Source: Paracoccaceae bacterium (GTDB lineage: Bacteria > Pseudomonadota > Alphaproteobacteria > Rhodobacterales > Rhodobacteraceae). Taken from it: 59,293 nucleotides of DNA. The stretch is from assembly GCA_020425085.1 (NCBI GenBank), contig JAGQRW010000003.1:1-59293 (forward strand). Direction: 5' to 3'. How positions within the stretch are numbered: the stretch's first letter is position 1; every line of letters starts with the position of its first letter. The notes under the pieces are model-generated. The model had not been told where the DNA came from and did not search any database. It worked only from the letters and a program-made list of their open reading frames with translations. The position numbers were made by a program, and so were the translations under genes. Of the stretch, positions 1 to 59,293 are shown in pieces.

Positions 1-1029
1 GCCTTCGAGGTCCATTCGCATTTGTCTTGCGATCACCTGCGGGTCGTCAAACACTTCTTTGAGGTTGTTGATCGGTCCGGCGGGAACGCCTTCGGCCTCG
101 CAGGCAGTCAGGAGGTCCTGCTTGTGGCGTTTCCGGGTTGCCTGGTTGATCAGGTCGGTCATTGTCTTGCGGTTGGCGATCCGGTCACTATTGCTGGCAT
201 AGTTCGGATCGGTTGCCATTTCGGTCAGTCCGAGAAGATTGCAAAGGCGTTGGAACTGACGATCATTGCCGGTGGCGATGATGATGTGACCGTCCTGACA
301 GTCGAAGACCTGATAGGGTGCAAGATTTTGATGGGCGTTGCCAAGGGATTTGGGTGCCACCCCTGTGGTCAGGTAATTCATCGCCTGATTGGCCATGGTC
401 GAGGTCGCCACATCCAGAAGCGCCATGTCGATCTGCTGGCCTTCGCCGGTGCGTTCGCGTTGCAAAAGGGCGGCTTCGATGGCGATCACGCTGTAAAGGC
501 CGGTCAGGATATCGGTGACGGCAACCCCCATCTTTTGAGGCTGACCCGCCGGTTCGCCGGTGACCGACATGATTCCGGCCATGCCCTGCATCAGGAAATC
601 ATAACCGGCACGTTTACGGTAAGGGCCGGTTTGGCCGAAGCCGGTGATCGAACAATAGATCAGCCTTGGATTGAGAGGTTTGAGCGAGGCATAGTCAAGC
701 CCATATTTCTCCAGCCCGCCGAATTTGAAATTCTCGATCAGGACATCGGCATCGGCCACCAGTCGTCTGATAATTTCCTGCCCTTCGGGTTGGCTGAAAT
801 CAACGGTGACCGAGCGTTTGCCGCGGTTGCAGGAATGGAAATAGGCGGCTGAAATATCATCCCCTCGGGAGACGAAGGGCGGGCCCCATCGGCGGGTGTC
901 GTCGCCTTCGGGGCTTTCGACCTTGATTACATCGGCACCGAGGTCGGACAGGGTCTGTCCGGCCCAGGGGCCAGCCAGGATGCGTGCAAGTTCGATGACC
1001 TTCAGGCCCTTGAGTGGGGTTTCGGCCAT
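1..1029 (-). CDS. CaiB/BaiF family (class III) CoA-transferase, partial
   Basis: The reading frame opens with ATG at 1029 and runs off the left edge, so 343 codons are present and the C-terminus is missing. The translation starts MAETPLKGLKVIELARI and continues with LAGPWAGQTLSDLGADVIKV, the classic N-terminal nucleotide/CoA-binding segment of CaiB/BaiF (formyl-CoA transferase type) enzymes. The region GVAVTDILTGLYS around residue 170 contains the Asp expected to form the acyl-anhydride intermediate. The family moves CoA between carboxylic acids in the cytoplasm; the substrate cannot be told from sequence. It lies 2 nt from the stop of the dsbA-like gene on the same strand, so both may be in one transcript. 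Confidence 0.9.
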   Translation of the reverse strand, partial: MAETPLKGLKVIELARILAGPWAGQTLSDLGADVIKVESPEGDDTRRWGPPFVSRGDDISAAYFHSCNRGKRSVTVDFSQPEGQEIIRRLVADADVLIENFKFGGLEKYGLDYASLKPLNPRLIYCSITGFGQTGPYRKRAGYDFLMQGMAGIMSVTGEPAGQPQKMGVAVTDILTGLYSVIAIEAALLQRERTGEGQQIDMALLDVATSTMANQAMNYLTTGVAPKSLGNAHQNLAPYQVFDCQDGHIIIATGNDRQFQRLCNLLGLTEMATDPNYASNSDRIANRKTMTDLINQATRKRHKQDLLTACEAEGVPAGPINNLKEVFDDPQVIARQMRMDLEG

Positions 1030-1031
1030 GA

Positions 1032-1709
1032 TCAGTCCTTCAGCAGGGCGTCAATCACCTGCTTGAAATCGGCAAGGCTCATGTTGCTGTATTTCTTGCC
1101 GTTGATGACAAAGGAAGGAGTTGAATCGATCCCGTCCTTTTCGGCGTTTTCCTGATAGTCGGCAACCAGTGCCTGGGCCTTGGCGTTATCTTGCAGGCAG
1201 GCATTCATGGTATCGTCATCCATTCCCGCAAGGCGACCAAGCTTCATCAAGTTCTGTACGATTTCGGCATTGCTTTCGCCCTTGGTCCATTCCTTTTGGC
1301 GCTCATAGATCAGATCGGACAGGCCAAAGAACTTGTTTCCGCCATCGCAACGGGCCAGCATTGCCGCCCAGAGGCCAAAGCGGTCGAAATAGACATCATG
1401 GATGACAAAGCGCACCTTGCCGGTGTCGACATATTCCGATTTCAACTGTTTGAAGACGCCCTGATTGAAGTTCGCGCAATGGGGACAAGTGTAGGACGCG
1501 TATTCGACAATCGTGACCGGTGCGTCATCGGCACCCAAGGTCATTTCCTTGATATTCACATCAGCGGTGGTGCTGGTCGTTTCCTCACTGGTGGTGGCAG
1601 TTGTCGTTTCCTCGGCCGCAGCCATTGGTGGTGTCAGTTGCATCCAGGTAAAACCGGCACCGATGATCAGAACGATTGCCAAAACCGGCAGTATCAACTT
1701 GCGAAACAT
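1032..1709 (-). CDS. DsbA family thioredoxin-fold thiol:disulfide protein
   Basis: 225 aa. An N-terminal hydrophobic segment (residues 5-25) is a signal peptide or anchor and is followed by a Thr/Ser-rich linker to about residue 48. The mature domain has the thioredoxin active site CPHC inside YASYTCPHCANF (about residues 70-82) and a late cis-proline motif, STPSFVING. This matches the periplasmic Thioredoxin_4/DsbA group that makes or isomerises disulfides. Together with the neighbouring DciA-like and MutY genes it forms a block that is common in Rhodobacterales. Its partners are unknown. Disulfide chemistry could matter for secreted cytochromes such as DsrJ, but that is only inference. Confidence 0.88.
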   Translation of the reverse strand: MFRKLILPVLAIVLIIGAGFTWMQLTPPMAAAEETTTATTSEETTSTTADVNIKEMTLGADDAPVTIVEYASYTCPHCANFNQGVFKQLKSEYVDTGKVRFVIHDVYFDRFGLWAAMLARCDGGNKFFGLSDLIYERQKEWTKGESNAEIVQNLMKLGRLAGMDDDTMNACLQDNAKAQALVADYQENAEKDGIDSTPSFVINGKKYSNMSLADFKQVIDALLKD

Positions 1710-1729
1710 ATATGAAACCCTTTGCTAAA

Positions 1730-2266
1730 TCAGTCTTTGGAGCGTGTTAGGATATTCCGGCCCAGCGCCGCAAGGGCGGATCTGAGTGCGTTGCTTTCTA
1801 TCGTCGCGACCTGCGTTTCAAGTTCCGCCACCTTGGCCGGATCGGGCCGGGGTTTTTCCGCGCGTGGGGCGGTGCGAAATTCGGTCTGCGCCTCGGCAAA
1901 GCCGGTGGCTGCGGTCTGGGTCACCCGGATTTGTGAAATCGCCGCATAGCCATAGCAGGCATTGACCCGTTCGCGAATTTTCGGCAGATCCGCCTGTAGC
2001 ATGGGTGCGTTGGCGCCGTTGGTCAGAAGAGTTAGTGTCGCGCCAAAGCCTTGCCGACCATAGCCGACCTTGACCGGCCGGCAAATTGATGCGGTTGCTT
2101 CGCCGACAATTTCCGGCCAATGGGTCAACAGGCGGATTTCCACGAAACCACGTTTTTCCGTTGCCTTGCGCAGGCTGGTTTGCACGAAACCTCCGGTCTG
2201 GGCAAACCCCTTGCTCCATCGTTTTGGCGCATTTGTCTTTACAGATTTCTCGTTTCCGGGCGACAT
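1730..2266 (-). CDS. DciA family (DUF721) helicase-loader protein
   Basis: 178 aa when started at ATG 2266 (MSPGNEKSVK). The frame stays open upstream, but that part overlaps the divergent mutY start and looks low-quality. The segment FVEIRLLTHWPEIVGEA followed by a conserved basic/hydrophobic stretch is the DUF721 core. DUF721 proteins are now called DciA, which loads the replicative helicase DnaB in bacteria lacking DnaC. The C-terminal third (after about residue 125) is Pro/Glu-rich and ends in a helix (LETQVATIESNALRSALA). It is divergent from mutY, an arrangement usual in Rhodobacterales. Confidence 0.8.
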   Translation of the reverse strand: MSPGNEKSVKTNAPKRWSKGFAQTGGFVQTSLRKATEKRGFVEIRLLTHWPEIVGEATASICRPVKVGYGRQGFGATLTLLTNGANAPMLQADLPKIRERVNACYGYAAISQIRVTQTAATGFAEAQTEFRTAPRAEKPRPDPAKVAELETQVATIESNALRSALAALGRNILTRSKD

Positions 2267-2349
2267 GGCTGTCCATTTCGGTTTCACTTGGTATCTTAAC
2301 GGGGTCGCGGTCGAATTCCAGCGTATAGATCGAAAACGGAGGATAAAGA

Positions 2350-3438
2350 TTGCGTGACAACGCCAGGATTGTGCAGCGGCCTGACAGCGCCGACCTGTTG
2401 GCATGGTATGACCGGAATGCCCGCGAACTGCCATGGCGGGTACCTCCGGCGGCAAGCCGTGCCGGGGTTTTGCCAGATCCCTATCGCGTCTGGCTGTCCG
2501 AGGTGATGTTGCAGCAGACCAGCGTTGCTGCGGTGATTGGCTACTTTGAGGATTTCACCAGCCGCTGGCCCCGAATCGAGGCATTGGCGGCTGCCGATGA
2601 TGCCGAAGTGATGGCTGCCTGGGCCGGGCTTGGCTATTACGCACGGGCGCGAAATCTTTTGCGATGTGCGCGCAAGGTATCCGATGAATTTGGCGGTGTT
2701 TTTCCGGATCAGGCCGACGCGCTGCAAAAGCTGCCGGGGATTGGTCCCTATACGGCGGCAGCGATTGCGGCGATTGCCTTTGGCCGGGCCGAAACCGTGG
2801 TGGATGGCAATGTCGAAAGGGTGATGGCGCGGCTTTTTGCGCTGACCGATCCACTGCCGGGGGTCAAGCCGTCGCTGCGGCGGGCGGCGGCGGCCCTCAC
2901 CCCTGCCAAAAGGGCAGGGGATCATGCGCAGGCGGTGATGGATCTGGGTGCCACCATCTGTAAGGTAGGATCCCCCCGATGTGGGGTCTGTCCCTGGCGC
3001 GGGGCGTGCCGGAGCGAGGCGATGGGGATTGCCAGTGAACTGCCACGCCGGATGCCCAAGACGAAAAAGCCGGTGCGTAACGGCGTCGTCTTTGTGGTTC
3101 GGCGCACGGACGGCGGCTTGTTGTTGGAACGCCGCCCGGCGCGTGGGTTGCTTGGCGGTATGCTGGGATGGCCAGGTTATGGCTGGGACGGAACCGACCA
3201 CTTGCCGGTGCCGATAGCCGGTGATTGGCGGGTGTTACCGGTCGAGATCCGCCACAGCTTCACGCATTTTCACCTGCGCCTTGAAATCCGGTTTCTGGAG
3301 GTATCTGCAGATTGCAGGCCACAATCCGGGCAATTCATTGCACCGCGGGAATTCCGTGCGGTGGATCTGCCGACGCTGATGCGCAAGGTTTATGATGTAT
3401 TGCCGGATAGGCAACTGGAAGGCGCTTGGTTCGGTTGA
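2350..3438 (+). CDS. mutY: A/G-specific adenine DNA glycosylase MutY
   Basis: 362 aa. The start is TTG at 2350, set by a strong GGAGGA ribosome site at 2338-2343. Features in order: HhH-GPD domain with LPGIGPYTAAAIAAIAFG and the catalytic Asp in VVDGNVERV; a 4Fe-4S cluster loop C-x6-C-x2-C-x5-C (CKVGSPRCGVCPWRGAC); and a C-terminal NUDIX-like domain with the SFTHFHL motif that recognises 8-oxoG. It removes adenine mispaired with 8-oxoguanine. The 3' end converges with the ccrM-like gene. Confidence 0.95.
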   Translation: MRDNARIVQRPDSADLLAWYDRNARELPWRVPPAASRAGVLPDPYRVWLSEVMLQQTSVAAVIGYFEDFTSRWPRIEALAAADDAEVMAAWAGLGYYARARNLLRCARKVSDEFGGVFPDQADALQKLPGIGPYTAAAIAAIAFGRAETVVDGNVERVMARLFALTDPLPGVKPSLRRAAAALTPAKRAGDHAQAVMDLGATICKVGSPRCGVCPWRGACRSEAMGIASELPRRMPKTKKPVRNGVVFVVRRTDGGLLLERRPARGLLGGMLGWPGYGWDGTDHLPVPIAGDWRVLPVEIRHSFTHFHLRLEIRFLEVSADCRPQSGQFIAPREFRAVDLPTLMRKVYDVLPDRQLEGAWFG

Positions 3439-3446
3439 TGTGCCAG

Positions 3447-3473
3447 AAAAAAACCCCACCACAGGGGCGGGGT
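3447..3473 (-). terminator. Rho-independent terminator of the ccrM-like gene
   Basis: Read on the minus strand, ACCCC-GCC pairs with GGT-GGGGT around a 5-nt loop and is followed by a run of seven T (3447-3453 are A on the plus strand). It lies 47 nt past the stop of the methyltransferase and also separates it from convergent mutY. Confidence 0.7.
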
Positions 3474-3519
3474 CAGTTAGCGCGGCAAATAGCAGGCTTT
3501 GCGCGCCGGCGGTATTGGT

Positions 3520-4713
<1,194 letters not shown>

Positions 4714-4724
4714 TCAATGAGTTA

Positions 4725-5339
4725 TTAAAATTCTTGATACAACATATTGTGGACCGGTCTGAACGACCGTCTATGATGTGGGGTGACCCCTAGGGATAGC
4801 AGCGCCTTCAGATGCTGGGCGGTGCCATATCCGGCGTTGGTCTCCCAGCCATAGCCGGGGAACTGTTGCGCCAAATCCACCATCAGCCGGTCGCGTGTCA
4901 CTTTTGCCACAATCGAAGCGGCGGCGATTGACAGGCTGCGGTCGTCGCCCCCGACAATGGCTGACGCATCACAGGGAAGATCGGGTGGCACTCGGTTGCC
5001 GTCGATCAGGGCGTGATCCGCTGGCACGTCAAGCCCGCCCAAGGCCCGGCGCATGGCCAGAAAGGTCGCGTTCAGGATATTGATCTTGTCAATTTCCTCG
5101 ACGCTGGCGCTGGCGATGGAGACTTTTGCGCTGGCAAGGATGGCAGGAAAAAGTGCCTCGCGCCGCTTTTGGGTCAGTTTCTTGCTGTCACGCAGCCCAT
5201 CCGGAATATTGTTCCGGTCCAGAATCACCGCCGCCGCAACCACCGGGCCTGAAAGTGGTCCCCGCCCGACTTCATCGACGCCGGCAATCAGGCGCGCGCC
5301 GGTCTGGCGGGCGGCAATTTCATAGGCAAGATTAGGCAT
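4725..5339 (-). CDS. rnhB: Ribonuclease HII
   Basis: 204 aa from ATG 5339 (MPNLAYEIAARQ). The open frame extends further upstream but into sequence unrelated to the family; 204 aa is the normal size. The catalytic acidic motif is GVDEVGRGPLSGPVVAAAV, with DSKKL and the third acidic residue in HALIDGN. RNase HII cuts the RNA strand of RNA/DNA hybrids, including single ribonucleotides in DNA. It sits 89 nt upstream of the methyltransferase gene on the same strand. Confidence 0.95.
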   Translation of the reverse strand: MPNLAYEIAARQTGARLIAGVDEVGRGPLSGPVVAAAVILDRNNIPDGLRDSKKLTQKRREALFPAILASAKVSIASASVEEIDKINILNATFLAMRRALGGLDVPADHALIDGNRVPPDLPCDASAIVGGDDRSLSIAAASIVAKVTRDRLMVDLAQQFPGYGWETNAGYGTAQHLKALLSLGVTPHHRRSFRPVHNMLYQEF

Positions 5340-5410
5340 GGTCGACAGGTTTCCGGACAAGGTTTGCGCCAGTTTCCCCGATCCCATGCCCGGCATAAAG
5401 ACCGAAATGC

Positions 5411-5437
5411 AAACGAGGCGGCACTGGGCCGCCTCGT
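5411..5437 (-). terminator. Hairpin terminator after the small secreted-protein gene
   Basis: ACGAGGCGGC and GCCGCCTCGT form a perfect 10-bp stem with a 5-nt loop. On the minus strand it is followed by TTTG, a short T tract. It lies 70 nt after the stop at 5507 and upstream of rnhB. Confidence 0.6.
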
Positions 5438-5506
5438 CCGGGTCTTGCCGGTTCAGATTACGAAAATGGGCAACATGAGGGGCAATGCCTGAACCTGGCA
5501 ATTCTG

Positions 5507-5881
5507 TTACCGATAGGCGTGACGCGTGGGTACCCAGCGACCGGCACCATTCTTGGTCCAACCCAAATCGGCCATGCAGCGTGGGGCGAAGCGGTTCACC
5601 CAACCGCGCCGGGTATATTCACGCCGCATGCATTGGCGGGGCATTTGCGGCGTGACATAAGCCGGACGGGGTGGAACTGTCGGGCGGTAATAGCCACGCG
5701 GCGGACCATAGGTAACCGTAGCGCGGGGCGGGTTGTTGGCCGTGTGTACCAATGCACCAATGATCGCAGCCCCGATCAGGATACGCGCAAGCTCATCCGC
5801 GTTGTTGGCGCGGGCAGGTGCCGACAACCCCATGCTGGCGATGGCGATGGCGGTGGTGATGGCGATGATTCTGGTTTTCAT
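5507..5881 (-). CDS. Small secreted protein of unknown function
   Basis: 124 aa from ATG 5881, preceded by AAAGGAA. A clear signal peptide (residues 1-24, ending APARA) precedes a short hydrophobic segment (about 32-45, LARILIGAAIIGALV). Then come a Pro/Tyr-rich linker (PPRGYYRPTVPPRPAYV) and a basic C-terminal part with two cysteines (PRQCMRREY, APRCMADLGW). This layout, an RcnB-like or small-outer-surface style, is common among Rhodobacterales periplasmic proteins, but I do not recognise the family. The two cysteines could form a disulfide. Confidence 0.7.
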   Translation of the reverse strand: MKTRIIAITTAIAIASMGLSAPARANNADELARILIGAAIIGALVHTANNPPRATVTYGPPRGYYRPTVPPRPAYVTPQMPRQCMRREYTRRGWVNRFAPRCMADLGWTKNGAGRWVPTRHAYR

Positions 5882-6108
5882 GGGTCCGTTCCTTTTGATT
5901 TCTGATCCGGTGCTGGCCTGTCGCGGCCGGGTGAGGCACCGTTGGAAGGAAGGATTCGCTTCTCGGTTGGTGCCGATGAACCCAAGTTGCGCCAAACCGT
6001 AAAAGTCAGGCAATAACGCCCCAATGTTATCGCATAACACGCTCGAAACGCCGCGCCACATGCTGGTTGTTATTGAATAGCGGCCTGACTGCTGCGTATG
6101 TTTCAAGC

Positions 6109-6405
6109 ATGATGAAAACATCGCTGAACCTGATTACAGTTATTCTGGCCCTTGCGCTGGCCAACCCTGCCTCGGCAGCGTGCTATGCCGAGTACAAGGC
6201 GAAAAAGGCGGCACCCCTGCAACTTCACTATGGGGTGGTGCAGATCCCTGATGCCATCTGCAACAACAAGCAGGCAATACGCGACAATATTCAGCAACGC
6301 ATTAGTGTTGGCGGATGGAACCTGCTTAATGTTATGTCTGTGTTCGGACCCGAGGGGCTTTCACAAAGGCAGGGCAGTGCAGGGAACTTCTTCCTCAAAT
6401 ACTAA
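6109..6405 (+). CDS. Small secreted cysteine-containing protein, unknown
   Basis: About 98 aa; two adjacent ATG codons (6109, 6112) are possible starts. Residues 1-23 form a signal peptide ending NPASA, and mature residues ACYAEYKAKK follow. There are two cysteines (ACYAEY, DAICNNK). The C-terminal part, GWNLLNVMSVFGPEGL, looks like a small folded domain. Its end overlaps the likely GTG start (6377) of the next gene, suggesting translational coupling. No function is recognised. Confidence 0.6.
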   Translation: MMKTSLNLITVILALALANPASAACYAEYKAKKAAPLQLHYGVVQIPDAICNNKQAIRDNIQQRISVGGWNLLNVMSVFGPEGLSQRQGSAGNFFLKY

Positions 6406-7087
6406 GCTGAAACTTTTTCAGCACGGCAATTCCACCGTTTCCCTTGGCATTGCCACCATTGTCGGCATTCTGATCGCGGCGACGCTGGTTCTGTTTTACA
6501 ACTTGCCAGACGCCAATGCCTTCAACGACCGGGTAGAGCGGATCTTTGTTGAAAACGACAACTTGACCGAAAATACCGAGATCAAACTGCTGGAGATCCT
6601 CGCCCAGTCGGGCACCGCATTTTCCGACGCCTTGTCATCCTATAGATTCGTTATCATTGTTCTGTTGGTATTTTCGGCGGCTATTCTGGTGGCGGCGCTG
6701 GTATTTCTGGTCAACATCAATGCGATGAACCGGCGGATGACCGAGGTGGAACGCGCCGGCATCCAGATCAACAGCCTGATCATCAGCCGCGAAGAACTGG
6801 TGGTCTATATCAACAACATGGAATTTACTCTGACCGAGGCCCTGTTCGAGGCGCTGGCGGTGCTGTGTGAGGCGCGGATGGATAACGAATTCATCAGCGG
6901 TGTCGATCTGGAGGCGATGATTACCGGCAAGGACAAATCCGAATGCGACGAGGCGGCTGGTGCGACGCGAATCAAGCGGCTTCGCGATCATCTGGGCAAT
7001 CAGATCGTGTCGGAATTGCTGATCAAGACCATCAGCCGCAAGGGCTACATGCTGGCGATCGACAAAGATGTGATCAGGATGATCTGA
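6377..7087 (+). CDS. Membrane-anchored protein with C-terminal winged-helix (OmpR-like) domain
   Basis: 236 aa from GTG 6377, which has a purine-rich AGGCAGGG just upstream; the frame is open further left but lacks protein-like sequence there. Two membrane segments (about residues 20-41 and 90-113) flank an acidic loop of about 48 residues. The C-terminal part (132-226) matches an OmpR/PhoB winged helix: TLTEALFEAL..LCEA, then TRIKRLRDHLG (recognition helix region), then IKTISRKGYML (wing). The predicted topology leaves this domain in the cytoplasm. This is the reverse domain order of ToxR/CadC, where the winged helix comes first. It is 8 nt upstream of the kinase gene, so the two are probably co-transcribed. 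DNA binding is inferred, not shown. Confidence 0.65.
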   Translation: MQGTSSSNTKLKLFQHGNSTVSLGIATIVGILIAATLVLFYNLPDANAFNDRVERIFVENDNLTENTEIKLLEILAQSGTAFSDALSSYRFVIIVLLVFSAAILVAALVFLVNINAMNRRMTEVERAGIQINSLIISREELVVYINNMEFTLTEALFEALAVLCEARMDNEFISGVDLEAMITGKDKSECDEAAGATRIKRLRDHLGNQIVSELLIKTISRKGYMLAIDKDVIRMI

Positions 7088-7095
7088 GTCAAGCA

Positions 7096-7896
7096 ATGAA
7101 CCAGTCGCCCGAACTTTCGACACATCAAGTTGAACAGGTAGCGCGTCAACTGGCCGCCAAATCACCTGAGGATGTGAAACTGACCACAGTTGGTGAAGCC
7201 GCCAATTCAGTATCGTTGCGGGCAGAAGCCAATTCCAGGCAGGTTTTCATCAAGCTGTTCCGACCGGGCATTGTTGCCCGGCAGGCTTATCAGCGCGAAC
7301 AAACCGCGCTTGCAGTTTTCAGTGGCGATCTGGTGCCGCAAATCCTGCTGGCCGATCCGGAAACCGGGTTTCTGATAACCGATTTCATTCAAGGCCGCAC
7401 ATTGGCGGACAGCGTGACCGGACAAAACCTGCCACAAATGGCTGAGTTTCTTGGTAACTGGCTGGGCCGGTTGGCCAATCTGGCACCAAGACTTGACCAT
7501 GATGGTGACTGGGCGGGCTATCTTGACCGCTATGAAAGCGGTTTTGACAAGGCGGTGCTGGCAGATCATGCACCGTTTCTGTCCGGCCAGAGGATCGGGC
7601 AACTGGTTCTGGCGCGCAACGACAATGCCCTGTCGAATTTCGTCATCGCACCGGACCGGCGGCTTTATGGCGTCGATTTCGAATTCAGCCGCATGAAACC
7701 CGAAGGCTGGGATCTGATCACCGCGGCCCGGGCGTTTCTTGACATGTACCCGCAGGAATTTGACGTGATCATCGCTTCAATGCTTCGTGGTTATCACCTG
7801 ACGGTGATGGAAAATGGCATCGGTGAAGCATTTGAAAACGTGATCCGTGTCCTGGTTACCGCAAATCTTTTATCAAATGCCGCATCTTCGCCATAA
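7096..7896 (+). CDS. APH-fold phosphotransferase (aminoglycoside/choline kinase-like)
   Basis: 266 aa. Lys53 in VFIKLF fits the ATP-binding Lys. The catalytic loop reads ARNDNALSNF (D176 and N181, the D-x4-N of the Brenner motif, with Arg-Asn replacing the usual His-Gly). The metal-binding segment is GVDFEFS (D194, E196). This keeps the residues needed for activity in the APH/ChoK superfamily. The substrate is unknown and could be a small molecule or a protein. The gene follows the membrane winged-helix gene by 8 nt, suggesting a joint function. Confidence 0.7.
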   Translation: MNQSPELSTHQVEQVARQLAAKSPEDVKLTTVGEAANSVSLRAEANSRQVFIKLFRPGIVARQAYQREQTALAVFSGDLVPQILLADPETGFLITDFIQGRTLADSVTGQNLPQMAEFLGNWLGRLANLAPRLDHDGDWAGYLDRYESGFDKAVLADHAPFLSGQRIGQLVLARNDNALSNFVIAPDRRLYGVDFEFSRMKPEGWDLITAARAFLDMYPQEFDVIIASMLRGYHLTVMENGIGEAFENVIRVLVTANLLSNAASSP

Positions 7897-8003
7897 TTCA
7901 GCATCAAAAAACCCGCATCCAGTCAACAAATCCGCCGAAATTTCAGGAATTGTTGACAGGACCATGGGGTATTGTCGGGCAATATTGGTAGGGAGGGTGC
8001 AAA

Positions 8004-8867
8004 ATGTACGGAAATGCTGCGATCGACCTTAGGCCCCATCCGCATGTTTCAAGCACCGACCGGCGGATGGCAAGCCCGGCATTGCTGGCGCTTTTTGCCG
8101 ACGATCACCGGATTTATCTGTCGGGCGATGAACGGGTCGGCCGCCAGCTTGAACACACGATCCTGAAAGCGCACGATGATGGGATCTACCATCTGGAATG
8201 CGCCGCCTCGAAAACCCGCACCATTGCCTTTGATCTTGATCTTGATCCAGCCAGGGCCAACGAACTTGCCGAGCAGCCGCTGCCTGGTTTCGTTTCCGGC
8301 ACCCGGATCGAAACCCCGATCGGGCCGATTCCCGTAGAGCAGCTCAAGACCGGCGATCTGGTCCTCACTGCAGATGGTGACGCGCACGCGGTTCTGTGGC
8401 AATCCCGTCAAAGCTATAGCAGCCGTCAGTTGCAGAATAATCCCGGCTTGCAGCCGATCCTTATCCGCAAGGATGCGCTGGCCCATGGCCTGCCCGCAGC
8501 CGATCTGCTGATTTCGCCGAACCAGCGGGTACTGATCGACGACTGGCGGGCAGAGCTGATGTTCGGTGAGGCCGGGGTGCTGGTAAGCGCCGTCGCGCTG
8601 ATTGACGACAACCAGATTCGGCGTGCGGCGATCCAGTCCGAGGTGACCTATCATAGCCTGCTATTGGAAGATCACCGGATCGTTGCGGCGGAAGGGCTGG
8701 CAACCGACAGCCTGTTTCCCGACGAACGCACCATTGCCGGACTAAGTCCGTCTGACCAAAATTCATTGATGCTCGCCATACCCGACATGGGTTTGGCCGA
8801 CAACACCCGCGCAACCCGCCATCCGGTCCTGAGCGCCGCCGAGTCGCTGGCGCTGCTTGGCGGTTGA
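8004..8867 (+). CDS. Hint-domain (Hedgehog/intein-like) protein
   Basis: 287 aa with a strong GGGAGG site 8 nt before ATG 8004. Residues about 93-240 form a Hint_2-type domain: SGTRIETPIGPIPVEQLKTG, DLVLTADG, and later LISPNQRVLI, then YHSLLLEDHRIVAAEG. Such proteins are abundant in Rhodobacterales, and the Hint domain normally cuts itself at a leading Cys (as in CFxxGT). Here the corresponding residues read GFVSGT, so the nucleophilic Cys is absent. Self-cleavage is therefore doubtful. The N-terminal ~90 residues have no recognised domain. No signal peptide is evident. Confidence 0.8.
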   Translation: MYGNAAIDLRPHPHVSSTDRRMASPALLALFADDHRIYLSGDERVGRQLEHTILKAHDDGIYHLECAASKTRTIAFDLDLDPARANELAEQPLPGFVSGTRIETPIGPIPVEQLKTGDLVLTADGDAHAVLWQSRQSYSSRQLQNNPGLQPILIRKDALAHGLPAADLLISPNQRVLIDDWRAELMFGEAGVLVSAVALIDDNQIRRAAIQSEVTYHSLLLEDHRIVAAEGLATDSLFPDERTIAGLSPSDQNSLMLAIPDMGLADNTRATRHPVLSAAESLALLGG

Positions 8868-8877
8868 ATGGCAAAAA

Positions 8878-8923
8878 TGGGGAACCTGATTTGAGGTTGA
8901 TTTTTTCAACTCAGTCTTCCCCA
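8878..8923. repeat. Imperfect inverted repeat between Hint gene and OGG-like gene
   Basis: TGGGGAA (8878-8884) pairs with TTCCCCA (8917-8923). Inside it, TGAGGTTGA (8892-8900) pairs with TCAACTCA (8907-8914) with one bulge, across a T-rich loop. The T run is in the loop and not after the stem, so it is not an ordinary terminator. It could still stop transcription of the Hint gene, or mark the left edge of the inserted foreign gene. Confidence 0.6.
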
Positions 8924-8939
8924 TTCGGCAAACCAGCGA

Positions 8940-9749
8940 ATGAGAACCGACTTGTCCACGGCTGAACCTACTGTACTTAACTGGCAAGACGAGGCGCTTA
9001 CCGCCTTCAAGGTGAGCTTGGATGACCGGCTTGACCCTGAGGACGTTGGCGGCAAGTACGGGCGAAATTTTGCGTCTGGACTGCCGGGAGTGGATGCTGC
9101 CTGCCTCCCAGCGGGTCAAGTCAAGCGCAGTATGATTTTCTTACTTGCGAGTGACACTTGTGTCGAAACCGTGACTGTTGCCGCTGCGGTGATGGCTTGG
9201 GGCGGCATGCACATGAGCTTTCGCAACATGTTATTTACCTCGCCGGATACAAGATGGTTGGAAATTGCCACACGTTTTCGCTCTGGTGAAATAGACAGGC
9301 AGACGGCTTATGCACAACTTCGGACGTTGCGTGTTGAGGGCAGTCTGAAGGGAACAGGGCCAGCCTATTTCACCAAACTGATCTACTTTCTTACGCCGCG
9401 AGGCCGGAAAAAGGCAGCACAAGGCTATATTATGGATCAATGGGCGGGGTGTTCCGTCAACCTGCTTTTGGGTCGTGAAGTCGTCCTGATGAATGTTTCG
9501 CGTAGCCATCAAATAAGCAAACGAGGCCACGAGGTTTCTTCAACATTTACGGTCTCGGACTGTAATTCTGAACAGAACTATGAAGATTTTTGTAGGGCGA
9601 TTGATGTTTTGGCAGAACAGCTTAAACTTAGTGCCGACCAGATTGACAGGGCACTTATAGCGAATGGTGGTCGAAAGCCTTCGCAGTGGCGCAAATATTT
9701 AATCCAGAACAGATCCATTCCAACCTTCAACGCCAAACCCAACCTATAA
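8940..9749 (+). CDS. Putative OGG-fold (HhH) DNA glycosylase-like protein, probably acquired
   Basis: 269 aa. Residues 100-180 contain a helix-hairpin-helix-like stretch SLKGTGPAYFTKLIYFL followed by YIMDQWAG. This resembles bacterial proteins annotated as 8-oxoguanine glycosylase OGG fold; Lys146 and Asp166 are candidate catalytic residues. Codon use is richer in A/T-ending codons (for example TTT, TTA, CTT, GAA) than in neighbouring genes. It lies next to the 3' end of tRNA-Arg(CCT), a common integration target. These facts suggest horizontal acquisition. I recall this family from variable regions, but glycosylase activity is unproven. No integrase is nearby. Confidence 0.5.
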   Translation: MRTDLSTAEPTVLNWQDEALTAFKVSLDDRLDPEDVGGKYGRNFASGLPGVDAACLPAGQVKRSMIFLLASDTCVETVTVAAAVMAWGGMHMSFRNMLFTSPDTRWLEIATRFRSGEIDRQTAYAQLRTLRVEGSLKGTGPAYFTKLIYFLTPRGRKKAAQGYIMDQWAGCSVNLLLGREVVLMNVSRSHQISKRGHEVSSTFTVSDCNSEQNYEDFCRAIDVLAEQLKLSADQIDRALIANGGRKPSQWRKYLIQNRSIPTFNAKPNL

Positions 9750-9799
9750 CATCAGGCAAAAGCATGCCTCAGCATTGCGGAAGTTACAATCGTCTGGAA

Positions 9800-9876
<77 letters not shown>

Positions 9877-9975
9877 TTGACGGTGTTCTTGCCGGTTTTC
9901 GGCGGTTGATCAACCCGCAAAACCGGTATTCAGGTCAGAAGTTCATGGTTTATCGCATCGCCCAGACATCCCGCA

Positions 9976-11412
9976 TCAAAGGCTTTCCTGTGCGTTCAGG
10001 CTCATCTGATGTGCGGTTTCGACGCGGCTGGCGTACCAGGCAAGTTTGTCACGTAACGTCACAACACTGCCGATGATGATGATCGACGGTCCTTTCAGCC
10101 CGGCGGCCTCGGCCTGATCGAGAAGGGTGGCGATGGTGCCGACCACAACCCGCTGATTGTCGCGCGTACCGTTGTCGATGATCGCTGCCGGGGTGTTTGG
10201 ATCGACCCCACGCGCCACGATTTCCGGTGCCAGATGGCGCAGTGTTGACAGGCCCATATAAACAGCGATGGTCTGGCGCGGGCGGATCATCACATCCCAA
10301 TCCAGCCCCAGCACCCCCTCCTGGCCATGAGCGGTGATGAACAGGCAGGATTGGGCATGATCCCTGTGGGTCAGCGGAATGCCGGAATATGATGCACAAC
10401 CCGATGCCGCCGTTATCCCCGGCACCACCTGAAACGGGATGTTATGTTCGGCCAGCTTTTCGATTTCCTCACCGCCGCGCCCGAAGATGAAGGGATCCCC
10501 CCCCTTGAGGCGCAACACCCGCTTGCCCTTCAATGCCAGATCCACCATCAACTGGCTGATATCTTCTTGCTGCATGGTGTGATTTTTCGGCTGTTTGCCG
10601 ACATAGATACGTTCCGCATCGCGGCGCATCAGGGCAATGATATCCTCGCCCACCAGCCGGTCATAAAGCACCACATCGGCGCGCTGCATCAGGCGAAGGG
10701 CGCGAAAGGTCAAAAGGTCAGGGTCGCCTGGTCCAGCACCGACAAGATAGACCTCTCCCAACCGCTTGGTGCCGCCGACTTCGGCTTCGGCCAGTTCGTC
10801 CAACAGTGTCGCCTCGGCGGCCTCGGGTGCTCCAGCCAGAAACAGATCACCCACCGGGCCTTCAATGGCGGATTCCCAGAAACGGCGGCGGTCGATGTTT
10901 CGTTTGATCTTTTCGCCCACCCGGTCGCGAAACCGGCCGACGAATTCCGCCAATCGGCCATAAGTGGGCGGCAGCAGGCTTTCGATCCGGGCGCGCAGGA
11001 TACGGGCGATTATCGGTGCGGCACCACCCGATGAAATCGCCACCACCAGCGGCGCGCGATCCACCACCGAAGGCGTGATGAAATCGCAGTATTGGGAAAC
11101 ATCCGCAATATTGGCCAGTACCCGATGTTTCTGCGCTGCGTCATACAACAGACGATCCCGCGCCTCATCCTCAGATGCGCCATATGCGATAACGGCACCT
11201 TTCACGTCGTTTGCGGTCAGAGGCCGGGTATGGTGTGTCAGGTTTTCGTGGTGCCGGAGGGTGTCAAATTCCGGTGATAGCCGCGGATTGAAAACCTCGA
11301 CCAGCGCGCCGGCGGCAAGGGCGCGTTCGGCCCGTCTAGCGGCGATGGTATCGCCACCGTCCACCAGAACGCGTTTTTTGCGGATATCAAGAAAGATCGG
11401 AAGATAGTCCAT
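9976..11412 (-). CDS. cysG: Siroheme synthase CysG (trifunctional)
   Basis: 478 aa from ATG 11412 (MDYLPIFLDIRKKR). N-terminal half: precorrin-2 dehydrogenase/sirohydrochlorin ferrochelatase domain, with NAD-binding VLVDGGDTIAARR, the catalytic region ANIADVSQYCDF and ISSGGAAP. C-terminal half (from about residue 222): uroporphyrinogen-III C-methyltransferase with VYLVGAGPGDPDLLT, VLYDRLV, LKGGDPFIFGRGGEE and VVPGITAA. It makes siroheme from uroporphyrinogen III. Siroheme is the cofactor of DsrAB, and the gene is divergent from dsrA, so it probably serves the Dsr pathway. The usual GGG of the NAD site reads GGD, a small oddity. Confidence 0.94.
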   Translation of the reverse strand: MDYLPIFLDIRKKRVLVDGGDTIAARRAERALAAGALVEVFNPRLSPEFDTLRHHENLTHHTRPLTANDVKGAVIAYGASEDEARDRLLYDAAQKHRVLANIADVSQYCDFITPSVVDRAPLVVAISSGGAAPIIARILRARIESLLPPTYGRLAEFVGRFRDRVGEKIKRNIDRRRFWESAIEGPVGDLFLAGAPEAAEATLLDELAEAEVGGTKRLGEVYLVGAGPGDPDLLTFRALRLMQRADVVLYDRLVGEDIIALMRRDAERIYVGKQPKNHTMQQEDISQLMVDLALKGKRVLRLKGGDPFIFGRGGEEIEKLAEHNIPFQVVPGITAASGCASYSGIPLTHRDHAQSCLFITAHGQEGVLGLDWDVMIRPRQTIAVYMGLSTLRHLAPEIVARGVDPNTPAAIIDNGTRDNQRVVVGTIATLLDQAEAAGLKGPSIIIIGSVVTLRDKLAWYASRVETAHQMSLNAQESL

Positions 11413-11426
11413 TTTCGGCGCAGCTT

Positions 11427-11657
11427 TCAGTTGTCGGCGTCGGATTTGTGGGCCATCGCCCAAGCCTTCAGTTCGGCTGCCAGCAGATCGGCGCTGGCGG
11501 CATCAATGTCGATCTGGGTGATCCTTGTGCCTTCGCGCCAGATCAGTCGCAGCAGGTGCAGGCCGTTTTGGTAATCAACATCCAGCAGGCGAACCCGCCG
11601 CCCGAATGGCAGTTCATGTTCAGCCAACTCGCTTAGCGTGGCGGTGTCGTCAGTCAT
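11427..11657 (-). CDS. Small protein of unknown function, cysG operon
   Basis: 76 aa from ATG 11657 (MTDDTATLSELAEHE). It contains LPFGRRVRLLDVDYQNGLHL, a predicted beta-rich stretch, then a C-terminal amphipathic helix (ASADLLAAELKAWAMAH). It has no cysteine, signal peptide or membrane segment. Its start overlaps the previous gene by 8 nt and its stop lies 14 nt before cysG, so the three genes form one operon. The family is not recognised with confidence; similar short proteins with an LPFG-R motif occur in Rhodobacterales. A role in siroheme or Dsr maturation is only a context guess. Confidence 0.7.
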   Translation of the reverse strand: MTDDTATLSELAEHELPFGRRVRLLDVDYQNGLHLLRLIWREGTRITQIDIDAASADLLAAELKAWAMAHKSDADN

Positions 11658-11847
11658 ACCTTGTTCCCCGCGTGAACGCAGCCTCAAGCCGCCATTCCCA
11701 TTTCCTTGGGGTGTCCCTGTAATCGGGTTTCAAGTCAAACTCCAGAAACATCTGTCCGCTTTCTCCGGCATTGGCGACGAGGCGTTCCAGTTCGTTGAAA
11801 TTTTGCACTTCGGGGTGTTGGATGATCAGATCGCTCAGTTTGGCCAT
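11650..11847 (-). CDS. Small protein of unknown function, first gene of cysG operon
   Basis: 65 aa from ATG 11847, preceded by AGGAACC. The sequence MAKLSDLIIQHPEVQNFNEL begins with a short helix. It ends in a Trp/Arg-rich part (PRKWEWRLEAAFTRGTRYD) likely to form beta strands. It has no cysteine and no export signal. It overlaps the 76-aa gene by 8 nt. I do not recognise it. As the promoter-proximal gene of the operon carrying cysG, and divergent from dsrA, it could be a Dsr accessory factor (inference from position only). Confidence 0.65.
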   Translation of the reverse strand: MAKLSDLIIQHPEVQNFNELERLVANAGESGQMFLEFDLKPDYRDTPRKWEWRLEAAFTRGTRYD

Positions 11848-12299
11848 GGGTCAGGTTCCTTTCAGGCGGGGTCAAAACGGGTTTGGGTGCAGTCGGCCGG
11901 TGTCATTCCGGTTCTGTCCGGCATCCGGGTTACCAGCGTCGTGCGGCAGCTTGCAAAGGTGGCTTGTTCGCTGGTGAAATGAAGCACAAGATTCGGTTCA
12001 GCGCACCCCGCCGCCCGCGCCGAAGGCCGGAAATTCAGTGGATTCGCCGAACGGTTTTGGCAAGATGTTGCCGCGTCCAAAACCCAAGAAGATTTGTCGG
12101 GTTTTTGGCCGCTCCAGACCTGATGATTTTGGTCAGAAATCTGCGACCATCGGTTAACCATATGATTATGCAATGAAAATTTTTTCATGTTTGATGGTTT
12201 CCCTGTTGTGGATGGCCATGGTTTCCAACCAGAACCGCCTTGATCTGCCTTTGCATTTCCTCGCGTTTTTGTCGCAGTCGAAAAAAATGGACGGATGGC

Positions 12300-12327
12300 T
12301 TTACATTCATATATCCTAATATACAAA
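12300..12327 (+). promoter_or_regulatory. Candidate dsrA promoter with ATAT palindrome operator
   Basis: TATAT-CCTA-ATATA (12310-12323) is a perfect 5-bp-arm palindrome. It sits between TTTACA (12300-12305) and TACAAA (12322-12327), which could be -35 and -10 elements 16 nt apart. A similar element, AATAT-AGC-ATATT, lies before dsrE2 at 25381-25393. A SqrR/BigR-type repressor is encoded next to the latter, so both may be its operators. The promoter call is weak; the palindrome is directly visible. Confidence 0.4.
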
Positions 12328-12420
12328 AGTAGAGGTGGAAATAACGATTTGGTTCCAATTACCGCATATTCGGATAGGTTGAAATAACCGCCGGATTTGG
12401 AGGCGAAACAGAACAAGAAA

Positions 12421-12455
12421 GGCTCTTGGCGATCCTTTCCAAGAATAACAGAGCC
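12421..12455 (+). repeat. Inverted repeat in the dsrA leader
   Basis: GGCTC-TTGG (12421-12429) can pair with CCAA(G) at 12439-12443 and GAGCC at 12451-12455, with an asymmetric bulge. It ends 40 nt before the dsrA start codon and could be a 5'-UTR hairpin affecting stability or translation. There is no T run after it. Confidence 0.45.
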
Positions 12456-12494
12456 TGAATGGCCGCCCGATCAAACGCAAGAGGGAGACTTGTC

Positions 12495-13793
12495 ATGAAA
12501 GATGGTGAAACCACCGAAAAAAAGGCACCGGCAAAGCAACATCCAACGCCAATGCTGGATCAGCTTGAAGACGGCCCCTGGCCCAGTTTCGTCACCGGGT
12601 TGAAACGTCTGCGCGACGCCAATGACAAACCTTTCGCGCCCATGGCCAATGATCTTCTCGGTCAGCTCAACCATTCCTATGAGGAACGGCTGGGTTTCTG
12701 GAAGGGCGGCACCGTATCGGTATTCGGCTATGGCGGCGGTATCATCCCTCGGTTTTCCGAGGTGGCGGACAGGTTCCCGGAATCCAAGGAATTTCACACC
12801 CTCAGGGTAATGCCGCCACCGGGATTTCACTATACCACCGATATTCTGCGCAAGCTTTGCGATATCTGGGAAAAACACGGTTCCGGCCTGATCGCCTTTC
12901 ACGGTCAGTCGGGCGATATCATGTTTCAGGGCTGCACTTCCGAGGCGACACAACCGGCGTTTGATGAATTCAACAAGCTTGGATTCGATCTTGGGGGGGC
13001 AGGCCCCTCGCTTCGCACTTCGATGAGCTGTGTCGGTCAGGCGCGTTGCGAACAATCCTGCTATGATGAAGGTAGGGCGCATCGCAGCACCATCAACCGT
13101 TTCCTTGACGAAATGCATCGCCCGGCGCTGCCTTACAAGTTCAAGTTCAAATTCTCGGGCTGCGGCAATGATTGCGTCAATGCCATCCAGCGTTCAGATT
13201 TTGCGGTAATCGGCACTTGGCGCGACGATATCAAGATCAACCAGGATGAGGTAAAAAAACACGTCGCGCGGGTTGGTCGTAAATACACCATCGACACGGT
13301 TGTTTCGATGTGCCCGACCCGTGCCATATCGCTTAACGACGACGACACGCTTGAGATCGACAACAAGTCTTGCGTGCGCTGCATGCATTGTATCAACGTC
13401 ATGACCAAGGCGCTGTCTCCGGGTGACGACAAGGGCGCGTCGATCCTGATTGGCGGCAAGCGTTCGCTCAAGACCGGCGACATGCTGGGGATCATGGTGA
13501 AACCCTTCATCAAGCTGGAAACCGACGAGGATTTCGAGGCGTTGGAAGATTTCGGTGAAACCTGCATCGAATTTTTCGCCGACAACGCGCTGGAACACGA
13601 ACGCATCGGTGAAACCATCGACCGCATCGGCCTGCCCGCGTTTCTAGCCGCCGTCGGGGTCGAGGCTGATCCGAACATGGTGAACCATCCGCGCACCTCG
13701 TCTTTTGTCAGGACCGACGATTTCGATGAGGAAGCGGCGAAATGGTTCGAACGCAAGGCGCATGAGGCGGGTTTGACCGTCGCCTCGGAATAA
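12495..13793 (+). CDS. dsrA: Reverse dissimilatory sulfite reductase, alpha subunit
   Basis: 432 aa. The start is ATG 12495 because GAGGGAG lies 7 nt before it; an in-frame ATG at 12459 has no ribosome site. Siroheme/4Fe-4S ligands: C179, C185 (with C189) and C223, C227 in the SGCGNDC segment. The inserted ferredoxin domain has C273 (MCPTR) and C293, C296, C299 (CVRCMHC). With DsrB it forms the alpha2-beta2 sirohaem enzyme. Because DsrL, DsrEFH and DsrN are co-encoded, it is expected to run oxidatively, releasing sulfite from DsrC-bound sulfur in the cytoplasm. First gene of the dsr operon. Confidence 0.96.
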   Translation: MKDGETTEKKAPAKQHPTPMLDQLEDGPWPSFVTGLKRLRDANDKPFAPMANDLLGQLNHSYEERLGFWKGGTVSVFGYGGGIIPRFSEVADRFPESKEFHTLRVMPPPGFHYTTDILRKLCDIWEKHGSGLIAFHGQSGDIMFQGCTSEATQPAFDEFNKLGFDLGGAGPSLRTSMSCVGQARCEQSCYDEGRAHRSTINRFLDEMHRPALPYKFKFKFSGCGNDCVNAIQRSDFAVIGTWRDDIKINQDEVKKHVARVGRKYTIDTVVSMCPTRAISLNDDDTLEIDNKSCVRCMHCINVMTKALSPGDDKGASILIGGKRSLKTGDMLGIMVKPFIKLETDEDFEALEDFGETCIEFFADNALEHERIGETIDRIGLPAFLAAVGVEADPNMVNHPRTSSFVRTDDFDEEAAKWFERKAHEAGLTVASE

Positions 13794-13846
13794 TCAGCCA
13801 TCAACGGCGCACCGCCGAACCGCGAACGCCGACAGGGAGCCAGAAA

Positions 13847-14935
13847 ATGAACGAAGTAACTGCAAAAGCCAAGCCAAGAACCGCCGATGAAACCGGGGTG
13901 CCGGATCATATCCAGTACATGCATCCGGTTATGGTGGCCAATATGGGCAACTGGGATTATCACGACCGCCCCCGCGCCGGTGTCCTGCGCCACGTATCCA
14001 AAAGCGGGCAGGAGATATTCACGGTTCGCGCCGGCACGCAACGGCAGATGGATGTGTTTACCATCCGCAAGCTTTGTGACATCGGCGACAATTTTGCCGA
14101 TGGGCATGTCAGGTTCACCACCCGTTCAAATATCGAATTCATGGTTGCGGACGAGGCCAAGGTCGAACCCCTGATCGCGGAATTAACCGCCAGCGGTTTC
14201 CCGGTTGGCGGCACTGGTGCATCGGTCTCCATGATCTCCCACACGCAGGGCTGGTTGCACTGCGACATTCCGGGAACGGATGCCTCCGGTGTCGTCAAAT
14301 CCCTGATGGATTACCTGCACAAGGAATTCATCCAGGAAAAGATGCCGAACCGGGTCAGGATCACCACCTCATGTTGTCAGATCAACTGTGGCGGGCAAGG
14401 CGACATTGCCATCAACGTGCAATATACCAAGCCGCCCAAGATCAACCATGATCTGGTGGCCAATGTCTGTGAACGCCCGGCGGTGGTGGCACGTTGCCCG
14501 GTGGCGGCGATCCGGCCTGCCATGGTCAACGGCAAGCCATCGCTTGAGGTGGATGAAAAAAAATGTATCTGCTGCGGTGCCTGCTATCCGCCATGCCCGC
14601 CAATGCAAATCAACGGTGCGGAAAGCACCAAAATCGCCATCTGGGTCGGCGGCAAACATTCCAATGCCCGTTCCAAGCCAACCTTTCACAAGCTGGCGGT
14701 GGCCAACCTGCCGAACAACCCGCCCCACTGGCCCGAAGTTGCGGCGGTGGTGCGTACCATCATCGAGGCCTACAAGAAGGACGCCAAGCATTGGGAACGC
14801 GTCGGTGAATGGATCGAACGGATCGGCTGGAGCCGGTTCTTTGAAATGACCGGGCTGGCCTTTACCAAACACCATCTTGAAACCTGGACTGGTGCGCGCA
14901 AAACGATGAATTCATCCTCGCATATTCATTTCTGA
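13847..14935 (+). CDS. dsrB: Reverse dissimilatory sulfite reductase, beta subunit
   Basis: 362 aa, preceded by CAGGGAG. Sirohaem-cluster ligands lie in RITTSCCQINCGGQG (C176/C177, C181) and in ANVCERP...ARCPVA (C208, C217). The ferredoxin domain has KKCICCGACYPPC (C240, C243, C246, C250). The N-terminal half has the sulfite-reductase fold with TTRSNIEFMV. It partners DsrA. The gap to dsrA is 53 nt and to dsrE 10 nt. An acidic or hydrophobic tail is absent; the C-terminus ends SSSHIHF. Confidence 0.96.
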   Translation: MNEVTAKAKPRTADETGVPDHIQYMHPVMVANMGNWDYHDRPRAGVLRHVSKSGQEIFTVRAGTQRQMDVFTIRKLCDIGDNFADGHVRFTTRSNIEFMVADEAKVEPLIAELTASGFPVGGTGASVSMISHTQGWLHCDIPGTDASGVVKSLMDYLHKEFIQEKMPNRVRITTSCCQINCGGQGDIAINVQYTKPPKINHDLVANVCERPAVVARCPVAAIRPAMVNGKPSLEVDEKKCICCGACYPPCPPMQINGAESTKIAIWVGGKHSNARSKPTFHKLAVANLPNNPPHWPEVAAVVRTIIEAYKKDAKHWERVGEWIERIGWSRFFEMTGLAFTKHHLETWTGARKTMNSSSHIHF

Positions 14936-14945
14936 GGAGAGCGCC

Positions 14946-15338
14946 GTGAAATTCGGAATCGTCGTCAGTGAAGGGCCGTATACCCATCAGGCCTCGGACA
15001 CCGCTTATCATTTCGTCAAGGCGGCGCTGGCTGCCGGTCATGAGGTGCCACGCGTGTTCTTTTATCACGATGGGGTGAATGTCGGCACCCGCCTGTCGAT
15101 CCCGCCGCAGGACGAGCGCAACATCCAGAAAAACTGGACCGCGCTTGGGCAGGAACACGGAATTGATCTGGTGATCTGCATCGCTGCTGCGCAACGACGC
15201 GGCCTGCTGGATGAAAACGAGGCGTCGCGCCAGGGCAAGGACGCCAACAATATCGCCGAGGGTTTCCGTATTTCCGGGCTGGGGCAGTTGATCGAAATGG
15301 GCATCCAGACCGATCGCCTGATGACTTTTGGCGATTAA
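14946..15338 (+). CDS. dsrE: Sulfurtransferase DsrE
   Basis: 130 aa from GTG 14946, with GAGGAGAG upstream. It has the DsrE/TusD fold. The sulfur-binding cysteine is C78 in LVICIAAAQRRG, the same position as the active Cys78 described for Allochromatium DsrE. DsrE2F2H2 is a cytoplasmic hexamer that takes sulfane sulfur from TusA and passes it to DsrC. It is followed by dsrF after 12 nt. Confidence 0.94.
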   Translation: MKFGIVVSEGPYTHQASDTAYHFVKAALAAGHEVPRVFFYHDGVNVGTRLSIPPQDERNIQKNWTALGQEHGIDLVICIAAAQRRGLLDENEASRQGKDANNIAEGFRISGLGQLIEMGIQTDRLMTFGD

Positions 15339-15350
15339 GGGGGCAGGGCA

Positions 15351-15758
15351 ATGAGCGAGATCAAGAAATTCCTCTATGTGAACCGCAAGGCGCCCTATGG
15401 CACGATCTATGCGTTGGAAAGCCTTGAGGTGGTGCTGATCGGTGCTGCGTTTGACCAGGATGTCAGCCTCGCGTTCCTTGATGACGGGGTGTTTCAGTTG
15501 CTGAAAAAACAGGACACTGCCGGGATCGGCGTCAAGAATTTCTCGCCAACCTTCCGCGCCCTTGGGGATTATGACGTGACCAAGTTCTATGTCGAACAGG
15601 AATCCCTGACCGAACGCGGACTGACGGCTGATGATCTTATGGACATCACCTATGAGGATGAAGACGACGATTATGAGGAAAAACCCTCGATCCGCGTTGT
15701 CAACCGCGACGAAATGGCGGCGATCATGGGCGATCAGGACGTGGTTCTGAGTTTCTAG
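15351..15758 (+). CDS. dsrF: DsrF subunit of the DsrEFH sulfurtransferase
   Basis: 135 aa, with GGGGGCAGGG upstream. It has the DsrE/F fold: start SEIKKFLYVNRKAPYGT, then ALESLEVVLIGAAFDQDVSLAFLDDGVF. It has no cysteine, as expected for the structural F subunit. An acidic insert (YEDEDDDYEE, about residues 101-110) is conspicuous. It partners DsrE and DsrH. The gene order E-F-H is the usual one and separates it from the reductive-type systems that lack EFH. Confidence 0.93.
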   Translation: MSEIKKFLYVNRKAPYGTIYALESLEVVLIGAAFDQDVSLAFLDDGVFQLLKKQDTAGIGVKNFSPTFRALGDYDVTKFYVEQESLTERGLTADDLMDITYEDEDDDYEEKPSIRVVNRDEMAAIMGDQDVVLSF

Positions 15759-15767
15759 GGGAAAAAC

Positions 15768-16073
15768 ATGTCAACACTGCACACCGTCAACAAATCACCC
15801 TTTGCCACAACAACGCTAGCAAGTTGCCTGAACCACGCGCTTGAAGGCGATGCGATCCTGCTGATCGAAGACGGTGTTTATGGCGGGGTTGTCGGCACCG
15901 AGTTGGCCAAGGCACTGGCCGCTGCCAAGGGTGTATCGCTTTATGTGCTGTCTGGTGATCTGACCGCACGCGGCATTGATACGGCGCGGCTGGTCAAGGG
16001 AATGAAGCCGATCGACTACGCGGGGTTTGTTGCCCTTGCTACCGAACATGACCGGGCTCAGGCCTGGCTTTGA
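15768..16073 (+). CDS. dsrH: DsrH subunit of the DsrEFH sulfurtransferase
   Basis: 101 aa, a TusB/DsrH-like protein. The conserved Cys20 is in LASCLNHALEGDAILL, the same position as in Allochromatium DsrH. The segment ILLIEDGVYGG is typical of the family. It completes the hexameric EFH complex that interacts with DsrC. GGGGAAAAAC precedes the ATG by a few bases. Confidence 0.93.
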   Translation: MSTLHTVNKSPFATTTLASCLNHALEGDAILLIEDGVYGGVVGTELAKALAAAKGVSLYVLSGDLTARGIDTARLVKGMKPIDYAGFVALATEHDRAQAWL

Positions 16074-16082
16074 TTTCAAAAA

Positions 16083-16097
16083 GATCCGTGGGGGATC
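16083..16097 (+). repeat. Small hairpin before dsrC
   Basis: GATCC (16083-16087) pairs with GGATC (16093-16097) across a 5-nt loop, 22 nt before the dsrC start. It could stabilise a processed dsrC message; DsrC is usually the most abundant Dsr protein. Confidence 0.35.
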
Positions 16098-16118
16098 AAA
16101 AACCGAAAGGAAGCAAAG

Positions 16119-16451
16119 ATGTCTTACCAAGTGAACGGCACCACCGTTGAACATGACGAAGAAGGCTACATCACCACCCTTTCCGACTGGTCGAAAGACC
16201 TGGCCGAGGTGATAGCCAAACAGGAAGATATCAACATGAACGAAGAGCATTGGGAGGTGGTGAACTTCCTGCGCGACTATTACGAGGAATATCAGATCGC
16301 GCCCGCGGTTCGTGTTCTGATCAAGGCAGTCAAGAAAACCATGGGTCCGGAAAAGGGCAACAACAAGTACATGTACGAATTGTTCCCCTATGGCCCGGCC
16401 AAACAGGCCTGCAAGATAGCCGGCCTGCCAAAACCGACCGGTTGCGTCTGA
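16119..16451 (+). CDS. dsrC: Sulfur carrier protein DsrC
   Basis: 110 aa with GAAAGGAAG upstream. The C-terminal arm reads ACKIAGLPKPTGCV: CysB is C98 and CysA is the penultimate C109, 11 residues apart, as needed for the DsrC trisulfide chemistry. The motif LRDYYEEY is typical of DsrC rather than TusE. DsrC takes sulfur from DsrEFH, delivers it to DsrAB, and is thought to be the redox partner of DsrMKJOP. It is followed by dsrM after 39 nt. Confidence 0.96.
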   Translation: MSYQVNGTTVEHDEEGYITTLSDWSKDLAEVIAKQEDINMNEEHWEVVNFLRDYYEEYQIAPAVRVLIKAVKKTMGPEKGNNKYMYELFPYGPAKQACKIAGLPKPTGCV

Positions 16452-16490
16452 CCCGCCAGGGGTTCTGGCCCGCCAAGGGAGGAGTCTGAA

Positions 16491-17213
16491 GTGTTGTCAA
16501 CGCTTTATGCGCTGTTGTATTACTTTGCCACGCTGGTTCTGGTGGCCGGGTTGGCGTTGAAAATCAGACAATATGCCAAGACTCCGGCGCCTCTGAAAAT
16601 CCCGACCACCCCGGCACCCACAACGGGCGGCGGGGTGTTCTGGCGCATGCTGCGTGAACTGGTTTTCTTTGAAAGCCTGTTCAAGTCGAACAAATGGATC
16701 TGGCTGTTTGGCTATCTGTTTCATGTCGGCCTGCTGATCGTTCTGTTGAGGCATTTGCGCTATTTCACCCAGCCCGTTTGGTTTTGGGTTGAGTGGATCC
16801 AGCCATTCGGGGTTTACGCCTCGTTTGCGATGGTGATCGGTCTGGCGGGCCTTTGGGCGCGGCGGTTTCTGGTGGAACGCATTCGCTATATCTCATCACC
16901 TTCCGACCATTTGATGCTGGCGCTGTTGCTGGGTATCGCGATTAGCGGCATGATGATGAAATTCGTTGATGGCACCGATATCGTTGCCGTCAAGGTGTTC
17001 TTTCTTGGGCTGATGCGGTTTCAGATTAATGAACTGCCGACCCAGACGCCGCTGTTGGTGCATCTGGGGCTGGTTGCACTGCTGATGATCATCTTTCCAA
17101 TCTCGAAACTGCTGCATGCGCCGGGGGTGTTTTTCAGCCCGACCCGCAATCAGGTCGATAACCCGCGCGAAAAGCGCCACCTCGCCGCCTGGGCGGCCGA
17201 GTTGGAAAGGTAG
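16491..17213 (+). CDS. dsrM: DsrM membrane cytochrome b subunit
   Basis: 240 aa from GTG 16491, with a strong GGGAGGAG 5 nt before. Five hydrophobic segments (about residues 4-23, 63-84, 98-120, 138-157 and 186-205) match the NarI-like DsrM. Histidines such as those in YLFHVG, LLRHLRY and LLVHLG are candidate haem b ligands. It anchors DsrK in the cytoplasmic membrane and exchanges electrons with the quinone pool. The short gap (8 nt) to dsrK supports translational linkage. Confidence 0.92.
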   Translation: MLSTLYALLYYFATLVLVAGLALKIRQYAKTPAPLKIPTTPAPTTGGGVFWRMLRELVFFESLFKSNKWIWLFGYLFHVGLLIVLLRHLRYFTQPVWFWVEWIQPFGVYASFAMVIGLAGLWARRFLVERIRYISSPSDHLMLALLLGIAISGMMMKFVDGTDIVAVKVFFLGLMRFQINELPTQTPLLVHLGLVALLMIIFPISKLLHAPGVFFSPTRNQVDNPREKRHLAAWAAELER

Positions 17214-17221
17214 GAAAACCG

Positions 17222-18811
17222 ATGGCGCCGCTTGATGACGACAGCAAAAAGAACGATGTCCGCGGCCCCGAAGGGCATCCTCTGGAAATTCCGCGTCTGG
17301 CTTGCGGGGCCATGGCCGACCTCAAAAGCTATCCGGCCCATCCGGCCCATCAGGAGGCGTTGGGTTTCCCCGGTGAGTTGATTGATAACTGGAAGGAAGT
17401 GGCGATTGCCAAGATCGGTGATCTGGCGTCAAAAAACCGCGCCTTTCAGGTTTACCTTGATGCTTGCGTGAAATGCGGAGCCTGTACCGACAAGTGCCAT
17501 TATTTCCTTGGCACTGGTGATCCCAAAAACATGCCGGTGGCGCGCCAGGATCTGCTGCGCAGCGTTTATCGGCGCTACTATACCTTTGCAGGCAAGAACT
17601 TCCCCTGGCTGGTTGGTGCGCGCGATCTGACGCGTGAAGTTCTGGATGAATGGTACAATTACTATCATCAGTGCAGCCAATGTCGCCGTTGTTCGGTATT
17701 TTGTCCCTATGGCATTGACACCGCCGAAATCTCCATGGCGGCGCGTGAGATCCTTGATACCGTCGGCGTGGGGCAGAAATATTGCAATGAGATCATCGCC
17801 AAGGTGAAGGATATCGGCAACAACCTTGGCCTGAACCCCAAGGCGCTGCGGGCGACGCTGGAAGATCTCGAAGAAGATTTGGAGGATGAGACCGGCATAT
17901 CGGTGCGTCTGCCGCTGGATGAAAAGGGCGCAGATATTCTGTTGATCACCCCCTCGGCGGATTTCTTTGCCGAGCCGCATATCGACGGGCTGCTCGGCTA
18001 CGCCAAGGTGTTTCACGCCGCCGGCGTCAGTTGGACGCTAAGTTCCTATGCCTCCGAGGCGGCGAATTTCGGCATGTTTATCGGTTCTTACGAAAACATG
18101 CGCGAAATCGCACTGCGCATCCGCAAGGCGGCGATTGAACTTGGCGTCAAGCGCATCGTTTTCGGTGAATGCGGCCATGCCTGGCGGGTTGCCTACAGTT
18201 TTCTGAACACGCTGGCCGGGCCGTTCGATTTTCTGGATCAGAACTATCCGATACCGCAGCACATCCTGGAATTCACTTATAATGAAATTCAGAAAGGCAC
18301 GCTGAAATTCGACAAATCGAGGAACGACGAATTCCGCATGACCTATCACGACAGTTGCAACGTGGCGCGGGGTTCGCGCATGGGCGACATGCCGGGCGGG
18401 CAGTTTGAAATTCCGCGTGCTGTCCTCAGGGCGGTTTGCAACAATTACTTCGACATGGACCGCGATACCATCATGGAAAGCACGGTCTGTTGCGGCGGCG
18501 GCGGCGGGTTGCTGACGGATGAGCTGATGGACCTGCGCACCAAGGGTGCCAGCCCGCGCATGAAGGCGCTGCAACAGGTGACCAAGGATCACGGCGTCAC
18601 CCACATGGCCGCGATCTGTGCGATCTGCAAAACCCAATTTTCCAAGGTCATGCCGAAATTTGGCTATGAGATGGATTCGATCCTGTCGGTGCATCAACTG
18701 GTATCGAACGCAATCATTCTGGATGGACAGGAGTCCAACCCGGATGGACAGGCGTCGATCAAAGACCAACAAGAAGCTGACGACAACAGCGCAACAGCGG
18801 CGGAGGAATAA
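17222..18811 (+). CDS. dsrK: DsrK, HdrD-like Fe-S subunit of DsrMKJOP
   Basis: 529 aa. It has two 4Fe-4S motifs: CVKCGACTDKCHYF (about residues 82-95) and CSQCRRCSVFCPYG (about 153-166). Two CCG-type domains follow: FGECGHAW and DSCNVARG, then CCGGGGG and CAICKTQF. This is the heterodisulfide-reductase D-like catalytic subunit thought to act on DsrC trisulfide or disulfide at the inner face of the membrane. The C-terminal ~25 residues are acidic and low-complexity. 3 nt separate it from dsrL. Confidence 0.95.
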   Translation: MAPLDDDSKKNDVRGPEGHPLEIPRLACGAMADLKSYPAHPAHQEALGFPGELIDNWKEVAIAKIGDLASKNRAFQVYLDACVKCGACTDKCHYFLGTGDPKNMPVARQDLLRSVYRRYYTFAGKNFPWLVGARDLTREVLDEWYNYYHQCSQCRRCSVFCPYGIDTAEISMAAREILDTVGVGQKYCNEIIAKVKDIGNNLGLNPKALRATLEDLEEDLEDETGISVRLPLDEKGADILLITPSADFFAEPHIDGLLGYAKVFHAAGVSWTLSSYASEAANFGMFIGSYENMREIALRIRKAAIELGVKRIVFGECGHAWRVAYSFLNTLAGPFDFLDQNYPIPQHILEFTYNEIQKGTLKFDKSRNDEFRMTYHDSCNVARGSRMGDMPGGQFEIPRAVLRAVCNNYFDMDRDTIMESTVCCGGGGGLLTDELMDLRTKGASPRMKALQQVTKDHGVTHMAAICAICKTQFSKVMPKFGYEMDSILSVHQLVSNAIILDGQESNPDGQASIKDQQEADDNSATAAEE

Positions 18812-18814
18812 GCC

Positions 18815-20752
18815 ATGAACACCCAAGCCCCGACTTTCAGGCGCTTTACCGAAGGCGAAACCGCCGACGATTGGGATCTGGAAGACAAGATCTTCACCCA
18901 GGACAAATCCTACAAATGCCCGACCTATATCCACAAGACCCCACCCTGTCAGGCTGCGTGTCCCTCGGGCCACGAAATCCGCGGCTGGCTGTCGATTGCC
19001 CGCGGCATGGACAAGCCACCGGTCGAGGGCATGGCGTGGCAGGAATACGCCTTTCAGCGGATGGCCGAGGCCAACCCGTTTCCCGCCACCATGGGCCGGG
19101 TCTGTCCCGCCCCGTGTGAGGCTGGCTGCAACCGCAATGAGGTCGATGAATATGTCGGCATCAACGGGGTGGAACAATATGTCGGTGACTGGGCCAACCA
19201 GAACGATATCGGCATGGTCGCCCCGGGCGCCGACACCGGCCGCAAGATCGCAGTGATCGGCGGCGGCCCCGCCGGCCTCTCGGCGGCATATTTCCTGCGC
19301 CGTCAGGGCCATGCCGTCAGCCTGTTCGAGGCGCATGAAGAACTGGGTGGCATGATGCGTTATGGCATCCCCGGCTATCGTACCCCGCGTGAGATGCTGG
19401 ACAAGGAAATCAGGCGAATCCTTGATATGGGGGTGGATGTTCATACCAATACCCGCGTCGGCAGCGACATTTCGATCGAAAAACTGGAATCCGCATTTGA
19501 TGCGATATTCTGGGCGCTCGGGGCGCAAGTTGGCAGGCCGCTGCCGATTCCCGGCTGGGAGGATACCGAAAACTGCATCAACGGCATCGAGTTTCTGGAT
19601 GCGTTCAATAGCGGTTACGTACTTGGCACGGCGCAAAAGGTGGTGGTGGTCGGCGGTGGTGATACCTCGATCGACGTGGCTTCCGTAGCGCGGCGGCTTG
19701 GGCATATCACCCATATGGCCGACTGCGAACATGCCGGCGGCTCGGTGATCGACTTCACCTCGCAGGATGTTGCGGGCAGTCTGGTGCGCGAGGGCATGCA
19801 GGCCACGCTGACCTCGCTGTTCCCGGTGGAACAGATGACCGCCGCCGAACACGAACGTGAAGATGCCAAGCGCGAAGGGGTTGATATCCGGGGCGGTGTG
19901 ATGCCGCTTGAAGTAATCAAGAACGACAAGGGCCGCGCGATTGCCCTCAGGATGTGCGAATGCGACATGAACGGCATGACCCCGGTGCCGCGCGAGGGCA
20001 CCGAGTTTGAAATCGAATGCGACATCATTATTTCCGCCATCGGACAGTCGGGCGATCTTGGCGGGGTCGAGGATCTGGATAACGGCCGGGGCTTTATCGA
20101 CGTTGATGGTGGTTTCCAGGTCAAAGGGCGCAGCAAGCATTTCGCCGGTGGCGACATCGTTCGCCCGCACCTTCTGACCACGGCTATCGGTCAGGGCCGC
20201 ATTGCTGCCGCCACCATTACCGATTTTCTGGATGATGGCGAAATTGAAAAACGTCCGAAAATCGACGTGCATCACTTCAAACTGATGCGCGAGTTGCAAC
20301 AGCGCGGCAAGGAACCCACGGCCTATGGCGGTAAACAAATCCGTGGCACCTTTGCCGCTGATTTTGCCGTCCATAATTATGAGGATCGCGGTGCGACCCA
20401 GATCATTTCGCACGAAGAACTCTATAAGGGGCATTTTAAATATGTGCCGCGTGAGCGGCGCGGCCAGGTAAACATTGAAGGCGACAAGGTTCTTGGTAAT
20501 TTCGAAGAACGCATTATCGCCTATTCCGAAGAGCAGGCGAAAAAGGAGGGTGAACGCTGCATGTCCTGCGGCATGTGTTTTGAATGCGACGCCTGCGTGA
20601 TCTACTGCCCGCAGGATGCGGTGTTCCGGGTCAAGAAATCCGACCGTACCGTCGGGCGCTATGTCGATACCGACTATACCCGCTGTATTGGCTGCCATAT
20701 CTGCGCCGATGTTTGCCCGACAGGCTATATCAAGATGGGGTTGGGCGAATAG
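18815..20752 (+). CDS. dsrL: DsrL NAD(P)H:DsrAB oxidoreductase
   Basis: 645 aa. N-terminal cysteine cluster: KTPPCQAACPSGH and VCPAPCEAGC. A GltD-like FAD domain follows with IAVIGGGPAGLSAAYFL, then an NAD(P) Rossmann motif VVVVGGGDTSIDVASVARRLG. The C-terminus has two 4Fe-4S motifs (CMSCGMCFECDACVIYC and CIGCHICADVCPTG). DsrL co-purifies with DsrAB and is needed for sulfur oxidation in Allochromatium; it is the electron acceptor for oxidative DsrAB. Its presence argues for the oxidative direction, although DsrL is not an absolute marker. It is directly followed by dsrJ with no gap. Confidence 0.94.
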   Translation: MNTQAPTFRRFTEGETADDWDLEDKIFTQDKSYKCPTYIHKTPPCQAACPSGHEIRGWLSIARGMDKPPVEGMAWQEYAFQRMAEANPFPATMGRVCPAPCEAGCNRNEVDEYVGINGVEQYVGDWANQNDIGMVAPGADTGRKIAVIGGGPAGLSAAYFLRRQGHAVSLFEAHEELGGMMRYGIPGYRTPREMLDKEIRRILDMGVDVHTNTRVGSDISIEKLESAFDAIFWALGAQVGRPLPIPGWEDTENCINGIEFLDAFNSGYVLGTAQKVVVVGGGDTSIDVASVARRLGHITHMADCEHAGGSVIDFTSQDVAGSLVREGMQATLTSLFPVEQMTAAEHEREDAKREGVDIRGGVMPLEVIKNDKGRAIALRMCECDMNGMTPVPREGTEFEIECDIIISAIGQSGDLGGVEDLDNGRGFIDVDGGFQVKGRSKHFAGGDIVRPHLLTTAIGQGRIAAATITDFLDDGEIEKRPKIDVHHFKLMRELQQRGKEPTAYGGKQIRGTFAADFAVHNYEDRGATQIISHEELYKGHFKYVPRERRGQVNIEGDKVLGNFEERIIAYSEEQAKKEGERCMSCGMCFECDACVIYCPQDAVFRVKKSDRTVGRYVDTDYTRCIGCHICADVCPTGYIKMGLGE

Positions 20753-21181
20753 ATGAAACGCCTGCTGGTCATGCTGTTCCTAATGCTGGCGACGCTGCCA
20801 GCCGCGGCAGGCGGACTTGCGCCGGTGATCCCCAAGGCAAGCGGCAAGCCGCACCCCGAAGGCAATCTGTTCATGCGCATCAATCACATGAAACTGATGA
20901 AACACGATCGCGACCAGACCGTGCGCGAGGGGGATCGCGAGATTGGCCACAGCCTCAAGGCATGTATCGAATGTCACGCGGTAAACGGCGCGGATGGTCA
21001 GCCGGTTGATATCAGCAGCGACAAACATTTCTGCCGTACCTGCCACGATTTCGCGGCGGTGAAGGTGGATTGCTTTCAATGCCACAATTCCCGCCCCGAG
21101 GCTAAATCCCAGGTGCTGATCCTGCCAAGGCCGGGCGATACGAACGACCTTGCCGCGTATCTTGAAGGGGCGGCTCGATGA
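20753..21181 (+). CDS. dsrJ: DsrJ triheme periplasmic cytochrome c
   Basis: 142 aa. A signal peptide (1-19) may remain as an anchor. Three haem motifs: CIECH (71-75), CRTCH (94-98) and CFQCH (107-111). The motif MRINHMKLMK before them is typical of DsrJ. In Allochromatium one haem has an unusual His/Cys axial pair with a Cys upstream of the RxNHM motif. This protein has no cysteine apart from the six haem-binding ones, so that ligation cannot occur. ATG follows directly on the dsrL stop and the end overlaps dsrO by 4 nt. Confidence 0.93.
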   Translation: MKRLLVMLFLMLATLPAAAGGLAPVIPKASGKPHPEGNLFMRINHMKLMKHDRDQTVREGDREIGHSLKACIECHAVNGADGQPVDISSDKHFCRTCHDFAAVKVDCFQCHNSRPEAKSQVLILPRPGDTNDLAAYLEGAAR

Positions 21182-21933
21182 AACCACCGGCACTCAGCTT
21201 TCACAAGAAACCGTCCGAGATGTCGCGCCGCGATTTCCTGAAATCCGGCGGCGCGGTGGCGACCATTACCCTAGCGCAGGGCGTCACCCTGATGGCCTTT
21301 GGCGGGCAGGCCGGGGCGATGGCGGATCCGGGTAAACGCTGGGGTTTGCTGATTGATGTTGGCAAATGTACCAGCGACTGCACCGCCTGTGTCACCGCCT
21401 GTTCAACGGAAAACGGCTGGCAGGATACCGGCCATCCCGAAACCGATGCACAATGGATTCGCAAGGTTGATCTGGTGGATGACGCCACCGGGCATGAACT
21501 GTCGCTGCCGATGATGTGCCAGCATTGCGATGATGCGCCCTGTATTGACGTCTGCCCGACGACTGCCTCGTTCAAACGTGCCGATGGCATCGTTCTGGTG
21601 GACAAGCATATCTGCATCGGCTGTCGCTATTGCATGATGGCCTGCCCGTACAAGGCGCGTTCATTCGTGCATGAACCGGTTCGCGGGCAGAAAACCTATG
21701 CGCCACGCGGGCAGGGCACGGTAGAAAGCTGCACGCTATGTGTGCACCGCGTTGATCGCGGCGATAGCCCCGCCTGTGTCGAGGCTTGTGGTAAAACCGG
21801 CAATGGCGCCATGATGTTTGGTGATCTGATGGATCCCGAAAGCCAGATTTCGCAGGCGCTGTTGAACTACCCTTCGCTGGCGCTGCGCGATGATCTTGGG
21901 CTGCGGCCCGGCGTTCGCTATCAAAATCTTTAG
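21178..21933 (+). CDS. dsrO: DsrO periplasmic ferredoxin-like subunit
   Basis: 251 aa, start ATG overlapping the dsrJ stop (ATGA). The Tat signal MSRRDFLKSGG (residues 15-25) and a following hydrophobic segment indicate folded export to the periplasm. Several cysteine clusters (CTSDCTACVTAC, CQHCDDAPCIDVCP, CIGCRYCMMACP, CTLCVHRVDRG...CVEACG) can bind four 4Fe-4S clusters. It links DsrJ and membrane DsrP. Confidence 0.94.
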   Translation: MKPPALSFHKKPSEMSRRDFLKSGGAVATITLAQGVTLMAFGGQAGAMADPGKRWGLLIDVGKCTSDCTACVTACSTENGWQDTGHPETDAQWIRKVDLVDDATGHELSLPMMCQHCDDAPCIDVCPTTASFKRADGIVLVDKHICIGCRYCMMACPYKARSFVHEPVRGQKTYAPRGQGTVESCTLCVHRVDRGDSPACVEACGKTGNGAMMFGDLMDPESQISQALLNYPSLALRDDLGLRPGVRYQNL

Positions 21934-21945
21934 GGAAGGGGCGGC

Positions 21946-23145
21946 ATGGAACGGACAATCTACCGCGAGATCAAGGTGAACCGGCCCTTGATCCAGCTTG
22001 CCGCGCTGTTGGTGGCGTTCCTGTTGGCCGCCGCCTCATCTTGGTTCTATATTGAACATCACGGCCATATCGTCACCGGCATGAACAACCAGATCGTTTG
22101 GGGCCTGCCGCATGTATTCGCAATTTTTCTGATTGTTGCGGCTTCGGGCGCGCTGAATGTCGCCTCGATCGCTACGGTATTTGGCAAGGTGCCCTATAAG
22201 CCTCTGGCGCGTTTGTCGGGGTTGTTGGCGGTTTCATTGCTGGCGGGCGGGTTGGCTGTGCTGGTTCTTGATCTGGGTCGTCCGGATCGGTTGATCGTGG
22301 CCATGACCACCTATAACTTCAGCTCGATCTTTGCCTGGAACATATTGCTTTATAATGGATTTTTTGTGGTTGTTGCCGCATATCTGTTTGTGCAGATGGC
22401 ACGCGGCATGCCCTATCAGGCGGTACAGATGGTGGGTTTTGTTGCATTCATCTGGCGGCTGATACTGACCACTGGCACCGGCTCGATCTTTGGTTGGCTG
22501 GTGGCGCGATCGGCCTATGACGCGGCAATACTGGCGCCTTTGTTCATCGCCATGTCGTTTGCGATTGGGCTGGCGGTGTTCATTCTGGTGTTGACGCTTG
22601 CCTGTCGTCTGACAGATCGTGCGCTTGGCGCGAAATTGCTGGCGCGGATGGGCCGCCTTCTGGGGATATTTGCGGCTGTGGTGCTTTATTTCGCCGCTGT
22701 GCAGCATCTGACCAACCTTTATGTTGCAGAACATGCCGGGGTTGAGCGGTTCATTCTTTGGAACGGCGGGATTTATACCTGGCTGTTCTGGTTCGGTCAG
22801 GTCCTGATCGGCGGGTTGGTTCCGATTGCCCTGGTGTTTCATCCAACCGGTGGTGCGAAACCTGCATCCACCATCACCGCCTCGGCGCTGGTGATTTTGG
22901 GCGGATTTGCACAACTTTATGTCATCATTCTCGGCGGGCAGGCCTATCCTTTGGAAATTTTTCCGGGGTTCACCGCCAGTTTCAGTTTCAGTGATGGCCA
23001 GATCAACATTTATATCCCAACCTGGCTGGAATTTTTTCTGGGTTTTGGCGGTATTGCACTGGCGCTGGCGCTGTCCGGATTTGGCATGAAAATTCTGCGC
23101 ATCCTGCCAACCAGCCTGTCCGACGCCAATGTCGGTCAGGACTGA
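21946..23145 (+). CDS. dsrP: DsrP, NrfD-like integral membrane subunit
   Basis: 399 aa. About ten hydrophobic helices are visible, starting with LIQLAALLVAFLLAAASSW and ending near FFLGFGGIALALALSGFGM, the NrfD/PsrC fold. It has no obvious cofactor motif. It exchanges electrons between DsrO/J and quinones in the membrane. GGGAAGGGGCGG precedes ATG 21946. The gap to dsrN is 24 nt. Confidence 0.94.
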   Translation: MERTIYREIKVNRPLIQLAALLVAFLLAAASSWFYIEHHGHIVTGMNNQIVWGLPHVFAIFLIVAASGALNVASIATVFGKVPYKPLARLSGLLAVSLLAGGLAVLVLDLGRPDRLIVAMTTYNFSSIFAWNILLYNGFFVVVAAYLFVQMARGMPYQAVQMVGFVAFIWRLILTTGTGSIFGWLVARSAYDAAILAPLFIAMSFAIGLAVFILVLTLACRLTDRALGAKLLARMGRLLGIFAAVVLYFAAVQHLTNLYVAEHAGVERFILWNGGIYTWLFWFGQVLIGGLVPIALVFHPTGGAKPASTITASALVILGGFAQLYVIILGGQAYPLEIFPGFTASFSFSDGQINIYIPTWLEFFLGFGGIALALALSGFGMKILRILPTSLSDANVGQD

Positions 23146-23169
23146 ACAAGCGCCTGAAAGGCCGATTTG

Positions 23170-24516
23170 ATGGCAGGCTTCATGATCGCGGCGGCGCATA
23201 AATCATCGGGCAAAACCATGGTTTCAACCGGGCTTGCCCATGCACTGGCGGATCATGGCGTGCAGACCTTCAAGAAAGGCCCCGATTACATTGATCCGAT
23301 GTGGCTGGGTTTGGCCAGCGGACGCGCCTGTTACAACCTTGATTACAACGTCATGGACGCCGATGAAATTCGCGCGTTCTATCAGGCGCGCGCCGGTTCA
23401 TTGTCGCTGGTCGAGGCGAACAAGGGCTTGTTTGACGGTGTCGCCTTTGATGGTTCGGATGCCAGTGCCGCATTGGCGAAACTGTTGCAAATTCCGGTGG
23501 TGCTGGTGGTGGATTGCAGCGGAATTACCCGTGGTATTGCGCCTTTGCTGATCGGCTATCAGGCGTTTGACAAGGATCTGAATATCGCCGGTGTGATATT
23601 GAACAAAACCGCAACACCACGTCATGAGGGCAAGTTGATGGCTGCGGTGGAAACCTATACCGATTTACCGGTTCTGGGCGCAATTTCCAGGCGGGCCGAC
23701 CTGACCCTGGGGGAAAGGCATCTGGGCCTGATCACTCCATCGGAAACCGAGCAGGCTGCGGCAAAGGTAGCCACCATCGGGCGTGTTGTCGCCGAGGCGG
23801 TGGATTTGGACGCAATCCGTGAACTGGCGAAAGGTGCCGCTGATATTCCCGCCCGGGCGCCAACAACCGTCAGCAGCCACCCGCCAAACATACGCGTTGC
23901 CATCGCGCGGGATCGAGCGTTCGGCTTTTACTATCCCGACGACATCGAAGCCTTTGCAATGGCCGGTGCCGAACTGGTGCCGTTTGATACGCTCAGCGAT
24001 CCGGCCCTGCCCGAATCTGACGCGTTGTTCATCGGTGGCGGTTTTCCCGAAACCCAGGCGGCAGGGCTTGCCGCCAATCAATCCTTGCGGGCCGATATCA
24101 AACAGAAGATTGAAAACGGCCTGCCGACCTATGCCGAATGCGGTGGCCTGATGTATCTGTCCAATAGCCTAAATTGGCAGGGGCAAACTTATCCGATGGT
24201 TGGTGTGGTTGCGGGTGATGTGGTGATGCATGAACGTCCGCAGGGGCGCGGATACACCCGATTTGCCAAGACCACCGCGCATCCCTGGCCTGGGGTGGGT
24301 AATGACGTGCGGGCGCATGAATTTCACTATGCGTCGATTGAAAACCTACCTGAAACAACAGAATTTGCCCGCAGGGTTCTGCGCGGAACCGGCATTGACG
24401 GGTCAAGCGATGGTATTGTCATCCACAACCTGCTGGCTGGTTTTTGCCATTTGCGGGCGACTGCCAGCAACCCATGGGTCGAGAATTTCGTGAATTTCGT
24501 GCGACAGAAAAGATAA
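23170..24516 (+). CDS. dsrN: DsrN, siroheme amidase (CobB/CbiA-like)
   Basis: 448 aa from ATG 23170. N-terminal P-loop region AAAHKSSGKTMVSTGLAHAL and FKKGPDYIDPMWLGLA; C-terminal class-I glutamine amidotransferase with YAECGGLMYL and VVAGDVVMHERPQGRGYT. The family normally amidates cobyrinic acid; DsrN amidates siroheme to the form used by DsrAB. Its position as last gene of the dsr operon fits this. A stem-loop after it lies just past the stop. Confidence 0.93.
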   Translation: MAGFMIAAAHKSSGKTMVSTGLAHALADHGVQTFKKGPDYIDPMWLGLASGRACYNLDYNVMDADEIRAFYQARAGSLSLVEANKGLFDGVAFDGSDASAALAKLLQIPVVLVVDCSGITRGIAPLLIGYQAFDKDLNIAGVILNKTATPRHEGKLMAAVETYTDLPVLGAISRRADLTLGERHLGLITPSETEQAAAKVATIGRVVAEAVDLDAIRELAKGAADIPARAPTTVSSHPPNIRVAIARDRAFGFYYPDDIEAFAMAGAELVPFDTLSDPALPESDALFIGGGFPETQAAGLAANQSLRADIKQKIENGLPTYAECGGLMYLSNSLNWQGQTYPMVGVVAGDVVMHERPQGRGYTRFAKTTAHPWPGVGNDVRAHEFHYASIENLPETTEFARRVLRGTGIDGSSDGIVIHNLLAGFCHLRATASNPWVENFVNFVRQKR

Positions 24517-24520
24517 ACCA

Positions 24521-24545
24521 AAAACCCCGCCAAAAAGGCGAGGTT
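24521..24545 (-). terminator. Terminator between convergent dsrN and tusA
   Basis: AACCCCGCC and GGCGAGGTT form a 9-bp stem with one mismatch around AAAAA. On the minus strand it is followed by TTTTT, so it ends the dsrE2-tusA transcript. It may also slow read-through from dsrN. Confidence 0.7.
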
Positions 24546-24565
24546 ATGGGTCTTTCAGCCACAGA

Positions 24566-24790
24566 TCAGGCGCGGCGGATTTCGAATTTGTATATTCCGC
24601 CGTCGGTCGAGGAACTGACCAGAACGTTGCCGGTCTGGTTGCAGAACGCGGCAAAATCCGCAACCGATCCGGGGTCGGTGGCGCTGATATGCAGGATCTC
24701 GCCCTCGGGCACCTCTTTCAGGGCCTTTTTTGCCTTGAGGATCGGCAGTGGGCAATTCAGCCCTTCGGCGTTCAGTTGATGTTGGGCCAT
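24566..24790 (-). CDS. tusA: TusA sulfur carrier protein
   Basis: 74 aa from ATG 24790. It has the conserved CPxP motif with active Cys13 in LNCPLPILKAKKAL and the TusA end FAAFCNQTG...KFEIRRA. TusA receives sulfane sulfur from a rhodanese/DsrE2 relay and gives it to DsrEFH. It is second gene of the dsrE2-tusA pair. No rhodanese gene is next to it, unlike many rhd-tusA-dsrE2 loci. Confidence 0.93.
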   Translation of the reverse strand: MAQHQLNAEGLNCPLPILKAKKALKEVPEGEILHISATDPGSVADFAAFCNQTGNVLVSSSTDGGIYKFEIRRA

Positions 24791-24827
24791 ATTTTTCCTC
24801 CGTCAAAAGGTTCGGCTTTTGTGCCGT

Positions 24828-25340
24828 TCAGATATAAAGGTTGATGTCGGATTTTACCGCGGTTTCCATATAGGTAGCGGCACCGCCGATCTCGATGCCG
24901 TCGATCATGTCTTCCTTGTTGAATTCAAACAGATCCATGGTCATCTGACAGCCGATCATCCGGATTTCCAGATCCACGGCCGCTTCGCGCAATTCCTCGA
25001 TCGAAGCGACGCCCTTTTTCTTGATCAGATTTTTCATCATGGTCGTGGTCAGCCGGTCCACGCCGGGGATGGCCGAAACCAAGTTCGGCATGGCCATATG
25101 CATGCCCATAATCGGCATCTGCATCGCCGGGTTGCCAAGGGTCGAGATTTTCAGATCAAGTTTCCTGTTCAGCAAAGGCAGGCCGTAAAAGGTAAAGAAC
25201 ATTGTCACGTTGATATCCATGGCCGCCGCAGTGGTCGCCAGAATGAATGGCGGATATGCCCAGTCCAGTGTGCCTTTGGTGACGATGATCGACATGCTTT
25301 TGGCGTTGTCGAGTTCTCCAGGTTTTGCAGTATCCAGCAT
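24828..25340 (-). CDS. dsrE2: DsrE2 family sulfurtransferase (peroxiredoxin-like)
   Basis: 170 aa from ATG 25340, with GGGAGAA upstream; an in-frame ATG at 25382 is less likely. It has DsrE2 features: SMSIIVTKGTLDWAYPPFILA, a Met-rich loop (MQMPIMGMHMAMPN) and the single cysteine C131 in RMIGCQMTMDLFEF. It is thought to pass sulfur to TusA. Only one cysteine is present, where some DsrE2A proteins have two. It is divergent from the ArsR-type regulator. Confidence 0.9.
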   Translation of the reverse strand: MLDTAKPGELDNAKSMSIIVTKGTLDWAYPPFILATTAAAMDINVTMFFTFYGLPLLNRKLDLKISTLGNPAMQMPIMGMHMAMPNLVSAIPGVDRLTTTMMKNLIKKKGVASIEELREAAVDLEIRMIGCQMTMDLFEFNKEDMIDGIEIGGAATYMETAVKSDINLYI

Positions 25341-25380
25341 GACTTTCTCCCTTTTGTCTGCTGTTGCATTTGTCTGTAAC

Positions 25381-25393
25381 AATATAGCATATT
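25381..25393. promoter_or_regulatory. Candidate ArsR-family operator before dsrE2
   Basis: AATAT-AGC-ATATT is a 5-bp-arm palindrome 40 nt before the dsrE2 start, in the shared region with the regulator gene at 25570. Its arms resemble TATAT-CCTA-ATATA before dsrA (12310-12323). ArsR-type persulfide sensors often bind such AT-rich palindromes. Binding is inferred. Confidence 0.45.
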
Positions 25394-25569
25394 AGAAGAA
25401 ATGAATACGAAACATTGTCGCGCCGGTCAAGAAAACGGCGGTTTTTATGCGGTATGGTGATACGCAGCATGTGAAAAGCAGGATTTTTCTGGCCTATGCA
25501 GGGAAAATCGAAAATAACGGGAATGAAAGCCCCGGAAAATGGCCCCCGGTGGCGAACAAGGTGTGCTGA

Positions 25570-25872
25570 ATGAATATTGCCGAACTACAGGACAACGCAA
25601 CCAAGGCCAGCGATCTTCTGAAGGTCATGGCGAACGAGTCGCGCCTGATGATCATGTGCAACCTTCTTGATGGTGAGAAATCGGTGCAGGAACTCCAAAC
25701 CCATGTCGGTTTAAGCCAGTCCGCCCTTTCACAACAACTGGCGATACTGCGCGGGCGTGATCTGGTCAGCACCCGGCGAGAGGCGCAGTCGGTGTTCTAT
25801 TCCCTTGCCAGCCCCGAAGCGGAAACCCTGATCGCCACGCTATACGATCTCTATTGCGCAACAGACACCTGA
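25570..25872 (+). CDS. ArsR-family regulator, SqrR/BigR-type persulfide sensor
   Basis: 100 aa. A winged helix with KSVQELQTHVGLSQSALSQQLAILRGRDLV (helix-turn-helix) and the wing RREAQSVFYSLAS. Cysteines C30 (IMCNLLDG) and C96 (DLYCATDT) are 66 residues apart, the same spacing as the C41/C107 pair that forms a tetrasulfide in Rhodobacter SqrR. Such proteins repress sulfur-oxidation genes and let go when persulfide is present. It lies upstream of, and divergent from, dsrE2-tusA, so control of the dsr genes is likely. Confidence 0.85.
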   Translation: MNIAELQDNATKASDLLKVMANESRLMIMCNLLDGEKSVQELQTHVGLSQSALSQQLAILRGRDLVSTRREAQSVFYSLASPEAETLIATLYDLYCATDT

Positions 25873-25907
25873 TTGCACATTGGCGTGAATGCCAAGGAAC
25901 TTTCGGC

Positions 25908-27008
25908 CTAATCTTCGTCCTGATCCGGGAACAACTGTGCCGCCACCTTCAGCGCGATGTTCTGGTAAATCACCGCATGCGGGCCCTTGGGGTCTGCCAC
26001 CACCACCGGAATGCCCGCATCAGATTGCAGGCGGATGTCCATATGCAGCGGCACCGCACCAAGGAAAGGCACATTCAGCTTTCTTGCCTCATCCTCGGCC
26101 CCGCCATGGCCGAAAATATCCGAAGTCTTGCCGCAATGCGGGCACAGAAAAGTAGACATGTTTTCGACGATGCCAAGGATTGGTACATCGACATTCCTGA
26201 ACATCTTCAGCCCCTTGCGAGCGTCGATCAGGGCCAGATCCTGCGGTGTAGATACGATCACCGAACCACTTAGCGGCACCTGTTGCGCCATTGTCAGTTG
26301 TGAATCACCAGTGCCGGGCGGCATGTCCAGAACCAGCACGTCAAGTTCGCCCCATTCCACCTCGCGCACCATTTGCATCAGGGCCGATACCACCATCGGG
26401 CCGCGCCAGATCACAGGCGATTCTTCTTCCTGAAGAAATCCCATCGACATGATCTTCATGCCGAATTTCGTTAGCGGAACGATGCGGTCGTCCTTGATTT
26501 CCGGGCGTCCGGTTTCTGCCAGAAGGCGCGGGATCGACGGGCCATAGATGTCAGCATCCAACAGGCCGACCTGGAAACCCAGAGCCCTGAGCGCCAGAGC
26601 AAGGTTGACAGCCGTGGTCGATTTCCCCACCCCACCCTTGCCGGATGCCACCGCCAGGATGGTTCTGACACCGGGGATTGATCCCGGCGCCGGTCGCAGA
26701 TCAGGGCCAAGGTTGCGTTCCTTTTTGCGGCTCAGCTTGGGGGGTTGCTGGTTGGGGTCGAAACTTTCGGTCCGTTCCTGCGTCAGGGCGACCAATACGG
26801 TTTTTACCCCCGGTACCGAACCGGCCTTGATTTCTGCCGCTTCACGGATCGGGCCATGATCGCCGGTAAACCCTTCGGGAATGGTGATCGAGAAAACCAC
26901 CTTGCCGTCGTTCACCATGATGTCCGAAACAAGACCCAGCGATACCAGATCACCGCCAAGTTCGGGGAGCTTTACCGATTTCAGGCGTTCACGAATCTGG
27001 TCCTGCAT
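25908..27008 (-). CDS. mrp: Mrp/ApbC-family P-loop Fe-S cluster carrier
   Basis: 366 aa. It has an N-terminal MIP18/DUF59-like domain (residues 1-90), a Walker A site ASGKGGVGKSTTAVNLA near residue 125, the DADIYGPS switch, and the cluster-binding CPHC in STFLCPHCGKTS. It delivers Fe-S clusters to apoproteins in the cytoplasm. Beside the Dsr genes, whose products hold many 4Fe-4S clusters, a supporting role is plausible but not specific. It converges with the regulator gene. Confidence 0.9.
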   Translation of the reverse strand: MQDQIRERLKSVKLPELGGDLVSLGLVSDIMVNDGKVVFSITIPEGFTGDHGPIREAAEIKAGSVPGVKTVLVALTQERTESFDPNQQPPKLSRKKERNLGPDLRPAPGSIPGVRTILAVASGKGGVGKSTTAVNLALALRALGFQVGLLDADIYGPSIPRLLAETGRPEIKDDRIVPLTKFGMKIMSMGFLQEEESPVIWRGPMVVSALMQMVREVEWGELDVLVLDMPPGTGDSQLTMAQQVPLSGSVIVSTPQDLALIDARKGLKMFRNVDVPILGIVENMSTFLCPHCGKTSDIFGHGGAEDEARKLNVPFLGAVPLHMDIRLQSDAGIPVVVADPKGPHAVIYQNIALKVAAQLFPDQDED

Positions 27009-27077
27009 GTGGTTCTTTCCCGTTGGACTGTTTACTCATTCACAGATTAGAATGTAATCAAGTAAAGGACAAGTCGC

Positions 27078-28007
27078 CTAATCCGGCACATGGGGCAGAT
27101 AGCTGCCCTTCTTGTCAACGATGAAACGGCGGAATTTTTCGGTCACTGCCGTCAGCGGCATGTCGCGCCGGTGCATCAGGAACCACTGGCGCAAGATCGG
27201 CACACCTGCCGCCTTGATCTGCACCAGTCGCCTGTCGGCAAGTTCGCTGGCCACCGCGTGACCGGATATCAGCGCGATGCCAAGCCCCGCCATGACCGCC
27301 TGCTTGATGGTTTCGTTGGAACCTGTGGTACGGCTTTCGTAAGACTGCCCTTCCCCCAGCCGATCCAGCAGGCGTTCCATCAGAATGCGCGTACCCGATC
27401 CACGTTCACGCATCAGAAAAGTTTCTTTCAGCAGGTCATCGGGCGAAACGTCGCAGCCCGTGGCAAGTGGATGCCCATTGGGCGCGATGAAAATATGTGG
27501 ATGCGGCCCCAGAATTTCGGCCGTGGCAACCGGCGTTCGGGGTGGCCGGCCCATGATCGCCACGTCAACCGCCCCTTCCATCACCAGTGAAATGATTTCT
27601 TCACGGTTGCCGATCCTCAATCCGACCTGAATATTCGGATTTTCCCGCTGGAAATCCGCCACCAGTTGCGGAGCGAAATATTTTCCGGTGCTGACAACGC
27701 CGATAGCGATATGACCATACTTGCCTTGACGGATTGATTTTACTCTTTCGTAACAGCTTGTTAAGGTTGCATCAATCTGTCTGGCAGTGCGTAGAACTTC
27801 CTGCCCGGCCGAGGTCAGGCTTGTTTTGCCACCATTGCCGCGCATCACCAGGCGCGTGCCGAGGTTTTCCTCAAGCAACTTCAGTTGTGTCGAAACAGCA
27901 GGTGGCGTCAGTCGCAGCATCTCGGCGGCGGCGGTCAGTGACCCGTTCTCGTTGATGGCGACCAGGGCGCGCAGTTGTTTCAGGCTGATAGCGTGTTCGT
28001 TGATCAT
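27078..28007 (-). CDS. cbbR: LysR-type regulator CbbR
   Basis: 309 aa. The N-terminal helix-turn-helix is ISLKQLRALVAINENGSLTAAAEMLRLTPPAVSTQLKLLEENLG; the ligand-binding domain follows. It is divergent from the cbb operon with 98 nt between the start codons, the usual CbbR arrangement. CbbR activates Calvin-cycle genes in response to metabolites such as RuBP. The assignment rests on LysR type plus position. Confidence 0.93.
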   Translation of the reverse strand: MINEHAISLKQLRALVAINENGSLTAAAEMLRLTPPAVSTQLKLLEENLGTRLVMRGNGGKTSLTSAGQEVLRTARQIDATLTSCYERVKSIRQGKYGHIAIGVVSTGKYFAPQLVADFQRENPNIQVGLRIGNREEIISLVMEGAVDVAIMGRPPRTPVATAEILGPHPHIFIAPNGHPLATGCDVSPDDLLKETFLMRERGSGTRILMERLLDRLGEGQSYESRTTGSNETIKQAVMAGLGIALISGHAVASELADRRLVQIKAAGVPILRQWFLMHRRDMPLTAVTEKFRRFIVDKKGSYLPHVPD

Positions 28008-28016
28008 AAAAATTGT

Positions 28017-28029
28017 TTAACACGTCTGA
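28017..28029. promoter_or_regulatory. Candidate CbbR site in the cbbR-cbbF intergenic region
   Basis: TTA-N7-TGA matches the published CbbR consensus TNA-N7-TNA and also the LysR T-N11-A core. It is the only good match in this 98-nt gap. Next to it TTGGTT (28049-28054) and AACCAA (28067-28072) form a separate inverted repeat ending 33 nt before the cbbF start. Confidence 0.45.
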
Positions 28030-28105
28030 GATTTTTTTCAATTTCCTTTTGGTTACGTTACGTCCAAACCAAGCAGAAATCGGACCAATATCGAGGAATC
28101 ATCAG

Positions 28106-29125
28106 ATGGCCAGCCATGTGGATCTTGCCGGATATCTGGCAAACAATCCCGACATTCCCCAGGATTTGGGCACCGTGGTGATGGCCATGTGCGATGTAGG
28201 AAAGACCCTTTCGCACAAGATCGCCCGCGGCGCTTTGGAGGGCGCGATGGGGGCCGCGGTTGGCGATAATGCCGATGGTGATGTGCAAAAGGCGCTGGAT
28301 ATCATCGCGGACGAAATGTTTTTTGCCGCCCTTGGTGGCACAGCGGTACGCTGGTATGCCTCGGAAGAGCGCGAAGACGTGGTGGCGTTAACGCCCGGCG
28401 GGCGGCTGGCGCTGGCGACCGATCCCCTGGATGGTTCCTCCAACATAGATGTCAACGTCAGTATCGGCACGATCTTTTCCATCTACCCCGCCAAGGATGA
28501 CCCCGAGGCCAGCTTTCTGCGCCCCGGTCATGAACAGATATGCGCCGGCTACATCATTTATGGCCCGCAGACCGGTTTGGTGATCAGCTTTGGCCAAGGT
28601 ACGATGTCGTTCATTCTGGACCCGGAAACCGGCCTTTTCATCCTGGTTGATCCTGCAATGAAGATCCCGGACGCGGCGTCGGAATTTGCCATCAACGCCT
28701 CGAATTATCGGCATTGGTCAAAACCGGTACGTGCCTATATTGACGATTGTCTGGCCGGTGAAAACGGGCCGCGCGGCAAGAATTTCAATATGCGTTGGGT
28801 GGCGTCACTGGTGGCAGAAACCCACCGGATCATAAGCCGTGGCGGCATTTTTCTTTATCCAAGCGATTCGCGTAAAGGTTATGAAAACGGCCGCCTTCGC
28901 ATGGTCTATGAATGCGCGCCGATCGCCATGCTGGTGGAACAGGCGGGCGGGTTGGCCACCGATGGTTGTGACCGGCTGTTGGATCAGAAGGTCAAAACCC
29001 TGCACGGCCGCACCCCCTTGGTGTTCGGTACCCCCGACAAGGTCGGCCGCGTCGCCACCTATCACGATCTTCCCGAAAATGAGACATCGGCCCTGTTCCG
29101 CGACCGCGGTCTGTTCAGAGATTAA
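28106..29125 (+). CDS. cbbF: Fructose-1,6-bisphosphatase, class I
   Basis: 339 aa from ATG 28106 with GAGGAA 7 nt before; the open frame upstream is not protein-like. The metal and substrate motifs [17 protein letters not shown] and [20 protein letters not shown] are class I FBPase signatures. It dephosphorylates FBP and, in some bacteria, sedoheptulose bisphosphate. It is first gene of the cbb operon and 12 nt before cbbP. Confidence 0.95.
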
Positions 29126-29137
29126 GGAAATCAACCG

Positions 29138-30010
29138 ATGAGCAAGAAACACCCGATCATATCCGTCACCGGTTCATCCGGGGCTGGGACATCCACGGTC
29201 AAGCACACGTTCGACCAGATTTTCCGCCGCGAAGGGGTATCGGCGGTTTCCATCGAAGGTGATGCCTTTCACCGCTATAACCGCCAGGACATGAAGGCCG
29301 AATTGCAACGTCGGCTGTCCGAGGGGGATAATTCGTTCAGCCACTTCAGCTACGAGGCTAACGAGTTGCAGGAACTTGAAGACGTGTTTCGCATTTATGG
29401 CGAAACCGGCAAGGGGCGCACCCGCACCTATGTCCACAACGACAAAGAAGCCGAAGAACTCAACACGCCCTCCGGCTGTTTTACCGACTGGCGTGATCTT
29501 GAAGATGGATCGGACGTTCTGTTTTATGAAGGCCTTCACGGTGCGGTCAAGGCCAATGGCATCAACATCGCCCAACATGCGGATCTGAAAATCGGTGTGG
29601 TGCCGGTAATCAATCTGGAATGGATCCAGAAGATCCACCGCGACCGCGACAGTCGCGGTTATACCACCGAGGCAGTAACCGACGTGATCCTTCGCCGCAT
29701 GGATGCCTATGTGAAATGCATCGTGCCACAATTCGCCCGGACCGACATCAATTTCCAGCGGGTGCCGGTGGTGGATACCTCGAACCCCTTCGTTGCCCGC
29801 TGGATCCCGACGCCCGACGAAAGTCTGGTGGTAATCCGTTTCGCCAACCCGCGCGGCATTGACTTTCCCTACCTCACCCTGATGATCAACGGAAGCTGGA
29901 TGAGCCGCGCCAATTCCATCGTCATTCCCGGCAACAAGCTGGATCTTGCCATGCAACTAATCCTGACCCCGCTGATCATGCGCCTCAAAGATAACGCCCG
30001 CCGCGCCTAA
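29138..30010 (+). CDS. cbbP: Phosphoribulokinase
   Basis: 290 aa, the short bacterial (class I) form. Walker [18 protein letters not shown] at residues 9-25; [13 protein letters not shown] holds the acidic catalytic segment, and [14 protein letters not shown] follows. It converts ribulose 5-phosphate to RuBP, the RuBisCO substrate, and together with RuBisCO is diagnostic for the Calvin cycle. It lies between cbbF and cbbT. Confidence 0.96.
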
Positions 30011-30021
30011 AGGAAAATCCG

Positions 30022-31992
30022 ATGACCCAAGCAAATGAAAAACTGATGGCCAACGCAATCCGCGTTTTGGCTATGGACGCGGTACAGGCGGCCAATTCCG
30101 GACATCCCGGTATGCCGATGGGCATGGCGGATGTGGCGACGGTTCTGTTCAACCGCTTCATCAATATAGACCCTGGCGCGTCGGACTGGGCGGACCGGGA
30201 TCGTTTCGTTCTGTCGGCGGGGCATGGTTCGATGCTGCACTATGCCATCAATCACCTGCTTGGCTATGACGACATGCCGATGGATCAACTCAGGAATTTC
30301 CGGCAATGGGGATCACGCACCGCCGGGCACCCGGAATACGGCCACGCCAAGGGCATTGAAACCACCACCGGTCCGCTGGGGCAGGGCATTTCCACCGCTG
30401 TCGGCATGGCACTGGCGGAACGTATGCAAAACGCCCGCTTTGGCGATGATCTGGTGAATCACCGGACCTATGTGATTGCAGGTGACGGATGCCTGATGGA
30501 AGGCATCAGCCATGAGGCCATCGACCTTGCCGGCCATCTTGGCCTTGGCCGCATGATCGTCTTGTGGGATGATAACCGGATCACCATTGACGGTGCGACC
30601 GACCTTTCCACCTCGACCGATCAACTGGCACGGTTTGCTGCTAGCGGCTGGCATACCATGCGGGTCGATGGACATGATACGGATGCGATTGCAGCGGGAA
30701 TTGCCGCCGCACAGGCCGATCCGCGCCCGTCGCTGATTGCCTGTCGCACCATTATCGGCTTTGGCGCCCCCAACAAGCAGGGAACTTCGGCCACCCATGG
30801 CGCACCACTTGGTGCTGAGGAAATCGCGGCGGCGCGCGAGTTTCTGAGTTGGAGCCTGCCGCCGTTTGAAATTCCCGATCAGGTCTATGCCGACTGGAAC
30901 GCGGTCGCACAAAGGGGCGCCGAGCTTCGCGCCGCTTGGCAGGAGCGGTTGAGTTCTTCAAACCTTGCTCCGGCTTTTGCCGCCGCCCTTGATGGCAACA
31001 CCCGCGCCCCGCTGGCCGAGGCGATGCGCGAATACAAGGCGAAACTAATTACCGACAAGCCCAAGGTTGCCACCCGCAAAGCCTCGGAAATGGCGCTGGA
31101 GATTGTCAATGCCTCGGTTGCCAACATGGTTGGTGGCTCGGCCGATCTGACAGGATCGAACAATACCCGCACATCGGGCATGACCGTGGTTAATCGTGAA
31201 AATTACGGCGGTGATTACATCAATTATGGTGTGCGTGAACATGGTATGGCGGCGGCGATGAACGGGCTAAGTCTGCATGGCGGGTTGCGTCCCTATGGCG
31301 GTACTTTTCTGGTATTTGCCGATTACTGCCGCCCGGCAATCCGTCTGTCGGCGCTGATGCAGCAACCGGTCACTTACGTCATGACCCATGACAGCATCGG
31401 CCTTGGCGAAGATGGCCCGACGCATCAGCCGGTGGAACACATGGCCAGCCTTCGCGCCATGCCCAACGTCAACGTGGTGCGCCCCGCCGATGTGGTGGAA
31501 ACCGCCGAAGCATGGGAACTGGCGGTGGCCTCGGACGCTACCCCCTATGTTCTCTGCCTGTCGCGTCAGGGTTTGCCGTGTTTGCGTGATGACGCCGATC
31601 AGAACAAGACCGCCCTTGGCGCTTATGTTCTGCGCGAGGCTGACGGTGATCGGGCTATCACCCTGATCGCTACCGGTTCCGAGGTGGAACTGGCAATGAA
31701 AGCGGCGGATCAACTGGCCGCCGAAGGTATCAGGGCCGCCGTGGTATCGGCCCCCTGTCTTGAACTGTTCGCCACGCAACCGGCAAGCTATCGCACCAAG
31801 GTTCTGGGCAAGGCACCACGCATTGCCGTCGAAGCGGGGGTTGAACAGGGTTGGGGCAAATATCTGGGTGATCGGGATTTGTTCATCGGCATGACCGGCT
31901 TTGGCGCATCTGCCCCGGCGGATGAGTTGTTTGAACATTTCGGCATCAATGCCGAAGCGGTGGTGAAAGCGGCAAAATCGCTGCTGGCATAA
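30022..31992 (+). CDS. cbbT: Transketolase
   Basis: 656 aa, full length. Thiamine diphosphate motif [18 protein letters not shown]...DDNR near residue 155; [12 protein letters not shown] near the N-terminus; [18 protein letters not shown] in the pyrimidine-binding domain. It exchanges C2 units between sugar phosphates for RuBP regeneration. It is third gene of the cbb operon. Confidence 0.95.
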
Positions 31993-32020
31993 GGTTTTAA
32001 GGGCAAAGGACATTGAACCC

Positions 32021-33022
32021 ATGACATTGAAAGTAGCAGTAAACGGTGCAGGTCGCATTGGACGCAGTGCCATCCGGATGATTTTCGAATCTTATGGCGG
32101 TCGCATCGAACTGGTGGCGCTGAACGCCTCGGGCGGGGCCAGCGCCAACGCGCATCTCCTGAAATACGACTCCGTACATGGCCGGTTTGGCGGTACAGTT
32201 GTCGCCAAGGGCGACGACCTGGCAATCAACGGCAAGACGGTACGTCTTAGCGCCGAACGTGACCCCTCGAACCTTGACTGGGACGGCATTGATCTGGTGC
32301 TGGAATGCACCGGCGCTTTCAACTCAAAACAGGCGGCATCGGCGCATCTGACGCGGGGCGCAAAACGGGTACTGTGTTCAGCCCCGGCAAAAAATGCTGA
32401 TAAAACCGTGGTTTATGGCGTCAATCACCAGGTGATCACCGAAAAGGATCTGGTGGTTTCCGCCGCGTCCTGCACCACCAACTGTCTTGCGCCGGTGGCG
32501 ATGGTTCTGAACAATGCCATCGGCATCGAAAAAGGGTTCATGAGCACCATTCACGCCTATACCGGCGATCAACCGACGCTGGATCGTCGCCACAAGGATC
32601 CCTATCGCGGCCGGGCGGCTGCCATGTCGATCGTGCCGACCACGACCGGTGCTGCCAAGGCGGTCGGGCTGGTGCTGCCGGAACTGCTCGGCAAACTTGA
32701 CGGCGGCGCCATCCGGGTGCCGGTACCGAATGTCTCGGCGGTTGACCTAAACTTCAACGCCACGCGCAAAACCACGGCGGAGGAAATCAACGCTGCCATC
32801 CGCGAAGCCGCTGAAGGCCCGCTGAAAGGTGTTCTGGCCTATGACGAGGAAGAAACCGTTTCGATTGATTACAACCACACCGACACCGCATCAAACTTTG
32901 CTGGCCTGCAAACCGGGGTGATGGATGGTGATCTGGTCCGGGTGTTCAGCTGGTACGACAATGAATGGGGCTTTACCAACCAGATGCTGAAAGCAGCGTT
33001 GGTAATCGGAGATACCCTTTGA
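32021..33022 (+). CDS. gap: Glyceraldehyde-3-phosphate dehydrogenase, type I
   Basis: 333 aa. The NAD-binding start is VAVNGAGRIGRSAIRM and the catalytic cysteine is in SAASCTTNCLAP. The C-terminal WYDNEWGFTNQM is typical. It reduces 1,3-bisphosphoglycerate in the Calvin direction. Its stop overlaps the pgk start (TGATG), so translation is coupled. The cofactor preference cannot be read off safely. Confidence 0.95.
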   Translation: MTLKVAVNGAGRIGRSAIRMIFESYGGRIELVALNASGGASANAHLLKYDSVHGRFGGTVVAKGDDLAINGKTVRLSAERDPSNLDWDGIDLVLECTGAFNSKQAASAHLTRGAKRVLCSAPAKNADKTVVYGVNHQVITEKDLVVSAASCTTNCLAPVAMVLNNAIGIEKGFMSTIHAYTGDQPTLDRRHKDPYRGRAAAMSIVPTTTGAAKAVGLVLPELLGKLDGGAIRVPVPNVSAVDLNFNATRKTTAEEINAAIREAAEGPLKGVLAYDEEETVSIDYNHTDTASNFAGLQTGVMDGDLVRVFSWYDNEWGFTNQMLKAALVIGDTL

Positions 33023-34224
33023 TGCCGATCACCCGCATTGAGGATATCAACGTCAAGGGCCGTCGTCTGCTGATCCGTGCCGATCTGAACGCGCCTGTCA
33101 ACAATGGCAAGGTTACGGACGCAACCCGGATCACCCGGTTTGCCGAGGGCCTGAAACCGCTGCTGGCAAAAGGGGCGCGGGCGATCGTGCTGTCGCATTT
33201 TGGCCGCCCCAAGGGCAAGCGCGTACCGGAAATGTCGCTGGCACCCATAGCACCGGCATTGTCTGCCGCACTTGGGCAGTACGTAGAGTTTGTGAATGAT
33301 TGCATCGGCGATGCGGCAGTTAATGCAGCGGCGCAGTTAAATGACGGTCAAGCAATGCTGTGTGAAAATCTGCGGTTTCACGCCGGTGAAACTGCCAATG
33401 ATCCGGGTTTTGCCCGTGAACTGGCGCAGCTGGGCGACATCTATGTCAATGATGCGTTTTCCGCGTCTCACCGGGCGCATGCGTCAACTTCGGCGATCAC
33501 CGGGTTACTGCCTGCCTGTTCCGGCCCGCTGCTGGATCAGGAGATCAAAGCGCTGACATCGGCACTTGAAACGCCAAAGCATCCGGCAGTTGCGCTGGTC
33601 GGCGGGGCCAAGGTTTCATCCAAGATTGCGGTTCTGAAAAACCTGGTGAACAAGCTTGACGCCATCATCATAGGCGGTGGTATGGCCAATACCTTCATGT
33701 TTGCCGAAGGTCAGCCAATCGGAAAATCGCTGTGTGAGCGGGATCAGGTGGAAACCGTTCATGAGATCAGGTCGCTGGCGCGTGCCGCGAATTGTGAATT
33801 GGTGCTGCCGGTCGATATTGTCTATGCGTTTGAATTTGCCGAAAATGTCGAAAACCATGTCGCGGAAATCGACGGCTGCCCGCCGGATGGCATGATACTG
33901 GATGCCGGCCCCAAATCCATCACCCGTTTTAATGAGGTTCTGGCTGGCGCAGAAACCATCCTCTGGAACGGCCCGCTTGGTGCCTTTGAAATCCGCCCGT
34001 TCGGCAAGGCCACCAAAAGGGTTGCCGAAAAGGCGGCGGAATTGACGCGCAGCGGTCAGGTCATCTCGGTCGCTGGTGGCGGTGATACGGTGGCTGCCCT
34101 CAACATGGCCGGGGTTGCGGGCGATTTTACCTATGTCTCGGGCGCGGGTGGCGCGTTCCTTGAATGGCTGGAAGGCAAGGAATTGCCGGGGCTGGCAGCA
34201 CTCAATCGCGCCAAAGCGGCTTAA
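33022..34224 (+). CDS. pgk: Phosphoglycerate kinase
   Basis: 400 aa from ATG 33022. Motifs LLIRADLNAPVNNG, LSHFGRPKGKRV, ALVGGAKVSSKI and the C-terminal nucleotide-binding SVAGGGDTVAAL. It phosphorylates 3-phosphoglycerate, the product of RuBisCO. It starts within the gap stop codon and ends 12 nt before cbbA. Confidence 0.96.
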   Translation: MPITRIEDINVKGRRLLIRADLNAPVNNGKVTDATRITRFAEGLKPLLAKGARAIVLSHFGRPKGKRVPEMSLAPIAPALSAALGQYVEFVNDCIGDAAVNAAAQLNDGQAMLCENLRFHAGETANDPGFARELAQLGDIYVNDAFSASHRAHASTSAITGLLPACSGPLLDQEIKALTSALETPKHPAVALVGGAKVSSKIAVLKNLVNKLDAIIIGGGMANTFMFAEGQPIGKSLCERDQVETVHEIRSLARAANCELVLPVDIVYAFEFAENVENHVAEIDGCPPDGMILDAGPKSITRFNEVLAGAETILWNGPLGAFEIRPFGKATKRVAEKAAELTRSGQVISVAGGGDTVAALNMAGVAGDFTYVSGAGGAFLEWLEGKELPGLAALNRAKAA

Positions 34225-34236
34225 GGAGAAACGAAA

Positions 34237-35301
34237 ATGGCACTTATCACCCTCAGACAACTTTTGGATCACGCGGCGGAAAATGCCTATGGCGTACCTG
34301 CGTTCAACATCAACAACATGGAACAGGGTTTGGCGATCATGCGGGCCGCCCAATCGGTCGATGCGCCGGTGATCATTCAGGCCAGCCGGGGTGCGCGTTC
34401 CTATGCAGGTGACATCATGCTGCGCCATATGATCCAGGCGCTGGCCGAGATGTATCCCGATATTCCGGTCTGCATGCATCAGGACCACGGCAATAACGAG
34501 GCGACCTGTTCATCGGCGATCCGTTATGGATTCACCTCGGTGATGATGGACGGCAGCCTTGAAAGCGACATGAAAACCCCGGCTTCCTATGACTATAACG
34601 TTGATATCACTGAACGTGTCTCACGCCTTGCCCATTGGGTCGGGGCCAGCGTTGAAGGCGAACTTGGCGTTCTTGGCAGCCTTGAAACCGGCGAAGCGGC
34701 GAAAGAGGATGGTTCAGGCGCCGAAGGTAAGCTGAACATGGAATCGTTGCTGACCGACCCCGATCAGGCAGTGGATTTCGTTAAAAAGACCAAGGTTGAC
34801 GCGCTGGCAATCGCCTGTGGCACCAGCCACGGCGCCTACAAGTTCAGCCGCAAACCGACCGGCGAAATTCTGGCGATGGACCGGATCGAGGCAATTCACG
34901 CCAAACTGCCGAACACGCATCTGGTGATGCATGGATCATCCTCGGTTCCGCAGGAGTTGCAGGATATCATCAACGAATTTGGTGGCGAAATGCCGCAAAC
35001 CTACGGCGTGCCGGTGGAGGAAATAGAACGCGGCATCCGTTCCGGCGTGCGCAAGGTCAATATCGACACCGATTGCCGCATGGCCATGACCGGCCAGTAC
35101 CGCAAGATCGCAACTGAAAAACCGACCGAGTTTGACCCGCGCAAGTTCAACATCCCGGCCATGGAGGCAATGCAGGCGCTGTGCAAGGATCGTCTGGAAC
35201 GTTTTGGCACCGCTGGTCACGCATCAAAAATCAAGGTCATCCCGATGGATGACATGGCCAAACGTTATGCTGGTGGCAGTCTCGACCCTGCTGTCGGCTA
35301 G
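34237..35301 (+). CDS. cbbA: Fructose-bisphosphate aldolase, class II (CbbA)
   Basis: 354 aa. The zinc ligands are in [10 protein letters not shown] and later [18 protein letters not shown]-type region [17 protein letters not shown]; the C-terminal [14 protein letters not shown]. It condenses triose phosphates to FBP, and probably sedoheptulose bisphosphate, in RuBP regeneration. A GC-rich hairpin follows it. Confidence 0.95.
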
Positions 35302-35312
35302 ATCAAAAGCAA

Positions 35313-35342
35313 GCCGGTGGCGGTCTCGACCCCGCCACCGGC
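35313..35342 (+). repeat. Strong hairpin between cbbA and cbbM
   Basis: GCCGGTGGCGG and CCGCCACCGGC form a perfect 11-bp stem with an 8-nt loop and no T run after it. It ends 27 nt before the cbbM start. Such stems protect the ends of processed mRNA pieces, so it may permit higher cbbM mRNA levels than upstream genes. Confidence 0.7.
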
Positions 35343-35369
35343 CAAGTCCAACATAAATGGAGATTCACT

Positions 35370-36758
35370 ATGGACCAGTCCAATCGTTATGCACGTCTTG
35401 ATCTGAAAGAGAAAGACTTGATTGCTAACGGCAATCACGTTCTTGTCGCCTATGTCATGAAGCCCAAACCGGGTTTCGGCGGCTATCTGGAAACCGCGGC
35501 GCATTTCGCCGCCGAAAGTTCCACCGGCACCAATGTCGATGTATCCACCACCGATGATTTCACCCGCGGCGTGGATGCGCTGGTCTATGAGGTGGACGAA
35601 AAGCGGCAGTTGATGAAAATCGCCTATCCGCTGGAATTGTTCGACCGCAACATCATCGACGGTCGGGCCATGTTGTGTTCGTTCCTGACGCTGGCGATCG
35701 GAAACAATCAGGGCATGGGCGATGTGGAATACGCCAAGATGCACGATTTCTATGTGCCGCCCGCCTATTTGCGCCTGTTTGATGGTCCGTCAACCACCAT
35801 CCGCGATCTGTGGCGCGTCCTTGGCCGCCCGCATGTCGATGGCGGCTTTATCGTTGGCACCATCATCAAGCCGAAACTCGGGCTGCGCCCCAAGCCATTT
35901 GCGGATGCCTGCTATGATTTCTGGCTTGGGGGTGATTTCATCAAGAATGACGAGCCACAAGGAAACCAGTTGTTCGCCCCTTTGAAAGAGACCATTCCGC
36001 TGGTTGCCGATGCCATGAAACGCGCCCAGGACAAGACCGGCGAGGCGAAACTTTTTTCCGCCAATATCACAGCTGATGACCACTATGAAATGCTGGCGCG
36101 TGGCGAGTTCATTTTGGAAACGTTTGCGGAAAATGCTGATCATGTGGCGTTTCTGGTGGATGGTTATGTCACGGGTCCGGCGGCGATTACCACTGCAAGG
36201 CGGTCTTTTCCCAAGCAGTACCTGCATTACCACCGCGCCGGGCATGGTGCGGTGACATCGCCACAGTCGTTACGCGGCTATACCGCCTTTGTTCTGGCCA
36301 AGATGGCGCGGCTACAGGGGGCCAGCGGTATCCACACTGGCACCATGGGTTTCGGCAAGATGGAAGGCGAGGCAGCGGACAAGCTGATGGCGTACATGAT
36401 CACCGATGATACCGCCGATGGGCCATATTATCATCAGGAATGGCTGGGCATGGCCCCGACCACCCCGATTATCTCGGGCGGTATGAATGCCCTGCGGATA
36501 CCGGGATTTTTTGCCAATCTTGGCCATTCCAACCTGATCCTGACAGCTGGCGGTGGTGCATTCGGTCATATCGACGGTGCCGCCGAGGGTGCGCTATCGC
36601 TGCGGCAAGCCGAACAATGCTGGAAAGAAGGGGCTGATCCGCTGGAATTCGCGCTCGACCACAAGGCGTTCGCGCGGGCGTTTGAAAGTTTCCCGCAGGA
36701 TGCCGACAAGCTATACCCTGACTGGCGGAAAAAGCTGAGGATCAATTCTGCCGCCTGA
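35370..36758 (+). CDS. cbbM: Ribulose-bisphosphate carboxylase, form II
   Basis: 462 aa, the usual length for form II. Catalytic K167 in [10 protein letters not shown]; carbamylation site with metal ligands [14 protein letters not shown] (K192, D194, E195); loop 6 [11 protein letters not shown]; and [12 protein letters not shown] near the end. Each position is one more than in Rhodospirillum rubrum CbbM. Form II has low CO2/O2 specificity and suits CO2-rich, low-oxygen settings. It uses GGAG before ATG. No form I genes or CbbQ/CbbO activase are in the window. Confidence 0.97.
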
Positions 36759-36767
36759 AACGGGCTG

Positions 36768-36787
36768 GGGGCGATGCATTTCGCCCC
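36768..36787 (+). repeat. Hairpin between cbbM and rpe
   Basis: GGGGCGA pairs with TCGCCCC around a 6-nt loop. No T run follows, so it may stabilise the 3' end of a processed cbbM message rather than end transcription. Confidence 0.5.
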
Positions 36788-36814
36788 TGGTTTGCCCCAA
36801 TAACGGAGTCGACC

Positions 36815-37507
36815 ATGTTCAACCGCGCCATCAAGATCGCCCCTTCCATCCTGTCTGCCGATTTCGCCAATCTCGGGGCTGAAATACGCGCCGTCGAGGC
36901 CGAGGGAGCCGACTGGATCCACGTGGATCCGATGGACGGGCATTTCGTGCCAAACCTGACCATCGGCCCCAATGTTGTCGCCGCCATCCGGCCACATGTG
37001 AAAACCTTCATGGATGTGCATCTGATGATCGCCCCGGCGGATCCCTATATCGAGGCGTTCGCCAAGGCCGGTTCCGACATGATCACCATCCATGCCGAGG
37101 CCGGTGCGCATCTGCAACGATCCCTGCAAATGGTGCGTGACAATGGTGCCAAGGCCGGGGTGGCGTTGAACATGACCACGCCGATTTCACATCTGGAACA
37201 TATCCTTGACAGCGTCGACATGGTGCTGGTGATGACCATAAACCCCGGTTTCGGGGGGCAGAAATTCAATGCCTCCATGGTGGAAAAAGTGCGCCAGATG
37301 CGGGCGATGATCGGCAAGCGGCCAATTCATATCGAGGTTGACGGTGGCATCGACCCCACGACCGCGCCGCTGGTGGCAGCGGCTGGGGCGGATGTGTTGG
37401 TGGCCGGTTCAGCGGTATTTCGCGGCGGATCGGTCGATAATCCCGGTATCTACGGCCAGAATATCCGCGCCATTCGCGATGCTGCCAATGCGGCGCTGAA
37501 AGGTTAG
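36815..37507 (+). CDS. rpe: Ribulose-phosphate 3-epimerase
   Basis: 230 aa. Motifs [14 protein letters not shown], the metal/substrate-binding [26 protein letters not shown] and [12 protein letters not shown] are diagnostic. It interconverts xylulose and ribulose 5-phosphate. Last gene of the cbb operon; it is often called cbbE here. The end converges with the response regulator gene. Confidence 0.95.
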
Positions 37508-37587
37508 ATTTAGCGGGTTAAACCGTTTCTGCATCGATCCAGATCAGGTTCAATGATGCGGGCAACCAGGTGAAGTTCGATCCAGTG

Positions 37588-38310
37588 TCAGGACCATTCG
37601 ACCTGACCAAGAAAGATATAACCCGCACCATAGATCGTCTTGATCAGTTTCGGGTTCTTCGGATCCTCACGCAGCTTGGTTCTGAGCCGCGAAACCCTGA
37701 CATCCATCGCCCGGTCAAAACTTTCGCCGGCTGCACCGCCAAGGCTCTCTTGCATCTGGGCGCGGGTGATCAGGCGGTTCGGTGCATCAAGAAACAAGCG
37801 CAGAACTTCGCTTTCCGCCTGGGAAAAGCCGATCATCTCACCATCCGGTACTTCCAGCGTGAAACGGTCGAAATGCGCCGTCCAACCGGCAAAACGAGCG
37901 GTGTTGCGGTGGCCGGGACGCTCGGTTCGACCACGGCGCAACAGGGCACGGGCGCGGGCCACTACCTCAGCCGGATCGAAGGGCTTGATGATATAGTCAT
38001 CCGCCCCGAGTTCCAGACCGGTCACCTTGTCCTGCACCTGGGCACGTCCGGAAATGATGATGATTGCCGCCCCGCTTTCCAGCGCCAGACGGTGAACCAG
38101 TGCCAGCCCATCCTTGTCGGGCAAACCAAGATCGACCAGGCAGATGGCCGGCATCAGGCTGGGAAGGGCAGCCTCGAATTCCGTGGCACGGCTGAAACTT
38201 GCCGTGCGGAATCCCGCATCTGCCAGAGCATCGGTCAGCATCAGGCGGATTTGCGGCTCGTCATCCAGAATGGCGACCAGAGGGGCGGGCGACGGGGTGG
38301 CGGTTGTCAT
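37588..38310 (-). CDS. Two-component response regulator, OmpR family
   Basis: 240 aa. N-terminal receiver domain (AILDDEPQIRLML, phospho-acceptor Asp in CLVDLGLP, conserved Lys in DYIIKPF). C-terminal winged helix with LSQ-type region AESEVLRLFLDAPNRLI and KLREDPKNPKLIKTIYGAGYIF. The start ATG overlaps the stop of the upstream kinase gene by 4 nt, so they are a pair. It probably regulates the divergent acyl-CoA synthetase/transporter operon (position-based inference). Confidence 0.9.
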   Translation of the reverse strand: MTTATPSPAPLVAILDDEPQIRLMLTDALADAGFRTASFSRATEFEAALPSLMPAICLVDLGLPDKDGLALVHRLALESGAAIIIISGRAQVQDKVTGLELGADDYIIKPFDPAEVVARARALLRRGRTERPGHRNTARFAGWTAHFDRFTLEVPDGEMIGFSQAESEVLRLFLDAPNRLITRAQMQESLGGAAGESFDRAMDVRVSRLRTKLREDPKNPKLIKTIYGAGYIFLGQVEWS

Positions 38311-40232
38311 GGTTGGTGGTCCAGAAAGTGGCGAAGTTGGTCAATCGTGAAAGGTTTGGCCAGCAACGGAAATTCAGCCGCCGCCGTCTGTCTGGTCGGG
38401 TTGGTCGCGGGCAGGGAGGTCATCATCCGCAAACGCGGCACCCGCGCCCCGGCCTTCAGGTTTCGCACCAGGTCAAGTCCGGTTCGTGTACTGTCAAGGG
38501 TAATGTCGGTCAGAACCGTGTCAATGTCGGTAATCCCCGCAAGGTTTTCGGCCTCATCCGCGCTGGTGGCTTCCAACACGGTATGGCCAAGGTCGCGCAA
38601 CATTTGCCGGACCGAGGTGCGGATTTCCGGGCTGTCCTCGACCAGCAGCACGAATCGCGGTGTGGATTTCTGCGCTGCCGACCGCAAGGGCAACCTGAGC
38701 GTCACCAAGGCACCTGCGGAAGTATTGGCGATCTTGACATGGCCGCCAGACATTTGCGCGAAATCATAGACGATCGACAGGCCAAGCCCCGACCCCTCGT
38801 CGTTGCGCTTGGTGGTGAAGAACGGGTCAAGCGCGTGTTTCAGTGCCTCGGGCGAAAAACCGGGTCCGGTATCGCCGACCCTGATTTCCAGCCATAGCAT
38901 TTCCACTGCCAGCAGGCTGACGGTGATCCGACCCGGCCTTTGGCCCAAGGCGTCGCGGGCGTTCAGGATCAGGTTCAGCAGCGTATCCTGTAAGAATCCG
39001 GCGTCCAGCAACAGGGGGGAGTCAATGTTGCCGATATTTACCTCAAGCGTCACATCAGGTGGTAGCGATGGAGTTGCCATCAGCCGGATATCGGCCATCA
39101 GTACCCTGAGATCCGTTGGCGAAGGATGAAGTTCGCGCCTGCCCGAGACATTGGAAAGCCGGTCAAGCAGAATGCCGCCACGCCGGGCCGCAGCGCGGGT
39201 TGCCGCAATCAGTTCATGTGCATTTTCAGGCAAATCTGGCAACTTTTCCAGCCTGCCCTGAAGCCCGAGGATGATGGTCAGTAGATTGGCGAAATCATGC
39301 GCCAGTCCCGATGTCAGTTGCGCCGCCAGTTCACGCTTGTGGGTTTGCAACAGCGCCGCGCGGGCTTGGGTCTCTTCTGTGATGTCCATGCTCAGAATAT
39401 AGACACCGTTGATTTGGCCATCCGCCCCGATATCGGGGGTAAAGGCTGACCGAATACGCCGTGCCCCAACTGAGTGGGTGAATTCAAACACGCTGGGTTG
39501 GCCTGCAAGCGCCCTGTCAAGCCAGGGTTTGATTGCCGTGTAGACCTCGGGGCCAAGGACATCGTGCGCCATTGAGCCGACGATATCCACCGGCAGGCCG
39601 GGCAGGATCGAGGGCAGATTCCGGTTGGAATAGGTATAGATCTCATCCGGGTCCAGATGTGCAATATGCGCCGGCATCATTTCGGTCGTCATCCGCGTCA
39701 ACGCTTCGCTGTCGGTGAGATCGCGCTTGGCCTCTTCAAGTGCGGCGTTGGTGGCGGCAAGTTCACGGTTGCTGCGCGCCAGTTGTTCGGCATGGGTCAG
39801 CAACTGATCTGACAGTTGCGCCGAATGGCCTCGCAACAGTTCTTCTTGCTGCCTTATGGCGGTAATGTCGGTATAGACAGTGACCCAGCCGCCCTGCCGT
39901 AATGGGCTGCCTTCGACCGAAAGGGTTTGTCCGTTGGCGCGGGGGCGTTCCATGTAGTGCGGTTTGAAGGCGCGGGCCTGTTCGACGCGCTCGCTGACAA
40001 AGGCGTCTATGTCGTCAACCGGTCCGTATTCACCGGTTTCCGCCAGATAGCGCACCGTTTCCTCGAAATTTGCGCCAAGGACTGTCAAATGTTCGGGCAG
40101 GCCGAACATCTCGCTGAAGCGGCTGTTGCAAACGGCCAGGCGCAGGTTCTTGTCGTAGATGGTGATCGCTTGCTGGATCAGGTTCAACCCGGTCTGGATC
40201 AGGCTGTCGGTTCGGTCGGTTTGTTTCGGCAC
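38307..40232 (-). CDS. PAS7 hybrid sensor histidine kinase
   Basis: 641 aa from GTG 40232, with GGAGGT 5 nt before (in minus-strand reading). Domains in order: PAS-7 (about 10-125, LNLIQQAITIYDKNLRLAV); a coiled coil (about 130-175); a second PAS (about 185-300); a His-kinase core with GLAHDFANLLTII (phospho-acceptor His); ATPase motifs NARDALGQ, VGDTGPGFSP and GSGLGLSIV; and a C-terminal receiver with VLLVEDSPEI and TDITLD. There is no membrane segment, so it senses a cytoplasmic signal. It is divergent from the acyl-CoA synthetase operon. Confidence 0.9.
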   Translation of the reverse strand: MPKQTDRTDSLIQTGLNLIQQAITIYDKNLRLAVCNSRFSEMFGLPEHLTVLGANFEETVRYLAETGEYGPVDDIDAFVSERVEQARAFKPHYMERPRANGQTLSVEGSPLRQGGWVTVYTDITAIRQQEELLRGHSAQLSDQLLTHAEQLARSNRELAATNAALEEAKRDLTDSEALTRMTTEMMPAHIAHLDPDEIYTYSNRNLPSILPGLPVDIVGSMAHDVLGPEVYTAIKPWLDRALAGQPSVFEFTHSVGARRIRSAFTPDIGADGQINGVYILSMDITEETQARAALLQTHKRELAAQLTSGLAHDFANLLTIILGLQGRLEKLPDLPENAHELIAATRAAARRGGILLDRLSNVSGRRELHPSPTDLRVLMADIRLMATPSLPPDVTLEVNIGNIDSPLLLDAGFLQDTLLNLILNARDALGQRPGRITVSLLAVEMLWLEIRVGDTGPGFSPEALKHALDPFFTTKRNDEGSGLGLSIVYDFAQMSGGHVKIANTSAGALVTLRLPLRSAAQKSTPRFVLLVEDSPEIRTSVRQMLRDLGHTVLEATSADEAENLAGITDIDTVLTDITLDSTRTGLDLVRNLKAGARVPRLRMMTSLPATNPTRQTAAAEFPLLAKPFTIDQLRHFLDHQP

Positions 40233-40344
40233 GTTTACCTCCGTCCCGGTTTGGCTAGCATTGTACGCAGGTATTTGGCCAGAACCCTGATACAATCGCC
40301 TGCCTGTAACAATTTGATGCAATCGAGAAAAACTCAGGTATCAT

Positions 40345-40373
40345 TTGACCTTCAGGAATTGCTTGTCAGAATA
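40345..40373 (+). promoter_or_regulatory. Candidate promoter of the acid-uptake operon
   Basis: TTGACC (40345-40350) and AGAATA (40368-40373) are 17 nt apart. Downstream, CGTCGG (40408-40413) and CCGACG (40421-40426) form a small inverted repeat just before the start. The promoter quality is moderate. Confidence 0.35.
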
Positions 40374-40441
40374 CTGACCGGATTCGTGCGATTGTACGGA
40401 TGTGATACGTCGGCGCTAGACCGACGAAAGGGAGAAGACAT

Positions 40442-42406
40442 TTGCTCACACCGATAGCGCCTTCGGGCGGGCTGGATTCCATTCCCAAGCTGCTGGCACG
40501 CAACGCCGTAGAATTCGGTAATCGCCCGGCCAGCCGCGAGAAGGAATTCGGCATCTGGCAAAGCTGGACCTGGGCCGAAGTCAATGAGGAAACCCGCGCT
40601 TTGGCGATGGGCCTTTTGGCGCGGGGGCTGGAAGTCGGCGATTACGTCGCCATCATCGGCAACAACCGTCCGGCGCTTTACTGGTCGATGGTGGCGGCCC
40701 AGATGTGCGGCGCGGTGCCGGTGCCGCTATACCAGGATGCCGTTGCCGAAGAGATGGCCTATGTGCTGGAACATTGCGCCGCTCGGTTCGTCATCGCCGA
40801 GGATCAGGAACAGGTCGACAAGGTGATGGAGATCGCCGACAAGCTGCCGGTGCTGCAACAGATGGTCTATCTCGACCCTCGCGGCATGCGCAAATACGAT
40901 CACACCGCGTTGCATTCCTATGCTGATGTGCAGGCCGAAGGCCGCGCCGGGCGTGAGCGGTTGGAGCCGTTCCTGAACCAACGTATTGCCGCCCTGAACT
41001 ACGATTCGACTTGCGTGATGCTTTATACCTCGGGCACCACCGGGCGGCCCAAGGGGGTGGTTCTGTCCAATCGCAACATCATCGAAGCTTCTCGCACCTC
41101 GTCGGAATTCGATCATCTGAATGCCGGGGATTCTGTTCTGGCCTATCTGCCAATGGCATGGGTCGGGGATTTCATCTTTTCCATTGGCCAGTGTTATTGG
41201 AACGGCTTTTGTGTGGCCTGCCCGGAAAGTCAGGAAACCATGCAGGCCGATTTGCGTGAAATCGGTCCCTCGTATTTCTTTGCGCCGCCCAGGTTCTTTG
41301 AAGGGCTGCTGACTACCGTGATGATCCGCATGGAGGATGCCAGCAAGACCAAGCAACGGATGTTTCACTATTTCCTGGATGTGGCAAAAAGGGTGGGTGG
41401 CCGGTTGCTGGACGGAAAATCGGTCGGCATGATGGACCGGCTGAAATACCGACTGGGCGAATTGCTGGTTTACGGCCCGCTGAAAAACCGGCTGGGCATG
41501 ACCCGACTGCGGATCGGCTACACAGCGGGCGAAGCGATCGGCCCGGAGATTTTTGAATTCTACCGTTCGCTCGGGGTCAATCTGAAACAACTTTACGGTC
41601 AGACCGAAGCCTCGGTCTACGTCACCTTGCAACCTGATGGCGAGGTTCGCGCAGATACGGTCGGCGTTCCCGCGCCGGGGGTGGAAATCAGGATCGGCGA
41701 GACTGGCGAGGTATTCTATCGTTCCGCCGGTTCGTTCGTGGAATATTACAAGAACCCTGAAAGCACCGCCTCGACCAAAGATGCCGAAGGCTGGGTGGCA
41801 ACCGGGGATGCCGGGTATTTTGAAGAAGGCAGCGGGCACCTGAAGATCATCGACCGCGCCAAGGATGTCGGCAAGATGGCCGATGGCAGTCTGTTCGCGC
41901 CGAAATTCGTGGAAAACAAGCTGAAATTCTATCCCAATATCCTTGAGGCGGTGCTGTTCGGTGCCGGGCGCGATCATTGCGTTGCCTTCATCAACATTGA
42001 TCTCAATGCGGTCGGCAACTGGGCGGAACGCAACAATGTCGGCTATGCCTCATATCAGGAACTGGCGGGACATCCGCAGGTTCTTGATACCGTTCAGGGC
42101 CACGTGGAGGAGGTGAACGCCTCGCTCGCCGATGATCCGATGCTGAACGGCTGTCAGGTGCACCGGTTTCTGATCTTGCACAAGGAACTGGACCCGGATG
42201 ATGGCGAAATGACCCGCACCCGCAAAGTGCGTCGCAAGGTGATCGAGGATAAATTTGCGGATCTGATCGCGGCACTTTATAGCGGCGTACCCGAAATCTC
42301 GACCCGCACCGAGGTCACTTATGAAGATGGGCGCAAAGGCGCAATTTCCGCCACGCTGGAAATCCGCGACGCCAGGGTGTTTGAGCGCAAGGCGGAGGCG
42401 GCATGA
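40442..42406 (+). CDS. AMP-forming acyl-CoA synthetase (long-chain/AAE family)
   Basis: 654 aa from TTG 40442, supported by GGGAGAAG 7 nt before. The P-loop motif is MLYTSGTTGRPKGVVLSN; the adenylate-binding LYGQTEASVYVT and ATGDAGYFEEGSGHLKIIDRAKD motifs follow. It activates a carboxylic acid to its CoA thioester. The substrate is unknown; the size and motifs are of the long-chain AAE group. It is followed by the transporter genes with a 4-nt overlap, suggesting activation of the imported acid. Confidence 0.88.
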   Translation: MLTPIAPSGGLDSIPKLLARNAVEFGNRPASREKEFGIWQSWTWAEVNEETRALAMGLLARGLEVGDYVAIIGNNRPALYWSMVAAQMCGAVPVPLYQDAVAEEMAYVLEHCAARFVIAEDQEQVDKVMEIADKLPVLQQMVYLDPRGMRKYDHTALHSYADVQAEGRAGRERLEPFLNQRIAALNYDSTCVMLYTSGTTGRPKGVVLSNRNIIEASRTSSEFDHLNAGDSVLAYLPMAWVGDFIFSIGQCYWNGFCVACPESQETMQADLREIGPSYFFAPPRFFEGLLTTVMIRMEDASKTKQRMFHYFLDVAKRVGGRLLDGKSVGMMDRLKYRLGELLVYGPLKNRLGMTRLRIGYTAGEAIGPEIFEFYRSLGVNLKQLYGQTEASVYVTLQPDGEVRADTVGVPAPGVEIRIGETGEVFYRSAGSFVEYYKNPESTASTKDAEGWVATGDAGYFEEGSGHLKIIDRAKDVGKMADGSLFAPKFVENKLKFYPNILEAVLFGAGRDHCVAFINIDLNAVGNWAERNNVGYASYQELAGHPQVLDTVQGHVEEVNASLADDPMLNGCQVHRFLILHKELDPDDGEMTRTRKVRRKVIEDKFADLIAALYSGVPEISTRTEVTYEDGRKGAISATLEIRDARVFERKAEAA

Positions 42407-43218
42407 GTTTGGACGAAGGTTATACCACCCCCGACGGGCGCAAAATTGGTGCCGTGGTAATGGAGATGAAAAATATCACCCTCAGGTTTGGCGGCGTGGT
42501 GGCGATTGAAAATATCAGTTTCGATATCCGCCAGGGCGAAATCCGCGCCATCATCGGGCCGAATGGTGCTGGCAAGTCTTCCATGCTGAATGTCATCAAC
42601 GGGTTTTATCATCCGCAGGAGGGAGAAATCTGGTATAAGGGCGCCCAACGCCAAGCGATGAAACCGCATGCGATTGCCCGTCAGGGGATTGCCCGCACAT
42701 TCCAGAACATCGCGCTGTTCAACGGCATGTCGACGCTGGATAACATCATGACCGGGCGGCTTACCCATATGAAATCAAGCCTGCTGATGCAGGCGATATG
42801 GAAAGGCCCGGCCGAGCGCGAGGAATCCGAGCAGCGCGAAAAGGTGGAAAAGATCATTGATTTTCTGGAAATCCAGTCGATCCGCAAAACCCCGGTTGGC
42901 CGTTTGCCTTATGGGTTGCAAAAACGGGTGGAGCTGGCGCGGGCATTGGCGGCGGAACCAACACTGTTGCTGCTGGACGAACCGATGGCGGGCATGAATG
43001 TCGAGGAAAAGGAAGACATGAGCCGCTTCATCCTGGACGTGAACGACGAATTCGGCACCACCATTGCACTGATCGAACATGACATGGGCGTGGTGATGGA
43101 TATTTCCGACCGTGTGGTGGTGATGGATTACGGCAAGAAAATCGGCGACGGCACACCCGAAGAGGTCATAAACAATCAGGAAGTGATCGACGCCTATTTG
43201 GGGGTGGCCCATGACTGA
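42403..43218 (+). CDS. ABC transporter ATP-binding protein, LivG type
   Basis: 271 aa; the start overlaps the synthetase stop (ATGA). Walker A: IGPNGAGKSSMLNVI; signature: LPYGLQKRVELARAL; Walker B: LLLLDEPMAGM. With the partner ATPase at 46762 and two permeases it forms a HAAT-family importer. It lies before the first permease with a 47-nt gap. Confidence 0.92.
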   Translation: MSLDEGYTTPDGRKIGAVVMEMKNITLRFGGVVAIENISFDIRQGEIRAIIGPNGAGKSSMLNVINGFYHPQEGEIWYKGAQRQAMKPHAIARQGIARTFQNIALFNGMSTLDNIMTGRLTHMKSSLLMQAIWKGPAEREESEQREKVEKIIDFLEIQSIRKTPVGRLPYGLQKRVELARALAAEPTLLLLDEPMAGMNVEEKEDMSRFILDVNDEFGTTIALIEHDMGVVMDISDRVVVMDYGKKIGDGTPEEVINNQEVIDAYLGVAHD

Positions 43219-43265
43219 TATCAGCCAGAACAAGCGCAAGCACCCTGCACCCGGCGGAGGATACC

Positions 43266-44252
43266 ATGCCTGAACAACTGCTTTTTGCCGCCGAGGTCAC
43301 TCTGAACGGTCTGATGGCTGGGGTGATGTATTCGCTGGTGGCGCTGGGTTTCGTTCTGATCTTCAAGGCGTCGGGGATATTCAACTACGCGCAGGGCGTG
43401 ATGGCCCTGTTTGCGGCGCTGACGCTGGTTGGCATTCAAGATGGTCAAATACCTTTTTCGCATCTGATCAACACGATTTTCGGCACGGAGATGCATGATT
43501 TCGGCTGGCATGTGCCTGCCTTCCTGGCGATCCTTCTGGCGCTGGGCGTGATGATCCTGTTTGCCATCGTTGTCGAGAAGTTCATCCTCAAGCATCTGGT
43601 CAATCAACCACCGATCATCCTTTTCATGGCGACCATAGGTCTGGCCTATTTCATGGAAGGTTTCGGCGATCTGATGTGGGGCTCGGACATCAAGAAGCTG
43701 GATGTCGGGCTGCCGCAGGGGATTTCCGGGGTGATTGATGAAACTACCTTTGACTGGTTCGGCTACGGCTTTTTCATCGACCGGCTGGATATCGCCGCCA
43801 CCATCGTTGCGGCGATACTGGTAAGCGTGCTGGTGCTGTTCTCGCAATATACCAAACAGGGCCGGGCCATGCGTGCGGTAGCGGACGATCATCAGGCGGC
43901 GCTGTCGGTAGGTATTTCGCTTCGCTTTATCTGGGTGCTGGTCTGGTCGATTGCCGGGTTCGTGGCGCTGGTTGCGGGCATCATGTGGGGTACGAAATCC
44001 GGCGTGCAGTTCAGCCTGTCGCTGATCGCACTAAAAGCGCTACCGGTGCTGATGCTGGGAGGGTTTACCTCGATCCCCGGCGCGATTGTTGGCGGGCTGA
44101 TCGTCGGGGTTGGCGAAAAGCTGTTTGAATTTGCCATCGGCCCGATGATCGGCGGGGCCACGGAAAACTGGTTCGCCTATATGCTGGCGCTGTTGTTTCT
44201 CGTCTTTCGGCCGCAAGGGCTGTTTGGCGAAAAGATTATCGAGAGGGTGTAG
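43266..44252 (+). CDS. ABC transporter permease, LivH type
   Basis: 328 aa with GGCGGAGG before ATG. About eight hydrophobic segments; the N-terminal LLFAAEVTLNGLMAGVMYSLVALGFVLIFKASGIFNYAQG is the classic LivH start, and AVADDHQAALSVGISL the cytoplasmic coupling region. Three nt separate it from the LivM-type gene. Confidence 0.92.
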   Translation: MPEQLLFAAEVTLNGLMAGVMYSLVALGFVLIFKASGIFNYAQGVMALFAALTLVGIQDGQIPFSHLINTIFGTEMHDFGWHVPAFLAILLALGVMILFAIVVEKFILKHLVNQPPIILFMATIGLAYFMEGFGDLMWGSDIKKLDVGLPQGISGVIDETTFDWFGYGFFIDRLDIAATIVAAILVSVLVLFSQYTKQGRAMRAVADDHQAALSVGISLRFIWVLVWSIAGFVALVAGIMWGTKSGVQFSLSLIALKALPVLMLGGFTSIPGAIVGGLIVGVGEKLFEFAIGPMIGGATENWFAYMLALLFLVFRPQGLFGEKIIERV

Positions 44253-44255
44253 CGG

Positions 44256-45332
44256 ATGCTTTACAGAGAAGCCGGTGACTACAAGACCACCTACACCGAA
44301 GATAGCCAGACCTTTCCAATCAAGCTGGACCGGATCGGCTATTATAGCGTTCTGATCATCGCCTTTCTGGTGGTGCCGTTCGTGATCAACGACTACTGGG
44401 CCAATGCGGTTCTGGTGCCGTTCCTGATCTATGCCATTGCCGTCCTGGGACTGAATATTCTGGTCGGCTATTGCGGCCAGCTAAGCCTTGGTACTGGCGG
44501 TTTCATGGCGGTGGGGGCTTATGCCTGTTACAAGCTGATGACCGGTTTTCCCGACCTCAACATCTTTTTCTGTGTGATATTGGCCGGGTTTGTGACGGCA
44601 GCAGTCGGCATGCTGTTCGGGTTGCCAAGCCTCAGGATCAAGGGGTTTTATCTGGCGGTGGCAACACTGGCGGCGCAGTTCTTTCTGGTCTGGCTGTTCA
44701 ACAAGGTGCCGTGGTTTTACAACTATTCCGCCTCGGGGCAGATCAGTTCGCCGGAACGTACGCTGGGCGGTATTGCCATCACGGGCCCCCATACCGAGGC
44801 TTGGGCAAAATACCTTTTTTGCCTTGTCTTTGTCTTTCTGCTGGCGTGGCTGGCGCGAAATCTGACGCGCGGCAATCTGGGGCGTAGCTGGATGGCGATC
44901 CGCGATATGGATATTGCCGCTGAGATCATTGGCGTGAACCCGCTAAAGGCCAAGCTGACGGCATTTGGCGTATCGTCGTTTTTCATCGGTGTTGCCGGGG
45001 CATTGTTCTTCGCGGTCTATCTGGGCGCCGCCGAGGTAGGTGAGGCATTCGGCATCCAGAAATCGTTCCTGATCCTGTTCATGGTGATCATTGGTGGGCT
45101 TGGCTCGATCTTCGGATCCTTTGCCGGGGCGGCGTTTCTGGTGCTGTTGCCAGTGCTTTTGAAAAACGTGCTGGTTGGCGGGTTGGGCTGGCAGACCGAC
45201 ATCGCCGCACATCTGGAATTTGTCATCGTTGGCGGCCTGATCATCACCTTTCTGATTCTGGAACCGCACGGGCTGGCGCAGCTATGGCGGATCATCAAGG
45301 AGAAATTGCGTCTTTGGCCGTTCCCGCACTAG
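44256..45332 (+). CDS. ABC transporter permease, LivM type
   Basis: 358 aa. It has an N-terminal cytoplasmic extension of about 30 residues, then about nine membrane segments including GLNILVGYCGQLSLGTGGFMAVGAYA, a LivM hallmark. The coupling helix is MAIRDMDIAAEIIGVNPLKAKL. It pairs with the LivH-type protein. Confidence 0.92.
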   Translation: MLYREAGDYKTTYTEDSQTFPIKLDRIGYYSVLIIAFLVVPFVINDYWANAVLVPFLIYAIAVLGLNILVGYCGQLSLGTGGFMAVGAYACYKLMTGFPDLNIFFCVILAGFVTAAVGMLFGLPSLRIKGFYLAVATLAAQFFLVWLFNKVPWFYNYSASGQISSPERTLGGIAITGPHTEAWAKYLFCLVFVFLLAWLARNLTRGNLGRSWMAIRDMDIAAEIIGVNPLKAKLTAFGVSSFFIGVAGALFFAVYLGAAEVGEAFGIQKSFLILFMVIIGGLGSIFGSFAGAAFLVLLPVLLKNVLVGGLGWQTDIAAHLEFVIVGGLIITFLILEPHGLAQLWRIIKEKLRLWPFPH

Positions 45333-45347
45333 GGGTGGTCAATTAAT

Positions 45348-45369
45348 TGCGGCGGCAAAAACCGCCGCA
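45348..45369 (+). repeat. Hairpin before the substrate-binding protein gene
   Basis: TGCGGCGG pairs with CCGCCGCA around a 6-nt loop, 32 nt before the binding-protein start. No T run. A similar stem lies on the other side of that gene, so the message may be processed and stabilised around it. Confidence 0.6.
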
Positions 45370-45401
45370 TCAACCGTCGTAACCCAAGGGAGGAAAACGA
45401 C

Positions 45402-46691
45402 ATGAAACTAACCAAACTGGCGGCGGTTGCCGCCGTGGCCCTGACGGCCGCAAGCCCGGCCCTGGCCGATCTTGTGTTTCCGTCAATGAGCTATCGCACT
45501 GGTGCATTCGCCGCCGGCGGTATCCCGTTCGCCGACGGATATCAGGATTATTTCACCCTTCTGAACGAGCGTGACGGCGGTATCGGAGGCGAAAAGATCA
45601 GCGTGCCGGAATGCGAAACCGGTTATAACACCGAAAAGGGAGTAGAATGCTACGAAAGCCTGAAGGGGCTTAATCCGCTGATCCTGCAACCACTTTCCAC
45701 CGGTATCACATATCAGTTGATCCCCAAGGTGACCGCAGACGGCATTCCGCTGCACACCATGGGTTATGGACGCACCTCGGCCGCGAATGGCAAGGTGTTC
45801 AAATGGGTGTTCAACTATCCCGGCAACTATTGGGACGCGGCGTCCATCATGGTCAAGCATGCACTTGAACAGGAAGGCGGCAGTCTTGAGGGTAAATCGA
45901 TCGTACTGCTCTATCACAACTCGGCCTATGGCAAAGAGCCGATCCGCACGCTTGAGGAATTGTCCAAGAAACACGGCTTCAAGCTGACGCTGATCCCCGT
46001 TGACAGCCCCGGTCAGGAACAGAAATCGCAATGGCTGCAAATCCGTCGAGAAAAACCGGACTACGTGTTTTTCTGGGGTTGGGGCGTTATGAACCAGGTC
46101 GCCGTTCAGGAAGCCGCGAACATCCGTTTCCCGATGGATCATTTCGTCGGCGTGTGGTGGTCGGGTGCCGAACCGGACGTGTTGCCGGCAGGAGAGGGCG
46201 CCAACGGCTACAAATCTGCCAACTTCACCGGCACCGGCAAGGATTATCCGATCTTCGCGGATATCCAGAAATACGTCGTTGATACCGGCAAAGCGGCAGG
46301 CGATGGCACCTCGCTGGGGCAGGTCCAGTACAATCGCGGCATGTATGCGGCGATGCTGGCTGCCGAAGCGGCGCGGAAAGCACAGGAACTGTCGGGTGTA
46401 AAGGCAATCAACGCGGCCCAGATGCGTGACGGCATGGAAGCGCTGCAAGTGACCGCGGCACGGATGGCCGAACTTGGCATGCCTAACTTTGGTCCCGAGG
46501 TCAATGTGACCTGCGCCAACCATGGCGGCGCCGGTGTTGGATTGATCCAGCAATGGGATGCCGGTGCCAAGAAATGGGTGGCGATAACTGATTACATTTC
46601 CTCGGACCGTTCCGTGATAGATCCGCTGATCGCGGAAGATTCGGCGGCCTATGCCAAGGAAAACAACATCACCCCGCGCGACTGCAAGTAA
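45402..46691 (+). CDS. Periplasmic substrate-binding protein, branched-chain/amide type
   Basis: 429 aa with GGGAGGAAAACG upstream. It has a signal peptide (1-23, AASPALA) and the mature fold of type-I periplasmic binding proteins (LVFPSMSYRTGAFAAGGIPFADG; GKSIVLLYHNSAYGKEP). The family binds amino acids, amides, aromatic or aliphatic acids. Nearby CoA ligases suggest an acid. Confidence 0.9.
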   Translation: MKLTKLAAVAAVALTAASPALADLVFPSMSYRTGAFAAGGIPFADGYQDYFTLLNERDGGIGGEKISVPECETGYNTEKGVECYESLKGLNPLILQPLSTGITYQLIPKVTADGIPLHTMGYGRTSAANGKVFKWVFNYPGNYWDAASIMVKHALEQEGGSLEGKSIVLLYHNSAYGKEPIRTLEELSKKHGFKLTLIPVDSPGQEQKSQWLQIRREKPDYVFFWGWGVMNQVAVQEAANIRFPMDHFVGVWWSGAEPDVLPAGEGANGYKSANFTGTGKDYPIFADIQKYVVDTGKAAGDGTSLGQVQYNRGMYAAMLAAEAARKAQELSGVKAINAAQMRDGMEALQVTAARMAELGMPNFGPEVNVTCANHGGAGVGLIQQWDAGAKKWVAITDYISSDRSVIDPLIAEDSAAYAKENNITPRDCK

Positions 46692-46710
46692 GGACGCGTT
46701 ATGAAATCCT

Positions 46711-46732
46711 CCGGCGCGGGCAATCGCGCCGG
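46711..46732 (+). repeat. Hairpin after the substrate-binding protein gene
   Basis: CCGGCGCG pairs with CGCGCCGG around a 6-nt loop, 20 nt after the binding-protein stop and 30 nt before the next start. No T run follows. Confidence 0.6.
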
Positions 46733-46761
46733 GAACCAATCAGACACAGTAAAGTGACGCC

Positions 46762-47586
46762 ATGCTTGACGCCGGAAAAACCACCGAGACCCTGCTTGAG
46801 ATCAACAATATCGAGGTGATCTACAATCACGTCATTTTGGTATTGAAAGGCGTTAGCCTGAACGTACCCAAGGGCGGTATCACAGCACTTCTGGGCGGCA
46901 ACGGGGCGGGCAAGACAACCACGCTCAAGGCGATTTCCAATCTGCTGCATTCCGAACGCGGCGAAGTTACCAAGGGCTCGATCCTGTATCGGGGCAATCC
47001 GATTGCCGCGCTCAACCCGGCGGAATTGGTGAACCGGGGGGTCATTCAGGTGATGGAGGGGCGACACTGTTTTGAACATCTGACGGTCGAAGAGAACCTT
47101 CTGACCGGCGCCTATACCCGCAAGGATGGCAAGGCGGCGATCAATCAGGCGCTTGATATGGTCTATACCTATTTCCCACGTCTTCGCGAACGCCGGAAAT
47201 CTCAGGCGGGCTATACATCGGGCGGTGAGCAGCAGATGGTTGCGATTGGTCGCGCACTGATGTCCAAGCCGGAAACGATTTTGCTGGATGAACCTTCCAT
47301 GGGTCTTGCCCCGCAACTGGTGGAAGAGATTTTTGGCATCGTAAAGGATCTGAACGAAAAGGAAGGGGTCTCGTTCCTTCTGGCCGAACAGAATACCAAT
47401 GTGGCGCTTAGATATTCGCATTACGGCTATATCCTGGAAAGCGGCCGGGTGGTGATGGACGGCCCGGCCGCCGATCTGCGCGAAAACCCCGATGTGAAGG
47501 AATTCTATCTTGGCATGTCAGAACAAGGGCGAAAATCGTTCCGCGATGTGCGTTCTTACCGGCGTCGGAAACGCTGGCTGAACTGA
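46762..47586 (+). CDS. ABC transporter ATP-binding protein, LivF type
   Basis: 274 aa. Walker A: LGGNGAGKTTTLKAI; signature: TSGGEQQMVAIGRAL; Walker B: ILLDEPSMGLAP. The VMEGRHCFEHLTVEENL segment is typical of LivF. The C-terminal ~20 residues are basic (RSYRRRKRW), an uncommon extension. It is last gene of the transporter unit. Confidence 0.92.
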   Translation: MLDAGKTTETLLEINNIEVIYNHVILVLKGVSLNVPKGGITALLGGNGAGKTTTLKAISNLLHSERGEVTKGSILYRGNPIAALNPAELVNRGVIQVMEGRHCFEHLTVEENLLTGAYTRKDGKAAINQALDMVYTYFPRLRERRKSQAGYTSGGEQQMVAIGRALMSKPETILLDEPSMGLAPQLVEEIFGIVKDLNEKEGVSFLLAEQNTNVALRYSHYGYILESGRVVMDGPAADLRENPDVKEFYLGMSEQGRKSFRDVRSYRRRKRWLN

Positions 47587-47711
47587 TGATGATGGATCAA
47601 CGGGTTTGTGGCCGGATGCTGGCTCCGGACAGGGCGAATGCGGCTTGTTTGCCCGCAGGTGGTTGGGGCGCAAGCAAAGAGACTGCGGCCCGTTGGTGGA
47701 GATCTTTAATG

Positions 47712-48527
47712 TCAGGCCATTGCCTCATGTTTCAGTTCGGCAATCCGCTCAAGCGCCTCGTCGCGCGTGTTGCGGATGTTCGGGCGGAAATCCTGGCTTT
47801 CGGCGCGCAGCCTGATTTCGGCCTCGGTTTCCGATCCGGCGGCGTAACGAACCGATCCGAGGCCGGATTCGATGTTCAGTTTCTTGCCGCGCCGGGCATA
47901 GGCAATCCAGGCCTCGGGGTTGATCCGGCAGTTATTGTAATTGACCAGAAAATACCATTTCCGGCCGGTTTCGCCGATGCGGTTTTCGAGGTGATCGTAA
48001 ACATCATTCACATCGCGGGAATGCTGAAAGGTAAGGTTCGAGAAATCGACTTCCATGATGTTCTCGTCCGTATGAAAGGTCAGGCGACGCGCGATTTCGT
48101 CTGGCGAAAAGCTGGGAACAAGTTCGTCCATGCTGCGGCGTTTGGATGGCAGCGATTTCAGACGCTGAAGCGCGGATTCGCGGTCGGTAAACAGGTTTGC
48201 ATCAAACTCTTCAGTTTTGGCGCGCCGCAGGATTTCCCGACGGGTTTCCTCGGAACTGTCGAACCTGACCGATCCCTGCGAATAGGCAAGGTTCAGCGAT
48301 TTGCCGCGATGGGCATAGGCAAACCAGGCCCCTGGTTCGATGCGGAAATTGTGAAGATTGACCAGAAAGAACCACCATTCCTTGCCGGTTGCAGCGATTC
48401 GTTCTTCAAGACGATCATAAAACAGGTTGACCTCTTTGGAATTGGCAAAGCGCAAGTCGGAAAAATCAACCTCCATCACCTCGATATTGTCGTGAAATCT
48501 GATGCGGCTATCAATGTCGGTATACAT
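47712..48527 (-). CDS. Unknown protein with two tandem copies of one domain
   Basis: 271 aa from ATG 48527, with GGGAG upstream; earlier in-frame ATG is not protein-like. Residues 8-126 and 148-265 are duplicates at an offset of 140: MEVDFSDLRF/MEVDFSNLTF, YDRLEERIAATGKEWWFFLVN/YDHLENRIGETGRKWYFLVN, RIEPGAWFAYAHRGKSLN/RINPEAWIAYARRGKKLN. There is no signal peptide. The W..AYA.RGK pattern and alternating strands recall STAS/SpoIIAA-like domains, but I cannot confirm this. It is divergent from the PaaK-like gene and inside an acid-uptake cluster. Confidence 0.75.
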   Translation of the reverse strand: MYTDIDSRIRFHDNIEVMEVDFSDLRFANSKEVNLFYDRLEERIAATGKEWWFFLVNLHNFRIEPGAWFAYAHRGKSLNLAYSQGSVRFDSSEETRREILRRAKTEEFDANLFTDRESALQRLKSLPSKRRSMDELVPSFSPDEIARRLTFHTDENIMEVDFSNLTFQHSRDVNDVYDHLENRIGETGRKWYFLVNYNNCRINPEAWIAYARRGKKLNIESGLGSVRYAAGSETEAEIRLRAESQDFRPNIRNTRDEALERIAELKHEAMA

Positions 48528-48672
48528 CACAAAACTCCCTTGCCGGGTAAAGGTGTCAATCAATGCGGATTCGCCATGAATTATAGCCGAAGCTTCAAGT
48601 GTACACAATCGTATACATTTAGTCGGCGGAATATTGCCGTAAGGGTAGAACAACAACAAAAAGGATCATTTC

Positions 48673-49899
48673 ATGAGCAGATTTTACGATGATCTCGAAA
48701 CTCGCAACGCCGATCGGCGGGCAGAGGATCTGGCGCGAACGCTGCCGGCACAAATCGCCAATGCCAAGGCAAATACTGTATTGTTCGGTGAGCGTCTGAA
48801 GGAAGTGGACGCGGCAACCGTCACTTCACTGGCTGAACTGGCGCATCTGCCGGTGCTGCGAAAGTCCGATCTTGGCAAGGCACAGGGCAGGACGCCACCG
48901 TTCGGAGGGATGACCGGAATGGCGGCAAATCAGTTCGAGCATGTATTTCAGTCACCCGGCCCGATCTATGAACCGGGTCGCACCGTGCGCGATTGGTGGC
49001 GCATGGGGCGGTTTCTTAGTGCTTGCGGTATTGGCAGGGGCGACATCGTGCAGAATTGTTTTTCCTACCACATGACGCCCGCTGGCATGATGTTTGAGAG
49101 CGGCGCGCAGGCGGTCGGGGCAACGGTGTTTCCCGCTGGCACCGGGCAGACGGAATTGCAGGTTCGCGCCGCCGCCGATCTGGGAGTCACTGCCTATGCC
49201 GGAACCCCCGATTACCTCAAGATCATCCTGGACAAGGCGGATGAGCTAGGCATCGACCTTGGCCGTATCCGGCGGGCGGCGGTGGGGGCGGGGGCGCTGT
49301 TTCCCTCGTTACGGGCCGAGTATGCGGCGCGCGGCATCCTGTGCCTGCAATGTTATGGCACTGCCGATCTTGGCAATGTCGCCTATGAATCCGAGGCGCA
49401 GGAAGGGATGATCGTCGATGAAGGTGTGCTGGTCGAAATCGTCACCCCCGGCACCGGCAATCCCGTCACCGAAGGTGAGGTCGGCGAAGTGGTTGTGACG
49501 ACACTTAATGCGGATTATCCGCTGATCCGTTTTGCCACTGGCGATCTTTCCGCTGTCCTGCCCGGCCAAAGCCCTTGCGGGCGCAGCAACATGCGCATCA
49601 GCGGCTGGATGGGCCGCGCCGACCAGACCACCAAGTTCAAGGGAATGTTCGTGCGCCCCGAACAGGTGGCCGAACTGGTGGCCCGCCACCCCGAAATCGT
49701 CAAGGCACGGGTAATCGCCACGCGTGAGGGGGAAAAGGACGTAATGACGGTCAAGCTTGAATCGCTCGGCGGGGATCCGCAGGCTTTTGCACAGACGGTA
49801 CTTGAGACTCTGAAACTGCGCGGCGAAGTGGTATTGGTAAAACCGGGTTCGCTGCCCAATGACGGCAAGGTCATCGACGATCTGCGTACCTATGATTGA
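48673..49899 (+). CDS. PaaK-like phenylacetate-CoA ligase family protein
   Basis: 408 aa. It shows the PaaK pattern: LAHLPVLRKSDLGKAQ near the N-terminus, then a QNCFSYHMTPAGMMFESGA segment, LQCYGTADLGNVAYE for adenylate binding, and GRADQTTKFKGMFVRPEQV in the C-terminal part. It activates an aromatic or similar carboxylic acid to its CoA ester. The motif in place of the usual P-loop (SPGPIYEPGR) is divergent from the normal SSGTTG, as in many PaaK-like proteins. Substrate unknown. Confidence 0.85.
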   Translation: MSRFYDDLETRNADRRAEDLARTLPAQIANAKANTVLFGERLKEVDAATVTSLAELAHLPVLRKSDLGKAQGRTPPFGGMTGMAANQFEHVFQSPGPIYEPGRTVRDWWRMGRFLSACGIGRGDIVQNCFSYHMTPAGMMFESGAQAVGATVFPAGTGQTELQVRAAADLGVTAYAGTPDYLKIILDKADELGIDLGRIRRAAVGAGALFPSLRAEYAARGILCLQCYGTADLGNVAYESEAQEGMIVDEGVLVEIVTPGTGNPVTEGEVGEVVVTTLNADYPLIRFATGDLSAVLPGQSPCGRSNMRISGWMGRADQTTKFKGMFVRPEQVAELVARHPEIVKARVIATREGEKDVMTVKLESLGGDPQAFAQTVLETLKLRGEVVLVKPGSLPNDGKVIDDLRTYD

Positions 49900-49937
49900 C
49901 GAGCCAAAAACAGGAATCCGACGCCCCGATCACGACG

Positions 49938-49965
49938 AAAAAACCGCCGGAGTTTCCCCCGGCGG
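49938..49965 (-). terminator. Terminator of rpmJ
   Basis: CCGCCGG and CCGGCGG form a perfect 7-bp stem (49944-49950 with 49959-49965), with six A on the plus strand (T run on the minus strand) at 49938-49943. Confidence 0.85.
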
Positions 49966-49990
49966 CAAAATTTCGGGTAACTGTCGGCGA

Positions 49991-50116
49991 TCAGCCCTGG
50001 CGCGCCTTGAAACGTGGCTGGGTCTTGTTGATGACATATACTCGGCCCTTGCGGCGCACGATCCGGCAGTCGCGGTGGCGCGCTTTCAAAGAGCGAAGTG
50101 AGTTCTTGACCTTCAT
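49991..50116 (-). CDS. rpmJ: 50S ribosomal protein L36
   Basis: 41 aa, too short for usual ORF cutoffs. The translation begins [20 protein letters not shown] and continues [21 protein letters not shown]. Only the Cys in HRDC remains from the CxxC zinc-site pairs, the non-zinc (C-minus) type found in alphaproteobacteria. The terminator follows it and a tRNA-Val gene lies upstream on the same strand. Confidence 0.95.
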
Positions 50117-50183
50117 GGTCTCTCTCCTGAGTCGCGGCGCCTTTGCGCCAGTTGAATTCTTCCGGTCATCCCCTTGGTGAGGA

Positions 50184-50258
50184 TGGTGGGCGTAACTGGG
50201 ATTGAACCAGTGACCCCTTCGATGTCAACGAAGTGCTCTCCCGCTGAGCTATACGCCC
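50184..50258 (-). tRNA. tRNA-Val (anticodon GAC)
   Basis: Read on the minus strand: acceptor GGGCGTA/TACGCCC, D arm GCTC...GAGC, anticodon stem CTTCG/CGAAG with loop TTGACAT (GAC), T arm ACTGG-TTCAATC-CCAGT. Discriminator A and encoded CCA at 50184-50186. Confidence 0.97.
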
Positions 50259-50400
50259 GAAATGTCAAAGGCGTCGCCATAACCCTGTGGGAAAGCGGCA
50301 ACGCCCACGTCGCGCCTCTATAAGCAGAGTCGCTTTGGGGTTCAAGAGGTTTTCGGAAAATGGAATGCTTGGATCGGATTGATATGCTAGACAGATTCTG

Positions 50401-51261
50401 ATGACGCGACCACCTTACATACTGGCCATGCCGGACAGCCGTTCGACGGCAACGATTTTCGCCTCGCCGCATAGCGGTTGCGACTATCCGCGAAGATTTG
50501 TCAGTGACTCGGTGCTGACCGAAACAACCCTTCGCTCATCCGAGGATGCATTCGTCGATCGGTTGTTTGACCGCGCACCGCAATTCGGTGCGCCACTGCT
50601 GACAGCGGTGATGCCGCGCGCCTATGTCGATCTGAACCGCAGCGCCGAGGAACTTGATCCGGCCCTGATCGAAGGGGTTCGGCAGTTCGGCCATAACCCT
50701 AGAATCAGTTCCGGGTTGGGGGTCGTTCCCCGCGTGGTTTCCAACGGCAAATCCATCCGCCACGGCCGGATCAGCATGCAGGAGGCGCGTGAAAGGCTGG
50801 ATCGGTTTTATCATCCTTATCACGATTGCCTGCATCGACTTATGGGCGAAAGCCATGCGATGTTTGGCTCGGCCTTGTTGTTTGATTGCCATTCGATGCC
50901 GAAAGATGCGCTTTTGGCGACGTCAAATGCATTTGTAAAAACCCCGGATATCGTGTTGGGCGATCGGTTTGGCACTTCCTGCGATGCTGGAATTGCCGCG
51001 CTGGTCGAGGGGGTGTTCAAGGATGCCGGTCTGGTGGTGTCGCGCAACCTGCCTTTTGCCGGGGCGTTCGTGGTGCAGAATTATGGCCGTCCTTCGATGG
51101 GCAGGCATGTGATGCAGATCGAAATCAACCGCGCGTTATACATGGACGAGGCGACAATTACCCCGAATGCCGGTTTTGGCGACCTGAAAGCGGTGATAGA
51201 TCGAATTGTGGCGCATCTGGCGGATCTGGGACGTGACGAACTGAAACTGGCGGCGGAATAG
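50401..51261 (+). CDS. N-formylglutamate amidohydrolase family protein
   Basis: 286 aa. Signature segments ATIFASPHSGCDYP (His-Ser-Gly near the start), PRAYVDLNRSAEELDP, RIPxxI-like region RHGRISMQEARERLDRFYHPYH and LLFDCHSMP hold the metal-binding residues of the FGase family. The family removes formate from N-formylglutamate in histidine breakdown, but no hut genes are near, so the substrate is open. Confidence 0.88.
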   Translation: MTRPPYILAMPDSRSTATIFASPHSGCDYPRRFVSDSVLTETTLRSSEDAFVDRLFDRAPQFGAPLLTAVMPRAYVDLNRSAEELDPALIEGVRQFGHNPRISSGLGVVPRVVSNGKSIRHGRISMQEARERLDRFYHPYHDCLHRLMGESHAMFGSALLFDCHSMPKDALLATSNAFVKTPDIVLGDRFGTSCDAGIAALVEGVFKDAGLVVSRNLPFAGAFVVQNYGRPSMGRHVMQIEINRALYMDEATITPNAGFGDLKAVIDRIVAHLADLGRDELKLAAE

Positions 51262-51270
51262 GTCCGGGTT

Positions 51271-52524
51271 TCAGTTGAGCGAGCGGCCTTTGACGATAGC
51301 ATCATGGCCGAATTTCCGGCGAATCTCGTCCGCAGCGCGTTCAGCCGTTTCGCGTTTTCGGGTTTCGGGGGCCAGAAGGTCGCCAAGAATTTCGCCGTCC
51401 CTCCCAGATTCAAGGTGGCTGATGCCGACACCGATCAGGCGGAACGGTCCTTGCTCGATCACGCTGTCAAGCAGGGTTCGGGCCACCGAATAGATCCGGT
51501 CAGCGAATTGCGTCGGATCATAAAGGCTGGTTCTGCGGCTTAGTATCTGATGATCGGATTTCTTCACCTTCAGAGCAATAACGCGCCCGGACAAACCGCG
51601 CGCCTTGGCGCGGTCGGCAACTTTTTCCGACAGCCGCCAGATGTGACCATCCAGTGTGGTCGGATTGGCGGTATCTTCGAAGAACGTGGTTTCGTTGGAA
51701 ATGCTTTTGACCGGTGCGTCGGCAGAAACCCGGCGATAATCCATGCCGCGTGCCAGATGCCAGAGGCGCTCGCCCATGCCGCCATAGCGATGGCCCAAAT
51801 CCTTGCGATCCCAACGCAGGATATCGGTGAAGGTGCGGATGCCATCGCGCGCCAGCGTTGCCTGAAACGCCTTGCCGACGCCCCAGATCATGCTGACCGG
51901 CTTGTTCTTCAAAAAGTCTTCAGTTTCGGCGTTGCCAATAACCGAAAACCCGCGCGGCTTGTCGATGTCCGAAGCGATCTTGGCCAGGAACTTGTTGTGC
52001 GAAAGCCCGATCGAACCGGAAATCCCCAGCTCGGTCTCCATTCGCCGGATCAGCCGCGCCATCTGTATCGCCGGGGGTTCATGATGCAGCTTGGTGGTAC
52101 CGCTCAGATCCAGAAATGCCTCATCCAGCGACAAAGGCTCGATTGCCGGGGTGAGGGCGCGCATCATTTCGCGGATCGCACGCGAGATTTCCACATAGAC
52201 CGCCATGCGCGGGCGGATTACCACCGCCTCGGGGCAAAGTTTCAGCGCCTGGAACATCGGCATGGCCGAGCGCACGCCCTTGATACGGGCGATGTAGCAG
52301 GCGGTTGACACCACACCACGTTTGCCGCCGCCGATGATTACCGGTTGGTCGCGGATATCCGGATTATCGCGTTTTTCAACGCTGGCATAAAAGGCATCGC
52401 AATCCATATGCGCAATGGTAAGGTCAAACAGTTCGGCATGCGCCATAACACGCGGTGAATGGCATTTGGGGCAACGCCGTTGTTCAGGGATCTGACTCAA
52501 ACAGTCGCGGCAAAAGGCCGGCAT
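51271..52524 (-). CDS. dinB: DNA polymerase IV (Y family)
   Basis: 417 aa from ATG 52524. The N-terminal CRDCL...RRCPKCHSPR is the short zinc-ribbon-like extension common in alphaproteobacterial DinB. Catalytic residues: IAHMDCDAFYASVE and LSLDEAFLD. The thumb (MIWGVGKAF), little-finger region and C-terminal QGPFRLIGVGIS complete a full-length enzyme. It copies damaged templates. It starts 1 nt before the stop of the next upstream gene (52526), so they are coupled. Confidence 0.93.
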   Translation of the reverse strand: MPAFCRDCLSQIPEQRRCPKCHSPRVMAHAELFDLTIAHMDCDAFYASVEKRDNPDIRDQPVIIGGGKRGVVSTACYIARIKGVRSAMPMFQALKLCPEAVVIRPRMAVYVEISRAIREMMRALTPAIEPLSLDEAFLDLSGTTKLHHEPPAIQMARLIRRMETELGISGSIGLSHNKFLAKIASDIDKPRGFSVIGNAETEDFLKNKPVSMIWGVGKAFQATLARDGIRTFTDILRWDRKDLGHRYGGMGERLWHLARGMDYRRVSADAPVKSISNETTFFEDTANPTTLDGHIWRLSEKVADRAKARGLSGRVIALKVKKSDHQILSRRTSLYDPTQFADRIYSVARTLLDSVIEQGPFRLIGVGISHLESGRDGEILGDLLAPETRKRETAERAADEIRRKFGHDAIVKGRSLN

Positions 52525-52525
52525 T

Positions 52526-53248
52526 TCAAGGCTTGTCCGAGGAAGGCGACAGCATCCGCATTGCCGCCTCAAGGGTTTCACCCTTGACCAGCCATGACAG
52601 GGCAAAGGCCCAGACTGCCAGGGTTTCCAGCCAGAACATCCAGTCGGGGAACGGGCCGGCCCATTGGTTATCCATGTCGATCAACTTGATTGCCGCAATG
52701 GCGATCACTGCGGCGAAAATCGTCAGGCCCGAAGCAATGTAAATGCGGTTTTCGCGCTTTTTTTCGGCGGTCCATGCGGATTTCGGCGTGGCGGAGCGGG
52801 TAAATTTGAACAGCGCAAAACAACCAAGCGAGATCAGAAAGATGGCGGCAGAGGCAAAATGCAGCCCGGAAACGAATCTGGCCGAGGTTTCGATCACCGC
52901 GGCTTCGTTGCGACGATCAAGAAAACCATCGCTTGGAAACAACGCCACGCCAAGGGCAGCCGCAGCAGTGATCAGCGCCAGTTTATGATCGCTGATCCAT
53001 TCGTCATGCTGCGGGACATAACCACGGTATGACCCGAGAAAAATCGCAATGGCAGCAAGCGAGCCGACCAGAACATCACCCATTTCGGTGTAATAATAGT
53101 GGCTGATCGAGGGTTCGATATCGTGGTGGACGATCCCAGCGACGATAAGCGAGAAAGGCAATAGAAAACCCAGAGCCCCGACACTGCGCCGGAGACTCTT
53201 GTAAGATGTGGCATGGTCTTCTTCGGTGCGGTTTTGCGGTTCCCACAT
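52526..53248 (-). CDS. Multi-pass membrane protein, unknown
   Basis: 240 aa from ATG 53248 with GAGG 8 nt before; an ATG at 53263 lacks a ribosome site. About seven hydrophobic segments (for example ALGFLLPFSLIVAGIV, VLVGSLAAIAIFLGSY, LALITAAAALGVALF, IASGLTIFAAVIAIAAI). The sequence EPSISHYYYTEMGDVLVG recalls DUF998-like membrane proteins. It is co-transcribed with dinB. No function recognised. Confidence 0.7.
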   Translation of the reverse strand: MWEPQNRTEEDHATSYKSLRRSVGALGFLLPFSLIVAGIVHHDIEPSISHYYYTEMGDVLVGSLAAIAIFLGSYRGYVPQHDEWISDHKLALITAAAALGVALFPSDGFLDRRNEAAVIETSARFVSGLHFASAAIFLISLGCFALFKFTRSATPKSAWTAEKKRENRIYIASGLTIFAAVIAIAAIKLIDMDNQWAGPFPDWMFWLETLAVWAFALSWLVKGETLEAAMRMLSPSSDKP

Positions 53249-53399
53249 GTCAGCCTCGATCATCGGGGGCGAATGGGCTGAGTTTAGCATAGTTCTAATG
53301 GGCTGGCAGGCAAAATGCGGCCCCTTTGGGGCCATTACCCTGTCTCGCCCCTTGTCGGGGCTCGGGTCTGGCGGTTGTGGTAATATTGTGTCTTGCCTG

Positions 53400-54098
53400 T
53401 CAGGCGTTTTGCAGTTCTTTCAGAATTTCCAGTACGGCCGCTTCTGGATCAGAGGCCTGCCAGATGGGTCGGCCGACTACGATGTGGTCGGCACCGTTCC
53501 TGATGGCGGTCGCAGGCGAAGTGATGCGTTTCTGGTCGCCTTTGTCGCTGCCATGGGGGCGGATACCGGGGGTGACGATCAGTTTTCCCGAGGCCTCGGG
53601 CAGGGCGCGGATCAGGGCAGCCTCATTGGGGGAGGCGATGACGCCGTCGGCTCCGGCGTCAAAGGCGAGGCGGGCGCGTTCTGTCACCAGATCGGCCAGT
53701 TTGCCGGGTTTGATCAGGGCTGCGTCAAGGTCGGAGCGATCAAGCGATGTCAGGATGGTGACGGCGAAAATTTTGGTGCTGCGTTCGCTGCGCCCGGCAA
53801 CGGCGGCGCGGACCACATGCGGATCACCATGCACGGTCAGGAAATCCAGCTCGTATTGCGCAAGGCCGTCAACGGCGCGTTCGATGGTGGCACCAATGTC
53901 GAACAGTTTCAGGTCGATAAATATGCGTTTGCCGGCCTGTTTCAGCTCATCCGCCAGTGCAAGGCCGCCGCCGGTCAGCAAGCCGAGGCCGATCTTGTAA
54001 AACGACACGCTGTCGCCAAGGCGTTCCGCCAGTTTCAAAGCCATAAGGGCGTTTGGCAGGTCAAGGGCGACGATCAGGCGGTCATCGGGTTTGGACAT
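53400..54098 (-). CDS. pyrF: Orotidine 5'-phosphate decarboxylase
   Basis: 232 aa from ATG 54098; the earlier in-frame start adds non-homologous residues. Motifs LIVALDLPNA, FIDLKLFDIGATIERA (catalytic D-x-K-x-x-D), VTILTSL, VTPGIRP and IVVGRPIWQA. It makes UMP in pyrimidine synthesis. The gene is single here, with an unlinked membrane methyltransferase gene upstream. Confidence 0.95.
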   Translation of the reverse strand: MSKPDDRLIVALDLPNALMALKLAERLGDSVSFYKIGLGLLTGGGLALADELKQAGKRIFIDLKLFDIGATIERAVDGLAQYELDFLTVHGDPHVVRAAVAGRSERSTKIFAVTILTSLDRSDLDAALIKPGKLADLVTERARLAFDAGADGVIASPNEAALIRALPEASGKLIVTPGIRPHGSDKGDQKRITSPATAIRNGADHIVVGRPIWQASDPEAAVLEILKELQNA

Positions 54099-54184
54099 GG
54101 CGCGCTCCGGTTCAGTTGCGTGTCTTTGATCGGCGCAGTACCCGGTGTCAAGTTTGGGATCGAGTATTTTGGGAACAATGATGA

Positions 54185-54883
54185 TCAGGGGAACAGACGT
54201 CTGAGGTCCGGTTGTTCGGTGGTGTACATGTGGACCCATATATAGGTGTGCTGGAACAGGGCGAGGACGAGTGCGTTCCATGAGCCAAATAGAAGAGCGA
54301 TTCCCCAGAGGCCGGTGAAAACCGCGCCGTACATGCCGTTTCGCGTATATTTGAAGATGCCGCCTGTGACCATTGGCATGGAGAGATAGCTATCGCGGAA
54401 ATGGTCACCGCCTAGGGCGCGGGGCAGGGTGAAGTATTTGATGGTCGAGTGCATTCCCCAGATAGCCGGTGCCAGCAGTGCCGTGCCAAGGATGAGTTCG
54501 GCGGTGCGGTAGCCGCTGATCGGAACCGCATCGGCCCAGCCGGTCAGGATCAGGGTGATCGGGCGTATGATCAGGAGCGGAAGGAAGATGATGGCCCAGA
54601 CCTTCATGTCGGATGCCCCGAACAGGTTGGTCATCAGGTTCTTGTATAGTTGCAGGCGGAAAACGAAGGCGACGATGAACTGGTGGATCAGCGCAAGCGT
54701 GATGCTGGTCTTGGCCCAGCCGACAGCAGTTAATCCTAGCAGGCGGGGAGCGTTTTCAGCGGTGTGGAGCAGGGTGCAGGCACCGATGGTCAGCAAGATG
54801 ACAATGCCAAGATGCTGTAGCTGGCCCTCGATGATATCACCCCAGGTCGATTTGGCGCGGATTTCGGCAAGAGTTGTCATCAT
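54185..54883 (-). CDS. Membrane protein of isoprenylcysteine/phospholipid methyltransferase type
   Basis: 232 aa with about five membrane segments (LGIVILLTIGACTLL, SITLALIHQFIVAFVF, VWAIIFLPLLIIRPITLIL, LILGTALLAPAIWGM, VFTGLWGIALLFGSWNALVLAL). The C-terminal GGIFKYTRNGMYGAVF and HTYIWVHMYTTEQPDLRRLF resemble the ICMT/PEMT fold where AdoMet binds (RNGMY, E near the end). Substrate unknown. Confidence 0.65.
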   Translation of the reverse strand: MMTTLAEIRAKSTWGDIIEGQLQHLGIVILLTIGACTLLHTAENAPRLLGLTAVGWAKTSITLALIHQFIVAFVFRLQLYKNLMTNLFGASDMKVWAIIFLPLLIIRPITLILTGWADAVPISGYRTAELILGTALLAPAIWGMHSTIKYFTLPRALGGDHFRDSYLSMPMVTGGIFKYTRNGMYGAVFTGLWGIALLFGSWNALVLALFQHTYIWVHMYTTEQPDLRRLFP

Positions 54884-54954
54884 TGGCCTCGTTTCCTTGA
54901 TCTGACTTCAGGATAGCACGATTGCCGCAGCTTGCGAAATTGCCGTGTTTCGGG

Positions 54955-54981
54955 CTTGCATGGCGGTGCTTGGGTTCCCAT
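54955..54981 (+). promoter_or_regulatory. Candidate heat-shock (sigma-32) promoter of clpB
   Basis: CTTGCA (54955-54960) and CCCATTT (54977-54983) are 16 nt apart, near the RpoH consensus (CTTGAA and CCCAT). It is about 80 nt before the clpB start. ClpB is a classic RpoH target. Confidence 0.5.
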
Positions 54982-55059
54982 TTCTGTTTCAAAGGCCTGC
55001 AACTGACGTGCCGGGATCGGGCGTTGATTTCCAGCGGGCGCTTATGGAAGGGAATTGAA

Positions 55060-57669
55060 ATGAACCTGGAAAAGTTCACGGAACGGTCGCGCGGTTTCAT
55101 ACAGGCGGCCCAAACCATCGCAATGCGCGAAAACCATCAGCGGATTCAGCCGGAACATCTGCTGAAGGCACTGCTTGACGACAGTGAAGGGTTGGCGGCC
55201 AACCTGATCAAGGCGGCGGGCGGCAATCCGGGCGTGGTGTTGCAGGCGGTGGATCTGGCGCTCGGTAAAGTGGCGCGGGTCAGCGGCGGCAACGAGCAGA
55301 TATATGTCGACACCCAGACCGCCAAGGTTCTGGACGAGGCGGAAAAGCTGGCCAAAAAGGCTGGTGACAGTTTCGTGCCGGTGGAACGCATTCTGACCGC
55401 GCTATGCATCACCAAATCCGGCGCCAAGGATGCGCTGGCTGAGGGCGGTGTTACGGCGCAGGCGCTGAACGCGGCCATTGAGGACGTGCGCAAGGGGCGC
55501 AAGGCGGACAGTGCCAGCGCCGAGGATACCTATGAGGCGTTGAAGAAATACGCCCACGATCTGACCGAAGCGGCCCGTGAGGGCAAGATTGACCCGATAA
55601 TTGGCCGGGACGAGGAAATCCGTCGTACCATGCAAGTACTTAGTCGGCGCACCAAGAACAACCCGGTTCTGATCGGGGAACCCGGCGTCGGCAAGACGGC
55701 GATTGCCGAAGGACTAGCCCTAAGGATTGTCAATGGCGATGTGCCCGAAAGTCTTGAGAACAAGCGGCTGATGGCGCTGGATATGGGCGCGCTGATTGCC
55801 GGTGCCAAATATCGTGGCGAGTTCGAGGAACGGCTTAAGGCAATCCTGAACGAGGTTACGGCGGCTGCCGGTGAGGTTATTCTGTTCATCGACGAGATGC
55901 ACACCCTTGTCGGTGCCGGTAAATCCGAGGGCGCGATGGACGCGGCCAACCTGATCAAGCCAGCACTGGCGCGGGGTGAGTTGCACTGTGTGGGCGCGAC
56001 TACGCTTGATGAATATAGGAAGCATGTGGAAAAGGACGCGGCCCTTGCGCGGCGGTTCCAGCCGGTGATGATCGAGGAACCGACAGTCGAGGATACCATC
56101 AGTATCCTGCGCGGCATCAAGGAAAAGTACGAACTGCATCACGGCATTCGTATTTCCGACAGCGCATTGGTGGCGGCGGCAACCCTTAGCCATCGCTACA
56201 TCACCGACCGGTTTTTGCCAGACAAGGCGATTGACCTGATGGACGAGGCGGCCAGTCGTCTGAGGATGGAGGTTGACAGCAAGCCCGAGGCGCTGGACGC
56301 GATCGACCGTGAGCTTTTGCAAAAGCAGATCGAGGCTGAGGCGCTGAAAAAGGAAACCGACACCGCCTCGAAAGACCGGCTCGCCAAGCTGGTAAAGGAT
56401 TTGGCCGAGTTGCAGGAGAAATCCAGCCAGATGACCGCAAGATGGCAGGCCGAACGCGACAAGCTGGCCGGTGCGCGCGACATCAAGGAGGAACTGGACC
56501 GCGCCCGCAACGAGTTTGAGACGGCCAAGCGCGCTGGTGACCTGGCGAAGATGGGCGAGCTACAGTATGGCGTGATGCCGAGTCTTGAAAAGCGTCTGGC
56601 AGAGGCTGAAGCTGCCGAAAGCGATGTGCTGGTAGAAGAAGCTGTCGGCCCGGAACAGATTGCCAGCGTGGTCGAACGCTGGACCGGTATTCCGGTGGAC
56701 AAGATGCTGGAAGGTGAACGCGACAAGTTGCTGAAGATGGAAGGCCAGCTAGGCAAGCGGGTGATTGGTCAGGCGGCGGCGATCCGGGCCGTTTCAAACG
56801 CGGTACGCCGTGCGCGGGCCGGATTGAACGATCCGAACCGGCCTCAGGGCAGTTTCCTGTTCCTTGGGCCGACCGGTGTCGGCAAGACCGAACTGACCAA
56901 GGCGCTGGCCGAATTTCTGTTTGACGATGATACCGCGATGGTTCGCATCGACATGTCGGAATTCATGGAGAAACACGCGGTCGCCCGCCTGATCGGAGCA
57001 CCGCCCGGCTATGTCGGTTATGACGAGGGCGGTGTGTTGACCGAGGCGGTTCGCCGTCGGCCCTATCAGGTGGTGCTGTTCGATGAGGTTGAAAAGGCCC
57101 ATCCGGATGTCTTCAACGTGCTGTTGCAGGTGCTGGATGACGGAGTTCTGACCGACGGGCAAGGCCGCAAGGTGGATTTCAAGCAGACGCTGATCATCCT
57201 GACCTCGAACCTTGGCTCACAGGCGCTCAGCCAGTTGCCGGATGGCGCCGATGCAGCCTCGGTCAAGGAGGATGTGATGGAGGCGGTCAGGGCGCATTTC
57301 CGGCCTGAATTTCTGAACCGCCTAGATGAGATCGTGCTGTTTGACCGACTTAGCCGCGCAAATATGGATGGCATTGTGGATATCCAACTGGCGATCCTTG
57401 ACAAGCGACTGGGTGGCCGCAAGATCCATCTGGATGTCGATGAGGCGGCGCAGGCCTGGCTGGCCAATCAGGGATATGATCCGGTTTATGGGGCGAGACC
57501 GCTGAAACGGGTGATCCAGAAGGCGTTGCAGGATCCGCTGGCCGAATTGCTGCTTAGTGGCAAGGTGCTGGATGGTTCGGAAATCGACGTTACTGCCGAT
57601 GATGCCGGGTTGGTGATCAACGGGCTGTCGCAGGCCGATCACAAACCGGAAGGTGCACCACTGCAATAA
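55060..57669 (+). CDS. clpB: ATP-dependent chaperone ClpB
   Basis: 869 aa from ATG 55060 with GGAAGGGAA upstream. N-domain (1-150), first AAA+ module with Walker [14 protein letters not shown], a coiled-coil middle domain (about residues 405-530), second AAA+ module with [17 protein letters not shown] and [13 protein letters not shown]. Full length. It rescues aggregated proteins with DnaK. The terminator follows. Confidence 0.97.
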
Positions 57670-57695
57670 TCGTCAATACGGATTGACCAAAAGGC

Positions 57696-57727
57696 AAAAG
57701 CCCCGCATCGCTTTGCGGGGCTTTTTC
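57696..57727 (+). terminator. Terminator of clpB
   Basis: AAAAGCCCCGC pairs with GCGGGGCTTTTT around an 8-nt loop; a T run follows on the plus strand. The symmetric A/T flanks could act in both directions. Confidence 0.9.
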
Positions 57728-57842
57728 GTTGGAAGCATTTGTCGACAGGTTGACCTTTGCGCCGCTGAAACCCTATCTTTTCGGACAATAAAGCATATGG
57801 ATTGGGCATCAACTGTCCATTTGTCGCCAGATTGGGGAAAAC

Positions 57843-58313
57843 ATGACACGCAAGATTGACGCGCTGTTGGCTGAATATGGCGAAAGCCACCAGAACCCGG
57901 TCAACAAGGCGGTACATTGGATTTGTGTGCCGATGATCGTTTGGACGGTGTTGGCGCTTTTGTATGCGTTACCGGTGCCTGCGCTGTTGGCGCCGTTGCC
58001 TTACACCAACTGGCTGACTCCGGTATTGCTGTTGTCGCTTGTCTATTACCTGGCGGTTTCGTGGCGACTGGCGATTGGGGTGGCGATCTATGCAGCACTC
58101 TGCCTTTGGCTGATCAACTGGGTTGATGCCAACTTCAGCATGCCGCTTTGGCAAGTGGCTTTGATGGTTTTTGTGCTGGCGTGGATCGGGCAGTTCTGGG
58201 GGCACAAGGTTGAAGGCAAGAAACCGTCGTTCTTCAAGGATATGCAGTTCCTGCTGATCGGCCCGGTCTGGTTGCTTGGCTTTTTATACCGGCGGGTGGG
58301 AATCAGGTACTGA
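57843..58313 (+). CDS. Mpo1-like (DUF962) membrane protein
   Basis: 156 aa. YGESHQNPVNKAVHWICVP at the N-terminus and GQFWGHKVEGKKPSFFKD near the C-terminus hold the conserved His residues of the Mpo1/YGL010w family, which in yeast is an Fe-dependent 2-hydroxy-fatty acid dioxygenase. Four hydrophobic segments. Bacterial role unknown. Confidence 0.88.
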   Translation: MTRKIDALLAEYGESHQNPVNKAVHWICVPMIVWTVLALLYALPVPALLAPLPYTNWLTPVLLLSLVYYLAVSWRLAIGVAIYAALCLWLINWVDANFSMPLWQVALMVFVLAWIGQFWGHKVEGKKPSFFKDMQFLLIGPVWLLGFLYRRVGIRY

Positions 58314-58535
58314 ATCACCGGGCAATCTGGCGAACGACCATGATTCTTGCAAAAAATGCGGCGCATTCCGTCGGGATTCTGTGGATAACCTATTTTTCAA
58401 TCACTTGGGTCTGGTCGTCCGGACAACAATCGTTCAAAAACCGAGGGCGTTTTGTACTATTGGGCCGATAAAGCCCCATATCTGGAGGGTAATTCCAGCC
58501 CGTTCAAAAAAAATCAGGTTTTTGCAAAAAAGCGC

Positions 58536-58564
58536 TTGCGGGTGTCGGCAACTAACCCTAAATA
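58536..58564 (+). promoter_or_regulatory. Probable rRNA operon promoter
   Basis: TTGCGG (58536-58541) and TAAATA (58559-58564) are 17 nt apart, right after an A-rich tract. It lies about 400 nt before the 16S start, as usual for rRNA operons. Confidence 0.6.
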
Positions 58565-58669
58565 CCCCTTCACCGGCGGGGCAAACAACTCGACGGCAAC
58601 AAAAACAGTGACTAATCGAGCGGCGGGCGCGCCAAACAATCAGGGCGCTTCCAAAGTTTTTTGCCGCTG

Positions 58670-58681
58670 TGCTCTTTGAAA
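58670..58681 (+). promoter_or_regulatory. rRNA leader boxA antitermination element
   Basis: TGCTCTTTGAAA closely matches the boxA consensus that binds Nus factors in rRNA leaders. It lies about 106 nt after the proposed -10. Confidence 0.75.
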
Positions 58682-58961
58682 TTGATGGTATCTGAAGAGA
58701 TATGTGGGCGGTTTGGTCGTAATCGACGGACGGACTTCTACATATCAACTTACTAGGCAAGCGGCCTTGGCCGTAAACCGATGATGTAAAGTCAGCTTCA
58801 CGTTTGATGTGGTTCTTTGTTTTCTTTGGAAAACTCAGACACAGAAAAACAACAAGTGACCATTACCTGTTTCAGTAAGGCGGGTAATGAGAAACGGTTC
58901 GCAAGAACCGGTTCAGATGTGCAGAGGTTCGAATGTCAAGGATATGATGGCAACATCATTT

Positions 58962-59293
58962 CAACTTGAGAGTTTGATCCTGGCTCAGAACGAACGCTGG
59001 CGGCACGCCTAACACATGCAAGTCGAGCGCATCCTTCGGGATGAGCGGCGGACGGGTTAGTAACGCGTGGGAACATACCCTTCTCTACGGAATAGTCTCG
59101 GGAAACTGGGGGTAATACCGTATACGCCCTTCGGGGGAAAGATTTATCGGAGTTGGATTGGCCCGCGTAAGATTAGTTAGTTGGTGGGGTAATGGCCTAC
59201 CAAGACGACGATCTTTAGCTGGTTTGAGAGGATGATCAGCAACACTGGGACTGAGACACTGCCCAGACTCCTACGGGAGGCTGCAGTCGAGAA
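58962..59293 (+). rRNA. 16S ribosomal RNA, 5' part, possibly chimeric at the edge
   Basis: It begins with AGAGTTTGATCCTGGCTCAG (58970-58989), the universal 5' region, and continues with GAACGCTGGCGGCACGCC. Up to about 59250 the sequence fits Rhodobacterales (for example GATGATCAGCAACACTGGG). The last part, GGGAGGCTGCAGTCGAGAA, differs from the expected GGGAGGCAGCAGTGGGGAA and looks chlamydial. Truncated by the window end. Confidence 0.95.

Follow-up and report, generated by a model that had tools for sequence, protein, structure and literature searches.

A conserved palindromic box suggests a sulfur-sensing repressor for an oxidative Dsr locus in Rhodobacteraceae

A conserved palindromic box found in this work suggests that a single sulfur-sensing repressor governs much of the reverse Dsr pathway of sulfur oxidation in a genus of Rhodobacteraceae. 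The box, TAYATT-N10-AATRTA, lies at the dsrA promoter within the stretch of 59,293 nucleotides that we analysed (the window), and recurs in a weaker form between dsrE2 and an arsR gene. We propose that this oxidative Dsr locus is the core of a sulfur regulon under a dsr-linked, persulfide-responsive repressor of the SqrR family, and we give this reading, in which binding and sensing are what we infer, a probability of about two in three. The reverse Dsr pathway has well-studied enzymes, but no transcription factor for it is named in the accessible portions of the open PMC papers searched. A candidate repressor, a box, and a list of targets make the question of what switches dsr on testable. 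If the proposal is right, dsr and soe, at separate places in the genome, join one regulon, which helps to predict when Rhodobacteraceae oxidise sulfur.

Profile searches of the window identified dsrABEFHCMKLJOPN (12495-24516) and, near it, tusA-dsrE2, a gene for an ArsR regulator, and cysG, together a complete oxidative (reverse) Dsr gene set of a kind already known. All genes listed by the initial annotation are present in the order it gave, and the cysteines that it described as intact are so (C98 and C109 of DsrC, C78 of DsrE, and C20 of DsrH). Its two ends are also right: dsrA starts at an in-frame ATG at 12495, with GAGGGAG just 5' of it (the longest open reading frame begins at 12459), and dsrE2, which runs along the minus strand, has its ATG at 25340, the longest frame beginning slightly further out. 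Both cysG and the ArsR gene lie just beyond 12495-25340. Family matches reach E = 4e-209, beyond chance. The products of dsrA (12495-13793; TIGR02064, 556 bits for a cut-off of 393), dsrB (13847-14935; TIGR02066, 502 for 342), dsrE (14946-15338; TIGR03012, 158 bits), dsrF (15351-15758; TIGR03010, 116 bits), dsrH (15768-16073; TIGR03011, 101 bits), dsrC (16119-16451; TIGR03342, 168 bits), dsrK (17222-18811; NF045796, 598 bits), and dsrO (21178-21933; NF045797, 313 bits), all on the plus strand, exceed the NCBIfam equivalog cut-offs, as does that of dsrE2 on the minus strand (24828-25340; NF047629, 226 bits, cut-off 210; start placed from the ribosome-binding site). Three plus-strand genes score below the cut-offs of models named for sulfate reduction: dsrM (16491-17213; NF038037, 166 of 300 bits), dsrJ, with three CxxCH haem motifs (20753-21181; NF038038, 45 of 100 bits), and dsrP (21946-23145; NF045798, 57 of 350 bits), the last being a clear NrfD match in Pfam (PF03916, 176 bits). 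The remaining genes are dsrL (18815-20752, plus; 645 aa; NF009410, 696 bits), dsrN, a CobB-like a,c-diamide synthase (23167-24516, plus; NF002204, 410 bits), and tusA (24566-24790, minus; PF01206, 75 bits).

On the minus strand 5' of dsrA are cysG, for the synthase of sirohaem, the DsrAB cofactor (9976-11463; NF007922, 588 bits, cut-off 400), which is found 5' of dsrA in many related loci; a small DUF6967 gene, given as its longest frame, which overlaps that of cysG (11427-11687; PF22295, 68 bits); and a 65-aa frame without Pfam family (11650-11847), overlapping a stretch matched in many related loci. Past arsR come mrp/apbC, for an Fe-S cluster carrier (25908-27008, minus; PF10609, 337 bits), cbbR (27078-28007, minus; NF045990, 425 bits, cut-off 450), and a Calvin-cycle operon of fbp, prk, tkt, gap, pgk, fba, the Rubisco large chain (35370-36758), and rpe (28013-37507, plus), with the same order in two other loci (L109 and L110). 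The frames assigned between cysG and cbbR (one of them the 65-aa frame without family) include no dsrR- or dsrS-like gene, and those assigned within the cluster include no dsrD.

As a dsr locus, the region is ordinary and adds one more member to a known kind. The initial annotation had considered it unusual in a Rhodobacterales-like genome. Its assignment to a Rhodobacteraceae-type genome is upheld by kinship labels and by the DsrB tree, but the rarity is ruled out: dsrB is present in 10/10 genomes examined of the source genus, so the locus is standard there (an outcome that the annotation itself had named as refuting), named isolates carry it (among them Ruegeria marisrubri, Maritimibacter fusiformis, Jhaorihella thermophila, Marimonas lutisalis, Aliiruegeria lutimaris, and Seohaeicola saemankumensis), and it has been published for the Roseobacter clade. 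Only a minority of the family has it: dsrB is above the cut-off in 26 of 394 evenly sampled genomes and split over two contigs in one more. A tally over 61 genomes gives 15 rather than 16, as we left out G043, whose match is weak and sits in a frame of 748 aa.

DsrABC and DsrMKJOP are common to sulfate reducers, for which some of the models are named, so the enzymes might be thought to work reductively. We regard this as extremely improbable and reject it on the DsrB tree and identities. The DsrB of the window is 47-48% identical to two reductive chains and 76-92% to the ten others compared. The placement of DsrAB proposed earlier as a check was made with DsrB, which does not fall in the reductive clade: the outgroup split has support of 100/100 and a 40-row clade 97/97 (the bootstrap not being fully settled), and DsrB branches inside a Rhodobacteraceae clade. 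Judged by its sequence, DsrB is oxidative, and going by this tree the locus has been kept within Rhodobacteraceae. A reductive role is also countered by the presence of DsrEFH with its active cysteines and of a DsrL without the YRR motif, which is type 1 by the criterion in the accessible text of PMC7596348, by AprA, above its cut-off in 0/12 genomes searched, and by a soeABC-like operon. DsrC carries both C-terminal cysteines, C98 and C109.

Of the targets that the initial annotation proposed for a genome search, a soeABC-like operon was recovered, outside the dsr cluster, and neither SoxB nor AprA gave a match above the cut-off. The Apr route for sulfite was rejected on the same 0/12 count. 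SoxB was rejected for the source genome, where the lone match scores 134 of 550 bits and such sub-threshold matches also occur in 10/14 control genomes; it exceeds the cut-off in 10 of the 14 dsr genomes searched, the exceptions being the source genome (G000), G007, G021, and G028. Because the soe operon is preceded by xsc (sulfoacetaldehyde acetyltransferase, 909 bits, cut-off 676), SoeABC may serve organosulfonate sulfite besides, or in place of, Dsr. The source genome also has an SQR-like gene. The SQR-like proteins score 102 and 97 of the 525 bits required by their best model, and the name is therefore tentative.

The predicted operator at the dsrA promoter, TACATTCATATATCCTAATATA (12302-12323, plus), was defined from a 13-locus alignment, and the one between dsrE2 and arsR, CGTATTCATTTCTTCTAATATG (25388-25409, minus), from a 7-locus alignment; the latter fits the strict pattern with a palindrome score of 9/12, in line with the 8-10/12 of dsrE2 boxes across the genus. 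The strict genus pattern has six matches in the source genome, against two for the reversed control: dsrA, dsrE2/arsR, the soeABC-like operon, thioredoxin-2, a permease without Pfam or NCBIfam match, and one intragenic site. A genome match at C3:164268 lies within a HAD-like gene. The dsrA, dsrE2/arsR, and soeA sites are each kept in 9/10 genus genomes. These ten genomes hold 50 strict matches against 14 for the control (binomial p = 7e-6, which assumes an independence that the matches lack), and ten dsr-negative genomes hold 9 against 13. The 50 fall at dsrA (9), dsrE2/arsR (9), soeA (9), trxC (4), an SQR-like gene (2), the permease (2), and TsuA-like, rhodanese, DUF302, and MFS genes (one each); of the remaining 11, no fewer than 9 lie within predicted genes. 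Among the ten, the SQR-like gene has a strict box in G002 and G008 alone; that of the source genome has none.

The box at dsrA overlaps a likely -35/-10 promoter, as judged by eye. It could then be mainly a conserved sigma-70 promoter of an ordinary operon, with no operator at all, since in the alignment it spans, again by eye, hexamers resembling TTTACA-N16-TATAAA. We find this improbable: the box is palindromic and promoters are not; at dsrE2, by eye, it sits in another register, with a TTGACC hexamer about 17 bases 5' of it; and six strict matches in a genome are too few for promoters, most of the extragenic ones being at sulfur genes.

The palindrome was also scored upstream of dsrA across the named loci. 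It reaches at least 10/12 in 32 of 35 rows among L015-L052, with the full score in 20; among L053-L092, mostly other alpha- and gammaproteobacteria, 16 of 36 scored loci reach 10 and none the full score. Over the named loci, which are related and not independent of one another, 48/71 score at least 10, compared with 6.5% of 7,100 shuffles, and 20/71 reach 12, compared with no shuffle; nine of 80 loci were dropped (five short of DNA 5' of dsrA, and four whose dsrA was missing, truncated, or under 50%). Beyond the genus, 14 dsr-positive genomes show no enrichment of the strict pattern (24 matches, control 18), and their dsrE2 palindrome scores are mostly low; one strict match there, in G014, is placed between dsrE2 and what by eye resembles a sulfur transporter gene. 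For the palindromic form, 24 dsr-positive genomes hold 23 sites, 12 of which lie at dsrA (control 3), and 24 dsr-negative ones hold 8 (control 2), seven of these 8 reading ATTC-N8-GAAT.

This last motif is the SqrR operator as given in the accessible part of the literature, and the box has its spacing, ATT-N10-AAT. Genus boxes at dsrA, dsrE2, and soeA read ATTC-N8-TAAT in place of the published GAAT half-site, and 12 other exact dsrA sites end in TAAT, CAAT, or AAAT. An SqrR-type ATTC-N8-GAAT box lies 30 bases 5' of mrp (27038-27053, minus) and is found in two of three genus relatives, with one mismatch in the third. Another copy of this motif, at 41107 in the window, is intragenic.

The candidate repressor is encoded by arsR (25570-25872, plus; PF01022, 46 bits). 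The suggestion of a persulfide-type regulator made earlier is borne out by its sequence: an SqrR/BigR-family protein with both cysteines, C30 and C96, which are kept in 10/10 genus orthologues. Its best PDB matches include 3pqj (BigR) and 6o8k and 6o8l (entries labelled 'ArsR family'), which we take to be SqrR of Rhodobacter capsulatus. We have not filed it as BigR because it scores 97.9 of the 155 bits required by the equivalog NF040642. In an alignment of 26 of the 30 ArsR loci and two paralogues, Cys30 is present in 20/20 and Cys96 in 18/20 members of the dsr-linked group (the second cysteine is missing in two), and the tree sets this group apart from SoxR/SqrR-type relatives, including two further such proteins of the source genome (46% and 39%; G000:C3 and C18).

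One of these paralogues might bind the boxes, as real operators, with the dsr-adjacent ArsR otherwise employed. Both carry the identical cysteine pair; dsrA boxes exist in G012, G014, and G143, dsr genomes that have no dsr-linked ArsR, and in G028, which has no ArsR match whatsoever in an assembly 91% complete; and SqrR of R. capsulatus controls thioredoxin-2, trxC rising over 20-fold in the sqrR mutant according to the accessible text. We think this possible but unlikely, given that the box in the arsR-dsrE2 divergent promoter fits autoregulation, that the paralogue genes (L179 and L180) have no ATTC-N8-GAAT or ATTC-N8-TAAT nearby, and that the TAAT half-site and the dsr-linked ArsR are both genus-wide. 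The ArsR encoded at 25570 remains our preferred binder. Weighing against the overall proposal are these two paralogues and the dsrA boxes of genomes with no linked ArsR, the TAAT half-site, the missing strict-pattern enrichment and the low dsrE2 scores outside the genus, the modest dsrE2 scores inside it, the lack of a box at the SQR-like gene of the source genome, the two linked ArsR proteins short of a cysteine, the xsc gene beside soe, the likely promoter under the dsrA box, the relatedness of the loci, and the BigR score.

Under regulation by this ArsR, its reduced dimer would sit on TAYATT-N10-AATRTA-like boxes and block dsrA, dsrE2-tusA/arsR, soeABC, and thioredoxin-2. An SQR-like enzyme may make sulfane sulfur, the presumed signal, which would bridge Cys30 and Cys96 and release ArsR from DNA, and thioredoxin-2 might reset it. 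Sulfane sulfur would pass through TusA/DsrE2 and DsrEFH to DsrC and be oxidised to sulfite by DsrAB with DsrL, DsrMKJOP handling the DsrC electrons. The SoeABC-like enzyme, encoded elsewhere, would take sulfite to sulfate, with energy usable by the adjoining Calvin-cycle operon. A broader proposal, on which we are evenly divided, makes the dsr-linked SqrR-family group the switch of reverse-Dsr metabolism: one box would serve dsr, tusA-dsrE2, soeABC, the repressor's own gene, thioredoxin-2, and perhaps mrp, the pathway would answer to cytoplasmic sulfane sulfur, and the dsr boxes would have shifted from GAAT.

The dsr operon of Allochromatium vinosum has the order dsrABEFHCMKLJOPN, common to both loci. 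The source cluster differs in that no dsrR or dsrS was found and in having tusA-dsrE2 and an SqrR-family repressor attached. According to the accessible part of PMC7596348, the A. vinosum DsrL likewise lacks YRR. Gene clusters for rDsr in the Roseobacter clade (Lenk et al. 2012, ISME J, as cited in the available text of PMC7596348 and PMC5071866) are alike in being dsr clusters of the Roseobacter group; nearly all those fosmids have a tauD-like gene (dsrQ) upstream, by the portion of PMC7596348 available, whereas the source locus has cysG, the DUF6967 gene, and the 65-aa frame there. A precedent for the repressor is offered by sHdrR and SoxR of Hyphomicrobium denitrificans, described in the accessible parts of PMC12423496 and PMC10451225 as sulfane-sulfur-responsive ArsR-type repressors of lithotrophic sulfur genes; they govern sox and shdr genes, and in those parts 'dsr' occurs only within DsrE3C. 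With SqrR of R. capsulatus, the source ArsR shares the ArsR fold, two aligned cysteines, the ATT-N10-AAT spacing, and, from what the available text says of SqrR, thioredoxin-2 as a likely target. It differs from SqrR in its predicted targets, dsr and soe, in the TAAT half-site in place of GAAT within the genus, and in belonging to a dsr-linked group that the tree separates from SoxR/SqrR-type relatives.

All the genes of the cluster in the window are named by family models, namely dsrA, dsrB, dsrE, dsrF, dsrH, dsrC, dsrM, dsrK, dsrL, dsrJ, dsrO, dsrP, dsrN, tusA, dsrE2 and cysG, as are the ArsR protein, an Mrp/ApbC carrier, CbbR and fructose-bisphosphatase; dsrM, dsrJ and dsrP fall short of the cut-offs, their models being named for sulfate reduction. 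The reverse Dsr (rDsr) cluster is real and complete, as the initial annotation held. The cysteines it listed (DsrC C98 and C109, DsrE C78, DsrH C20) are present, and its coordinates agree with ribosome-binding sites (dsrA at 12495, dsrE2 at 25340). DsrJ has three CxxCH motifs, and DsrL (645 aa) lacks the YRR motif, described as the mark of DsrL type 2 in the available part of PMC7596348. The genome itself (G000; 3.34 Mb, 20 contigs) is estimated to be 100% complete. Between cysG and dsrA (11427-11847, minus strand) lie a gene of the DUF6967 family and a 65-aa ORF that belongs to no family; many dsr loci of Rhodobacteraceae have a match to this stretch, and the two may be small accessories for sirohaem or Dsr assembly.

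The claim that such a locus is unusual in this lineage is not borne out. Across 61 genomes near the window, dsrB occurs in 10/10 members of the genus (own genome included), in 4 of the 27 from other genera of the family, and in 1 of the 24 from other families; a sixteenth match, in G043, was weak and was left out of the count. When 394 genomes were drawn evenly across the family, 26 had dsrB over the cut-off and one more had it split over two contigs. Many of the 80 named loci, kept from 577 confirmed, are from Rhodobacteraceae, several of these being isolates. The order cysG<, dsrABEFHCMKLJOPN> is common to many related loci; of 14 loci that extend as far as dsrN, 12 have tusA and dsrE2 after it. 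In published texts, as available in part, rDsr is already on record for isolates of the Roseobacter clade (PMC5071866) and for Roseobacter-clade fosmids (Lenk et al. 2012, cited in PMC7596348). Because dsrB is genus-wide, and given the named isolates and the earlier papers, the dsr locus as originally stated is ordinary.

Some loci depart from this arrangement. In one genus member (L099, genome G005), a local rearrangement places tusA, dsrE2, and arsR on the cysG side of the cluster, not after dsrN. Two others (L098, L103) have about 2 kb of extra DNA between dsrK and dsrL, and about 1 kb lies between dsrP and the dsrN match in L095, L100, L102, and L105. The dsrAB matches of L083, L085, L090, and L093 (the last a short locus) come without most of the usual cluster genes. 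The DsrL of L030, L039, and L133 is only 55% identical to that of the window, against 78-90% for DsrC and DsrK, and dsrL may have been exchanged within these clusters (L039 and L133 probably represent a single record).

The DsrB of the window is 47-48% identical to two reductive chains, 76-92% to the ten other chains compared (including those of Rhodoblastus, Thioploca, and a Vesicomyosocius symbiont), and 73-92% over the 80 loci. In a tree of 83 rows, the two reductive rows are separate (support 100/100) and the window falls inside a clade of 40 rows (support 97/97, the bootstrap being not fully settled), which has 32 Rhodobacterales-type labels, 6 of 'Alphaproteobacteria' only, 1 Hyphomicrobiales, and the window. 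Since this clade is mostly of Rhodobacterales, the protein phylogeny fits inheritance of the locus within the family better than a recent import. A Calvin-cycle operon with Rubisco (27078-37507; large chain of 462 aa) adjoins the dsr locus downstream, in the same order in L109 and L110; sulfur-oxidation and carbon-fixation genes are adjacent in at least three genus genomes.

The rest of the sulfur pathway was sought elsewhere in the genome. The profile search found no SoxB over the cut-off in G000 (it is present in 10 of 14 dsr genomes searched), and no AprA over its cut-off in any of the 12 genomes searched. The soeABC genes that the initial annotation proposed to look for have a likely counterpart: a DmsC-family membrane subunit at position 690337 of contig C18 lies in an operon that also encodes a 964-aa molybdopterin protein, an alpha/beta hydrolase-like protein, and a 251-aa iron-sulfur protein, and we call this operon soeABC-like from its subunit make-up. 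A sulfide:quinone oxidoreductase (SQR)-like protein at C18:600699 is 79% identical to its counterpart in the relative G002, and scores only 97 of the 525 bits required by the best model; the SQR-like gene in L226 (G005:C176) has one in-frame TAG that could be an assembly error. Sulfur would likely pass from the SQR-like enzyme to TusA/DsrE2, then to Dsr and finally to Soe, all of these fluxes being putative.

Upstream of dsrA (alignment of 13 loci) and in the dsrE2-arsR intergenic DNA (7 loci) there is one conserved block each, and the two have ATTC-N7-CTAATA in common. This predicted operator, or box, has the same ATT-N10-AAT spacing as the recognition site deduced for SqrR, the persulfide-sensing repressor of Rhodobacter capsulatus (ATTC-N8-GAAT; PMC9774250, in the part available). 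The genus form, YATTC-N7-YTAATR, occurs 6 times in the whole of G000 (reversed control: 2), namely at dsrA, dsrE2/arsR, soeA, a 315-aa permease, thioredoxin-2 (138 bits, cut-off 125), and one within a gene. There are 50 matches in the 10 genus genomes (control 14), 9 in 10 dsr-negative genomes of the family (control 13), and 24 in 14 other dsr-positive genomes (control 18). We read the surroundings of all genus matches outside the dsr contigs. The box is found at dsrA in 9/10 genomes (one mismatch in G006), at dsrE2/arsR in 9/10 (one mismatch in G005), and at soeA in 9/10, confirmed by alignment or operon; the soeC contig of G007, of just 4.3 kb, has no match. Further matches precede trxC (4), SQR-like genes (2), and the permease (2), with single ones upstream of a TsuA-like sulfur transporter, a rhodanese, a DUF302 protein, and an MFS protein. 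The remaining 11, at least nine of them within predicted genes, are about at the chance level of 14. The permease (L176:7618-8565) has its box 57 bases upstream and is 75% identical in L187; it belongs to neither a Pfam nor an NCBIfam family and is possibly a sulfur-compound exporter. In seven genus genomes (L182, L184, L188, L192, L199, L204, L206) the gene divergent from soeA across the box encodes a small protein that appears to be secreted (DUF2147-like in L182) and may be under the same control.

These boxes would be bound by one of the three ArsR proteins of G000, and a repressor released by persulfide, the presumed signal, would tie Dsr to Soe. The dsr-linked ArsR (25570-25872; 100 aa) has structure matches to HlyU, BigR, and 6o8k/6o8l, which we take to be SqrR structures, and both its cysteines are in register with 6o8k. 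It is at least 77% identical in nine genus relatives, where it adjoins dsrE2 except in G002, in which both are at contig ends. Ten other dsr genomes have it at 52-59% identity; judged by coordinates, it is no more than about 17 kb from dsrB in six of these. The 20 dsr-linked rows form one starred group of the ArsR tree, apart from 8 SoxR/SqrR-type rows that include both paralogues of G000 (on C3 and C18), and keep Cys30 in 20/20 and Cys96 in 18/20 (lost in G385 and G366). The Mrp/ApbC Fe-S carrier gene, between arsR and cbbR, has its own SqrR-type box (ATTC-N8-GAAT) 30 bases upstream, gene and box together spanning 25908-27053. Of three genus relatives read, two share this box and the third differs from it by one mismatch; the protein is perhaps a Dsr-dedicated cluster carrier.

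Outside the genus, the dsrA box is a better palindrome (TACATTC-N8-TAATGTA and similar). Upstream of dsrA, 32 of 35 rows (34 loci plus the window, a set with no shuffle control; in L108 the best-scoring site lies elsewhere) reach a palindrome score of at least 10/12. So do 48 of the 71 named loci that were scored, whereas among 7,100 dinucleotide shuffles the share is 6.5%. The full score of 12 is reached in 20 of the 71, all within L015-L052, and in none of the shuffles. The two sets overlap in genomes and their loci are related, hence the counts are non-independent trials. The exact 22-base form TAYATT-N10-AATRTA has 19 sites in the 10 genus genomes (control 3), 23 in 24 other dsr-positive genomes, 12 of them at dsrA (control 3), and 8 in 24 dsr-negative genomes (control 2); 7 of these 8 have the SqrR-like ATTC-N8-GAAT, as opposed to 0/12 of the exact non-genus dsrA sites. 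Among five strict non-genus matches read (in G012, G014, and G028), one in G014 is flanked by dsrE2 and by a gene resembling, by eye, a sulfur transporter, another is upstream of a 195-aa protein, two are within predicted genes, and one is near no called gene start.

The main evidence against persulfide control linking Dsr to Soe is the changed half-site of the genus boxes (TAAT instead of GAAT), together with dsrA boxes in genomes that lack the dsr-linked ArsR (G028 has no ArsR match at all), the lack of a box at the SQR-like gene of G000, and the mostly weak palindrome scores of dsrE2 boxes outside the genus. The position of soe also weighs against it: xsc (sulfoacetaldehyde acetyltransferase; TIGR03457, 909 bits, cut-off 676) directly precedes the operon in G000 (L175:8396-13382), so the SoeABC-like enzyme may also oxidise sulfite from organosulfonates.

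A search of the open-access PMC literature, to the extent of the text available, found no regulator named for rDsr. In Rhodobacter capsulatus, according to the available part of PMC10044876, sulfide or the loss of SqrR raises trxC more than 20-fold, TrxC acts on SqrR by reducing its polysulfide bridge, and a printed primer at the trxC start contains ATTC-N8-GAAT; thioredoxin-2 as a box target is a telling coincidence with this SqrR-controlled gene. For Chromatium okenii, two ArsR genes are mentioned that may take part in H2S-dependent regulation; their locus tags lie outside its dsr cluster (PMC6374484, in part). The nearest systems in the texts available, sHdrR and SoxR of Hyphomicrobium (PMC12423496, PMC10451225), regulate the sox and shdr genes.
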